This document shows positions 1 through 40,079 of a stretch of 40,079 nucleotides of DNA, one piece after another. Position 1 is the first letter of the stretch. The number at the start of each line of letters is the position of its first letter. This stretch comes from a virus. The translations under genes were made by a program, and so were the position numbers. The stretch covers positions 1 through 40,079 of the IMG/VR virus record IMGVR_UViG_3300027917_000086. One strand, given 5' to 3'. The notes below the pieces were generated by a model. The model saw nothing but the letters and a program-made list of their open reading frames with translations, searched no databases and was not told the DNA's origin.

Positions 1-1190
1 ACGGCGCGAAGTCCGAGAAAAAGGGGACGGGGGACTAAATCCCCCAATCCCCGCCAGCAGGCAAGAAACCGAATACTTACAAACCAGCACAGCCAGATAT
101 GCTGTGATAGTTTCCCAGACTACCCGTTAGGGCACTACATACCCGCCTAACTGCTGGGGACAGGTTTGAAGATATGCAGTGTCACAGCACATTTGGCCAT
201 GCTGGCACAACCAAAACGAGTTGCTGTGAAGCAACCCCCGTCTGACACGGTCTAATGATTCGGTCATGCGCAGCATGACATTGAGCTACTGTGTCAATCC
301 TGAGACACAGGGTTCGATTGGCTCGTTTAGACACACTTTACCTATTACAATCCGTAACGATAAAGGTGTACCTCAACCAGTTCAGCGTGACCCAACAGCA
401 AGAGTTGCAAACCCCCCACTGTCGCATCCGACTTACAGTCATGGCGAATATTTCGCTCGTGTAAGGAAAGGATTTCCAGCTAGACCACACTCGCAGACCT
501 AATAAGATCGGACGTAGTCGGCATCCGACCCGACCCGCTGCGCGCCCCCTAACGAGCGCACTGAGCATGACCAATAAGCACTGGGAATCGACTTTGCGGA
601 CGTGCCTATCACATTGAGGATTTATGGACGTTTAATGCGTAAACTAGCATCTATCTAACGCGCTTACAGTGGAACTGTAGCCAGCGGGCTTGCGGCCCGG
701 AGGCGCGCATAGACGTAGCGTTTACTCCCGTGTCATCAGGTATCGCACCTTATAGACACGCTTTACATGCACCCTACGCTTTTTCAGCACGGCTTTCGCA
801 GCGATAGTTTAATCCGCACGATTCACGCACCGATGACTTATCGGCTATGCCGCGCTTCACGCTTGGACTATCCCTGTTATCCCGTACCTTCCGCGCAAGA
901 TGTTCCGAGACGGGAACAAACGTCCTATACCGTTTTATCGGTTATGGGAGGTGACAGACCGATAACCGTCCGCAGAATCTCAGACCCTACGCGCAGACTC
1001 CACCCCGCGCGAACAGACCCTACAGCGAGACTGCCGGTTTTACCGGACGTACCCAGCCCATGACGGGTTTAGCGCAGACTATGCGCACTCCCACCCTTTC
1101 GGTGCCGAGACGGCCCGATTATGGACCTAGACCGACGCCAACAGTGCGCCTATAGGTTGAAGGGCTACTTCAACGGCCTATAATGTCCAT
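1..1190. ncRNA. Candidate large structured non-coding RNA region
   Basis: No open frame here has a ribosome binding site or plausible protein composition, but perfect hairpins follow one another. Stems seen: 23-52 (GGGGA plus GGGGG arms), 88-106 (6 bp), 126-151 (6 bp), 220-235 (5 bp), 263-279 (7 bp, loop GCA), 289-310 (7 bp), 517-529 (5 bp), 680-704 (CGGGC stem and GCC/GGC stem separated by opposed AG and GA), 729-760 (6 bp enclosing a 4 bp stem), 901-918 (6 bp), 935-965 (8 bp), 1034-1046, 1072-1086 (5 bp), 1151-1182 (12 bp in two parts). Such a run suggests a folded RNA of the size class of the phage-associated GOLLD and ROOL RNAs, but I cannot assign a family or strand, and the left end is cut by the window. 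Confidence 0.45.
981..1032. repeat. Imperfect direct repeat within the hairpin region
   Basis: CAGACCCTACGCGCAGACT at 981-999 recurs as CAGACCCTACAGCGAGACT at 1014-1032, 33 nt apart start to start. A shorter GCGCAGACT echo lies at 1072-1080, inside a 5 bp hairpin. It may be a repeated RNA structural module or a protein binding site. Confidence 0.5.
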
Positions 1191-1196
1191 CCGAGA

Positions 1197-1216
1197 GCGC
1201 CCCAAGGTAGGGGCGC
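1197..1216. other. Perfect 7 bp GC hairpin downstream of the 1231-1584 gene
   Basis: GCGCCCC, loop AAGGTA, GGGGCGC. It begins 14 nt beyond the stop codon of the leftward gene and could end its transcript, but no T-run follows on the minus strand, so it is not a classic intrinsic terminator. With the 1151-1182 hairpin just beyond it, it may instead belong to the structured RNA region. Confidence 0.4.
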
Positions 1217-1230
1217 CTTGCGGGCGGACA

Positions 1231-1584
1231 CTATCCGCGCGCCTTGACGGTCTTGCCCCAGTCCGAGAACGCGGTACGGGTTGCGCCGACGGTCTGCGCT
1301 TTGCCGAGAATCTTCTCAGCGACGACCGCAGCGTTATCAGACCCAAAGTTCTTCTCGGACGGAGGGGTGTAGCCATGACCGTTCTCGGCCATGTACTCCA
1401 ACTGTCCGATAAGATCCTCGACGCGGGCAAGGATGTCCTCGCGCTCGTCGATGCCACATGCGGCGAGCGCATCGACTACGCGCTTGAACTTGGCCCCTTG
1501 CTTGTCGGCGCTATACGCGACGGCAGCAGCGTCGAACTGGGCCTCCGTAAGCGTACCCTGACTGATCGCGGTTGACGTAGACAT
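1231..1584 (-). CDS. Hypothetical protein, 117 aa
   Basis: No family recognised. The protein is acidic and Ala-rich with helical character (residues about 30-75 contain a charged amphipathic stretch) and no membrane segment or signal peptide. The start is supported by GGAG seven nucleotides before ATG; SD and start lie inside a 15 nt palindrome (1583-1597). GC content is higher than in the phage genes to the right, matching the left block. It is a single gene rather than part of the operons further right, with a long structured leader containing an inverted repeat at 1604-1646. Likely a phage early or accessory protein; function unknown. Confidence 0.75.
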   Translation of the reverse strand: MSTSTAISQGTLTEAQFDAAAVAYSADKQGAKFKRVVDALAACGIDEREDILARVEDLIGQLEYMAENGHGYTPPSEKNFGSDNAAVVAEKILGKAQTVGATRTAFSDWGKTVKARG

Positions 1585-1597
1585 AGGAGTCTCCTAT
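1583..1597 (-). promoter_or_regulatory. Palindrome covering SD and start codon
   Basis: On the coding strand ATAGGAG, A, CTCCTAT runs directly into the start codon of the 1231-1584 gene. The SD is therefore one arm of a perfect 15 nt inverted repeat whose other arm overlaps the first two bases of ATG. It could be an operator or a translational control site; a one-base centre is too tight for an ordinary RNA hairpin, so protein binding is more likely. Confidence 0.4.
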
Positions 1598-1603
1598 AAC
1601 TGC

Positions 1604-1646
1604 GTCGTCCCGCTACCAGACGCCCATCGTCCAATAACAGGACGAC
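1604..1646. other. Inverted repeat in the leader of the 1231-1584 gene
   Basis: GTCGTCC (1604-1610) pairs with GGACGAC (1640-1646) across a 29 nt loop that contains a GTCCAATAAC copy of the dispersed element. It lies about 20 nt upstream of the start codon on the transcribed strand, so it could shape the 5' leader. Confidence 0.35.
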
Positions 1647-1702
1647 AAGACCTAGGTATCATACGGAACTTATAGGGCGTGCGCCGTTCGACGCACTATG
1701 TT

Positions 1703-1721
1703 GCGCCTCGCTCTGAGGCGC
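1703..1721. other. Perfect 7 bp GC hairpin
   Basis: GCGCCTC, loop GCTCT, GAGGCGC. No T-run follows on either strand. It may be part of the long leader of the 1231-1584 gene or an independent structural element. Confidence 0.35.
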
Positions 1722-2379
1722 CCGGTTCCTTCCGATTGTACCCTAATAGTACGATATAATCCCCAGCGCGTCAAATACTTTTCTAGATTTTATTATTATC
1801 GCTCCATTCCAATAATAATCCGCTCCAGCATGACGAAAAATGGAAAGTTATCGGCACATTCCGATAATATCGATGCTAAAGTCTCGCTTACAAGGTCCGT
1901 TTTTTGACGCGAAGACGCACTTTAATTGTTAAAATCAAATTTTATTGTCCGATCATCCACAGTCCTGATATTTTCTTGATTTTTAGTATCAATAACCTTG
2001 CGGACCTTGTTTTTATCGCTAATATACCATAATAACCACGTCCCATCATTTCAAGTCCCATATAAACCGGCTTTTGGCTCTCAGTCCCATAATCTCCCCT
2101 TCTCTTTTCTGTCAAGCCTTTTCTTATCAGACCCAAAAGGATTTATCACACGCATAGTCAGATTACAGGACCGTCCGATAATCGCCACGGCGCAAAGTCC
2201 TATAACATTCTACTCTCGCCCTCGCCCGATAACCTTTTCCCCCCTTAGTCCCATAAGGGGCATCGCGCATCGTCCTATAGCCCAATGCCCGATAACCCAC
2301 CAACGTCCCATAATCGCAAAACGTCCTATAATGTTCAAGGCGCAAAGTCAGTGCGCAACGTTATCGGACCTAATTCGGG

Positions 2380-2425
2380 AAAAATTATAGGACCAGCAGG
2401 CTGCGCATCCCCGTTGGTCCTATAA
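2380..2425 (-). terminator. Intrinsic terminator built from two motif copies
   Basis: On the minus strand TTATAGGACCA (2425-2415) pairs perfectly with TGGTCCTATAA (2395-2385), followed by five T (2384-2380). It lies just past the last gene of the 4144-2432 operon. Both arms are copies of the dispersed GTCCTATAAC element in inverted orientation. Confidence 0.65.
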
Positions 2426-2431
2426 CTCAGA

Positions 2432-2635
2432 TCAGAATTTGGTCCTAATAAGACTCGGAGTTTTCCACGTCCGAGAACCACTAACCATCGTGTGCCATCC
2501 AAGTTCGATAACTCCAACGTCCCATAACTGCCCAGGGAAGTCTTGTTCCGAAATTGCGACAAAGTCTGATAACAAACTGATCGCTTCTTCGTCTGATAAC
2601 TCATCGTCAAGTCGTACTGCAACGTAGCGTGCCAT
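2432..2635 (-). CDS. Hypothetical acidic protein, 67 aa
   Basis: Last gene of the leftward operon. The start at 2635 is chosen because AAGGAG lies directly upstream, separated by CGATAAC; the frame continues open further upstream but without such a signal. The product has an acidic centre (residues 10-35, Asp/Glu with Leu-Ser-Asp) and ends with a basic tail. No family recognised; no membrane segment. Terminator follows immediately. Small size and operon position fit a phage early accessory protein. Confidence 0.75.
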   Translation of the reverse strand: MARYVAVRLDDELSDEEAISLLSDFVAISEQDFPGQLWDVGVIELGWHTMVSGSRTWKTPSLIRTKF

Positions 2636-2651
2636 GTTATCGCTCCTTTTT

Positions 2652-2948
2652 TTATGGGTCGTTGGCCATACGCTGCCATAGTTCCCATAACCCACATTGG
2701 TCCGATACTTTCCGAAGAACGTCAGCAGTCCAATAAACGTCGAACGGAGAATTCGTTTTTTCCAGTACCACGTTAACCCCGTGTACTCCGATAACTCGCT
2801 GCGGCCCCTGGGTCATGTCCGATAACTCTTGCTGCAATTTATCGGCAGCTTGTCGGTACTGCCGATAATATCGCATCGGAGCGTTTGTTGTGCCCAACAA
2901 CGTGAACAACCGATAATAACCCTTGGGCAGTGCTATTGACCTTCTCAT
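2652..2948 (-). CDS. Hypothetical protein, 98 aa
   Basis: The start codon follows the stop of the upstream gene directly (TAA then ATG), with GGAG a few bases earlier inside that gene, giving translational coupling. The product is basic in its first 35 residues with several Tyr and Arg, then carries a predicted amphipathic helix (residues 33-45) and a Trp-containing C-terminus. Family not recognised. Copies of the GATAAC element are embedded in the coding sequence. Confidence 0.7.
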   Translation of the reverse strand: MRRSIALPKGYYRLFTLLGTTNAPMRYYRQYRQAADKLQQELSDMTQGPQRVIGVHGVNVVLEKTNSPFDVYWTADVLRKVSDQCGLWELWQRMANDP

Positions 2949-3128
2949 TTATCGGCTCCAAAGTGCCAACAGAAAACATCCGATAAACAGGGCAAGAAAG
3001 CCCCATAACGATAGTGCAACCAAAGATCCGATAATCATCCAACCGATTGACCATCCTTCTTTGTTATCAGACCCAGGTGGCTGTGTGGCCCGATATTCGT
3101 GATAGCCTTGCTCGTCAAAGTTAAACAT
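2949..3128 (-). CDS. Small membrane protein, 59 aa
   Basis: The start is supported by GGAGG in the end of the upstream gene, followed by GACTGATAATG. Residues 1-28 are polar; residues 29-58 form a long hydrophobic segment (Ile, Leu, Val, Phe, Trp) that should span the membrane, leaving almost no C-terminal tail. No homologue recognised. It sits in the middle of the operon, overlapping signals with both neighbours. Small phage membrane proteins often act in host takeover, lysis or exclusion, but nothing here decides the role. Confidence 0.7.
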   Translation of the reverse strand: MFNFDEQGYHEYRATQPPGSDNKEGWSIGWMIIGSLVALSLWGFLALFIGCFLLALWSR

Positions 3129-3130
3129 TA

Positions 3131-3550
3131 TCAGTCCCTCCGACCGACAACGGACACACTGCCCGTTTGGTTATCAGACCTATACCCTCTCCATACGTAT
3201 GGACTAAGAGTAATCTTATCGGACAGCGCTGCGATAACGCCGAATCCGATAACTTGATTGGAGCAATGGAGCGCTAGGTCCGATACAGTCCGGCCCAACA
3301 ATTCATTCCCACTGTAGCACCGCTTATCGGGCACAAGCCACTTTCGTCCTATAACGGCGAGCACGATAAAGCGCCGCTTTAACCGCCGATGCCATGCCTC
3401 TAGGTCCGAGAACCTCAGAGCCACTTCAGTTATCGGTCCCTTCTCTTTCAATTCGTGCTTCAATTCATGGAGCGTCTCATAATACTGCCGAGATTCACGC
3501 TCCAGCCGGTCCCATAATCCCCACGTTCTGCGCTCTGACAAGTAGTTCAT
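3131..3550 (-). CDS. Hypothetical protein, 139 aa
   Basis: Largest gene of the left block. GAGG stands 7 nt before the ATG, which shares one base with the preceding TAA (GATAATG). The first 60 residues are highly charged and helical (Arg, Glu, Lys-rich, coiled-coil-like); the rest is mixed, with a Val-Ile-Gly segment where the GTTATCGGAC element is translated. No catalytic motif seen and no family recognised. Codon use is GC-balanced, unlike the AT-rich genes right of 5.9 kb. Confidence 0.7.
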   Translation of the reverse strand: MNYLSERRTWGLWDRLERESRQYYETLHELKHELKEKGPITEVALRFSDLEAWHRRLKRRFIVLAVIGRKWLVPDKRCYSGNELLGRTVSDLALHCSNQVIGFGVIAALSDKITLSPYVWRGYRSDNQTGSVSVVGRRD

Positions 3551-3861
3551 TATCGCGCCTCAAAACAACGTCCCGTATCCACGGGATAGTTATCGGTCCA
3601 GTTCTCATAACCTACGCCACAATGCCCATCAGCGAGATTATCGGTCTCAAAGGGACATCCCTCAAGTGCCTCTTCAATCCGATAATCTTCACCAAGCGTG
3701 TCCGTCCGATAATCATCGTCGCAATCAGGGTCCGGTAAGTCCGCGTCCGGTATTAGAATGCCGCCCACTTGTTCCAATAACTCGTAGGGGTCATCGTCCG
3801 AGAATTCCATTCTCTCAGAGTCCCATATTCTGCGCACGTTTTCGGGCACTGTAAGTGCCAT
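3550..3861 (-). CDS. Hypothetical acidic protein, 103 aa
   Basis: GGAGG lies 7 nt upstream of the ATG, which overlaps the previous stop by one base. The protein is strongly acidic (Asp/Glu-rich between residues 15 and 80), with three Cys in the second half. Very acidic small proteins are typical phage early products, including DNA mimics, but the resemblance is only compositional. Several Asp-Tyr-Arg-type strings are translations of the dispersed element. Confidence 0.7.
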   Translation of the reverse strand: MALTVPENVRRIWDSERMEFSDDDPYELLEQVGGILIPDADLPDPDCDDDYRTDTLGEDYRIEEALEGCPFETDNLADGHCGVGYENWTDNYPVDTGRCFEAR

Positions 3862-4037
3862 TATAAGACCTCCAACTCAAAGTCCGAAAAATCGTCGGTT
3901 TCGCCTAGGATGTCGGCGTCCGATAATTCCCGAGATTCTAGTTCGTCGATAGAGTCCAATAACTCCCGGCTCCAGCGCTCGAATTCAAGCGCGTGTTCGG
4001 CATGTTCCGAATCCAAGACAGGTCCGATATCTCTCAT
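3861..4037 (-). CDS. Hypothetical acidic protein, 58 aa
   Basis: ATG with GAGAGGA four nucleotides upstream; the start overlaps the previous gene's TGA and the stop overlaps the next start (TTATAATG). The product is rich in Glu, Asp and Leu and probably helical throughout. No family recognised. It lies second in the 4144-2432 operon. Confidence 0.65.
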   Translation of the reverse strand: MRDIGPVLDSEHAEHALEFERWSRELLDSIDELESRELSDADILGETDDFSDFELEVL

Positions 4038-4144
4038 AGTTCCTCTCCATTTTCAAGTCTCGCTTTATTGCGAGAGTATTGTTCCCATAACTCGTTTCTC
4101 GGAGGAAACAACCAAGACCTAATAACGTCCCATAATTTCCTCAT
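4034..4144 (-). CDS. Hypothetical peptide, 36 aa, first in operon
   Basis: First frame after the promoter at 4167-4194. GGAG lies nine nucleotides before the ATG and the stop overlaps the next start as ATGA. The product is basic with Trp at residues 5, 11 and 20. It could be a genuine small protein or a leader peptide coupling translation to the next gene; the coding length is too short to decide. Confidence 0.5.
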   Translation of the reverse strand: MRKLWDVIRSWLFPPRNELWEQYSRNKARLENGEEL

Positions 4145-4166
4145 AATCCGATTCTCCAGTATAACA

Positions 4167-4194
4167 AGCATACAATAGGGAAAACCATTGTCAA
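4167..4194 (-). promoter_or_regulatory. Sigma-70-type promoter of the 4144-2432 operon
   Basis: Minus-strand TTGACA (4194-4189), a 16 nt spacer and TATGCT (4172-4167). The last seven spacer bases are CCTATTG, exactly as in the promoter at 5355-5382. The first gene's ATG is 22 nt past the -10 element. Confidence 0.7.
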
Positions 4195-4273
4195 GTATTT
4201 TCAGTCCGTATATAAGAAATAAAAAGATTTATTTCACTTTAAGTCTGATATTCCAAGGTCCGGCCTACACTCA

Positions 4274-4292
4274 GGGAAAACGCAGTTTTCCC
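4274..4292. other. Perfect 8 bp hairpin
   Basis: GGGAAAAC, loop GCA, GTTTTCCC, about 80 nt upstream of the leftward promoter. It is symmetrical enough to be either an operator or an RNA hairpin in readthrough transcripts; no T-run adjoins it. Confidence 0.5.
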
Positions 4293-4526
4293 GATATTAT
4301 CGGTATGGTATGATAAGGTCGAACGTCACTATCAACATCCTATAATAACCTACTTACCAGTAGCATGACCAACAAGATTATTAGTTATCGAGACCCACTC
4401 AATCAGATTACCGGAACGTCCTATAAAACGCAAAACGCAACGCCCCATAACTAACCCATGCTGCACAGACCTCGCATGGTCCTATAACACCTCACGGCGG
4501 TCCGATAACAAATCGGTGAAGGTCCG

Positions 4527-4548
4527 AAAAAAAGGCCATCCTTGGCCT
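4527..4548 (-). terminator. Intrinsic terminator of the 5303-4562 operon
   Basis: On the minus strand AGGCCA, loop AGGA, TGGCCT, then a run of seven T (the last T of the stem is part of the run). It lies 14 nt past the stop of the last gene in the operon. Confidence 0.8.
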
Positions 4549-4561
4549 CAGAGGAGAGAGA

Positions 4562-4804
4562 TTATCGGAGAACGCAACGGGTTTGGTGTTGCGTAAGCGA
4601 ACACTCAAGGTCCGCATAACAGTGCTTGCACATGATCCGAGTTATCGGCCACGCGCTACACTGAGACTCTACATTGTGTGTCCCACATTCGGGACACTTG
4701 TACGTAGCGACAAAGCAGGAGTGAAGTCCCATAAATCCCCAGTTCTCGCCACAATCGTGTGTCCCATGATGCTCCACTCTTATCGGTCGTAGTTCGATGC
4801 TCAT
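4562..4804 (-). CDS. Zinc-ribbon-like small protein, 80 aa
   Basis: Start at 4804 chosen because GGAGG lies six nucleotides upstream. The sequence carries His and Cys near residues 11-30, then CPEC (about residues 38-41) and CKHC (about 58-61), the spacing of a two-knuckle zinc ribbon, with a further Cys near the C-terminus. Zinc ribbons of this size bind nucleic acid or partner proteins. It is last in the operon and followed by a terminator. The specific role is unknown. Confidence 0.7.
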   Translation of the reverse strand: MSIELRPIRVEHHGTHDCGENWGFMGLHSCFVATYKCPECGTHNVESQCSAWPITRIMCKHCYADLECSLTQHQTRCVLR

Positions 4805-4806
4805 CG

Positions 4807-4971
4807 TCAACCTCCAAACGTCCAATAACAAACTGTGTCGTGATCGTACACGAACGTCTGATAACCGTTGTTGCATCCCATTGCCAGCAGCGCTACCCAC
4901 AGTCCCATAAGGACTGCCGCCATCATTTCCAGTTTTGCTTCACGTGTCATGTATCGAATGCGAACGTTCAT
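4807..4971 (-). CDS. Small membrane or lipoprotein-like protein, 54 aa
   Basis: The ATG overlaps the previous stop (GATAATG). A basic N-terminus (Arg at 4, 6, 10) precedes a hydrophobic segment (about residues 15-32) ending in Leu-Leu-Ala-Met-Gly-Cys, which weakly resembles a lipobox; the 21 residues after it are polar. It may be an anchored peptide with an external tail. No family recognised. The stop lies 2 nt before the next start. Confidence 0.6.
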   Translation of the reverse strand: MNVRIRYMTREAKLEMMAAVLMGLWVALLAMGCNNGYQTFVYDHDTVCYWTFGG

Positions 4972-5153
4972 TATCGGCCGTCCCCGTCTTTCGTTGCCGT
5001 TCCACCAGCAGTCTGATAACCGAACGCCTCTAGTCTTGCCTGATGCGCTCGGATTGCAGACAACTTATTATCGGCCTCGATGACCTTCTCGGCAACCTCC
5101 CAAGGTCCGATACTGTCTTTGCGCCTTACGTCGTGTTGTACTTTATATCTCAT
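4971..5153 (-). CDS. Hypothetical protein, 60 aa
   Basis: Start supported by AGGAG followed by AGAGACG. The product is mixed-charge with a beta-like first half (alternating Tyr, Val, Trp) and a helical centre (residues 20-45). The pattern of a short beta hairpin followed by a helix with Ala-Ile-Arg-Ala recalls small phage proteins of the dsRNA-binding-like or DUF type, but no assignment is possible. Stop overlaps the next ATG by one base. Confidence 0.65.
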   Translation of the reverse strand: MRYKVQHDVRRKDSIGPWEVAEKVIEADNKLSAIRAHQARLEAFGYQTAGGTATKDGDGR

Positions 5154-5195
5154 CGTCTCTCTCCTGTTATCGGGCGCTGTCCTGCGCCTCTGAGT

Positions 5196-5303
5196 CTATC
5201 GTCGATACTTGCACGTGTCCAGTGATACTTTAACCATCATCGCTGTCAGAACAACTACCATTGCAGCGCCACTGTAAAGGATGTCGATCATATCGAAGGT
5301 CAT
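5196..5303 (-). CDS. Small membrane peptide, 35 aa, first in operon
   Basis: ATG preceded by CAGGAGCGATAACA, combining an SD with the start-associated GATAA. Residues 4-26 are hydrophobic (Ile, Leu, Val, Met, Ala) and should form one membrane helix; the tail is basic. First gene after the promoter at 5355-5382. Short, but promoter, SD and composition agree. Confidence 0.55.
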   Translation of the reverse strand: MTFDMIDILYSGAAMVVVLTAMMVKVSLDTCKYRR

Positions 5304-5354
5304 TGTTATCGCTCCTGTTCTTGTCGTCTCTTGTCGTCTCGTGCCCACACCCGA

Positions 5355-5382
5355 AGTCTACAATAGGCTGCGCCGCTGTCAA
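5355..5382 (-). promoter_or_regulatory. Sigma-70-type promoter of the 5303-4562 operon
   Basis: Minus-strand TTGACA (5382-5377), 16 nt spacer, TAGACT (5360-5355), with CCTATTG filling the end of the spacer as in the promoter at 4167-4194. A TTATCGGTC copy of the dispersed element abuts the -35 box upstream. Confidence 0.7.
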
Positions 5383-5808
5383 GACCGATAACCTATGATT
5401 CTGATTTTTTTCTGGAGGCGCCACCCTCGCTTAGTCCGATAATGCAAGCGGGGTCGTTGGTCGCTCCATGCGAGAAGGAAGCGCGAGCAGGTGGAGTCCG
5501 ATAACCGATTGGTGCTGGTGCGAGCATGATAAGGTATCATGTATTGGGTCCGATAAAGTGTTTTTTTTATATGATTTGCTGTGTCCGATCCCGAGCGCAG
5601 GTCCGATCATTATCGTCCACAGGTAGCATCAGTTCGTGATTATGGGACCACCCCCTTTCGTCCCATAACAAAGGTCCGATAACCGAGGGGTCGCCCAGTT
5701 TTTCATGAAGTCCGATAACGTTAGTGGGGGTCCGATAACGCGGGGGCCTCCACACTCAACAAGCCCCAAATTTCATCATTTTCTAAGAATCTTTTTTCTA
5801 ACAATCTT

Positions 5809-5828
5809 GAAATAGCTAGCGCTATTTC
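5809..5828. other. Perfect 8 bp hairpin at the composition boundary
   Basis: GAAATAGC, TAGC, GCTATTTC. It sits where the GTCCNATAAC-rich DNA gives way to AT-rich phage genes, upstream of the first rightward gene. It may be a terminator (poly-T runs follow near 5863), an operator or a recombination remnant. Confidence 0.5.
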
Positions 5829-5944
5829 CGAACCTTCAACGGCCCCCGGATCGGACCATACTTTTTTTTTCGTTTTCCTGATACTTTTTCGTCTAGCTGG
5901 GTATAATAGGGTAACTTCGTCATCTTGGAATAAAGGAACGTATT

Positions 5945-6265
5945 ATGGAAAGAAGAAAGTTTTTTAAATGGTTGAGCGCCGGTATTGGTGGTTGTTTTTT
6001 CACCCCCTTCTTGAAAGAGAATAAACACAACTTGTCAAAAACAAAAAAAAATGTGGTCAGTAAATGGTTTTTACAGGGCGATTTATGTAAACGTGATCCA
6101 AACATTTTACTAACTTCATTTGAAGCCAGTAGGAATAAAATGAAGAATCTTGATTTGTCTGATTGCGATGTGCATGTTGTTTTTACTAAAAAAGATCTAG
6201 AAATTGAAAAACAATTCTTGACGTGCCACTATAATATGGTGGGAGAATATGAAAATTATCAATAG
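5945..6265 (+). CDS. Hypothetical protein with twin-arginine-like leader, 106 aa
   Basis: AAAGGA lies nine nucleotides before the ATG, and a GTATAAT box lies about 40 nt upstream. The N-terminus reads Glu-Arg-Arg-Lys-Phe-Phe-Lys-Trp followed by a weakly hydrophobic stretch (residues 9-22), the pattern of a twin-arginine signal peptide (RRxFFK). The remaining 80 residues are charged with three Cys and are not recognised. If the leader works, the protein would be exported folded through the host Tat pathway, which is unusual for a phage product. First gene of the rightward run. Confidence 0.65.
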   Translation: MERRKFFKWLSAGIGGCFFTPFLKENKHNLSKTKKNVVSKWFLQGDLCKRDPNILLTSFEASRNKMKNLDLSDCDVHVVFTKKDLEIEKQFLTCHYNMVGEYENYQ

Positions 6266-6323
6266 ACCAGGGCTTAAAGTTGAGTTGTTTAATCCCATGT
6301 TTTCCATTACATCTAAAAATTAA
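6249..6323 (+). CDS. Possible 24-aa peptide
   Basis: A short frame starting inside the end of the previous gene, preceded by GGTGGGAG three nucleotides upstream. The SD is strong but the product is too short to judge from sequence alone. It could be a coupled small protein or chance. Confidence 0.25.
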   Translation: MKIINRPGLKVELFNPMFSITSKN

Positions 6324-6395
6324 AAAATTGAGAAGATCTACACGATTTTAATGTATAGATAAAAAAATAAGTAATCACTGAATGGAGAGTGTGTG

Positions 6396-7001
6396 ATGAG
6401 AAGAACTTTTTTGAGAAAGGATAACGATCAGGGTACAGTTAACAATATCATACGATTTATGCTGAAGGACAACAGGTCGGTTACCGATATTCAATATCAT
6501 ATTAATGGAATATTTGGAACCGATTGGAGTACGGAAACAATAAGAAAAAAGATGCGCGCACTTCATGGAAATAAACCTGCCCCACCACTAAACGAAACTA
6601 TGACTTCTGGGAGAACACCTATCGCAATAAAAAAGAGGAATCCAATAATTACATTAGCAAAACAAGAAACTACTCGCAAGATGCCGTTTGGTCAACTTTG
6701 TGAACACATAACATCATTTTTTGAGCCAATTGTCGATGCCCCAAAAGGCGCAGACATGAATCAGGAATGGAAGCTTGTAAAAGATAAAGTAGAACTGTGG
6801 AACAGTATCCGACAATTTTTGGGTACAGAAAAATTACATGCTTTAATAGACAAGCTGACGGAATCCGAGAGTATAGCATATAGCTACTGTAACCGCGTAC
6901 TTTATCTTAAAAATAAACACAGCACGAAGAAGGAATGGGGTAGCGTTTATGCCCTATATCGTCAATGGCGAGCGGTTTATCTAGGAGAAACAATTGGTTG
7001 A
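6396..7001 (+). CDS. HTH-domain hypothetical protein, 201 aa
   Basis: ATG at 6396 has GGAG eight nucleotides upstream. Residues about 10-45 form a helix-turn-helix-like unit (Ser-Val-Thr-Asp-Ile-Gln ... Trp-Ser-Thr-Glu-Thr-Ile-Arg-Lys-Lys) that resembles the N-terminus of the small-terminase-like protein at 19359. A Pro/Thr-rich linker follows, then a helical C-terminal domain (residues 90-200) with Trp and Tyr. It probably binds DNA; whether as a regulator or as a terminase-related factor is open. Confidence 0.7.
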   Translation: MRRTFLRKDNDQGTVNNIIRFMLKDNRSVTDIQYHINGIFGTDWSTETIRKKMRALHGNKPAPPLNETMTSGRTPIAIKKRNPIITLAKQETTRKMPFGQLCEHITSFFEPIVDAPKGADMNQEWKLVKDKVELWNSIRQFLGTEKLHALIDKLTESESIAYSYCNRVLYLKNKHSTKKEWGSVYALYRQWRAVYLGETIG

Positions 7002-7027
7002 AGCGTGTACAAGGGAGATTTTAAATA

Positions 7028-7172
7028 ATGAATGCTGACCATTATTATTGTGACAGATGATAAAGAGGGTGATTATGTAGATTATTGTCCAGATTGTATG
7101 AGCCGAGTGATAAATTATTTGTTAAAACAATTGAGTTTTGAAGAAGCAAAAGAGTTATTGCGGTGGAGATAA
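7028..7172 (+). CDS. Small Cys-pair protein split by UGA; possible +1 frameshift
   Basis: ATG at 7028 has GGGAG upstream but meets TGA at 7058 after ten codons (ending Tyr-Tyr-Cys-Asp-Arg). Shifting +1 at AGA-TGA-T continues in a frame that stays open to 7172 and carries Tyr-Cys-Pro-Asp-Cys. Joined, the product is 47 aa with a Cys and then a CPDC pair, like the other small zinc proteins of this region. Alternatively translation starts at ATG 7032 in the second frame (46 aa) with poorer SD spacing, or the shift is a sequencing error. Confidence 0.4.
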
Positions 7173-7175
7173 TAA

Positions 7176-7358
7176 ATGAATGGTGACCCAGAAGGTCCAT
7201 ATATACGTAATATAGACTCTCCTGCTGTTCACAAAAGGTTCAGCTATGAACATCATCAGTTTTCGAAATTAGTTGAACTTTTGGGTGAAGAAAATCTGCG
7301 GGAACTTCTTGAATCTATGTTGGAAAAAATGGAATGCGCAAGACAAAAAAATGAATGA
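7176..7358 (+). CDS. Hypothetical protein, 60 aa
   Basis: GGTGGAG lies seven nucleotides upstream of the ATG. The product is acidic, with a predicted helix at residues 25-58 (Leu-Glu rich). Its Phe-Ser-Tyr-Glu ... Lys-Leu-Val-Glu-Leu-Leu-Gly pattern resembles the C-terminus of the next protein (Phe-Arg-Tyr-Glu ... Lys-Leu-Val-His-Val-Phe-Gly), suggesting a duplicated module. Function unknown. The stop overlaps the next start by 8 nt. Confidence 0.65.
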   Translation: MNGDPEGPYIRNIDSPAVHKRFSYEHHQFSKLVELLGEENLRELLESMLEKMECARQKNE

Positions 7359-7962
7359 CCCATGGGAAATTAATCCAGAATACTGGAAAACTTTCCGGCA
7401 GAAACTCAGATCTCTCGGTGTTGTTCTAACATACGAAGAGATTGAATCCAGTCCGTTCGCAGATATAGAACCGGACCAACGGTACGTAGACGATGTCTTC
7501 CAAGATTTGCCGGTCACTTTTCCAAAAATAACGCAGAAATCATTCCGGCACTTTAAATTAATACTTGAAAAGGGTTCTGAAAAAACATCAATTATTTTAT
7601 CTACTCCGCGTTTTTGGTACAAAAGAACCATCAATAGAAAGAATCAGAAAGATTTTTTTACCGTGTTAAGCCCCAACGCGACCCTGGTTTTCATTGACAC
7701 TCTTTGTCTGGCTGATCGGGCGCTATATTTATTAACATTACAAATTGTTTCTGCATATGGAGTTCTTGATGCCTTAATAAACAATCATCAATTGGGATGG
7801 TTGATGGAACGTGGTAAGGATTGTTTTGATCATTATAATAATTATGAAATAGAAAAAAGATTTCGGTATGAGAGAGATTGTATTTTGAAGCTAGTACATG
7901 TTTTTGGTAGAGATGCTTTAGAAGAATTGATAGACCTTATACGTTCGGGGTATACGAAATGA
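7351..7962 (+). CDS. Hypothetical protein, 203 aa
   Basis: Start placed at ATG 7351, overlapping the previous gene by 8 nt; the frame extends 26 codons further left, but those residues are unlike the rest and are the shadow of the previous gene. The C-terminal 40 residues repeat the module seen at the end of the preceding 60-aa protein (Tyr-Glu, then Leu-Val, Gly, Glu-Glu/Leu-Leu). No catalytic motif recognised. Stop overlaps the exonuclease start as ATGA, indicating coupled translation. Confidence 0.65.
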   Translation: MNDPWEINPEYWKTFRQKLRSLGVVLTYEEIESSPFADIEPDQRYVDDVFQDLPVTFPKITQKSFRHFKLILEKGSEKTSIILSTPRFWYKRTINRKNQKDFFTVLSPNATLVFIDTLCLADRALYLLTLQIVSAYGVLDALINNHQLGWLMERGKDCFDHYNNYEIEKRFRYERDCILKLVHVFGRDALEELIDLIRSGYTK

Positions 7963-8564
7963 AAATTGCAGTTATAGATATAGAAACAACTGGCTTAGAT
8001 CCAAAGAAACATCAGATTTTGGAGATTTACGGATATCAATTAGATTTGGAGGGACAGGGATGGGATAAACGCCATATATTCCATGCTCATATTCAATATA
8101 AAGAAATAATCGGTGATCCGTATGCATTAATTATGAATGCGGCATTGATTAAGAAAATTCAAAGGGGTTCTGATGATAGTATTATTAAACCAAATGCTCC
8201 TTTTGGTCATCCAGGATTGGTTCGTGTGCATTTACAAAATTGGATTTTTAATTGTTTGGATAAACAAAAAAATGGGAAAATCACTTTTGCTGGTAAGAAT
8301 GTTGCGAAGTTTGATATCCCCTTTATATTGAACTTTCTTAAAATGGATTGGAACGAAACGCCTATAAACCACAGGACATTAGATCCCGCCATTTTATATA
8401 TGAGACCCAATGACGTAGATGTACCCGGATTAGATGAGTGTATGAGACGATGTGGTGGTTTTTGGGATGAAACAAAGGCACATACCGCAAAGTATGATGC
8501 GGAATGTGTTGGACAAATATTACGACAACATTTTTATAAAATGAGGGAGAAGAAGAATGTTTAG
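7959..8564 (+). CDS. DEDDh 3'-5' exonuclease (DnaQ-like), 201 aa
   Basis: The ribonuclease-H-like exonuclease motifs are all present: motif I Asp-Ile-Glu-Thr-Thr-Gly (Asp7, Glu9), motif II around Asp119 in Lys-Phe-Asp-Ile-Pro-Phe, and motif III His175 with Asp180 in His-Thr-Ala-Lys-Tyr-Asp. This set defines a DEDDh nuclease like the proofreading subunit of DNA polymerase III, removing nucleotides from 3' ends with two metal ions. At 201 residues it is a single domain with no polymerase attached. In phages such enzymes proofread, process DNA ends or degrade RNA/DNA oligomers. Starts in a 4 nt overlap with the preceding gene. Confidence 0.88.
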   Translation: MKIAVIDIETTGLDPKKHQILEIYGYQLDLEGQGWDKRHIFHAHIQYKEIIGDPYALIMNAALIKKIQRGSDDSIIKPNAPFGHPGLVRVHLQNWIFNCLDKQKNGKITFAGKNVAKFDIPFILNFLKMDWNETPINHRTLDPAILYMRPNDVDVPGLDECMRRCGGFWDETKAHTAKYDAECVGQILRQHFYKMREKKNV

Positions 8565-8724
8565 TTATCCTTTAAAGTGGATATTTTTGATAGTTGGACT
8601 GTTCATTTTCTTGGCGGGTTGGTTTTATCCGGGATTAGAAGTCGATTCCGAAAGAGCATTAATTTTTACTGGTAGTGTTTTTGTATTATGTAGTTTGGTC
8701 ATCGAAATAATAACAAGTGAATAG
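8557..8724 (+). CDS. Small membrane protein, 55 aa
   Basis: Starts 8 nt inside the end of the exonuclease gene; GGGAGAAGAAGA just upstream provides an SD. Two hydrophobic segments (residues 5-23 and about 34-52) separated by an acidic turn predict a two-pass membrane hairpin. No family recognised. Confidence 0.6.
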   Translation: MFSYPLKWIFLIVGLFIFLAGWFYPGLEVDSERALIFTGSVFVLCSLVIEIITSE

Positions 8725-8732
8725 GGGTTGTC

Positions 8733-9134
8733 ATGGGTGAATGTGGTTGTGGTAATACTGGCAAATTCTGGAAACTCCCTGGTCCAGATGGAAATCTTTA
8801 TATAGTTCACCAGTATTTTGGATGTGATTATTGTAGTTCCCCTCTTGGTGTTGATATAGAATTAATTAAGAAAAAAGATCAAGATTTTGATTTTTATAAT
8901 GAGTATCCAACCCTACCGATGGATAATGGGGAATGGCTACCGGTGCAAGCATTTCTTGGATTTTTTAGTCAAGATGATATTAAATCCGCTTTTAATGAAT
9001 ATATGAAAGAACATTTGAACACAAGAAAAGATAGCGATTATGATGGGCCTTTTGATGAATATGAAGCAGAAGTTGTTTTTGATGAATTTATTAATGAATT
9101 TTGGGACAAAACAATAAGGGAGATATATAGATGA
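8733..9134 (+). CDS. Hypothetical protein with N-terminal Cys pairs, 133 aa
   Basis: GGGG lies five nucleotides before the ATG. The N-terminal 40 residues hold Cys-Gly-Cys (4-6) and Cys-Asp-Tyr-Cys (31-34), consistent with one zinc site; the rest is strongly acidic with many Asp, Glu, Phe and Tyr and is probably helical. Function not recognised. Stop overlaps the next ATG as ATGA. Confidence 0.65.
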   Translation: MGECGCGNTGKFWKLPGPDGNLYIVHQYFGCDYCSSPLGVDIELIKKKDQDFDFYNEYPTLPMDNGEWLPVQAFLGFFSQDDIKSAFNEYMKEHLNTRKDSDYDGPFDEYEAEVVFDEFINEFWDKTIREIYR

Positions 9135-9319
9135 TTTTTTGGGTTCTTTTAATTTGGACTGTATGTGGCATTTTATCATATGGTTTTGTCCTGGGTGAAC
9201 AGACAAGCAATACAAAATATCCATACTTACTCGGTATTGTTGTTGGTCTTTGGGGACCAATCGGTTTAGTTTGGAATTTTGTAGATGCTAAGAAAGAGTT
9301 AAGGTTTAGATTATGGTGA
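9131..9319 (+). CDS. Small membrane protein, 62 aa
   Basis: Two hydrophobic stretches (residues 2-22 and 31-51) with a short polar loop between and a basic tail; predicted two-pass inner-membrane protein. The ATGA overlap with the previous gene and a 7 nt overlap with the next show a tight operon. No specific match. Confidence 0.65.
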   Translation: MIFWVLLIWTVCGILSYGFVLGEQTSNTKYPYLLGIVVGLWGPIGLVWNFVDAKKELRFRLW

Positions 9320-10251
9320 AGAAAGAAAAAATCCTTGAATATAAATTGAAGTTCCCAGACTATCTGGCCATAACCGGTTCTAGATTGTATGGAACCAATA
9401 CGCCAGAGAGTGATGAGGATACGAGGGGATTTATTGTTGCGCCGTTTGAATACCTCGCGGGCTTGTCCGATTTCGAACAACAAGTGTTGGATAAACCGGA
9501 TCAAGTGATTTTTTCATTAGAGAAATTTTTCAAACTGCTTCTTAGGGGTGATCCGACAACACTTGAAATATTGTTTACCCCTCCGCACCAGATACTTAGA
9601 TGTTCTGGGATTGGTTATCATGTGCGAGACAATAGAGAACTGTTTATATGTAAAAAGTTTGCCAGACGGATAAGGGGATATGCACTTTCTGAGTGGAGGA
9701 AGGTTCGTGGCGAGCAATTGGTTCCCACTAAGAGAACACCGGACGAAGATTCAATAATTGAAGACATACGTCAATTGTTTCATCCGAAGAAAGAAGACAT
9801 GGATGAAATTATTTCTTTATTGTTTAAAAATCATGCGCGTGAAATTCGGAAAAATACCGGAAAGTTGGGTGAAAAGCGCAAACAACAAATTGAAAAGTTT
9901 GGCTTTTGTGTGTCAAGTGCCAGTCACTCTCTTCGCCTTCTTGAGGAGTTAATTGAATTAATGAACACAGGAAAAATAACCTTCCCGCGACCCAACGCGG
10001 GGTTCTTACGGGATATAAAATTGGGTAAAGTATCACTTGATGAAGTGGAAGATTGGCACACCACACTTTCTTGTCTGGCCGAAGAAGCTGAAGAAAAAAG
10101 TGAATTACCCGAAAAGCCAAAGATAAAATCAATACATCAGATGTATAATGAGTTGATGGCTTATGCAATCAGCGTTGATGATAGGAAAAGACTATATTTT
10201 GATTCGTTTCTCCAGACCAGCGAAAGATTCGCGTTAGGAATTAAATCATGA
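9313..10251 (+). CDS. Predicted nucleotidyltransferase (DNA polymerase beta superfamily), 312 aa
   Basis: Residues 20-37 hold the superfamily signature: Gly-Ser at 22-23 followed by Tyr-Gly and Ser-Asp-Glu-Asp, with Asp34 and Asp36 as probable metal ligands. The third acidic residue should lie further in and is not certain. Length and layout match the COG3541-type nucleotidyltransferases found in bacteria and large phages, whose substrates are mostly undefined. A helical C-terminal half (residues 150-310) with Lys/Arg-rich helices could bind nucleic acid. The next gene starts in a 4 nt overlap. Confidence 0.82.
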   Translation: MVKKEKILEYKLKFPDYLAITGSRLYGTNTPESDEDTRGFIVAPFEYLAGLSDFEQQVLDKPDQVIFSLEKFFKLLLRGDPTTLEILFTPPHQILRCSGIGYHVRDNRELFICKKFARRIRGYALSEWRKVRGEQLVPTKRTPDEDSIIEDIRQLFHPKKEDMDEIISLLFKNHAREIRKNTGKLGEKRKQQIEKFGFCVSSASHSLRLLEELIELMNTGKITFPRPNAGFLRDIKLGKVSLDEVEDWHTTLSCLAEEAEEKSELPEKPKIKSIHQMYNELMAYAISVDDRKRLYFDSFLQTSERFALGIKS

Positions 10252-10625
10252 GTGAAACAAATTGGTACCGATTGGATATGGATGATGGTTCTTCTCGTTT
10301 TGTTGAATTACCAAAAAAATTTACGATATCCGAAGTCAAACAGGCTGTTGATAATAGCATGTCTGTGCCAGTTCTAAGACAAGTTTTACCGATTGTTGGT
10401 CAAGGAGAGGGTGGGAGGCCGGGTGTCGGTTTTATTCCAAGAGATAAAACCATGCCTTGGATCGCCATGTGTATTAAAGATAATGAATATATTAATTTTG
10501 GCAAAATTATTAGCTTTGGGGTTATCGATCAACAAGATAATATGTGGCAGATTGTTAGAGAGACTGCGCTTGGTGAGGCTGGAATTATTACTCCCCGAAA
10601 GTCGGGTTTAGTAATACCGAGTTAA
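10248..10625 (+). CDS. Hypothetical protein, 125 aa
   Basis: Starts ATGA-overlapped with the nucleotidyltransferase. The composition suggests a mainly beta fold, with Gly-rich turns around residues 48-60 (Gly-Gln-Gly-Glu-Gly-Gly-Arg-Pro-Gly). No signal peptide, membrane segment or known motif. Because it is coupled to the nucleotidyltransferase it may act with it, but that is inference. Confidence 0.65.
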   Translation: MSETNWYRLDMDDGSSRFVELPKKFTISEVKQAVDNSMSVPVLRQVLPIVGQGEGGRPGVGFIPRDKTMPWIAMCIKDNEYINFGKIISFGVIDQQDNMWQIVRETALGEAGIITPRKSGLVIPS

Positions 10626-10627
10626 TA

Positions 10628-11110
10628 ATGGGTCAAAACGAATATTTATTGATATGTAATGTATGTAATGATTGTCTACTAAAATATATGGCAAGAGAGT
10701 TGACACTTTGTGGTTGTGGTGAAGTTATTTGTCCTGAATGTCAAAATAATGCTGCCCATATTTTTCATGGGAGTGTCGAGGATGTTGCTTATGCGAGGGA
10801 ACGTAAAATCATTATTAATAGGCGTTTGAGTAAAATTTTTCGCCTACAGAGTATAGCGAATTTTTTTGCCCTACCAAATATAAGTATTTTATTATCGCAC
10901 CTAAATGAGTATTTATCACACATAGTAATTAGTAGGCACGATACTGGTATTGTTGATGATATAAGACTTGTTTGGTGGGAAGTATCCGATAGACCAGTTG
11001 ATTATTATAAAAATGGTTTAAGTAAGATCTTCTATGGGCGCACTATAAATGAAGCTTTAATATTTGCCCTCCTGTATCATTTAGAGCGGGAGTCTAGTGA
11101 TGTTATTTGA
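10628..11110 (+). CDS. Hypothetical protein with N-terminal zinc-ribbon-like cysteines, 160 aa
   Basis: The first 45 residues contain Cys-Asn-Val-Cys-Asn-Asp-Cys, then Cys-Gly-Cys and Cys-Pro-Glu-Cys with His nearby, enough for one or two zinc sites of a ribbon or RING-like shape. The rest is helical with aromatic residues (Val-Trp-Trp-Glu at about 116) and is not recognised. Starts 2 nt after the previous stop. Could be a nucleic-acid-binding or adaptor protein. Confidence 0.65.
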   Translation: MGQNEYLLICNVCNDCLLKYMARELTLCGCGEVICPECQNNAAHIFHGSVEDVAYARERKIIINRRLSKIFRLQSIANFFALPNISILLSHLNEYLSHIVISRHDTGIVDDIRLVWWEVSDRPVDYYKNGLSKIFYGRTINEALIFALLYHLERESSDVI

Positions 11111-11240
11111 AGAAGATGAAGAAACATATGTTTGTGAGTATTGTGGTTCTACAATAGAGTATGGTTTTTCATGTTGTTGTTATGAAATGGATGCTGCTGA
11201 GTTTGGTCAATATGGTGATGAAGAATTCGATATTGAGTAA
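11100..11240 (+). CDS. Small acidic zinc-finger-like peptide, 46 aa
   Basis: Starts 11 nt before the end of the preceding gene. Contains Cys-Glu-Tyr-Cys (12-15) and Cys-Cys-Cys (25-27) with a run of acidic residues at both ends. The two Cys clusters 9 residues apart fit a compact zinc knuckle. No family assignment. Confidence 0.5.
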   Translation: MLFEEDEETYVCEYCGSTIEYGFSCCCYEMDAAEFGQYGDEEFDIE

Positions 11241-11424
11241 AATATATTGTCGTAAATGTAAAAGATATGTTTATTTGACTACCGAGGAAGCCGAAAGTAT
11301 AAATTGGCGGGATATTAAAAAATCCCAAAATAACAATTATACACATTCGTCTATTTGCAATATATGTTTTGAAAGGAACAAAAATGCGGTTTCTCCAGGA
11401 AGAAACGGCAGTAGCGGCGACTGA
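11218..11424 (+). CDS. Small zinc-knuckle protein, 68 aa
   Basis: The frame has CRKC (residues 11-14) and Cys-Asn-Ile-Cys (about 46-49), typical of a single zinc ribbon with a 30-residue insert. The start is uncertain: ATG 11212, ATG 11218 or TTG 11232 are in frame and none has a strong SD; 11218 is a compromise. It overlaps both neighbours. Confidence 0.55.
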   Translation: MKNSILSKIYCRKCKRYVYLTTEEAESINWRDIKKSQNNNYTHSSICNICFERNKNAVSPGRNGSSGD

Positions 11425-11533
11425 ATATGCCATTATGGTAGCACTTATTATTTTAACTGCCATTATAGCCATAACAAGTCTTGGCAATAAAGTATCCGAT
11501 ACTTTTCAAACTATTACTAACACGTTGGTGTGA
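11384..11533 (+). CDS. Flp/Fap-type (type IVb) pilin-like peptide, 49 aa
   Basis: AAGGA lies six nucleotides before ATG, and the frame overlaps the end of the previous gene. The sequence has the layout of bacterial Flp pilins: a short charged start with Glu-Glu, then Ala-Ala-Thr-Glu-Tyr-Ala-Ile-Met, a 20-residue hydrophobic helix, Leu-Gly and a short polar tail with Val-Ser-Asp-Thr-Phe. The Glu-Tyr pair after a Thr-Ala-type motif is the family hallmark. Flp pilins are exported and assembled by Tad secretion systems. The usual N-terminal leader ending in Gly is not evident, and no other tad genes are present here. Most likely an acquired host gene used as a decoy, a membrane peptide or a pilus modifier. 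Confidence 0.7.
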   Translation: MRFLQEETAVAATEYAIMVALIILTAIIAITSLGNKVSDTFQTITNTLV

Positions 11534-11534
11534 T

Positions 11535-11687
11535 ATGGAATATCTTTTATGCCAACGGCCTTGCCCGCCATACGAATGTTGCCCATCGTGTGAACATTAT
11601 TGGAATGAAATGCGCAGATTGGGATATTGGGTTGATGGGGAGGGTTGGACAGAAAAGGCAATGCAAGAATGGAAGGATTTGGTGTAA
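11535..11687 (+). CDS. Cys-rich small protein, 50 aa
   Basis: ATG one base after the pilin stop (TGATATG). Six Cys in the first 20 residues, including Cys-Pro-Pro-Tyr-Glu-Cys-Cys-Pro-Ser-Cys-Glu-His, then a helical half with four Trp. A zinc or disulfide mini-domain is likely. The frame is open for 18 codons further left, but those residues are a shadow of the pilin gene. Confidence 0.6.
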   Translation: MEYLLCQRPCPPYECCPSCEHYWNEMRRLGYWVDGEGWTEKAMQEWKDLV

Positions 11688-11688
11688 T

Positions 11689-11772
11689 ATGGATTGGAAA
11701 ATTGTATTTGGCCTTTGTTGTTTGATTATAGCTATTTTATTTTCTAGTTTTGAATTTTGGAAGAAGAAATGA
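11689..11772 (+). CDS. Single-span membrane peptide, 27 aa
   Basis: ATG follows the previous stop (TAATATG). Residues 5-22 are hydrophobic, and the end is Lys-Lys-Lys, a typical inside-positive anchor. Very short, but it is spliced tightly between two genes: the stop overlaps the next start as ATGA. Confidence 0.45.
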   Translation: MDWKIVFGLCCLIIAILFSSFEFWKKK

Positions 11773-11960
11773 GTAAGGGAAGCAAAAAACGTCCATATAA
11801 TCAAAAAAAATTTGATGATGGCTTTATTAGTATCTTCGGACGTAAAATGTTAAATAAATGGGCCATTTGCCCCAATTGTGGGTGTGATAACGATACCAAA
11901 ACGGACGGAATTAAAATTTACTGTAAAAAATGCGGTGAAATAACAATAAAAAATTCATGA
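11769..11960 (+). CDS. Zinc-ribbon protein, 63 aa
   Basis: ATG at 11769 overlaps the previous stop and has GGAAGAAG upstream. A basic N-terminus (Lys/Arg-rich to residue 17) precedes a canonical ribbon: CPNC (about 38-41) and CKKC (about 55-58), 13 residues between the pairs. This is the classic small nucleic-acid-binding zinc ribbon. Partner unknown. Confidence 0.65.
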   Translation: MSKGSKKRPYNQKKFDDGFISIFGRKMLNKWAICPNCGCDNDTKTDGIKIYCKKCGEITIKNS

Positions 11961-11978
11961 AAATTCCGGTATAATTAG

Positions 11979-12007
11979 TTGACAGTCGTCTTTTGGCGAC
12001 ATAAAAT
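11979..12007 (+). promoter_or_regulatory. Near-consensus sigma-70 promoter with hairpin spacer
   Basis: TTGACA (11979-11984), 17 nt spacer, TAAAAT (12002-12007). The spacer contains GTCGTC-TTTT-GGCGAC (11985-12000), an inverted repeat with one G-T pair. It reads toward the gene at 12048, 40 nt away. Best promoter match in the window. Confidence 0.75.
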
Positions 12008-12047
12008 AGACAGTTTTGTTAAACCTTTTTCTTAGGAGGAAAAGCAG

Positions 12048-12263
12048 ATGACGACGGCACAATCTTTTGTTGTTGGTTCGATGGTTAAGATCGTGGGCTG
12101 TGAGGAATGTCCCGCTGTTGTGGGCAAAATCGCAAAATTTGTTGGCCTCGACGCTGAGGATGAAGGGTATGCGGTATTATCATTTGGGCGCGGCCGTCCA
12201 CAAGCAAATCGTCCAAAGCGATTTCCGGTTGGCAATCTGGTGGAGGTTGCCAACAATGGATAA
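12048..12263 (+). CDS. Hypothetical beta-barrel-like (KOW/SH3-type) protein, 71 aa
   Basis: TAGGAGG lies eight nucleotides before ATG, and a strong promoter precedes it, so this small gene should be highly expressed. The sequence has the rhythm of a small beta barrel: a Gly-Ser-Met-Val-Lys-Ile-Val start, Gly-Lys-Ile-Ala-Lys-Phe-Val-Gly, Ala-Val-Leu-Ser-Phe and Val-Gly-Asn-Leu-Val-Glu-Val, similar to KOW or SH3-like domains that bind RNA or protein. GC content is higher than in neighbouring genes. Inference only; no exact family recognised. Confidence 0.65.
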   Translation: MTTAQSFVVGSMVKIVGCEECPAVVGKIAKFVGLDAEDEGYAVLSFGRGRPQANRPKRFPVGNLVEVANNG

Positions 12264-12348
12264 TAAAATAGCCACAATGGTATGTTTCGGTCTTTTCATT
12301 TTTGTTGTTGTTTGGATTGCTGGTGTTGTTATTAATCTTGGTGGCTAA
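12256..12348 (+). CDS. Single-span membrane peptide, 30 aa
   Basis: ATG overlaps the previous gene by 8 nt, preceded by GGTGGAGG eleven nucleotides upstream. Residues 6-28 are hydrophobic (Val, Phe, Ile, Trp). Part of the series of tiny membrane peptides in this region. Function unknown. Confidence 0.45.
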   Translation: MDNKIATMVCFGLFIFVVVWIAGVVINLGG

Positions 12349-12350
12349 AC

Positions 12351-12734
12351 ATGGGTAAGTGAGGCGATAGAAAACATAGGGCTTCAGTTGGAAGCACTAA
12401 GCCATGGATATGTAATAAAGATCCAACCAAAACTAGGGATGGTTTCGGTGTGGCTGTTGGAGATATTTTATATAACCCAAAAGAATTCCGTTTTATAAAT
12501 CATCGACCAGCTTTTAGAAAGAGCACTGTGTCTTCTCTTTCTGAAAATAAATTGTTAGTTGGTATTAAGCCATACGACCAATTGGTTCCGGTCAATGTAT
12601 ATTTTAAATCCTACAAATATTTTTTACAATATTTGAGAGAACAGAGGATTCAAATGGTTAGAAGAAATCATATTGAAACTCCGAGATTAAAAAAGGAAAT
12701 CTCCATTTTGTCAAAAACTCTAAAGGAAATATGA
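12351..12734 (+). CDS. Hypothetical basic protein with UGA at codon 4, or 94 aa from GTG 12450
   Basis: ATG 12351 has GGTGG six nucleotides upstream but meets TGA at 12360-12362 after Met-Gly-Lys. The same frame is otherwise open to 12734 and its next 30 codons read as a basic, Trp- and Cys-containing sequence that looks coding. The uninterrupted part is 94 aa from GTG 12450, which has AGGGATGG upstream; that part is Lys/Arg/Tyr-rich, beta then helical, and unrecognised. A G-to-A change of a Trp codon, recoding or a sequencing error could explain the break. Stop overlaps the next start. Confidence 0.55.
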
Positions 12735-13750
12735 TGCATAATATAGATTTTGAAGAAAAATTATGTTTCGATGATATTCTTTTGCTGCCGCGATATTCAC
12801 AATTAAATTCTAGAACAGAACCAGATATCAGCACAAGATTTGGTTATGATAGGTTAGCGGTGCCCATTATTTCATCTCCAATGGATTCTATTACTGGTCC
12901 AGAAATGTTGCGGGCTATGTCTATTGCCAATGGCATGGGTATTTTATCTAGATGCATTAATTGTTCTACAAAAGATGAAATCGAGAGACAGATAAAAATA
13001 ATTCATTCAGTTTGGGAGTCTTATGTAAATTGTATTAATATTGGATGTGCTATTGGAATTAAAGATGCCGATTATAAAACTCAGCGATTAATAATGGAAA
13101 CTAGTTGTAATATAATTTGTTTGGATGTGGCTCATTGCGATCATATTTTAGCCCATAAAGCCATAGAGAATGTGGTTAAACTTAAAAGAATACGAAAATT
13201 TTTATTAATAGCCGGTAATGTATGTACTCAATCGGCCACTAAAACATTAATCGACCTTGGCGTTGATGTCATAAAAGTTGGCATAGGCCCTGGAGCAGCT
13301 TGTACTACTAGAAAAGTTACTGGATGTGGTGTTCCACAATTATCGGCAATTTTGGATTGCGTAACCATAGCAAAAGAAAATAATATTTCTATTATTGCAG
13401 ATGGGGGCATACGTTCTACTGGTGATATGGTTAAGTGTTTATGGGCTGGTGCCGATGCCTGTATGATAGGATATATGTTGGCAGGTACGGATTGTACGCC
13501 AGACATAAATGGAAAGAAAATTTATCGTGGAATGAGTAGTCGCAATGTTTCTTGTCGAACCGATATTGCACCAGAAGGTATAGATATTAAAATAGGCTAT
13601 CGGGGTTCAACTCAAGAAAGATTAGAAGGTTTTATTAAAGGTATTAAATCTGGCTTTGCTATGGCTGGAGCTAAAAATATTGAAGAATTAAGACAGGCAC
13701 AGGCTATTCGTATTAGTCCTCTTGCTATAATGGAAAGTCAAACATTATGA
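12731..13750 (+). CDS. IMP dehydrogenase/GMP reductase family enzyme, probably GMP reductase-like, 339 aa
   Basis: A (beta/alpha)8-barrel purine enzyme. Seen: Phe-Asp-Asp-Ile-Leu-Leu-Leu-Pro near residue 13, Ser-Ser-Pro-Met-Asp at 48-52, the phosphate/catalytic loop Gly-Ile-Gly-Pro-Gly-Ala-Ala-Cys-Thr-Thr-Arg with Cys191 as the active thiol, Ala-Asp-Gly-Gly-Ile-Arg near 222, and Tyr-Arg-Gly-Met-Ser-Ser near 260. No CBS domain is inserted, and the loop continues Lys-Val-Thr-Gly, which favours GMP reductase (GMP to IMP with NADPH) over IMP dehydrogenase; the distinction is not certain. A phage copy would reshape guanine nucleotide pools. Both ends overlap neighbours by 4 nt. Confidence 0.85.
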   Translation: MMHNIDFEEKLCFDDILLLPRYSQLNSRTEPDISTRFGYDRLAVPIISSPMDSITGPEMLRAMSIANGMGILSRCINCSTKDEIERQIKIIHSVWESYVNCINIGCAIGIKDADYKTQRLIMETSCNIICLDVAHCDHILAHKAIENVVKLKRIRKFLLIAGNVCTQSATKTLIDLGVDVIKVGIGPGAACTTRKVTGCGVPQLSAILDCVTIAKENNISIIADGGIRSTGDMVKCLWAGADACMIGYMLAGTDCTPDINGKKIYRGMSSRNVSCRTDIAPEGIDIKIGYRGSTQERLEGFIKGIKSGFAMAGAKNIEELRQAQAIRISPLAIMESQTL

Positions 13751-13935
13751 CTCATCTATTAAATAGAGCGGCAACAAAAAAATTTATCTTAGATAGATTC
13801 AAATCATTAAGGGCTGGTCCGCCAATAACTCGTGTTTCGAAAGAGGCTTTAGATACTTATGAGGCGAAATTGCGCAATATGATCGACGGCGATATAATGT
13901 CTCATCCCTCCATCGGTGTAACTTTTAAGCCATAA
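13747..13935 (+). CDS. Hypothetical small basic protein, 62 aa
   Basis: Starts in an ATGA overlap with the purine enzyme. Basic first half (Arg/Lys), then a helix beginning Arg-Val-Ser-Lys-Glu-Ala-Leu-Asp, followed by His-Pro-Ser-Ile-Gly-Val-Thr-Phe at the end. The Arg-Val-Ser-Lys-Glu-Ala helix start resembles histone-fold helices, and small basic histone-like proteins occur in phages, but the match is short. Stop shares one base with the next ATG. Confidence 0.6.
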   Translation: MTHLLNRAATKKFILDRFKSLRAGPPITRVSKEALDTYEAKLRNMIDGDIMSHPSIGVTFKP

Positions 13936-14558
13936 TGAGTATGTTTGATAAACAATATTTTAACCGATATTGTCTGAATGAACCATATGAAAAAACCCTA
14001 TATATCCATCTAACAACGTTTAATATCATATCTGCTGGTTACTCATTAGTATTTAAAAAACCAATAGACGAAATTAATATATGGCTACAACAACAAAGGA
14101 TTTTAGAGGCCGGATGCGCTATGGGCCATGTTATTGCGGATTTGATTTGCAATGGCGTTGACTGTGAAGGATATGATATTAGTGATTATGCTATTGCCAA
14201 TACAGTGCCCTTAGCACAAGGTAAAACTTGGTGCGGTAGTCACGAAACAGAGCTACCAAAAATGCAAGACGAACAATATGACATTATTTTTGCGAATAGT
14301 TTCCAATATATTAAGGATGTGGAGAAATTAACCTCAATACTTTGTCATGCTTATAGGGTTTGTGGACATAGCTTAATTTTTGTTAGCGTAACTACGGAGG
14401 GTTTGTATCGTGCGATTACTGATCGCAGTCAAATATGGAATTTACAGATGGTTCAGTCCAAGGGGTGGTGGGAAAATCTTTTTAAAAAATGTGGATTTAA
14501 AAATATTGTTTGGAAAACGCCGGTTTTGGCGTTTTGTTTGAAAAATGAGGATATATAA
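13935..14558 (+). CDS. Class I SAM-dependent methyltransferase, 207 aa
   Basis: Motif I is Ile-Leu-Glu-Ala-Gly-Cys-Ala-Met-Gly-His (residues 56-65), the glycine-rich SAM-binding loop, and an acidic residue follows strand 2 (Tyr-Asp-Ile-Ser-Asp). The Asp-Ile-Ile-Phe-Ala-Asn-Ser segment near residue 117 is motif IV-like. The substrate is unknown; the fold is of the small-molecule/protein type rather than a DPPY-type DNA methyltransferase. TAATG overlaps at both ends place it in one translational unit with its neighbours. Confidence 0.8.
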   Translation: MSMFDKQYFNRYCLNEPYEKTLYIHLTTFNIISAGYSLVFKKPIDEINIWLQQQRILEAGCAMGHVIADLICNGVDCEGYDISDYAIANTVPLAQGKTWCGSHETELPKMQDEQYDIIFANSFQYIKDVEKLTSILCHAYRVCGHSLIFVSVTTEGLYRAITDRSQIWNLQMVQSKGWWENLFKKCGFKNIVWKTPVLAFCLKNEDI

Positions 14559-15028
14559 TGTTTATTCAATGGGTTAAAAAATTATTTAGACAAAAACAGT
14601 ATGATCTATACTTGGCTGGACCCATGAAATCGTATCCCAACGGCAACAAAGAATTATTTTTAAAAGCGGCCAAATGGCTGCGAGCACAAGGATATACGGT
14701 TTGGAATCCAGCAGAGCAAAATGATGGCAACAAAAATTTTCATGATTGTATAAAAAAGGATTTAATAGCCATTATTCATCAATGTAATGGGATTGTCTTG
14801 TTGTCGGGATGGAAGAATTCTTTGGGCGCTAATGCTGAAGCTTTTGTGGCATATGTTTGTGGCAAACCAGCACAATATATTTATCAATCATTATATGGCA
14901 ATTTCTATTTAGCCGATATTGATCTTGAGAAAATGATAGTATTACCGTTTAATCCCGAGAAAAGGGAATATCGTAAACGAACAGAGATGATTATCGCTGA
15001 AAATAAAATATTTGATTCTATTCAGTAA
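14558..15028 (+). CDS. Nucleoside 2-deoxyribosyltransferase-like (DUF4406-type) protein, 156 aa
   Basis: After a 15-residue basic start, the protein reads Leu-Tyr-Leu-Ala-Gly-Pro-Met, then Gly-Tyr-Thr-Val-Trp-Asn-Pro-Ala-Glu, Asp-Leu-Ile-Ala-Ile-Ile, Gly-Ile-Val-Leu-Leu-Ser-Gly-Trp and Gly-Ala-Asn-Ala-Glu. That series is the Rossmann-like fold of the DUF4406/nucleoside 2-deoxyribosyltransferase group, in which the last Glu is the usual nucleophile. Members exchange or hydrolyse bases on deoxynucleosides or bind nucleotides. Its place after a purine enzyme supports a nucleotide role. The 3' end overlaps the converging gene at 15018. Confidence 0.75.
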   Translation: MFIQWVKKLFRQKQYDLYLAGPMKSYPNGNKELFLKAAKWLRAQGYTVWNPAEQNDGNKNFHDCIKKDLIAIIHQCNGIVLLSGWKNSLGANAEAFVAYVCGKPAQYIYQSLYGNFYLADIDLEKMIVLPFNPEKREYRKRTEMIIAENKIFDSIQ

Positions 15029-15170
15029 CCTCTTCAAAATAATTATCAATATATGTGGAAACTTGCTCAAAATAATATTTGACTTTTGCCTTATCTCCAA
15101 ATGCTAATCCAAGGCCAAGTAGGATTAGAAGTATTCCACCGATAATTTTCTTATTGATATACTTTTGCAT
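15018..15170 (-). CDS. Small membrane protein, 50 aa
   Basis: AAGGAATAGG stands directly upstream, spanning the end of the preceding leftward gene. A basic start is followed by a hydrophobic helix (residues 9-24), then a polar acidic tail. Its stop converges with and overlaps the rightward gene ending at 15028. Last gene of the leftward block and directly downstream of the papain-like enzyme. Confidence 0.6.
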   Translation of the reverse strand: MQKYINKKIIGGILLILLGLGLAFGDKAKVKYYFEQVSTYIDNYFEEVTE

Positions 15171-15171
15171 C

Positions 15172-15765
15172 CTATTCCTTTCTAGAATCCCAAATAATTT
15201 TTAATTCCTTTGTATTTAAAATATCATCAGCCACAATGGTTTTTCTACCAAAACGCCTTTTGGGTATAATTAGCTCAGGATAACAATAATCTATGACTTC
15301 TGTACAAGAGAACTTTTGAGCATTACCAAAATCAAAATCAAAATCATATTCTAATCCGACAATAGATCTAGCCCTTTTCAATGCCTCTTTAACCATATTT
15401 TGCGGTGGTCGCAAAATAATCATATGATCAGTTCTCATAAAATTAAGAATATCTTCTTTAATAACGCCTTCGCTTAATGCATGAATTACTTGTTCTTTCT
15501 TGCCACCATAAAATATGCCCGCATGATTAAGCCATCCAGGAATAAACCATTTATCAATATATCCCTCAAAACGACGCAAAAGTATATCCCCCGGTTTAAT
15601 TTTTTTAATAATTTTTCTATAATGTTCACCCTTAAGTTGATAGCCGATAGCATTAATAGTAAACCAAAGAGGACGTTTCCAACCACTCCATTTAATGTCA
15701 CCAATAAAACGAAAAACAGATTTTTGTATTTTATATAGAAATTTTTTAATGATTCTCTTTATCAT
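15172..15765 (-). CDS. Permuted papain-like (NlpC/P60, YiiX-type) hydrolase, 197 aa
   Basis: The start at 15765 is chosen for GAGGTGGG just upstream; the longer frame from 15828 lacks an SD. Lys-Pro-Gly-Asp-Ile-Leu-Leu-Arg (residues 57-64), Asn-His-Ala-Gly-Ile (His81) and Ser-Cys-Thr-Glu-Val (Cys154) are the ordered motifs of the circularly permuted papain fold, in which His precedes Cys. Such enzymes cut peptidoglycan peptides, lipids or amides. In a phage a cell-wall or lipid-directed role is plausible. A basic N-terminus (residues 1-32) could contact membrane or nucleic acid. Confidence 0.75.
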   Translation of the reverse strand: MIKRIIKKFLYKIQKSVFRFIGDIKWSGWKRPLWFTINAIGYQLKGEHYRKIIKKIKPGDILLRRFEGYIDKWFIPGWLNHAGIFYGGKKEQVIHALSEGVIKEDILNFMRTDHMIILRPPQNMVKEALKRARSIVGLEYDFDFDFGNAQKFSCTEVIDYCYPELIIPKRRFGRKTIVADDILNTKELKIIWDSRKE

Positions 15766-16195
15766 ATCCCACCTCTTCGGAATAATCTTTTTCAAAGCCA
15801 AATATTTTATGCTTATCAAATGTTGCATGACAACTTTTGCATAACCACACCAATAGGAATGGTTGACTATGTTCTGGATGATGCCCTTCTGTTTTACATT
15901 CTTTATAACAATATTGGCATATTGGCGATGGTATTAATTTACCGGTTTTAATTGCTTGACGAACAAGTTGGCGGGCTTTTGCTCTTTCTGGGTTTTTGTC
16001 CTTATCTCGGCGTGTATGCTTTGCGTTTGCAGTAGTGGGGGGAGCTATTCTTTGATCATTTGTGAGTCTTGATGCACAAGACCTGCTGCAAGTATGTTTT
16101 TTGCCAAGTTTTTCTGTTTGTTTTATTCTTCTTATTTCTTTTTCAAATTCTAAATCACAAACAGCGCAAACAACTTTTTTAATTTGTTTTCCCAT
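15746..16195 (-). CDS. HNH-type zinc protein, 149 aa
   Basis: An N-terminal zinc site (Cys-Ala-Val-Cys at 10-13, Cys-Ser-Arg-Ser-Cys about 36-40), a basic linker and a C-terminal core with Cys-Gln-Tyr-Cys, Gly-His-His-Pro-Glu-His and Leu-Cys-Lys-Ser-Cys-His. The last part is the arrangement of small phage HNH-like proteins (His-His-Pro ... Cys-x2-Cys-His). The function could be DNA nicking or DNA binding only. Overlaps both neighbours (20 nt with the next gene, TGATG with the previous). Confidence 0.7.
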   Translation of the reverse strand: MGKQIKKVVCAVCDLEFEKEIRRIKQTEKLGKKHTCSRSCASRLTNDQRIAPPTTANAKHTRRDKDKNPERAKARQLVRQAIKTGKLIPSPICQYCYKECKTEGHHPEHSQPFLLVWLCKSCHATFDKHKIFGFEKDYSEEVGYDKENH

Positions 16196-16473
16196 CAGTT
16201 GTCATTATATTTTTGTTTATTAATGGAATTTTTAACTTGTGTGGCGCAATCATTAGCCAATCCCCACAAATCTTCTTTACGTTCTTTAATGGTTTCTATT
16301 TTGTATTGTCTTTTTATTTTCTTTTCTTTCCCGCCAATTGGTATTAAAATTATAATAAATAAAATACCTTTGTGATATACATGTTTAATTGTCCATTCTT
16401 GAGGTAAATTGGCCCAAAATAAATCAACAAAATTTTTGACAATTCGAGGCATAGAAGCACTCATAATCATCAC
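16195..16473 (-). CDS. Hypothetical basic protein with a hydrophobic core, 92 aa
   Basis: GGGTG upstream of ATG 16473; a second in-frame ATG lies at 16464. A hydrophobic run (Gly-Ile-Leu-Phe-Ile-Ile-Ile-Leu-Ile-Pro, residues 36-45) is flanked by basic segments; it could be a buried beta strand or a short membrane contact. The C-terminal half is Lys-rich. Not recognised. Confidence 0.55.
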   Translation of the reverse strand: MMIMSASMPRIVKNFVDLFWANLPQEWTIKHVYHKGILFIIILIPIGGKEKKIKRQYKIETIKERKEDLWGLANDCATQVKNSINKQKYNDN

Positions 16474-16507
16474 CCATTTATTAATACACCATTTTTATTA
16501 TTTTGAA

Positions 16508-17212
16508 CTATTCGTATTCTTCATCTTCCGTTTCATGTTTTCCTAATTTCATTCCAGACTCCCATTTAGCATTTTGTGTATCTGTGGCATAATATTTATA
16601 TGGATCTTGCAAACTCTCAAGCACCCAATCAGCAAGCCCGTAATCAACCGCCTCTTCCGCTGTAAAAATTGTATCATGTGAGCATAGTTCTTCAATTTTC
16701 TTAATAGTAATGCGCGGTTTTGCTAATTTTATTCTGCTGAAATAAATTTCATACATTCGCTGTCTTGATTTTTTGGCAAATTTAGCCCACGCTTCAACGC
16801 TTTTGCATGTACCGTGTAAATCTTCAGTTCCGTCGTGTATCATAAAGGCACAATGCGGGGCAACAATTCTAGAATCACAGGCTTGAAAAATAATCGATCC
16901 CATACTCATGGAATATCCCCAACCAATGCCATAAATATGTGCTGCTGATGCCCTAATGGCATCATAAATGGCCATACCATGGAGATAATCTCCCCCAAGA
17001 TTATTCATATGTATAAAGATTGGTTTTTTTCTGTCTATATTATTGAGATGTGTGATTGCCTTAATGGCGAATTCAGACATTTGGCAATCAGTGCCCGATT
17101 CACCCTCTCCGCTTTCCATTTCTGCATTATGCGAACCCAGGTGAATAAGTCTTTGGGATGGTAAATAGCTATACTCAAACCATCTATCAACATCGTCTTT
17201 TATGTATGACAT
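16508..17212 (-). CDS. ClpP-like serine protease, 234 aa
   Basis: Ser103 in Ser-Met-Gly, His126 in Met-Ile-His-Asp-Gly and Asp180 before Thr-Ile-Phe-Thr-Ala-Glu-Glu-Ala-Val-Asp-Tyr-Gly-Leu align with the ClpP Ser-His-Asp triad and flanking motifs; Asn-Asn-Leu-Gly-Gly-Asp near 70-75 matches the ClpP oxyanion region. The N-terminus (1-60) and acidic C-terminus (200-234) are extra. ClpP-like enzymes in phages act as head-maturation proteases or alter host proteolysis. This one is not in the head cluster, where another candidate protease is found, so a regulatory role is possible. Confidence 0.85.
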   Translation of the reverse strand: MSYIKDDVDRWFEYSYLPSQRLIHLGSHNAEMESGEGESGTDCQMSEFAIKAITHLNNIDRKKPIFIHMNNLGGDYLHGMAIYDAIRASAAHIYGIGWGYSMSMGSIIFQACDSRIVAPHCAFMIHDGTEDLHGTCKSVEAWAKFAKKSRQRMYEIYFSRIKLAKPRITIKKIEELCSHDTIFTAEEAVDYGLADWVLESLQDPYKYYATDTQNAKWESGMKLGKHETEDEEYE

Positions 17213-17557
17213 TCAATGTTCTTGCACAGATTCCTTTAGTTTTTGAACCACTAAATTAAAATGCGAAAAATATAAATCTATATAATCAACGATTTTCCAT
17301 GCATATCCAGTAATTGGTGGAACTGAATTAATTAAATCCGAATATTCTGGATGTTGTTGTGTTAGTGTGTCTTGTATTCTTTTTTGCGCAATATAAAATT
17401 TGCGATCAAAAATTATTGGTGGATTATCTATTCTATTGATTCTTGCGTTAGGATTCTTTAATAAAATTTCAGACGTTTTTTCTAAAGACATTTCTTTCCC
17501 GGTTTCTAATATTAATTCCCAAGTTTTTAATCCCATTTCAAAAGTTGTTGTGTTCAT
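17213..17557 (-). CDS. Hypothetical protein, 114 aa
   Basis: ATG 17557 lies in the last 20 nt of the previous gene; the stop ends one base before the ClpP start, so the three genes are translationally coupled. Mixed helical and beta composition, with Tyr/Trp in the last third. No motif recognised. Coupling to ClpP suggests an adaptor, but nothing in the sequence proves it. Confidence 0.6.
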   Translation of the reverse strand: MNTTTFEMGLKTWELILETGKEMSLEKTSEILLKNPNARINRIDNPPIIFDRKFYIAQKRIQDTLTQQHPEYSDLINSVPPITGYAWKIVDYIDLYFSHFNLVVQKLKESVQEH

Positions 17558-17822
17558 ATCTTAATCCTTTTGAGCAATATTGAATTTGTTTTTCTTTCCA
17601 TGTCCTATTATTTATAGTGATATCTACTTCACATCCACATTGTTCAAATAATTGAGTTGCATATCCTAGTAGAATAGATGCCATTAATTGATAATCGCTA
17701 TTTTGATTAGGTCTTTCTTGGCATGACGAACATATTGTGGAGAGCAATTCTAGAAAATCTTTCATCGGCAATCTGATAATCTGACGTAAAGTATTTTTAT
17801 CAATTGTTATTTTTTGCATCAT
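17538..17822 (-). CDS. Hypothetical Cys-containing protein, 94 aa
   Basis: AAAGGA lies upstream of ATG 17822, which overlaps the methyltransferase end by 23 nt. The centre has Cys-Ser-Ser-Cys-Gln-Glu (31-34) and Cys-Gly-Cys (62-64), enough for a small zinc site. Not recognised. Confidence 0.6.
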   Translation of the reverse strand: MMQKITIDKNTLRQIIRLPMKDFLELLSTICSSCQERPNQNSDYQLMASILLGYATQLFEQCGCEVDITINNRTWKEKQIQYCSKGLRYEHNNF

Positions 17823-18549
17823 GAAATCGTTCCTTTAATTCTTGTTTAATCATGGTTAAATAAAATTCACTAACGTCTATACCTATACATTGTCTTCCCA
17901 GTTCTTTGCAAACATAAGCGGTTGTGCCGCTACCAACAAAACCATCCAATACGACATCCCCCTCTTGAGAATGTCCCAAAACTATTCTTCGCAATAAATC
18001 CTCTGGATGTTGGGTTGGATGGAATTTTCTCCTCTCTTTGAATGTACCGCAAATACGCGGAAAATCCCAAACATTGTTTGGTAGTTTGCCATTTTTTGCC
18101 GCTCTTTTATCATTATATTTTACCTGTCTAGCTGATGGAATTTTAATTTTTTCGGGATAAATTGTTGGCTCATTGAGCCAAAATATCGGTCTGAAACATG
18201 GCGCATATCTGGTTCTATTGGACTGACCGAAACTGTAAGTCCATATTATGCGTTGAATTAAAGGAATTCCTGAGTTACGAATAATCATTTCTACTTCAGG
18301 CATCCATTTTTCTGCAACACTAAAAAATACTGGACCATCAGTTATTAAAACAGCATTTAAAAGCCATGCTCTCAATAAACGCTTATATTCTTCTATCTTT
18401 AATTTATCATTATATCCTGTATAATTTCTCCCCTCATTGTCTGGCGGATCTAAAAAGCACAAGTGTACTTTTTCTACCCCAAGTTTATCTTTGGTTATTT
18501 CCTCGAATTTCCCATGAATCAATGTTATACCCATCACAATATTATACAT
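17800..18549 (-). CDS. DNA methyltransferase (N4/N6 amino-methyltransferase), 249 aa
   Basis: Phe-Leu-Asp-Pro-Pro-Asp-Asn near residues 32-38 is motif IV (DPPY-like with Asp in place of Tyr), and Asp-Gly-Phe-Val-Gly-Ser-Gly-Thr-Thr near 202-210 is the SAM-binding motif I. Motif IV before motif I gives the beta-class order. His-Pro-Thr-Gln-His-Pro precedes motif I, as in Dam/CcrM relatives. It likely methylates an exocyclic amine in a short recognition site, protecting phage DNA. Start uncertain: ATG 18549 is used; ATG 18534 and TTG 18558 are in frame. Its divergent promoter region is very AT-rich. Confidence 0.85.
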   Translation of the reverse strand: MYNIVMGITLIHGKFEEITKDKLGVEKVHLCFLDPPDNEGRNYTGYNDKLKIEEYKRLLRAWLLNAVLITDGPVFFSVAEKWMPEVEMIIRNSGIPLIQRIIWTYSFGQSNRTRYAPCFRPIFWLNEPTIYPEKIKIPSARQVKYNDKRAAKNGKLPNNVWDFPRICGTFKERRKFHPTQHPEDLLRRIVLGHSQEGDVVLDGFVGSGTTAYVCKELGRQCIGIDVSEFYLTMIKQELKERFHDAKNNN

Positions 18550-18642
18550 CTTTTTCAATTTTTTTTTATTTTTTTTGATATTATAATAAAAATTTTTCTT
18601 GAAAGGTGTTATAATATACTGGATTCAATATTATGGGACTTT

Positions 18643-18652
18643 TGTGTATAAT
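18643..18652 (+). promoter_or_regulatory. Late-type promoter box TGTGTATAAT
   Basis: TATAAT at 18647-18652, eight nucleotides before the ATG at 18661; no -35 match. Shares [TG]GTGTATAA[TA] with boxes at 24123, 27134 and 31549, which resembles the T4 late promoter (TATAAATA). Confidence 0.55.
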
Positions 18653-18660
18653 GTTTTGGT

Positions 18661-18870
18661 ATGTCTGATAAGCCTAAAAAAATAAAATGCAACTTAATTG
18701 TTCGTGGTACCGAACGAGCCAATGCTAGTGCGCAAAAAGATCTTGATGTCCCCGATCCAGATTCAGACCATGCGTTGGCCGCTATTAGGAATGGATTGGA
18801 AGTAGACCATGAACAAAAAGAAACTTTTGAGGATAGCGACACCAATAATACAAAAAATAGCTGCTCATAG
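18661..18870 (+). CDS. Hypothetical protein, 69 aa
   Basis: First gene after the divergent AT-rich region, with no SD; the start lies 8 nt past a TATAAT box, so it may be translated from a nearly leaderless transcript. The product is charged and acidic at the end (Glu, Asp, Asn), with no motif. It overlaps the sigma gene by 62 nt, so it may be a short regulator coupled to it or partly a chance frame. Confidence 0.5.
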   Translation: MSDKPKKIKCNLIVRGTERANASAQKDLDVPDPDSDHALAAIRNGLEVDHEQKETFEDSDTNNTKNSCS

Positions 18871-19366
18871 GAAAAACGGCAGCTTTGCTTATTATGAAGA
18901 TAGCGATATAGCTCAAGAAATTTGGATTTTTTGCCTAGAGGCATTAAATAGATTTAATGCCGATAAGGCACAGAATCTTCCGATAGAAAATCAAATAGAA
19001 CACTTCTTAAATTGTCATGTATCCAATAGATTAAAAAATCTGATGAGGGATAAATATTTTAGGCCAGAGAAAGATCCATCTCAACAAAAACACTCCAAAA
19101 CAAGGATTAATTTAATTAATGCATTACCGATAGATATGTGTAATTATGAGAAAAATGATGTAGTTCTTGCTGGTGGTTATTATAGTCATGATCCGATATC
19201 CCATTTAATAACAGAAGAATTAAAGGAATATATTTTGGGAAAATTGCCGGATGATTTAAAAGAAGCTTTTAGGTTATTGGTTGGAGGGAACAAAGTTAAC
19301 AAAAAAATCAAAAATGCACTTCAGGATGAGATAATTATTATTCTTGGAGATATAGAATATGAATAA
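18809..19366 (+). CDS. Phage RNA polymerase sigma factor, T4 gp55-like, 185 aa
   Basis: GGAAG lies seven nucleotides upstream of ATG. Residues about 30-85 have the sigma region 2 character: an acidic entry (Asp-Ser-Asp-Ile-Ala-Gln-Glu-Ile-Trp), Ala-Leu-Asn-Arg-Phe-Asn, then helix with Asn-Arg-Leu-Lys-Asn-Leu-Met-Arg. A region-4 HTH is not obvious. T4 gp55, the late sigma, is also 185 aa and lacks region 4. It would direct host core RNA polymerase to TATAA-type late promoters. Promoter boxes of that type lie at 18643, 24123, 27134 and 31549. The assignment rests on pattern, not alignment. Confidence 0.65.
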   Translation: MNKKKLLRIATPIIQKIAAHRKNGSFAYYEDSDIAQEIWIFCLEALNRFNADKAQNLPIENQIEHFLNCHVSNRLKNLMRDKYFRPEKDPSQQKHSKTRINLINALPIDMCNYEKNDVVLAGGYYSHDPISHLITEELKEYILGKLPDDLKEAFRLLVGGNKVNKKIKNALQDEIIIILGDIEYE

Positions 19367-20270
19367 AACAACAAAACCACTTTTAAGCGATCCGCAGGCG
19401 GTTGCCATTCTTGAAAATGGTATAGAAAATAATTTAACCGACAAACAAATTCAAAAAGAATTACAAAATGTATGTGGCCATAAATGGAATATTGTTACTA
19501 TTCGCAGAAATCGTCGCAAACTTAATATTAAGAAAAGGTATGGTGATCAATTTGTTCAAGAGTCGGCAGATCAACCAGCCCTTTCTATTCCACCGCCAGG
19601 GCTTACTGAAAAGGAAAAGGCTGATTGGTTTAGGGATCAATTTAGAAAAACGCATCTTTTTACTAATTTAAAGAGGCAGCTTGCTAAAGATGAAATTGAT
19701 GTATATCTAGAAGAATATGGCAGTTTATGCTGTCAATTTGAAGATATTGTTTGTAGTGAATTTTTCCAAATTGATGAGTATTTGAAACATAGAATTTTGC
19801 TTAATAGACAGTTTATTTCAATACACCAAATAAGGGGCGATATTGTTTCACTAAAAGGTTGGTTAGAAAACAATAAGCCAGACAAAGAAACAATGGAAGA
19901 AAAAAGAAGGGAATATGTCACTAAAACACAGCTTTTGGGTGATATGAAAAGCAGCCTTTTGGCGGAAAATAAACGATATGATGAATTGATGAAAGAGGGA
20001 CAAAAAATATTAACTGGTCTGAACGCGACAAGAAGAGATAGGATAGACCAATTATCTGGTGGAAAAGAAAACTTTTTTCATCTAGTTTTATTATTACAGC
20101 ATTCTGAAAAAGTTAGGGAGGAACAGGGAAGATATGCGGAACTTACTAAACTGTCATCTGATCAAGAACTTGAACGATCACGTAAGCCAATAGAATTCCC
20201 GGATGGAGAAATGGATACTATTATAACTGATTATGAAACTGTACAGGAGGAAGATAGTGATGAAGCGTAG
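19359..20270 (+). CDS. Small terminase subunit-like protein, 303 aa
   Basis: Residues about 25-55 form an HTH (Leu-Thr-Asp-Lys-Gln-Ile-Gln ... Thr-Ile-Arg-Arg-Asn) like that at 6396. After a Pro-rich linker, helices run through the protein, with a coiled coil near 200-230 and a Leu-Asn-Ala-Thr-Arg-Arg-Asp-Arg segment often seen in small terminases. Position before TerL and an acidic tail (Glu-Glu-Asp-Ser-Asp-Glu-Ala) fit a DNA-recognition subunit that loads the large subunit. Starts 8 nt inside the sigma gene. Confidence 0.7.
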   Translation: MNKTTKPLLSDPQAVAILENGIENNLTDKQIQKELQNVCGHKWNIVTIRRNRRKLNIKKRYGDQFVQESADQPALSIPPPGLTEKEKADWFRDQFRKTHLFTNLKRQLAKDEIDVYLEEYGSLCCQFEDIVCSEFFQIDEYLKHRILLNRQFISIHQIRGDIVSLKGWLENNKPDKETMEEKRREYVTKTQLLGDMKSSLLAENKRYDELMKEGQKILTGLNATRRDRIDQLSGGKENFFHLVLLLQHSEKVREEQGRYAELTKLSSDQELERSRKPIEFPDGEMDTIITDYETVQEEDSDEA

Positions 20271-21366
20271 TGTTTTATTTATTTCAGACCCGAAAGATAA
20301 ATTTAATATAGTAGCCACTGGGTATTGTGATGCGCTAAAACAATTGGGATGGCGATCATATATTAATTATGCAAATACAAAAAAGGACATTAAAACGCTT
20401 ATAGAAGAATGCGGTGTTAGACTTATTTTTAGTTTGTGTAAGTATGGCACTAGGCAATTGCCAATTGATATTATTAATAAATATGGTGTTGGCGTTATTA
20501 TACAAGCATTGCCGTGCAATAGTGCTGATAATTATTTGTATGATTTCTATAGGAGATCTACTGAGAGTGAAATTAACAATTTACTTAAAATAAATAAGCT
20601 GTTGGCTTATACTAATTTGCTGCCAGAGGTTTGGGATAAATATATGGAAACATGGTTATCTAATAAGGTTGATTTAATTCATCTTCCGTTCGCCGGAAAT
20701 ATTCTTAAATCACTACCCACTGATTGTAGGCCGATTCATCATTTATGTATGGTTGGTTCATTAATTTACAAAAAAGAAAGATTTGATGATTATCTAATGC
20801 CACTATTTCATAGATTAAATTTTTTGCAAACTAATAATCAGATATGGGGAAATGGTTTATGGCGAGAACATGGGATTACAACTAATGGATTATTGTTTAA
20901 TGGCCGTTCCCAATTGCCCAATATATATGCCAAATCATTGGTGGCTATAAATGTGCATACCAAAACGGAGTATGAAGACCAAGCATGTTTAAACGAAAGG
21001 TCGTTTGCCATTCAACTATGTGGTGGTGTTCAAGTAACAGACATGCCTATAGCTAAAAGATATTTTGAAGACTGTGTGCATATAGGCGAGACAGCAAATA
21101 AATTTATTTTTGCCGTAGAGAATAATTTCAATGTGGATGGTAGATATGATCAAATTTTGGACAGTGTGAAACAGGCTGCCAATAATCACACCTACCATTG
21201 TCGTCTTGCTGATATTTTTTCTAAATTGGGCTGGAAGGAAGATGCTGATTTTTGTGGAAAAGAAGCTGATAGATTAGCAACTCTTCATATTTGGGAATTT
21301 GAAGCACGATTGGATGCAGAAAGGAATGGTGTATTATATGAATCCCCCGTCAAACAAATTGCTTGA
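20260..21366 (+). CDS. Glycosyltransferase-like protein (CgeB/GT-B type), 368 aa
   Basis: ATG 20260 is chosen for AGGAGG nine nucleotides upstream, though the frame opens earlier; it overlaps the small terminase by 11 nt. The N-terminus is a Rossmann half (Val-Leu-Phe-Ile-Ser-Asp-Pro). The C-terminal half holds Asn-Gly, Leu-Pro-Asn-Ile-Tyr-Ala-Lys-Ser-Leu-Val-Ala-Ile-Asn-Val and Asn-Glu-Arg-Ser-Phe-Ala-Ile-Gln-Leu-Cys-Gly-Gly-Val-Gln-Val-Thr-Asp, the donor-site signature of CgeB-like glycosyltransferases. It may glycosylate phage DNA, virion proteins or host surface. Confidence 0.75.
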   Translation: MKRSVLFISDPKDKFNIVATGYCDALKQLGWRSYINYANTKKDIKTLIEECGVRLIFSLCKYGTRQLPIDIINKYGVGVIIQALPCNSADNYLYDFYRRSTESEINNLLKINKLLAYTNLLPEVWDKYMETWLSNKVDLIHLPFAGNILKSLPTDCRPIHHLCMVGSLIYKKERFDDYLMPLFHRLNFLQTNNQIWGNGLWREHGITTNGLLFNGRSQLPNIYAKSLVAINVHTKTEYEDQACLNERSFAIQLCGGVQVTDMPIAKRYFEDCVHIGETANKFIFAVENNFNVDGRYDQILDSVKQAANNHTYHCRLADIFSKLGWKEDADFCGKEADRLATLHIWEFEARLDAERNGVLYESPVKQIA

Positions 21367-21553
21367 TTTGTTAAAAATAAAGCCGACTACACAACCCATT
21401 CGCCGCAAAAGGGTAAAATGGAATAGAAATTGGAAGTGCTTATGTGGTAGTGGCAAGAAATATAAGAAGTGTTGTTTGCCAGAAGTGGAAAAACTGAAAT
21501 TGGTAGATCAGAATGTTTCTGTAGGAGATGATGATATATTATGTCAAGAATAA
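21338..21553 (+). CDS. SEC-C motif small protein, 71 aa
   Basis: Start at 21338 (AAGGA twelve nucleotides upstream) inside the end of the glycosyltransferase gene. Residues 31-47 read Asn-Trp-Lys-Cys-Leu-Cys-Gly-Ser-Gly-Lys-Lys-Tyr-Lys-Lys-Cys-Cys, the SEC-C zinc motif (Cys34, 36, 45, 46) found at the SecA C-terminus, where it binds zinc and SecB. Here it is a stand-alone domain with a basic start and acidic tail, likely a metal-binding adaptor. Confidence 0.8.
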   Translation: MNPPSNKLLDLLKIKPTTQPIRRKRVKWNRNWKCLCGSGKKYKKCCLPEVEKLKLVDQNVSVGDDDILCQE

Positions 21554-22050
21554 TTTTGCCTGAATATACTGTTGCGCGAGATACCAGAGAAAAGTCTGGA
21601 TATGGATGGACATTTTTGCCTCATGCCGTAAAACGCAGGCCACCAATTTGTGCTGGCATGATCGAGAAAAAATTAGATGTTGGTGATTATAGTTTAATTG
21701 GTTATGAAGATATATTAACCATTGAAAGAAAAGAAGATTTTAGCGAATTATGGATTAATTATAGTAATAGGGGAAGATTTGAGAGAGAGCTTGAAAATAT
21801 GTCTAAAATCAAATATTCGTATATCTTAATAGAGTCGCAATTAACTACGGATCACTTCAATCTTTCTCCACCGCAATATGAAACTAAAGCGCCTGGCAAA
21901 GCGCTGATACGATGGATTATGTCTTTGGGCATTAAATATAATGTTAATATTATGATGGTTGGACAGTGCGGCAGAAAAATTGCGCAAATGATTTTTGAAG
22001 AAGTTGTTAGATACGAAAAAGATAGGTGGGTTGAAAGTGGTCGGCAATAA
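21541..22050 (+). CDS. ERCC4-domain nuclease, 169 aa
   Basis: Asp14 and Glu17 in Ala-Arg-Asp-Thr-Arg-Glu-Lys, Asp49 in Val-Gly-Asp-Tyr-Ser-Leu, and Ile-Glu-Arg-Lys (61-64) with following Asp match the XPF/ERCC4 active site GDxnERKx3D. The enzyme should cleave branched or flapped DNA with a metal ion. Just before the large terminase, it may resolve branched replication intermediates before packaging, like phage resolvases. Overlaps the SEC-C gene by 13 nt and TerL by 14 nt. Confidence 0.85.
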   Translation: MSRIILPEYTVARDTREKSGYGWTFLPHAVKRRPPICAGMIEKKLDVGDYSLIGYEDILTIERKEDFSELWINYSNRGRFERELENMSKIKYSYILIESQLTTDHFNLSPPQYETKAPGKALIRWIMSLGIKYNVNIMMVGQCGRKIAQMIFEEVVRYEKDRWVESGRQ

Positions 22051-24121
22051 TTATAAGTTTGATTATTTATTTGATGAGGATCAAAAGAAGTTTGGTTATT
22101 TATTTCCAGAATCAGATAGAATTCCAGAAATTAAGAAACATATTTTCACCGATCTCAGACAATCAAAAATGCCGGTCAATAAATTTATTATTTCTAAAAT
22201 GATGAATACAGATTATCTTGGTTGGGCTGCTAAGGTTCTTTTAAATCAAGACCTGCTACCTATTCAAATAGCCACTTTGCGAGTTATGTGGAAGACTACT
22301 TTTCCAATGCTGGTCGCATGTCGTGGTGGTAGCAAAAGTTATATGCTGGCCGTTTATGCCCTTTTGAGGGGTATTTTAGATCAGGGTGTTAAAATAATTA
22401 TTGTTGGTAGGGGCCTGAGACAAGCAAAATTGGTTTTTGGATATATAGAAAGTATCTGGAATCAATCACCAATACTTAGGAGTATTGTTGGTGGAGGCAA
22501 AAAGGCTGGGCCAAAACAGAATGTTGATTCTTGTTATTTTTATTTGGGGGATTCTCAGATTCGTGCATTGCCATTAGGGGATGGTAGTTCGATTAGGGGA
22601 TTTAGGGCTAATGTAATTTTAGCAGATGAGTTCGCCGTTATACCTCCAGATGTTTTTGATATTGTTGTTCGTGGTTTTGCATCAACTACAAAAACACCGA
22701 TAGAGGAGGCTCGTAGAAGAAATTTAGAGAAAAAATTAGCCAAATTAGATATTCCACAAGATATTTCTAAGAATATTTTAGGCCAAAAGGTAAAGGGTAA
22801 TCAAATTGTTTATTCTGGAACAGCATATTATCAATTCAATCATTTTGCACAAAAATATAAAATGTGGAGAGATATTATTCATAGTAGGGGCGATCCAAAT
22901 GCTGTTGCTGAAATTTTCGGTGGGCCTAATATGATCCCAGACGATTTTGATTATAGGGATTATGCCATTATTAGAATACCATATACTCGCATAATAGATG
23001 ATTTATTGGATAGAAAACAATTAGCTCATTCAAAAGCTACATTACCAAGAAATATTTTCATGATGGAATATGGAGGATGTTTTGTTGCTGATTCGGACGG
23101 TTTTTTCCCCAGGAGTTTGATAGAAAGCTGTTCATGCAGACCGGGCCACTTTATCCAAACCCTAGATGGCGATGTTGAATTTTCTCCAATGTTAAGAAGA
23201 ATAAAAAATCGACGGTATGTAATGGGCATAGATCCAGCAGCAGAAAGAGATAATTTAACTATTGTTATTATAGAAAGATGGGCAAACCATTCTAGAGTAG
23301 TTTTTTGTTGGGCTGTTAATAAAAAGACATTTAGTGAAAGAAAGGCTAAACATTTAATTGAAGAGAAGGATTATTATGAATATTGTTGCGCTAAAATTAG
23401 AGATGTTTATGATTTATTTCGGCCAGAAAGGATAGAAATGGATAGTCAAGGGGGTGGATATGCCATTTCTGAGATGTTACGTAATAAAAAATTATTGAGT
23501 AATGAAAAACAAGAGTTCCCGATTTATGAAATAATAGATCCAAAAGAAGAGAAAGAAACGGATGGAGAAACAGATGGGCCGCATATTCTTCATTTGGTAC
23601 AACAAAGTTCAGAATTTAATGCCAAGGCGAATATTTGCCTACACAAAAGTTTTGAAACTAAAAAATTGCTTTTCCCATCTGTTGATCCATTAAAAATGCA
23701 ACATGCACTAATAGCGGAAAGGGCAAATAATATTATTATTGATACATATGATGAAAATGTAGATAATATAGAAGAATTAAAAAATGAATTATGTACAATT
23801 CAAATGAGTGAAACAATAACTGGGAAAGAAAGATTTGATACTCCAACGGTAGTTACTGCTGGGGCAGTTGAAGGTAGGGCTAAAAGGGGAAGACTTAAAA
23901 AAGATAGATACACATCCCTCTTATTAGCTCATAAATACATTTATGACACTGAGACGCAACCACAATCATCTGTTAATTATGATGATGTGGTTGGAAATGT
24001 TAAAAAAGTTAAGGGGACAGATCCAACAGAAGGATTATATAGGGGACCAGGGGTTGGTAGATTTCAAAATTTTGATAATCGTAATTTTTATGGTGGTGTA
24101 TATGGCGGGGAAAAAATTTAA
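22037..24121 (+). CDS. terL: Terminase large subunit, 694 aa
   Basis: Motor ATPase and nuclease that packages DNA into the prohead. Start GTG 22037 is chosen because AGGTGGG lies seven nucleotides upstream; the frame runs 14 codons further left without signal. The ATPase has Walker A Cys-Arg-Gly-Gly-Ser-Lys-Ser (95-101) and Walker B Val-Ile-Leu-Ala-Asp-Glu (193-198). The RNase-H-like nuclease begins near residue 396 with Met-Gly-Ile-Asp-Pro-Ala-Ala (Asp399). At 694 residues it is longer than average. Forms one translational unit with the ERCC4 nuclease. Confidence 0.93.
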   Translation: MVGNNYKFDYLFDEDQKKFGYLFPESDRIPEIKKHIFTDLRQSKMPVNKFIISKMMNTDYLGWAAKVLLNQDLLPIQIATLRVMWKTTFPMLVACRGGSKSYMLAVYALLRGILDQGVKIIIVGRGLRQAKLVFGYIESIWNQSPILRSIVGGGKKAGPKQNVDSCYFYLGDSQIRALPLGDGSSIRGFRANVILADEFAVIPPDVFDIVVRGFASTTKTPIEEARRRNLEKKLAKLDIPQDISKNILGQKVKGNQIVYSGTAYYQFNHFAQKYKMWRDIIHSRGDPNAVAEIFGGPNMIPDDFDYRDYAIIRIPYTRIIDDLLDRKQLAHSKATLPRNIFMMEYGGCFVADSDGFFPRSLIESCSCRPGHFIQTLDGDVEFSPMLRRIKNRRYVMGIDPAAERDNLTIVIIERWANHSRVVFCWAVNKKTFSERKAKHLIEEKDYYEYCCAKIRDVYDLFRPERIEMDSQGGGYAISEMLRNKKLLSNEKQEFPIYEIIDPKEEKETDGETDGPHILHLVQQSSEFNAKANICLHKSFETKKLLFPSVDPLKMQHALIAERANNIIIDTYDENVDNIEELKNELCTIQMSETITGKERFDTPTVVTAGAVEGRAKRGRLKKDRYTSLLLAHKYIYDTETQPQSSVNYDDVVGNVKKVKGTDPTEGLYRGPGVGRFQNFDNRNFYGGVYGGEKI

Positions 24122-24122
24122 T

Positions 24123-24132
24123 GGTGTATAAT
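24123..24132 (+). promoter_or_regulatory. Late-type promoter box GGTGTATAAT
   Basis: TATAAT at 24127-24132 in a GGTGTATAAT context, about 40 nt before the portal ATG. No -35 element. Same form as the boxes at 18643, 27134 and 31549. Confidence 0.5.
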
Positions 24133-24173
24133 TATTCGGATTGGATTTGTATTACATTTAAATTGGTGGTCAA

Positions 24174-26306
24174 ATGGCGAAAAGGGACGATAAAAAAAGT
24201 AAACCATTATATACGCATGGTTTAGATAAATTAAATCAACATTGTTTTCCAGAAGAACAGTTAATAGTGAATGGTCAAACTACCCCTGTTAAATTTTCTA
24301 CGGCAGAGTACGGAAAATTAAAATCTGGCTTTAATAGACGTGATCGTGAGATTCTTAGGCCAGAAAGCCAACTCCCCGTTAAAACACCTGAAATAATTTC
24401 TTTGTGTCAATCTATATACAAAAAAGTGGGACTGATAAGGAATGTCATAGATTTAATGGCAGATTTTGCAGGTGAGGGTTTAAAATTAAATCATCCAATT
24501 AAAAAACAGGAAAGATTTTATCGCAAGTGGGCTGAAAAGGTAGATTTACAAAGTCGTGCTCATGATTTTATGAAATTATTATTGAGAGATGCTAATGTTA
24601 TTATTAGGCGCAAAATGGCGATTGTCCCCCAAGCTGTTCAAAAAGAAATGACAAAAGCCAATGCACTAACTGTAAATGTTGCACCAAAAGAAAAACCAGA
24701 TAAATTTACTAAAATAGAAAAGAATACTAAGAATCGAATAATTCCGTTTAAATACATTTTTTTGTCACCAGTTAATATTGAAAAGGTTGGTGGAGAAATC
24801 GGTAGATTTTTTGGTAATAATCAAATTGCTATGAGAATACCCTCTGGACTTGCAAAAGATATTAGAAATCCACGCAATGATTATGAAAAAAAATTATTAA
24901 GTAAAATACCGACAGAAATTAGGGAAGCTGCCAAGAGAGGTAGGGGAAATTTAGTAATCTTAAAGCCAGAATTTATTTATGTAGATTATTACAAAAAGGA
25001 TGATTGGGAGGATTGGGCTACTCCATTTTTATATGGAGTTTTTGAAGATATTTTATTAAAAGAAAAAATGAAATTAGCTGATGCTGCCGCTCTCGACGGT
25101 GTTATTGATCATACTCGAATATGGAAACTTGGCGACCATAAGGAAAAGATTTTTCCGTCCATAAATGCCGTTAATAGACTAATTGATTTATTACAACATG
25201 GTGTTGGCGGCGGTATTAGGGATATTGTTTGGGATTCTATGATAGACCTTGTTTCTGAATATCCACCGGTAGACAAAATACTGGGTGATGAAAAATATAA
25301 GGCTGTTAATAGAGATATTATGAAGGGCATAGGTATTCCAGAAGCATTAATCGGTGGTATTGATGTAGCTACTGGAAATGCTGAAAAGGTTTTTGTACAA
25401 TTAAAAACATTAGTTGAACGACTAGAATATGTTCGTGATCGTTGCATTAAATGGGTTAATTATGAATTAACCCTTGTTTCACAAGCAATGGGATTTAAAA
25501 ACATTCCTTTTGTTTCCTTTGGCAATATGTCATTGAGAGATGAGGCTGCGGAAAAACAATTAATGATTCAATTGGTTGATCGTGGTCTAGTTTCTGCCAG
25601 AACTATTAGTGAAATATTCGGGAATGATTTTGTGATCGAATTAGAAAGAATGCGAGATGAACAAAAAATTCGCAATGAAGATCCGCAAATTTTAGAGAAG
25701 GCTAATCCATATTATAGACCTGAGAGTTTAATAGAATTACAACATAGATTTAGAATGGAATTAGAAATGTTGAGACAGTGTGGGTGTCCCGGTATGGATC
25801 AAAATCAGCCTGACAGAAATGGGGATAGTGATCCAGAGAGGGGCGGGGATAATCCTGGTGGCGATCAACCACGAGACGATGGAGACAATCCATCGGGAAG
25901 ACCGCCGAATACTGTTGATACTAATCCAAGAGATCAGCGCACAGAACGGACACTATCTATTAATAAAATTATAGCTGATCAATTGTTAAAAGATATAGAT
26001 AATATTATTGATCCATTGTATTTGAAAAATAATAAAATAAAAAATATGAGATCTTTAACAAAAGATCAAATTGCCCAATTAGAAGAAATGAAAAGAGCTA
26101 TTTTGGCTACTATTCAGCCATCTGATCAAATTACTTGTGATTTAATTGGCCTTAGAACAAATGATAATTCTCAAAAACTGGTTGAAATCTTCGAAAAAAC
26201 ATTCAATCAATTGGTGTTGAAACATGCAGAAGTACTGAAAAGACATCCGACTGTTGCTGAAAAAAGATCTTTAGCAACATCAACTTGGGCTATTTTAATT
26301 AATTAA
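24174..26306 (+). CDS. Portal protein, 710 aa
   Basis: GGTGG lies five nucleotides upstream. Its place directly after TerL and its size and composition fit a portal: an N-terminal tail with basic residues, a segment Ile-Arg-Asn-Val-Ile-Asp-Leu-Met-Ala-Asp-Phe-Ala-Gly near residue 95, and a long helical stem with clip-like helices around residues 390-450. After residue 540 a Gly/Asp/Pro/Asn-rich stretch (about 540-590) links to a final helical region of 120 residues, an extension not seen in minimal portals. It forms the ring at the vertex through which DNA enters. Confidence 0.82.
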   Translation: MAKRDDKKSKPLYTHGLDKLNQHCFPEEQLIVNGQTTPVKFSTAEYGKLKSGFNRRDREILRPESQLPVKTPEIISLCQSIYKKVGLIRNVIDLMADFAGEGLKLNHPIKKQERFYRKWAEKVDLQSRAHDFMKLLLRDANVIIRRKMAIVPQAVQKEMTKANALTVNVAPKEKPDKFTKIEKNTKNRIIPFKYIFLSPVNIEKVGGEIGRFFGNNQIAMRIPSGLAKDIRNPRNDYEKKLLSKIPTEIREAAKRGRGNLVILKPEFIYVDYYKKDDWEDWATPFLYGVFEDILLKEKMKLADAAALDGVIDHTRIWKLGDHKEKIFPSINAVNRLIDLLQHGVGGGIRDIVWDSMIDLVSEYPPVDKILGDEKYKAVNRDIMKGIGIPEALIGGIDVATGNAEKVFVQLKTLVERLEYVRDRCIKWVNYELTLVSQAMGFKNIPFVSFGNMSLRDEAAEKQLMIQLVDRGLVSARTISEIFGNDFVIELERMRDEQKIRNEDPQILEKANPYYRPESLIELQHRFRMELEMLRQCGCPGMDQNQPDRNGDSDPERGGDNPGGDQPRDDGDNPSGRPPNTVDTNPRDQRTERTLSINKIIADQLLKDIDNIIDPLYLKNNKIKNMRSLTKDQIAQLEEMKRAILATIQPSDQITCDLIGLRTNDNSQKLVEIFEKTFNQLVLKHAEVLKRHPTVAEKRSLATSTWAILIN

Positions 26307-26317
26307 TGGGGGCAAAA

Positions 26318-26740
26318 ATGAAAAAAGAAGATATTTTTAAAGCCTTTGATGCCGCTGCTAAAAATTTAAGTGAAGGCAAATTTGGTGATCGCACTTTTCC
26401 AGATGCGGCTTTTGTTATAGAAAATGGTGCTGAAAAAGATGAAAAGGGTAAGACGCTACAAAAATATCGTCACCTACCACATCACAATAAGGGTGTTAAA
26501 AGTGCTACTGAAAATGGGTCAGTTGATTTGCCACATTTAAGAAACGCATTAGCGCGTGTTAATCAAGTTAAACCAGTGAAAGAATCGGTGTCTAGTTTCC
26601 GCTCTCGCGCCTCATCCCATCTTCGTCGTCATGCCAAAACTTTATTAAAAACATATAAGGAAAAAGCTTCTGCTGCGACACAGCGATTAGAGAAGATTCG
26701 ATTATTATGTGAAGAATTTAAAGTTGAAATTGAAGAATAG
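26318..26740 (+). CDS. Conserved phage head-region protein, 140 aa
   Basis: GGGGGC lies just upstream of ATG 26318. The middle has Phe-Pro-Asp-Ala-Ala-Phe-Val-Ile, Arg-His-Leu-Pro-His-His-Asn-Lys and Val-Asp-Leu-Pro-His-Leu-Arg-Asn-Ala-Leu-Ala-Arg-Val-Asn-Gln. That His-His ... Leu-Pro-His-Leu-Arg-Asn-Ala pattern is a small domain that recurs in phage structural gene clusters, often beside or fused to protease-like proteins. The C-terminal 50 residues form a basic helix. The exact role is not established. Confidence 0.65.
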   Translation: MKKEDIFKAFDAAAKNLSEGKFGDRTFPDAAFVIENGAEKDEKGKTLQKYRHLPHHNKGVKSATENGSVDLPHLRNALARVNQVKPVKESVSSFRSRASSHLRRHAKTLLKTYKEKASAATQRLEKIRLLCEEFKVEIEE

Positions 26741-26751
26741 GAGGAAAATTT

Positions 26752-27078
26752 ATGTCTATTGTTAGTATTTCTGTAAATACCGAAACACGGGAATCTGCTC
26801 TGACAGTTGATGGGCAGATTGTTCCAGCTATTGCATGTCATTTTTCTAAAGGAATTGATTACGAGGGCAGACCATTTACACGGCTGAGATATATTCTGGA
26901 GGCTAGCGATGAAAAGGGCCTAACTCAACTAACCGAATATTTCTTGCCCGACGAAGAAGAGGAGGCTGTAATTGCTAATAATAATGGATTGATTTCAAAA
27001 CCCATTGCAGAAGAGAGCTTGGGTATGCTTGATGTTAAAAAGGCGCAAGAGGATGTTATTCGCTTTTTTAGCAAATAA
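26752..27078 (+). CDS. Hypothetical protein, 108 aa
   Basis: TAGGAGG precedes the ATG by nine nucleotides, a very strong site. The first 65 residues look beta-rich; residues 66-75 are acidic (Asp-Glu-Glu-Glu-Glu) and the rest is helical. Not recognised. It lies between portal and protease/scaffold genes, so a head-assembly role is likely. Confidence 0.65.
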   Translation: MSIVSISVNTETRESALTVDGQIVPAIACHFSKGIDYEGRPFTRLRYILEASDEKGLTQLTEYFLPDEEEEAVIANNNGLISKPIAEESLGMLDVKKAQEDVIRFFSK

Positions 27079-27133
27079 AACAAATATTTATATTATGAAA
27101 AGTCTTTAAATCATGAATTTTATAAATATATTT

Positions 27134-27143
27134 TGTGTATAAA
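27134..27143 (+). promoter_or_regulatory. Late-type promoter box TGTGTATAAA
   Basis: TATAAA at 27138-27143; GGAG follows at 27152 and the GTG start at 27162. The 70 nt upstream are AT-rich. One of four similar boxes. Confidence 0.55.
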
Positions 27144-27161
27144 ACATCGATGGAGAGTAAA

Positions 27162-28577
27162 GTGCGCATTTATGATGTAGAAAAAGAAGATGGTCTTATA
27201 GACCTTATTTCAAATTCCGTGTCCACTTTTATATCTAAAGCATGGATTGGAACACAGAATAAGGATGATATTAAAAAATTATTTGCTAGTATATATTCTG
27301 TTAAGGATTTAATAGGCCATGATCAGCCAGATTTGGCTGTTATTGTTTCTATTTTAGCCAGCGTAGGCTGGAATTTAAATGATGATATTTTTACACCAGC
27401 AGAATTATGGAAATCTAAATCGACGCCAATCCATAAACCAATGAATCATATGCACGATAGTTCTACTATTATTGGGCATATTGTTAGTAGTTATGCTGTT
27501 GACAAGGTTTCTGGTAATGAAATTTCATCGGAAGATAATAATATCCCAGATGATTTCGATATAGAGGTCGCTGGAATATTATATAAGGGATTAAATAATC
27601 CATCAAGGGCGCAATTGGTTGATCAAATTTTGCAAATGGCGCAAAAGGGAGAAATGTTTGTTTCAATGGAGTGTTTTTTCAATGATTTTGATTATGGATT
27701 TTTAAATCCCGATACTGGCGGGATACAAGTATTGGAAAGAACAGAATCAACCGCCTTTTTAACTAAACATTTGCGCGCTTTTAATGGAAGTGGTGAATTC
27801 CAAGGATATAGAATTGGTAGAGTATTAAAAGATTTTACATTTGGTGGGCAGGGTTTTGTTACAAATCCTGCTAATCCAGAATCGGTGATTAAATTAGCTG
27901 CCAATAAGGTAGCTGCTTCTTCTGGTTTTGAGAATGTTGGTCTAGAAAAAATTGTGAAGGGAGGTGTAACCGGCATGGACGAAAAAGAGATTAAGGCACT
28001 ACAGGATGAAAAGGAGGCATTGGCCAAGGAATTAGAAGTTATTAAAAATGAATTAAATGCTATTAAGGATGAGGATTATCCTACAAAAATTGAGGCACTG
28101 AATGCCAAGATCGAAGAGTTGACTGCTGAGGTTACAGAAGCTACCGAGATGGCTAAGAAAACTCAAGGTGAGAAAGTAGAACTTCAGAAGAAACTCGATG
28201 AGACTGTCAAGAAGGCTGAGGCTGTTGGTTGTGAGTTAGAGACTGTGAAGAAAAATATCAAGGCCCAGGAAAGATTGGGTAAATTGATGGAAGTTCGCAA
28301 TGTCGATGATTCAAATAAGGATGCAACATTGGCTGAATTAGCAGAAATGACAGATGAAACGTTTGATATTGTTATTAAATATGCTGGAAAAGTTGAAAGT
28401 GATTCCGAAGAGGTTGATGCTAACGATGAAGCTACAGCGGCTCTTGATGATGCTGAAGTAGATGATAATGAACCAGATCTAAACGCTGGTAATGAGGATG
28501 TTCAAACAGATATTAAGCAAACAGCGCTAGCATTGGCGCATACTTTAGTTAAAATGAAAGAAGAGGGGGGTGAATAG
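27162..28577 (+). CDS. Prohead protease-scaffold fusion, 471 aa
   Basis: GTG 27162 is preferred over the longer frame because GGAG lies six nucleotides before it and a promoter box overlaps the codons to its left. The N-terminal 260 residues resemble phage prohead proteases: Leu-Asn-Asp-Asp-Ile-Phe-Thr, Lys-Pro-Met-Asn-His-Met-His (candidate catalytic His) and Gly-Glu-Met-Phe-Val-Ser-Met-Glu-Cys (candidate Ser). From residue 272 a Lys/Glu coiled coil runs for about 110 residues, then an acidic tail: a scaffold. An internal start at 27975 probably yields scaffold alone. The active site is inferred from pattern and position. Confidence 0.7.
   Translation: MRIYDVEKEDGLIDLISNSVSTFISKAWIGTQNKDDIKKLFASIYSVKDLIGHDQPDLAVIVSILASVGWNLNDDIFTPAELWKSKSTPIHKPMNHMHDSSTIIGHIVSSYAVDKVSGNEISSEDNNIPDDFDIEVAGILYKGLNNPSRAQLVDQILQMAQKGEMFVSMECFFNDFDYGFLNPDTGGIQVLERTESTAFLTKHLRAFNGSGEFQGYRIGRVLKDFTFGGQGFVTNPANPESVIKLAANKVAASSGFENVGLEKIVKGGVTGMDEKEIKALQDEKEALAKELEVIKNELNAIKDEDYPTKIEALNAKIEELTAEVTEATEMAKKTQGEKVELQKKLDETVKKAEAVGCELETVKKNIKAQERLGKLMEVRNVDDSNKDATLAELAEMTDETFDIVIKYAGKVESDSEEVDANDEATAALDDAEVDDNEPDLNAGNEDVQTDIKQTALALAHTLVKMKEEGGE
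27975..28577 (+). CDS. Internal in-frame start: scaffold protein, 200 aa
   Basis: ATG 27975 lies in frame inside the protease-scaffold gene and has GGAGGTG (27960-27966) eight nucleotides before it, the best SD in the cluster. The product begins exactly where the coiled coil starts and consists of that coil and the acidic tail. It parallels phage lambda, where Nu3 scaffold is made from within the C protease gene. Inferred from position and SD. Confidence 0.6.
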   Translation: MDEKEIKALQDEKEALAKELEVIKNELNAIKDEDYPTKIEALNAKIEELTAEVTEATEMAKKTQGEKVELQKKLDETVKKAEAVGCELETVKKNIKAQERLGKLMEVRNVDDSNKDATLAELAEMTDETFDIVIKYAGKVESDSEEVDANDEATAALDDAEVDDNEPDLNAGNEDVQTDIKQTALALAHTLVKMKEEGGE

Positions 28578-28579
28578 GC

Positions 28580-29050
28580 ATGGCTTTAAAACCAGATCGT
28601 GATTTTTTTGAAGATACTGATATTATGAATTATTGGATTAACGATGGTACGCAAGACACCAAAGAGAAGGGTGGTGTAGCTAGCGTTGTTTCGTCCGGTT
28701 CTGGTGTTGCAATGGATGCAAGCGGTAATGTTGTATCATATGTTGCTGATCCATCTGGTGCAATACCGAAGGGTGTATTACTACAAGATATTAATCCTCC
28801 CCTTAGTGCTACTCGTGATTTCCGTAATTACGATAAGGTGGAGGCTCGTCCAGGAGATAAGGTAACTCTCGTCCGTAAAGGATGGCTAGTTACTGATCAA
28901 GTTAGTGGCACAATTGTTGTTGGTGGTGCTGCATATTTGGGGGCTAGCGGTTTAATTAGTCCTTGGCAGGCGACTGGCGCTGCACAGGTTGGTCGTTTTG
29001 AGACAACTGTAGATGCAAATGGTTTTGCAAGGGTATATATTGATATTTAA
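28580..29050 (+). CDS. Head decoration-like protein, 156 aa
   Basis: Directly after the scaffold with a GGGGGTG site upstream and followed by the capsid gene. Residues 30-156 are Gly/Val/Ser-rich and beta-like, with Tyr-Asp-Lys-Val-Glu-Ala-Arg-Pro-Gly-Asp-Lys-Val-Thr-Leu-Val-Arg-Lys-Gly, the beta-roll rhythm of small capsid-stabilising proteins (DUF2190/lambda gpD-type position). Family match not certain; position is the main evidence. Confidence 0.65.
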   Translation: MALKPDRDFFEDTDIMNYWINDGTQDTKEKGGVASVVSSGSGVAMDASGNVVSYVADPSGAIPKGVLLQDINPPLSATRDFRNYDKVEARPGDKVTLVRKGWLVTDQVSGTIVVGGAAYLGASGLISPWQATGAAQVGRFETTVDANGFARVYIDI

Positions 29051-29064
29051 GGGGGTGAGTGAGA

Positions 29065-30120
29065 ATGAAGCGTAAGAAAGAAGTAAGAAAACCAACTCAA
29101 GATCAAATTGATCTTCTAAAACGAACTGGTTCAGCTAATAAAAATGAAGCTATGGAAGCGTTGCGAGCACTCGCCCAAGCCTTGCAGGTTCCTCTAAGAT
29201 CTGCATTACTAAATGGTGACATACTCAACGGTATCTACACACCAGAAGTACTTGAGGGTGGCGCTACGGCAGAATATCCAATTGACTTTTTCACTGCTGA
29301 TAATGTTGATGATTTTATTGCTTGGACGATTCCAAGCCAGGGGGCAATTCCGCAGAGAGAAGTGGCTGGAGATGCTGTTACAGTTGATACATATGAGATT
29401 ACCAATAGTATCGACTGGCCTTTAAGATATGCTCGTGATGCACGATGGAATATTGTGGCTCGTGCAATGGAAGTACTAGAAGCTGGTTTTGTTCGTAAGC
29501 TTAATACTGATGGTTGGTCAGCTATTATAGCTGCTGCTGCTGGTAGAACTGATTATGCTGGTGGAGCGCCAATGGTTTATGATGCTAACGCTACTGCTGG
29601 TCAGTTTACAAAACGATTGATTAGTCTTATGAAGACCATTATGACTCGTTTGGCCGGTGGTAACTCAGCGACACAGAGTCGTGGCCAACTTACCGATCTT
29701 TATGTTAGCCCTGAAGCTCTTGAAGATATTCGCGCATGGGATGAGGCCAACGATGGTGTAGATCCTATTACATTAAGAGAAATTTTCTTGGCTAATGATG
29801 GCATCGGTAATGACACTGCTACTTCACCACTTGCTGGATTCTATGGTGTCAGAATTCATTCTTTGACAGAGCTTGGTGTTGGTCAGGAATTCCAAAACTT
29901 TTTCGCAACACTTGGTGTTTCAATGGGCGCTAGTGACGAGGAAATTGTTGTTGGTCTTGACCTACAAGAAAATGATTCCTTTGTTATGCCAGTCAAAGAA
30001 CAACTAGTAGTACATGAGGATGATACATTGCACCGCAGGCGCAAAGGCGGATTTTATGGCTGGCAGGATCAGGGTTTTGGTGTTCTCGACAGCCGTAGAG
30101 CGATTTTAGGCAGCTTCTAG
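29065..30120 (+). CDS. Major capsid protein, HK97 fold, 351 aa
   Basis: ATG 29065 has GGGGG nine nucleotides upstream (a GTG at 29059 is possible). Position after scaffold and decoration, length 351, Gly/Ala-rich regular composition and the series Asp-Leu-Tyr-Val-Ser-Pro-Glu-Ala (near residue 212) and Tyr-Gly-Val-Arg-Ile-His-Ser-Leu-Thr-Glu (near 259) fit an HK97-type shell protein: the P-domain helix, the A-domain and late strands. GC is higher than in neighbours, as expected of a highly expressed gene. A terminator follows. Confidence 0.83.
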   Translation: MKRKKEVRKPTQDQIDLLKRTGSANKNEAMEALRALAQALQVPLRSALLNGDILNGIYTPEVLEGGATAEYPIDFFTADNVDDFIAWTIPSQGAIPQREVAGDAVTVDTYEITNSIDWPLRYARDARWNIVARAMEVLEAGFVRKLNTDGWSAIIAAAAGRTDYAGGAPMVYDANATAGQFTKRLISLMKTIMTRLAGGNSATQSRGQLTDLYVSPEALEDIRAWDEANDGVDPITLREIFLANDGIGNDTATSPLAGFYGVRIHSLTELGVGQEFQNFFATLGVSMGASDEEIVVGLDLQENDSFVMPVKEQLVVHEDDTLHRRRKGGFYGWQDQGFGVLDSRRAILGSF

Positions 30121-30144
30121 GGTCATTTTAATAATATGGAGATT

Positions 30145-30173
30145 GGTCAGAAAATTTTCTGGCCTTTCTCTTT
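30145..30173 (+). terminator. Terminator after the major capsid gene
   Basis: GGTCAGAA, AATT, TTCTGGCC (30145-30164, one G-T pair) followed by TTTCTCTTT. An outer inverted repeat, GGTCATTTTAA (30121-30131) and TTAAAATGATC (30182-30192), encloses it. Confidence 0.6.
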
Positions 30174-30212
30174 AATGTATTTTAAAATGATCATATATGC
30201 TTTAGGAGATTA

Positions 30213-31484
30213 TTGATGGATAGAAAAACTGTAAAAATAGATATGAATCAAGCCATAAAGCTTTATAGGGACGAAAAATTGCCTTCTACAAAAGTGGCAA
30301 AAATTATGGGATGTTCTATAGCAACATTAATTTCAAGATTGAGAGAATATGGAATTAATATTAGAAAGAATGGTTATTGGAACAAAAAAGTAGATTTTGA
30401 AATAATCAAATATGAATATGAAACATTAAAAATGTCAACAACTGCAATAGCCCAAAAACATAACATGAGCCCCGTTTCGGTGTGGGAAAGATTAAATGGG
30501 GGTGGTGTTAAATTAAGAGATCAAAAGGAAGAGGCTGGTAAAAATAACAGAAAAATTCCCAAATTAGAATATCCAAAAATTTGTCAAAGATATTTAGATA
30601 ATCTGACAGAAAGTTGTGGCGACATTGCTAAAGATTATGGGGTCCACAAAAGTACTATTTCGAACATTTTAAAGAAGTGTGGAATTGAATTAAAATCTGG
30701 TGGACCACGTTCTGGGAATTGGAAGGGTGGCATAACACCACTTTATTATAAAATTCGCAATTGTGAAAAAGATGATTTTTGGCGACGAGCCTGCATGGAA
30801 CGTGATGATTATAAATGTTGCATTAGTGGTGAAACAAATAAATTGCAGGTCCATCATTATCCTAAAACATTCTCTAAATTATTTGATGAATTTTTAAAAT
30901 TACATAAAGATCTTGATCCCATCAAAGATTGTGATAAATTGTTTGGCTTAGCTCAAAATCACGAACCGTTTTGGGATATTAATAATGGAATGACCGTATC
31001 AGAATCAACACACAAACGTCTACATACTAAAAATGGTATTAGCGACGAGGAATTAATTGAATTGCATGACAAGGGATGGTCGTGCGAACGCATCTCAAGA
31101 CATTTTGGAAAATCGCCATCTTTTACGCGTGCTCGTTTTTTAGCAATCAAGAAAAAACGTAGAGATAATAGTTTTTATAATAAACAACGTTATCATATAG
31201 ACGATCAAATCAAACGAAATGTTCTGGAGGCGTATATTAAGGGTGAAAAAACCAGAACAATTTGTTCCATCTATAAAATCTCACATAATGCCCTATATAG
31301 AATTTTAAAAGAAAATAATATTAACCCTGGAAATCGTCGTAGATCGACCAAAAGTGATGCCAGACAACAAAGTGAACGAGTAACTGAATTACACAATAAG
31401 GGCGTTACAATTGATGAATTAAAAAGGATTTATAATGTGAGCGATACAACGATTCGTAATATTTTAAAAGAAACAAGTAAGTAA
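30213..31484 (+). CDS. Free-standing HNH homing endonuclease with repeated HTH domains, 423 aa
   Basis: AGGAG seven nucleotides before ATG. Three HTH units fill residues 1-165 (each with Ala-Ile/Lys-Leu-Tyr/Tyr-Glu, a turn and Ser-Val/Thr-Ile). The HNH region near 195-280 has Cys-Cys-Ile-Ser-Gly-Glu, Leu-Gln-Val-His-His-Tyr-Pro, Asp-Ile-Asn-Asn-Gly and His-Lys-Arg-Leu-His. More HTH units follow (residues 275-420). This is a selfish gene that cuts phage DNA lacking it and spreads by repair. Inserted between capsid and structural genes, with terminators on both sides. Confidence 0.8.
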   Translation: MMDRKTVKIDMNQAIKLYRDEKLPSTKVAKIMGCSIATLISRLREYGINIRKNGYWNKKVDFEIIKYEYETLKMSTTAIAQKHNMSPVSVWERLNGGGVKLRDQKEEAGKNNRKIPKLEYPKICQRYLDNLTESCGDIAKDYGVHKSTISNILKKCGIELKSGGPRSGNWKGGITPLYYKIRNCEKDDFWRRACMERDDYKCCISGETNKLQVHHYPKTFSKLFDEFLKLHKDLDPIKDCDKLFGLAQNHEPFWDINNGMTVSESTHKRLHTKNGISDEELIELHDKGWSCERISRHFGKSPSFTRARFLAIKKKRRDNSFYNKQRYHIDDQIKRNVLEAYIKGEKTRTICSIYKISHNALYRILKENNINPGNRRRSTKSDARQQSERVTELHNKGVTIDELKRIYNVSDTTIRNILKETSK

Positions 31485-31503
31485 TCCTCCCCATTTCGTC
31501 TAT

Positions 31504-31537
31504 CGCCGCCATTTACCAATAAATGACGGCGTTTTTT
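31504..31537 (+). terminator. Strong intrinsic terminator after the endonuclease
   Basis: CGCCGCCATTTA, CCAA, TAAATGACGGCG (one mismatch) then six T. It separates the endonuclease from the next promoter. Confidence 0.85.
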
Positions 31538-31548
31538 CATTTCATTTG

Positions 31549-31558
31549 GTGTATAAAT
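31549..31558 (+). promoter_or_regulatory. Late-type promoter box GGTGTATAAA
   Basis: TATAAA at 31552-31557, ten nucleotides before the ATG at 31568 and 12 nt beyond the terminator. One of four similar boxes. Confidence 0.55.
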
Positions 31559-31567
31559 CCATAGCTT

Positions 31568-32203
31568 ATGAAAGGTCTTTTGTCAACAGAAAAGATGGGC
31601 AAACTATATATAGAGGGGTGTAGTTGCGCCGATATAGCAGATATAGATGGTAGGAGTGAAGCGACAATATATCATCTATTAAAAAATGATAAAAATGTTA
31701 CTATTAGAAGCAGGTCTGAGGCCAATCATTTATTTCCAGACATTATTTTAATACATTTATATAATTTGGGATTATCATGTTGTCAGATGAGTCAAATATT
31801 AAATGTACATCCCACAACTATTATTAAAAGATTTAAAACTCTTAATTTTCCCATTAGATCAAAAGAAATGGCCGCTAAATTACACTATGATAATAGCGAA
31901 TTTTTATCTATCCAACAACATCCAGATTTGTTTAAAAAAGAATATCCGATTACAGATCATTTCCCGGTTTTGTTGGGAAAATTTAATAGCACGACAAAAA
32001 AGGTCACTATTTCTGTCTGGCAAGATTCTATACAAAATTGTTTGAATTTAATATCAAACAATTGTTATCGTATTTTGGGAACCCCAATGTGGGGATGGTC
32101 TTTATCTGATGCTGTTTTTTATCATTCTGATAAAGACTTACACTATGAAATGAAAGATGAAAACAACTGTGTTTTTTGTGGTTTTTTGTTAAGTAGGGGG
32201 TAA
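31568..32203 (+). CDS. HTH-domain protein, possibly a decayed homing-endonuclease relative, 211 aa
   Basis: No SD; the start is 10 nt past a promoter box. Two HTH units (residues 10-45 and 60-95) resemble those of the neighbouring endonuclease (Ile-Ala-Asp-Ile-Asp-Gly ... Ala-Thr-Ile-Tyr; Met-Ser-Gln-Ile-Leu-Asn-Val ... Thr-Thr-Ile-Ile-Lys). The C-terminal half lacks an HNH motif but ends in a Cys pair (Cys-Val-Phe-Cys). Either a DNA-binding regulator or a remnant that lost its nuclease domain. Confidence 0.65.
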   Translation: MKGLLSTEKMGKLYIEGCSCADIADIDGRSEATIYHLLKNDKNVTIRSRSEANHLFPDIILIHLYNLGLSCCQMSQILNVHPTTIIKRFKTLNFPIRSKEMAAKLHYDNSEFLSIQQHPDLFKKEYPITDHFPVLLGKFNSTTKKVTISVWQDSIQNCLNLISNNCYRILGTPMWGWSLSDAVFYHSDKDLHYEMKDENNCVFCGFLLSRG

Positions 32204-32207
32204 GAAA

Positions 32208-32564
32208 ATGGCTTCTGGCGTAATAGATATTTTTGATTATTTCCCAAGCGCTCCAGCTTTTATTACTACAAATTTACCAGATGCGAGCGGCGGGGTTAAT
32301 ATTGAATTGTGGTCTGGAAGTGGTCTATCTGTTACTGGTTTTGCTAGTGGATGTGCCGCTATTGGAGATACTGGTTATTATACTTGGTCTACTGGGAATA
32401 TTAAATCTCTATCGGCAGTACAAAAGCAATACCATTGGAGAATGACCTCTGTTAGTGGTGTTGATGTCCAGCAAGGCGATTTTATTTTGAGATCCGTAGA
32501 GGGTAAAAGCGGTATGATGCCACCAGCCAATGATTTAAGTGATGTCTTAGTGGCTCAAAGTTAA
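32208..32564 (+). CDS. Probable virion structural protein, 118 aa
   Basis: GGGGGT upstream of ATG. Beta-rich, with many Ser, Gly and Thr and Tyr-Tyr-Thr-Trp-Ser-Thr-Gly near residue 62, similar to small tail or head-tail proteins. Not recognised specifically. First gene after the mobile/HTH pair, resuming the structural run. Confidence 0.6.
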   Translation: MASGVIDIFDYFPSAPAFITTNLPDASGGVNIELWSGSGLSVTGFASGCAAIGDTGYYTWSTGNIKSLSAVQKQYHWRMTSVSGVDVQQGDFILRSVEGKSGMMPPANDLSDVLVAQS

Positions 32565-32580
32565 TTTGGGGGTGGTTTAT

Positions 32581-33132
32581 GTGTCTTGGCAATATGATCT
32601 TACGATCATGGTGCGTGTTCTTATCAATGATATGGCCACTCCGCAAAGATATACAGATTCGTATATTGAACAAGTCTTGGTTACAGCAGGCATCTTAATA
32701 AACAATGAAATAGATCTGTCACAATCATATACATTTGATGTGAGTGGTGTAACTATTTCTCCAGATCCAGTAATAACAAAAGATATAGTTTTTCAAGCGT
32801 TGGCGCCGTTAAAGTCTGCTTGTATTTTGAATCAAGGAGATTTTCAGAAAGCAACACTACAGGGTATTAAAGTTAGGGACGGAGATAGTGCTATTGATAC
32901 AAGTGTTAGTTTTCGTGGATATCGAGATATTTTAGAATATGGCGCATGCGCATCTTATGAGAAAATTAAAGAGGATATTCAATCAGGAAAGGCTGATGGT
33001 AAAAATGCTGGTGACTTTGGGACAGCAGTTTTCAGCCCATATCGAGAACCGAATGTACAAGGCGTTAATGACGTTTCTACTTTTTTTGACACATTTGCAT
33101 CGACCATATTGATACCGCGTATGGACAGATAG
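32581..33132 (+). CDS. Probable head-tail connector protein, 183 aa
   Basis: GTG 32581 with GGGGGTGG five nucleotides upstream; the frame to the left is short and lacks an SD. The order capsid, small protein, this protein and its composition (an N-terminal helical domain with Tyr-Thr-Asp-Ser-Tyr-Ile-Glu-Gln-Val-Leu, mixed later part) fit a connector/adaptor of the gp6/gp15 type. The assignment is positional. Confidence 0.6.
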   Translation: MSWQYDLTIMVRVLINDMATPQRYTDSYIEQVLVTAGILINNEIDLSQSYTFDVSGVTISPDPVITKDIVFQALAPLKSACILNQGDFQKATLQGIKVRDGDSAIDTSVSFRGYRDILEYGACASYEKIKEDIQSGKADGKNAGDFGTAVFSPYREPNVQGVNDVSTFFDTFASTILIPRMDR

Positions 33133-33141
33133 GTATTATAA

Positions 33142-33327
33142 ATGGCTAGTGGTGATACTCTTTTAATTTTAACAGCACATAATGTTGCGCCACTAGCTAT
33201 TGGCGAAGTATCATATGGTACGGATATGGACAATATTTTAAGAATTCGAAGAGAAACTCCTAATAATACTAACGACACAATGTCTGGTGATGCGGAATTA
33301 AATGCCATTTATATCAAGGAAACTTGA
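33142..33327 (+). CDS. Hypothetical protein, 61 aa
   Basis: Ten nucleotides after the previous gene with a modest AGG site. Small, polar, with Thr/Asn-rich centre (residues 38-48). Perhaps a tail-region accessory protein. Not recognised. Confidence 0.55.
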   Translation: MASGDTLLILTAHNVAPLAIGEVSYGTDMDNILRIRRETPNNTNDTMSGDAELNAIYIKET

Positions 33328-33342
33328 TTTTTGGGGGTATAA

Positions 33343-33597
33343 GTGGCCTTTGACCTAAATGGTTCAAGTCAATTTGGTCATATCAATGCTGTGTCAATAA
33401 GCGGTGCGCCTATTACAATATTCGCTTGGTTTAGCACCAATGTTGAATTAGTTGGTAAGACTATGTTATATTTGACCGATTCTAATGATAATGTTCATTA
33501 TATTTGTTTATTTGCTACCAGCCATAATAGAATTTATTGGATAGATGGGAATGGCAAAGAATCGAAACTCTTATCGATAATTAGAGGTAATCGATGA
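33343..33597 (+). CDS. Truncated LamG/concanavalin-like protein, 84 aa
   Basis: GTG 33343 with GGGGG seven nucleotides upstream. The sequence Phe-Asp-Leu-Asn-Gly-Ser-Ser-Gln-Phe, Ile-Thr-Ile-Phe-Ala-Trp-Phe-Ser and Ile-Tyr-Trp-Ile-Asp-Gly matches the start of LamG-type jelly rolls, which usually continue for another 80 or more residues. Here it stops and the giant gene begins in a 4 nt ATGA overlap, so the domain is cut short or completed by another chain. Confidence 0.6.
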   Translation: MAFDLNGSSQFGHINAVSISGAPITIFAWFSTNVELVGKTMLYLTDSNDNVHYICLFATSHNRIYWIDGNGKESKLLSIIRGNR

Positions 33598-36500
33598 CTG
33601 CTTATAGTGGCGTTTTACATTCTGATGCATCTGATTTGGCTCCATTTGTAAATGAGAATCGGAGTATCAAACAGGCCACGACCAGTGATTCTTTAACCGC
33701 TTCACTTACCGGTAACGAAGTACAATATTGGGGGTTCATCACCGAATCTGGTGTGCCGAATAATGCATGGTGGGAACAAGGTGGTTCTTGGACCGTTGAA
33801 TATGAATATTCAGTTGGTAACCATAAAATGGAGGGTAGACTTAGGGCGGTACGAATAGATAATAATGGCACTATTTTACAAAATGGAGATTGGTCAACAT
33901 CTTTTGTATTGAATATCAATACAGATGTTTCAGTGCCAAACCCCAATTGGGATCGTGATGATGAGGACGCCAATAATAGGCTTGCGGTTGAACTTGAGAT
34001 TACCAACACGGCCAGTAATGCGCAATCATGTTCATTTTATGTGAACACTACCACAGCCGAAGTAATTACTAATATTTCTTCAGGCTTGGTTTGGACAGAA
34101 GTAAATGATAATATTGATTTATTTATTAATGGAGAAGTTGTTGGCACACCGATTAATGACAATATAGATTTATATATATTGGCACCAATTAGTGGCGATA
34201 TTAAATTATATATTATTGGTCATGAAAAAATAAAGAGCGGTAGAATATTTTGGGCTGGCGGCGCAACTGATAAAGTTGGATATATCAATTTTGTTGGTGC
34301 TAATGAACAAATTATTCTAACAAGTGGTGTCGGTCTTGGTTTTACATCTATTGCGATTGATCCATTCGGTGAAAGAGTTTTCTTTGGTGATACAGTAAGT
34401 AATGTTATTAATCGAATTGATTTCGACGGTTCCAATCTAACAGGAATTATCGACGACGTTGATGCCTGGGGCATAGATATTGATCCCAGAAATCAAAAAA
34501 TTTATTTTACCGACGCTGATCCAGTTACTTCTGATTATATCAAGAAAGCCAATTTTGACGGTTCCAATATTGAAATTCTTGTCAGTGGATTACCAAATAG
34601 CACAATTGGCATCGCATTAGATTTGATCAACAATAAAATTTATTGGAGTATTGGTATTGGAGATTTAATACAACAATCCGATATCGATGGGTCCAATGTG
34701 ACAACAATAGCTTCTGGCGCCGATGGTGTAAATTCTCCTAATGGCATAGACATAGATTATCACAATTCAAAACTTTATTGGATTAATCAAGGCGGCACTT
34801 ATTCGACTATTCAAAAATCCAATTTAGATGGTTCGGATATAGAAACTATTCTAACAGATTCCAGTGATAAATTAAGAAAAATTGTAATCGATCCCATCGA
34901 TAATTTTTTCTATTTTACAAATGTCGGCATAGCAGAGCAAAGGGGTATTTATCGAGCAAATCTGGATGGCACCAATCCAACGAGGTTAATAGATACAATA
35001 GGGTATGATGCTATTGCAATTTCATTAACTCCCCTTTCACTATTCATCTTTGGTAGCGGCGCACCTCCGATTACAGACGAAATTCCATTATTTGCCAATG
35101 GCCACCAATTAATTAATAAAAACATAGATCTTTTCATTGTCGGTAGCGAAATCAATAATAATGATATCTATCTATACATTAATAATTATGGTATGATTAC
35201 CGATGATATAGATTTATATATTGAAGGAATGAAATCTATCGACAATAATGTTGATTTATTCACTGAGGGTAGCCAAAAAATTTCGCTTAAAAGGATTTTC
35301 TGGTCAGAAAGTGATACTAATAAAGAAATTCGATCAGTTTCTACTGTTGGTGATGATAGCACATTATTAATCGATGATAGTAATTATACAAAATATAAGA
35401 TTGGTATTGACACTATTAATAAAAGATTATGTTGGTGTGATTTAGTATGGAATAATCTAAAAGTTGTAAATCTAGATGGGTCTAATTCTGGTGTAATTGT
35501 TCCATCTAGTGGGATAACCACTTTAACTGATTGTTATATTGATAACTCTCATGGAAAAATATATCTAGCTGATAGATTAGGCAATAAAATTCATAGAACC
35601 AATTTGGACGGATCTGATATAGAGACTATAGCAGATAGTTCAAGTGGAGTTAGTTTGCCAAGAAGTTTGGCTGTTGACACAGCCTTGGGGAAAGTTTATT
35701 GGACCAATGATGCAATAATCTATAGATCAAATTTAGATGGTAGTGATGTTGAAAGTGTTTATTCTCCAGGCGTGGGTTCACTAGACGCTTTTGGTCTTGA
35801 TATCATCAATCAGAAAATTTATTTTGCTGCTAACAATAATAAGATAATCTATCGAGTAGATTACGATGGTTCCAATTTTCAAACCATATTTACTGCGACC
35901 AACACAACCATTAAGGACATATGTATTGATCCAAATGAGGGATTCGTATACTGTATTAACGACACTGTCACTACGGATTATATCATAAGATTTGGCCTCA
36001 ATGGAGAAAATCCCATATTTTTTGTTGATATTGGCGCTGCTTCTAATCCAAAGGGGATAATCGCCGATATAATACCCATTTCATTATATATTGATGGCAC
36101 TAGCGTTCCTCCAGTAACAGATGAGATTACTTTGTTTACCAGTGGCTTTATTACTTCAACTTTGATTTCTGATAATATTTCTCTCTTTGTGTGTGGACAC
36201 CAATCAATCAATAATAGCATAGATTTGTTTATACACGGTTACCAATCCATTAATAATAATATAGAATTAGCAATTACTGGTCATAATACTATTAATAATA
36301 ACATAGAATTGCTCATTGGCGGGCTAGGAACTGCTACTGATAATATCACACTATTTATAGAGGGTTATGAACCATATAGTAATAATATTGCACTATTTGT
36401 TTATGGGCAAGAAGAAGAAACTGGCGCACCAACTCTGTTTATACGTGGTTATCAACCAATCAATAACAATATAGATTTGGTCATAATTGGTCATCAAAGT

Positions 36501-39413
36501 TTTAACAACAATATAGATCTGTTTATTTGTGGACATAACGATGTTACCAACAACATAGATTTATTCATTCAAGGTGAAGATCAATCCAGTAATTCTATCG
36601 ATCTCTTCGCACGGGGACATCAATCTATTAATAACGATATCATCCTTTTCTTGTCAGGCCATGAAACTACAACTAATAACATCGACTTATTTATCCATGG
36701 CTTCGATCAATTTAATAATAATATAGACTTAATAATTACTGGTCACGAAACAACTAACAATAACATCACGTTATTTGTTAGTGGAATTGGTTTTCATAGT
36801 GATGATATAGATCTTTATATTAGTAGTCTGAACATCCAAGACAATAATATCACTCTATTTATTTTTGGGCCAACTCAGATAACCAATAATATTGAATTAT
36901 TTATTAAAGGCAAAGATACAGTCACCAATCAGATAGGTCTATTTATCGATGGTTATCAGAATATCTTCGATAATATTACTATGTTTATTAATGGGCAAGA
37001 AGAGGAAACTGGTGCGCCAACACTATTTATTCATGGGCATATATTAGTTGACGATAACATATCGTTGTATATTCATGGTTATCAATCCATAAACAATAAC
37101 ATAGATCTCTTCATTATTGGATACAACGATGTCACGAGCGATAAAACCCTATTCATCCAAGGTAAAAATCAGATCACCGATTCGATCCCATTATTTGTCA
37201 ATGGAAATCAATCTATCAATAATAATATCAATCTCTTATTGCTCGGTAATGAAATATCGACAGATGATATTAATCTATTTATACACGGTTTTGATTATGC
37301 TAATAACAATATAGATCTTCTTATCATTGGACATATAACATACAACAATAATATCCCATTGATTGTAATGGGTCATCAACCGGAAAATGAGAACATCGCG
37401 TTATTTGTTAATGGCCATAATGACATCGATAATAATATAGATCTATTGATCATTGGACATGCCGACGTAACCAATCAAATTGACCTATTTATCCACGGAA
37501 GAGATCAAACAAATAATTCGATAGATCTCATTATTACTGGTCATTTAACGGATAGTGATTATATTCCTTTGTTTGTGAGCGGACTGGGTTTTGTTGGTGA
37601 TAATATTCCTCTCTATATTAGCAGTTTGAATATCAAGAATAATAACATAACACTATATGTTTCCGGTCCCAACCAAATTACTGATAATATTACCCTATTC
37701 GTTCAAGGTCGAGAGGAAGAAACTGATGTTTTTACTCTCTTTATCCATGGTCATTCACCAATCACTGACAATATATCTTTATATATACATGGTCATAACA
37801 CACTGACTGATGATATTACTCTTTTCGTGGGTGGGTATCAAACAAACAATAACAGCATAGAATTATTCATTCGTGGACATGAACCATACAGCAATAATAT
37901 AGATCTTTTTGTCAATGGATATGAAACTTTTGTTGGTGATATTCCATTATTTATAGGTGGTGATGAAGCATCAAATAATTATATAACTCTTTTTGTCAGT
38001 GGTATTGGTTTTAAATCAACAGATATTCCACTTTATATCAGTAGCTTAAATATAAAAAATAATAATATTGCACTATTTATTGCTGGTCCAGCCATTGTCA
38101 ATAATCAAATAGACTTATTAATTAATGGTCATCAATTGATTCCCAATAATTTAGAATTATTCATTAAGGGATATCAATCGCAAATCAATGATTTAGATCT
38201 GATTCTATTTGGTCATCAACCGATCAACAATAATATCGATCTTTACATCAGTGGTAGTCCGGCGTTTATAGGTATAAACAATGACATAAACTTATTTATT
38301 AATGGATATAATACTTATAATAATAATTTGACACTTTTTGTTCGCGGACAAGAAACAGAAGCTCAAACATTTACATTGTTTATCTATGGTCATGAATCAC
38401 TTAATAATAATGTTGAATTATATCTTCATGGATATGATCTCGAAATTGATGATATAGATCTTTTTGTTGTCGGGCATCAACCATATAATGAAAATGTAGA
38501 TTTATTTATTAATGGATTTGCGCCAGAAACCAATATTTTCCCATTGTTTATTCATGGTTTTAACACTAGTAGTTCATATATTGATCTAGTTATTAATAGT
38601 TATCAAATCAATAATAATAATGTTGATTGTTATATATATGGATACTCTTTATCATCAGACAATATCGATTTATTTGTTGATGGTCACGAATTCACATTCA
38701 ATTCCATCGCATTGTTTGTCAATGGCTTGACACCAACCACATCCTATATCCCACTTTTTACGTCTGGCTCTGGCATAATACCGGTTAGTGGACAAATTGA
38801 TTTATTCATATATTCAAGGGGCGAATTGTTTGATGGAATACCCCTGATTATCAATGGTGTTATTGAGAAACCAGAACTTGAGTGTCCAGAAGTTACGGCT
38901 ACTGGTTTGGTTCAAATAACCGATACTATGATTAATATTTTCCAATCTAGTATTGACGCACTGATTAATCAACTTGGTAAAAATGTTTTGCTAAACTTTG
39001 ATCCTCAACGCACAGAATGCCCCAATTGTATTTTTGATCCATACAGAAAAAGATCTACTGGTATTTATAAAACAAATCCGATTGGTCCAAGGCCATTTAA
39101 ACGTGGTCGCCAATGTCCGTGGTGTAAGGGCAAGGGATATGAAGAAATAGTGTCTCAAAAGTGTATAAAGTGTTTGATTAAATGGAATCCAAGAGATTTT
39201 GAGAATTACGGGCTTTCTTTATCTAATTATAACAATATTGTTAGATTGAAGACATTAACAGAATATTTGGATGATTTGTGTAGGGCTAAAACAGCCTTTA
39301 TTGATACCGATCAGTCTGGTCTTTCTAGACAAAGAGCAAAATTAATTAAAGGACCGATACCAGTGGGATTACGTCATGATCGTTATTGTTTAAGTTTCTG
39401 GGAAATTATATAA
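33594..39413 (+). CDS. Giant virion appendage protein with two YWTD propellers and 14-residue repeats, 1939 aa
   Basis: GAGG lies six nucleotides before ATG. Layout: beta-sandwich N-terminus (1-180); short 14-residue repeats (180-212); propeller 1 with YWTD/LDL-receptor-B-like blades (about 213-486, for example Lys-Ile-Tyr-Phe-Thr-Asp and Asn-Leu-Asp-Gly-Ser-Asp); repeats (490-560); propeller 2 (about 564-831); about 65 copies of a 14-residue repeat Asn-Asn-Ile-Asp-Leu-Phe-Ile-x-Gly (841-1761); a C-terminal zinc domain with CPNC (about 1809), Cys-Pro-Trp-Cys-Lys-Gly-Lys-Gly (about 1841) and CIKC (about 1857). The repeats probably build a beta-solenoid shaft; the last domain recalls neck proteins with CxxCxGxG. 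A likely tail fibre or whisker; target unknown. Confidence 0.75.
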   Translation: MTAYSGVLHSDASDLAPFVNENRSIKQATTSDSLTASLTGNEVQYWGFITESGVPNNAWWEQGGSWTVEYEYSVGNHKMEGRLRAVRIDNNGTILQNGDWSTSFVLNINTDVSVPNPNWDRDDEDANNRLAVELEITNTASNAQSCSFYVNTTTAEVITNISSGLVWTEVNDNIDLFINGEVVGTPINDNIDLYILAPISGDIKLYIIGHEKIKSGRIFWAGGATDKVGYINFVGANEQIILTSGVGLGFTSIAIDPFGERVFFGDTVSNVINRIDFDGSNLTGIIDDVDAWGIDIDPRNQKIYFTDADPVTSDYIKKANFDGSNIEILVSGLPNSTIGIALDLINNKIYWSIGIGDLIQQSDIDGSNVTTIASGADGVNSPNGIDIDYHNSKLYWINQGGTYSTIQKSNLDGSDIETILTDSSDKLRKIVIDPIDNFFYFTNVGIAEQRGIYRANLDGTNPTRLIDTIGYDAIAISLTPLSLFIFGSGAPPITDEIPLFANGHQLINKNIDLFIVGSEINNNDIYLYINNYGMITDDIDLYIEGMKSIDNNVDLFTEGSQKISLKRIFWSESDTNKEIRSVSTVGDDSTLLIDDSNYTKYKIGIDTINKRLCWCDLVWNNLKVVNLDGSNSGVIVPSSGITTLTDCYIDNSHGKIYLADRLGNKIHRTNLDGSDIETIADSSSGVSLPRSLAVDTALGKVYWTNDAIIYRSNLDGSDVESVYSPGVGSLDAFGLDIINQKIYFAANNNKIIYRVDYDGSNFQTIFTATNTTIKDICIDPNEGFVYCINDTVTTDYIIRFGLNGENPIFFVDIGAASNPKGIIADIIPISLYIDGTSVPPVTDEITLFTSGFITSTLISDNISLFVCGHQSINNSIDLFIHGYQSINNNIELAITGHNTINNNIELLIGGLGTATDNITLFIEGYEPYSNNIALFVYGQEEETGAPTLFIRGYQPINNNIDLVIIGHQSFNNNIDLFICGHNDVTNNIDLFIQGEDQSSNSIDLFARGHQSINNDIILFLSGHETTTNNIDLFIHGFDQFNNNIDLIITGHETTNNNITLFVSGIGFHSDDIDLYISSLNIQDNNITLFIFGPTQITNNIELFIKGKDTVTNQIGLFIDGYQNIFDNITMFINGQEEETGAPTLFIHGHILVDDNISLYIHGYQSINNNIDLFIIGYNDVTSDKTLFIQGKNQITDSIPLFVNGNQSINNNINLLLLGNEISTDDINLFIHGFDYANNNIDLLIIGHITYNNNIPLIVMGHQPENENIALFVNGHNDIDNNIDLLIIGHADVTNQIDLFIHGRDQTNNSIDLIITGHLTDSDYIPLFVSGLGFVGDNIPLYISSLNIKNNNITLYVSGPNQITDNITLFVQGREEETDVFTLFIHGHSPITDNISLYIHGHNTLTDDITLFVGGYQTNNNSIELFIRGHEPYSNNIDLFVNGYETFVGDIPLFIGGDEASNNYITLFVSGIGFKSTDIPLYISSLNIKNNNIALFIAGPAIVNNQIDLLINGHQLIPNNLELFIKGYQSQINDLDLILFGHQPINNNIDLYISGSPAFIGINNDINLFINGYNTYNNNLTLFVRGQETEAQTFTLFIYGHESLNNNVELYLHGYDLEIDDIDLFVVGHQPYNENVDLFINGFAPETNIFPLFIHGFNTSSSYIDLVINSYQINNNNVDCYIYGYSLSSDNIDLFVDGHEFTFNSIALFVNGLTPTTSYIPLFTSGSGIIPVSGQIDLFIYSRGELFDGIPLIINGVIEKPELECPEVTATGLVQITDTMINIFQSSIDALINQLGKNVLLNFDPQRTECPNCIFDPYRKRSTGIYKTNPIGPRPFKRGRQCPWCKGKGYEEIVSQKCIKCLIKWNPRDFENYGLSLSNYNNIVRLKTLTEYLDDLCRAKTAFIDTDQSGLSRQRAKLIKGPIPVGLRHDRYCLSFWEII
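36113..38875 (+). repeat. In-gene 42 nt (14 aa) repeat array with superrepeats
   Basis: About 65 units of a 42 nt period. A longer unit with Gln-Glu-Glu-Glu-Thr and Thr-Leu-Phe-Ile recurs near units 7-8, 21-22, 38-39 and 53-54; another (Gly-Ile/Leu-Gly-Phe ... Leu-Tyr-Ile-Ser-Ser-Leu-Asn-Ile) recurs at units 16-17, 35-36 and 45-46. This indicates growth by duplication of blocks of roughly 10-19 units. Confidence 0.85.
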
Positions 39414-39438
39414 TGGTTCACAAAAGGGAGTTGTTATA

Positions 39439-39741
39439 ATGAAATGGGAAATATATTATGATGATGAAACAAAAATTACTAGTGACGATATGAAGTGGGA
39501 AAATCTATCTCCACATGGGGTTTTGATAATTATTCATTATCAGAATGATAACAAAAAGCAAATACATATGGGGGCAGATTATTATTTAATGAGGAACGGG
39601 ACTGTTATTTCTTTTCCAATAAAAGATTTACATGAACATTTGTTGTTGGGTATACCCAAGGGGGCGATTAAATTTGGGCGTTGGTGTCCCGATGATGTTT
39701 GGGAAAGGGTGCATAGGAAAGTTTTGGAGAAAAATAATTAA
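39439..39741 (+). CDS. Hypothetical protein, 100 aa
   Basis: GGGAG lies nine nucleotides before ATG. Tyr/Trp/Asp-rich, beta-like, with a Trp-Cys-Pro-Asp-Asp-Val-Trp segment near residue 84. Between the giant gene and the next propeller gene, so likely a virion or assembly factor of the appendage. Not recognised. Confidence 0.6.
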   Translation: MKWEIYYDDETKITSDDMKWENLSPHGVLIIIHYQNDNKKQIHMGADYYLMRNGTVISFPIKDLHEHLLLGIPKGAIKFGRWCPDDVWERVHRKVLEKNN

Positions 39742-39760
39742 TTAGGAGTTTTGTGGCAAA

Positions 39761-40079
39761 ATGGCATTGATTCCAACACAAAAATTATTTTGGGCAGAAA
39801 GATCATCCCGCAAACTTAGATATACTGACTTAACATCGTTGGGAGAAAATTATACTCTTTTTACTCTTCCTGTATCATCCCTTCCTCTGGGTATAGACAT
39901 TGATACAAAAAATAATAAAATTTATTGGTGTGACCCACAAAGGAATTTGATAGGAAGTGGCGATTTAGGGGGTATATCTACTAATATTGTAATTCAAGCG
40001 AAAAATGCAAAATATTGGGACATTTTTATAGATCATTTCATAAATAAGATTTTTTATATTAGAAGAGTTAGTAGTCTAG
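39761..40079 (+). CDS. YWTD-propeller protein, N-terminal part, cut by window end
   Basis: AGGAG twelve nucleotides upstream of ATG. The 106 codons present encode Lys-Leu-Phe-Trp-Ala-Glu, Ile-Asp-Ile-Asp-Thr and Lys-Ile-Tyr-Trp-Cys-Asp, the same YWTD blade pattern as in the giant protein, here starting within a few residues of the N-terminus. The frame is open at the window edge. A second member of the appendage protein family. Confidence 0.7.
   Translation, partial: MALIPTQKLFWAERSSRKLRYTDLTSLGENYTLFTLPVSSLPLGIDIDTKNNKIYWCDPQRNLIGSGDLGGISTNIVIQAKNAKYWDIFIDHFINKIFYIRRVSSL

Follow-up and report, generated by a model that had tools for sequence, protein, structure and literature searches.

The left end of the window, by which we mean the whole 40,079-nucleotide stretch of viral DNA analysed here (IMG/VR record IMGVR_UViG_3300027917_000086), carries one dense island of a short asymmetric motif, GTCCNATAAC. 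As the same word occurs in single clusters both in the relatives of this phage and in groups of viruses unrelated to it in their proteins, we read the island, with high probability, as a set of sites on which a putative DNA-binding protein lands. Our preferred reading, which we hold tentatively, is that one such protein recognises the asymmetric 10-bp sites in double-stranded DNA at the early region or origin, and that it is most likely a conserved regulator encoded by the host.

Results

Allowing one mismatch, 72 copies of GTCCNATAAC were found in the window where 7.65 would be expected (100 dinucleotide shuffles, maximum 16), and exact TTATNGGAC occurs 37 times against an expectation of 1.38, with 35 of these within 1404-5738. 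The dense enrichment which an earlier note on this DNA had described in the left block is thus real. Most copies (66/72) are concentrated at 922-5739, a stretch of ~4.8 kb with more than 10 copies per kb, whilst the 34 kb to the right of 5739 hold just six dispersed one-mismatch copies, which is the background level; the right-hand limit given in the note therefore stands, but the island begins slightly further to the left than it had stated. The 10-bp site has the consensus GTCCNATAAY. Across ten islands positions 3, 4, 6, 7, 8 and 9 are 94-100% fixed, and the fifth base is tolerated as had been claimed (G.58, T.19, C.17, A.06). A literature search found no paper in which the motif is a regulatory site. 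Both orientations are present, as the note had said, with a strong strand bias as qualification: GTCC lies on the plus strand in 54 copies of the island and on the minus strand in 12, and over ten islands the split relative to transcription is 423 to 90. Since the island genes lie on the minus strand, the sense reading of the motif is GTTATNGGAC.

The coding DNA of the island (2646 bp) holds 33 copies, 26 sense and 7 antisense, whereas 1000 codon-preserving shuffles gave 3.86 sense (maximum 10) and 1.03 antisense (maximum 4), a total of ~4.9. Sense copies are spread over the three codon phases of the 11 minus-strand ORFs (8/6/12), bearing out the suggested phase independence, and the noncoding island DNA holds 33 copies in 2197 bp, the density in genes being nearly as high. 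Together with the conservation of the motif core and its recurrence in protein-unrelated phages, described below, the codon-preserving control confirms that selection acts on the nucleic acid and not on the protein. The abrupt shift in GC content at ~5,800 could be taken as the mark of an artefact, be it an assembly chimera, codon bias or repeat expansion, but such an origin is scarcely credible: the same layout recurs in other, independent contigs whose synteny extends over the boundary, and these syntenic relatives rule out a chimera or assembly error, as the codon-preserving shuffles rule out codon bias or peptide repeats. The spacing of the copies is non-tandem, unlike that found with a reversed-motif control, which returned almost only 3n-spaced repeats.

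Features of the window, with the motif island and its surroundings
Feature	Position	Strand	Remarks
Motif island	922..5739	-	66 copies of GTCCNATAAC, at most one mismatch
fam77 protein, 117 aa	1231..1584	-	no assigned function
Densest sub-array, mostly noncoding	2084..2426	-	spacings mostly 15-27 bp; sites 2084, 2173, 2197, 2224, 2248, 2272, 2287, 2305, 2323, 2360-, 2384-, 2417
Small island ORF	2432..2635	-	no assigned function
Small island ORF	2652..2948	-	no assigned function
Small island ORF	2949..3128	-	hydrophobic segment
Island ORF, 139 aa	3131..3550	-	no assigned function
Island ORF, 103 aa	3550..3861	-	no assigned function
Island ORF, 58 aa	3861..4037	-	no assigned function
Sigma-70-like promoter	4167..4194	-	TTGACA-16-TATGCT, for island genes
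Sigma-70-like promoter	5355..5382	-	TTGACA-16-TAGACT
Right-end sub-array	5639..5739	-	5 sites, 4 exact; adjoins divergence point
AT-rich divergence region	5740..5944	.	between island and rightward genes
Palindrome GAAATAGCTAGCGCTATTTC	5809-5828		in divergence region
Weak rightward promoter	5878-5907		CTGATA-18-TATAAT; in divergence region
fam7 protein	18809..19366	+	candidate phage sigma-like factor; relative in G007 weakly matches Sigma70_r2 (E 2.8e-5)
Terminase large subunit	21995..24121	+	~27% identity to Bacillus phage Slash and relatives
Conserved structural protein	29059..30120	+	probably major capsid, judged from position

The terminase links the window to a tailed phage that has no closely related isolate; the nearest isolated phages gave no DNA match, and terminase identity to them is as low as the table indicates. 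The phage is a member of a large family of uncultured phages (class 1), each studied contig of which has exactly one island, located at the cumulative GC-skew minimum and at the point where transcription diverges. When the probable capsid protein was used as the query of a motif-blind search, the island was present in 7/7 of the relatives so defined that were at least 135 kb in length, and all 13 loci found by searches with fam77 sit on contigs with a motif island; the copies are accordingly conserved in related phages, the check which the note had proposed. Wherever the island of a family member is untruncated, it encodes the fam77 protein, the AlphaFold model of which is all-helical (pLDDT 76). 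A second island protein of the family, fam4, is missing from the window and its structural model is poor. Both were considered as the DNA-binding protein and set aside, having no Pfam or PHROG domain, no sequence relative in the PDB and no significant Foldseek match.

In the ~84% identical pair G015/L161, divergence of the nine-base core was 0.101 and 0.054, compared with 0.164 and 0.168 around it (Fisher p 3e-4 and 1e-9), and base 5 diverged by 0.26 and 0.19, that is, without constraint. Retention of sites in this pair was 31/50 and 31/39; positional turnover is high and density is maintained. The sites have preferred spacings of 15-18, 24-27 and 33-36 bp, with almost none below 13 bp (jitter null <0.002, counting pairs no more than 80 bp apart), and these steps of ~9-10.5 bp are near-helical, in support of the periodicity which the note had thought worth looking for. 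The flanks of class 1 sites carry no information and there is no TAAA -35 element upstream.

Across the family of the window, sites are almost absent from promoter cores. The promoter at 4167..4194 has sense sites 58 and 103 bp downstream of the start of its -35 element, that at 5355..5382 has them 51 and 113 bp upstream, and neither core contains a site; most class 1 sites have no fixed distance to a promoter. The cumulative GC-skew minimum of the window falls at 5436, near the divergence region. In 10/10 class 1 contigs the minimum lies inside the island or at most 505 bp away, and it stayed at the junction after removal of the island in all five contigs tested.

Besides this family, at least three other groups of viruses carry the same motif, with one cluster per contig or genome. 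A profile comparison over the contigs revealed no protein family common to all four groups among 223 families; a few occurred in three groups, mostly via single members, and a shared phage-encoded binder is rejected on this basis, within a comparison from which a small phage protein of divergent sequence may have escaped. Between the clusters of different groups DNA sharing is limited to motif-sized matches. Group 2 has compact clusters with sites on both strands, whilst in group 4 they lie 42 and 84 bp upstream of TTGACA/TATAAT-like promoters, the ends of the sites falling 39-43 and 78-84 bp before the TTGACA; in several contigs of these other groups the cluster is also close to the GC-skew minimum. 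Dense non-tandem loci made up 39/107 of those scanned for the motif and 1/120 in the reversed-motif control scan. The motif is not enriched in planctomycete chromosomes: in G051, the one Phycisphaerales MAG with a group 2 phage contig, the rest of the genome has 8 exact copies in 4.9 Mb (control 6), and paired sites are not in excess in 392 genomes of its phylum. Matches of bacterial genomes to a triple-site pattern were mostly tandem 9-mers, either MSDK-coding or intergenic TGTCCGATAAA repeats.

The note had left open whether selection acts on DNA or on RNA, and selection on the nucleic acid is upheld whilst an RNA-level factor is disfavoured. Recognition of GUUAUNGGAC in early transcripts by an RNA-binding or processing factor would agree with the sense bias of class 1 and with the faint likeness of the low-confidence alpha-beta-beta-alpha model of fam4 to a dsRNA-binding domain; it is nevertheless most improbable, because the other groups have sites upstream of promoters (group 4) and on both strands (group 2) and the spacing is near-helical, and there is furthermore no Rfam family and no significant Foldseek match for fam4. 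An array that acts as a decoy, titrating a host regulator, initiator or defence factor through the number of its sites and irrespective of their position, would account for high turnover at constant density, for the similar density in coding and noncoding DNA and for the recurrence in unrelated phages. Titration, however, needs no orientation bias, preferred spacing or avoidance of promoter cores, nor the fixed promoter distances of group 4, and we regard it as distinctly unlikely.

Discussion

The closest precedent for an array addressed by a host-encoded regulator is probably that of the CtrA sites of Alphaproteobacteria phages, in which clusters arose independently in several unrelated lineages of pili- or flagellotropic phages, with high site turnover and a link to lytic deferment (PMC9437464). 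As in those phages (LPEG), the island is one region dense with the sites of what would be one regulator, with small genes of no known function, and the likeness extends to site turnover, partial association with promoters and independent origin in unrelated lineages, here four groups among which no protein family is common to all. The sites themselves differ, TTAA-N7-TTAA there and GTCCNATAAC here, and in the island coding DNA is nearly as dense in sites as noncoding; TTAA-N7-TTAA occurs three times in the window against 4.07 expected and never in the island.

The note had likened the island to the stoperators of mycobacteriophages, and the comparison is apt in part. Stoperators of cluster A phages are 13 bp long, number from more than 20 up to ~30 and lie genome-wide in short intergenic spaces (PMC9283540, PMC6550527), and their motifs vary with the repressor and with genome distance (PMC6550527). 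Like the sites of the L5/TipsytheTRex repressor, those of the island are asymmetric, tied in orientation to transcription and placed both at promoters and away from them. A phage-encoded monomeric immunity repressor, in cluster A phages a two-domain protein, blocking initiation and elongation of early leftward transcription in lysogens, would suit this asymmetry, the 423:90 bias, the sites within genes and downstream of promoters, and the integrase encoded in the family. It is unlikely all the same: in the island the sites are 10 bp long, 66 in 4.8 kb and half of them (33/66) inside ORFs, they are restricted to this single location, one consensus is kept across groups without a common protein family where cluster A motifs change, the group 4 sites lie upstream of promoters, and the proteins scanned in the vicinity of the island, a part of those of the family, included no recognisable HTH repressor. 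Nowhere in the window does the stoperator consensus GGTGGMTGTCAAG match with fewer than two mismatches, and its matches do not cluster in the island.

A replication origin, with iterons or divergent DnaA-box-like boxes at which an initiator opens the DNA, also has points in its favour, namely the position at the skew minimum, held with the island removed and shared by clusters of other groups, and the compact two-orientation clusters of group 2. DnaA boxes, plasmid iterons and the datA titration locus are likewise short asymmetric sites clustered near a skew minimum, and the DnaA box TTWTNCACA has a free fifth base (PMC5835720), as does TTATNGGAC. The island is unlike DnaA boxes in its last four bases (GGAC, not CACA) and its orientation bias, and with ~20-100 copies over 1-5 kb, many in genes, such arrays far exceed known origins; orientation tracks transcription, in group 4 the sites have fixed distances to promoters, and the skew also follows gene direction. 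TTWTNCACA occurs six times in the window, at chance level, and not once in the island, and no convincing signature of DnaA domain IV was found among the phage ORFs. An origin is unlikely as the explanation, and the sites of CtrA, DnaA and L5, all absent from the island, are rejected as the identity of the motif.

The -10 element of sigma-28 (FliA) promoters is GCCGATAA, with TAAA ~15 bp upstream. Its CCGATAA core resembles the motif, in which base 5 is free and the TAAA -35 is lacking; a sigma-28 promoter is ruled out by the lack of the -35 element.

A binding site for a regulator or an origin protein, among the possibilities which the note had raised, is the best reading. According to our preferred explanation one sequence-specific protein would bind the GTCCNATAAY sites at the early region or origin, where transcription diverges, and many protein-unrelated phages would each have evolved arrays for one conserved host regulator. 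That so many of them would have built arrays independently is the reason for favouring a host-encoded regulator, so that the binding protein is perhaps supplied by the host; against this, the analysis did not find the protein itself, the planctomycete genomes have no excess of sites, and most class 1 sites have no fixed distance to a promoter. We infer an action on transcription, in that occupancy of the sites would set whether or when the early leftward genes run, and it may possibly also govern replication starting at the island. More speculatively, a widely conserved, undescribed bacterial protein might bind GTCCNATAAC as a monomer, at least four unrelated lineages of uncultured phages having independently built arrays of 10 to 100 sites where the early region or origin starts, such that the phage reads the state of its host or its early genes are silenced via a nucleoprotein filament over coding DNA.

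That unrelated phages share one asymmetric 10-mer at such density suggests a single strong selective agent, so far unrecognised, in the hosts they infect. Should a host regulator be the answer, phage sensing of such regulators would extend past CtrA; otherwise the specificity of a phage repressor or initiator would have stayed undiversified. A motif array (e.g., 4 x GTCCGATAAC) could serve as bait for finding the binding protein, and the motif as a genomic signature by which uncultured phages may be grouped according to a common host regulator. The island is also a rare case of protein-coding DNA bent to a binding-site array.

The motif array and selection on it

Allowing one mismatch, the window holds 72 copies of the 10-letter motif GTCCNATAAC, against 7.65 from dinucleotide shuffles, and 66 of these fall in its left part, the island (922-5739); TTATNGGAC, the sense reading along the minus-strand island genes, occurs exactly 37 times (1.38 expected), 35 of them at 1404-5738. 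Both strands are represented among the island copies, with a strong bias (54:12). The earlier note had proposed an enrichment independent of coding phase, and this held: the 2646 bp of 11 minus-strand ORFs carry 26 sense and 7 antisense copies, which exceeds every one of 1000 codon-preserving shuffles (sense mean 3.86, maximum 10; antisense mean 1.03, maximum 4), and the codon phases split 8/6/12. As a further 33 copies lie in 2197 bp of noncoding island DNA, copy density is similar in both fractions and thus nearly blind to coding, the peptides LSD, VIG and YRT being by-products.

The flank profile resolves to ten sharply defined, asymmetric positions, G-T-C-C-(G>T,C>A)-A-T-A-A-(C>T), and carries almost no signal beyond them. 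The islands of G015 and L161 align at ~84% identity. With sites called in one sequence and differences scored in the other, the nine core positions diverged by 0.101 and 0.054, other bases by 0.164 and 0.168 (Fisher p 3e-4 and 1e-9), and base 5 by 0.26 and 0.19. More distant pairs retain about half of the sites or fewer, called from the site-rich side; site positions turn over there and density is maintained. Across ten islands, same-strand neighbours are almost never less than 13 bp apart and prefer spacings of 15-18, 24-27 and 33-36 bp, although these are related islands and not ten independent tests. A test for helical periodicity, as suggested in the earlier note, gave a near-helical one, with best periods of 10.75 and 9.0 bp, and none of 500 jitter trials (shift up to 8 bp; pair distances to 60 or 80 bp) reached the observed value.

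Conservation and position in the phage family

The left block has a GC content of 0.50 in a 40-kb linear virus record otherwise at about 0.35, so that a chimera was conceivable. However, gene order is kept across the boundary in ten contigs of the window's own phage family (class 1), each with one island, which rejects this explanation. These contigs (up to 181 kb), recruited by an IMG/VR scan for paired sites, have 4-21 protein families that recur in the window, and share up to 154 among themselves; their single islands span 1.2-5.2 kb at GC 0.45-0.50 (contigs 0.34-0.48), the rest being at background. Class 1 is without a close isolated relative: blastn of the left block gave no match, and the window terminase is about 27% identical to that of Bacillus phage Slash and others.

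Conservation of the motif in relatives, which the earlier note had set as a test, was confirmed with queries blind to it. The 117-aa protein fam77 is the only one that the window's island has in common with all non-truncated relative islands, and its profile retrieved 13 IMG/VR loci, all 13 on motif-island contigs. The capsid-like protein retrieved 27 loci; among the 18 records scanned, clustered sites were present in each of the seven that are 135 kb or longer (G003, G008, G013, G020, G039, G040 and, via a shorter 9-mer, G041), and the records without them were all shorter. One of the latter is the 123-kb record G450, apparently G008 without its island end.

In 10/10 class 1 contigs the cumulative GC skew reaches its minimum in the island or no more than 505 bp away, and this minimum stayed at the junction after island removal in the five tested. 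Transcription also diverges here, island genes running leftward and those to the right rightward; GC skew alone fits an origin or transcription divergence alike. Sites flank the promoter-like sequences of class 1 islands, whose promoter cores are nearly site-free.

Coordinates of features in the window and in other sequences
Feature	Sequence	Position	Remark
fam77	window	1231..1584 (-)	117 aa
GCGACTATCAACA-like copy	window	near 4325	one copy
Interrupted palindrome	window	5809-5828	GAAATAGC-TAGC-GCTATTTC; divergence region
Capsid-like protein	window	29059..30120 (+)
Repeat protein	window	33594-39413	1939 aa; dozens of NNNIDLFIxGH-like repeats
BrxL-like Lon-family protein	L343 (G007)	7406-8860	BrxL_ATPase E 7e-103; conserved in family; other BREX genes none noticed
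Tyrosine integrase	L343 (G007)	11620-12537	conserved in class 1
Ribonucleotide reductase large subunit	L310 (G002)	4694-7462	split by intein with LAGLIDADG domain
JAB-like and ThiF-like genes	L342 (G007)	2399-3990	adjacent; phage family
Paired GTTATCGGAC sites	L401	1500-1635	planctomycete; face downstream gene
Paired GTTATCGGAC sites	L402	1500-1540	planctomycete; face downstream gene

The same motif in unrelated phages

Dense loci with spacing other than 3n made up 39 of 107 for the motif against 1 of 120 for the reversed-pattern control, scanned likewise. Group 2 (G014, G023, G025, G028, G029, G049, L078) carries 10-17 sites in both orientations within 300-700 bp, mostly intergenic, adjoining a GGGGAAAGGCCCC element; this or its complement is conserved in similar form at the cluster edge in L072, L073, L145, L177, L078 and L012. 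Group 3 (G005, G006, G024, G030; GC 0.53-0.66) has tandem-like runs with the variant GTCCGAGAAC. In the early region of group 4 (G031, G036, G037, G042) each intergenic gap has 1-3 sites, almost always in the same orientation. Counted from the -35 of TTGACA/TATAAT-like promoters, they end 39-43, 23-26 or 78-84 bp upstream. A second conserved motif, GCGACTATCAACA, stands beside nearly every intergenic GTCCNATAAC site of this group (L127/G031, L113/G036), with 16 copies in G031.

A profile comparison of 223 families found none common to all four groups and a handful in three, mostly via single members; clusters of different groups had no common DNA above motif-sized matches (best 91 bp at 77%, groups 2 and 3).

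Nature of the sites and their proposed binder

The sites are sharp and asymmetric, are spaced near-helically with a minimum distance, and in group 4 lie at fixed distances from promoters, all of which points to a protein on double-stranded DNA. A host-encoded regulator would be the simplest source, because phages that are unrelated and have no gene in common converge on one consensus and because the stoperator motifs of cluster A mycobacteriophages drift with their phages (PMC6550527). The closest precedent is found in unrelated Alphaproteobacteria phages, in which clusters of sites for the host regulator CtrA arose independently, with site turnover (PMC9437464), both features also seen here. 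The motif itself differs from the sites of CtrA, of the replication initiator DnaA and of the L5 stoperators, and these were rejected. No domain or fold match was obtained for fam77 or for fam4, an island protein of relatives missing from the window, and the binding protein was not found. The array is real, selected, conserved and convergent, and the selection on nucleic acid argued in the earlier note stands; the array most probably comprises regulator sites at the early region/origin, a function and a protein that we infer.

A host is hinted at only by L257, a 64-kb phage contig that is related to group 2 (53% identity across 316 residues of a protein of 502 aa), has a small motif cluster and is binned in a Phycisphaerales MAG. 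Neither the other contigs of this MAG nor planctomycetes in general had a site excess; the GTTATCGGAC pairs in two planctomycete genomes are possible host operators, at a frequency not above control. Many tandem 9-mers, GTCCTATAA/GTCCCATAA, occur on several contigs of Prevotella MAGs (L200, L205, L213, L228, L248 and others) and look like an unrelated microsatellite expansion.

The integrase suggests that class 1 phages may be temperate, and the large repeat protein of the window is probably a tail or adsorption protein.
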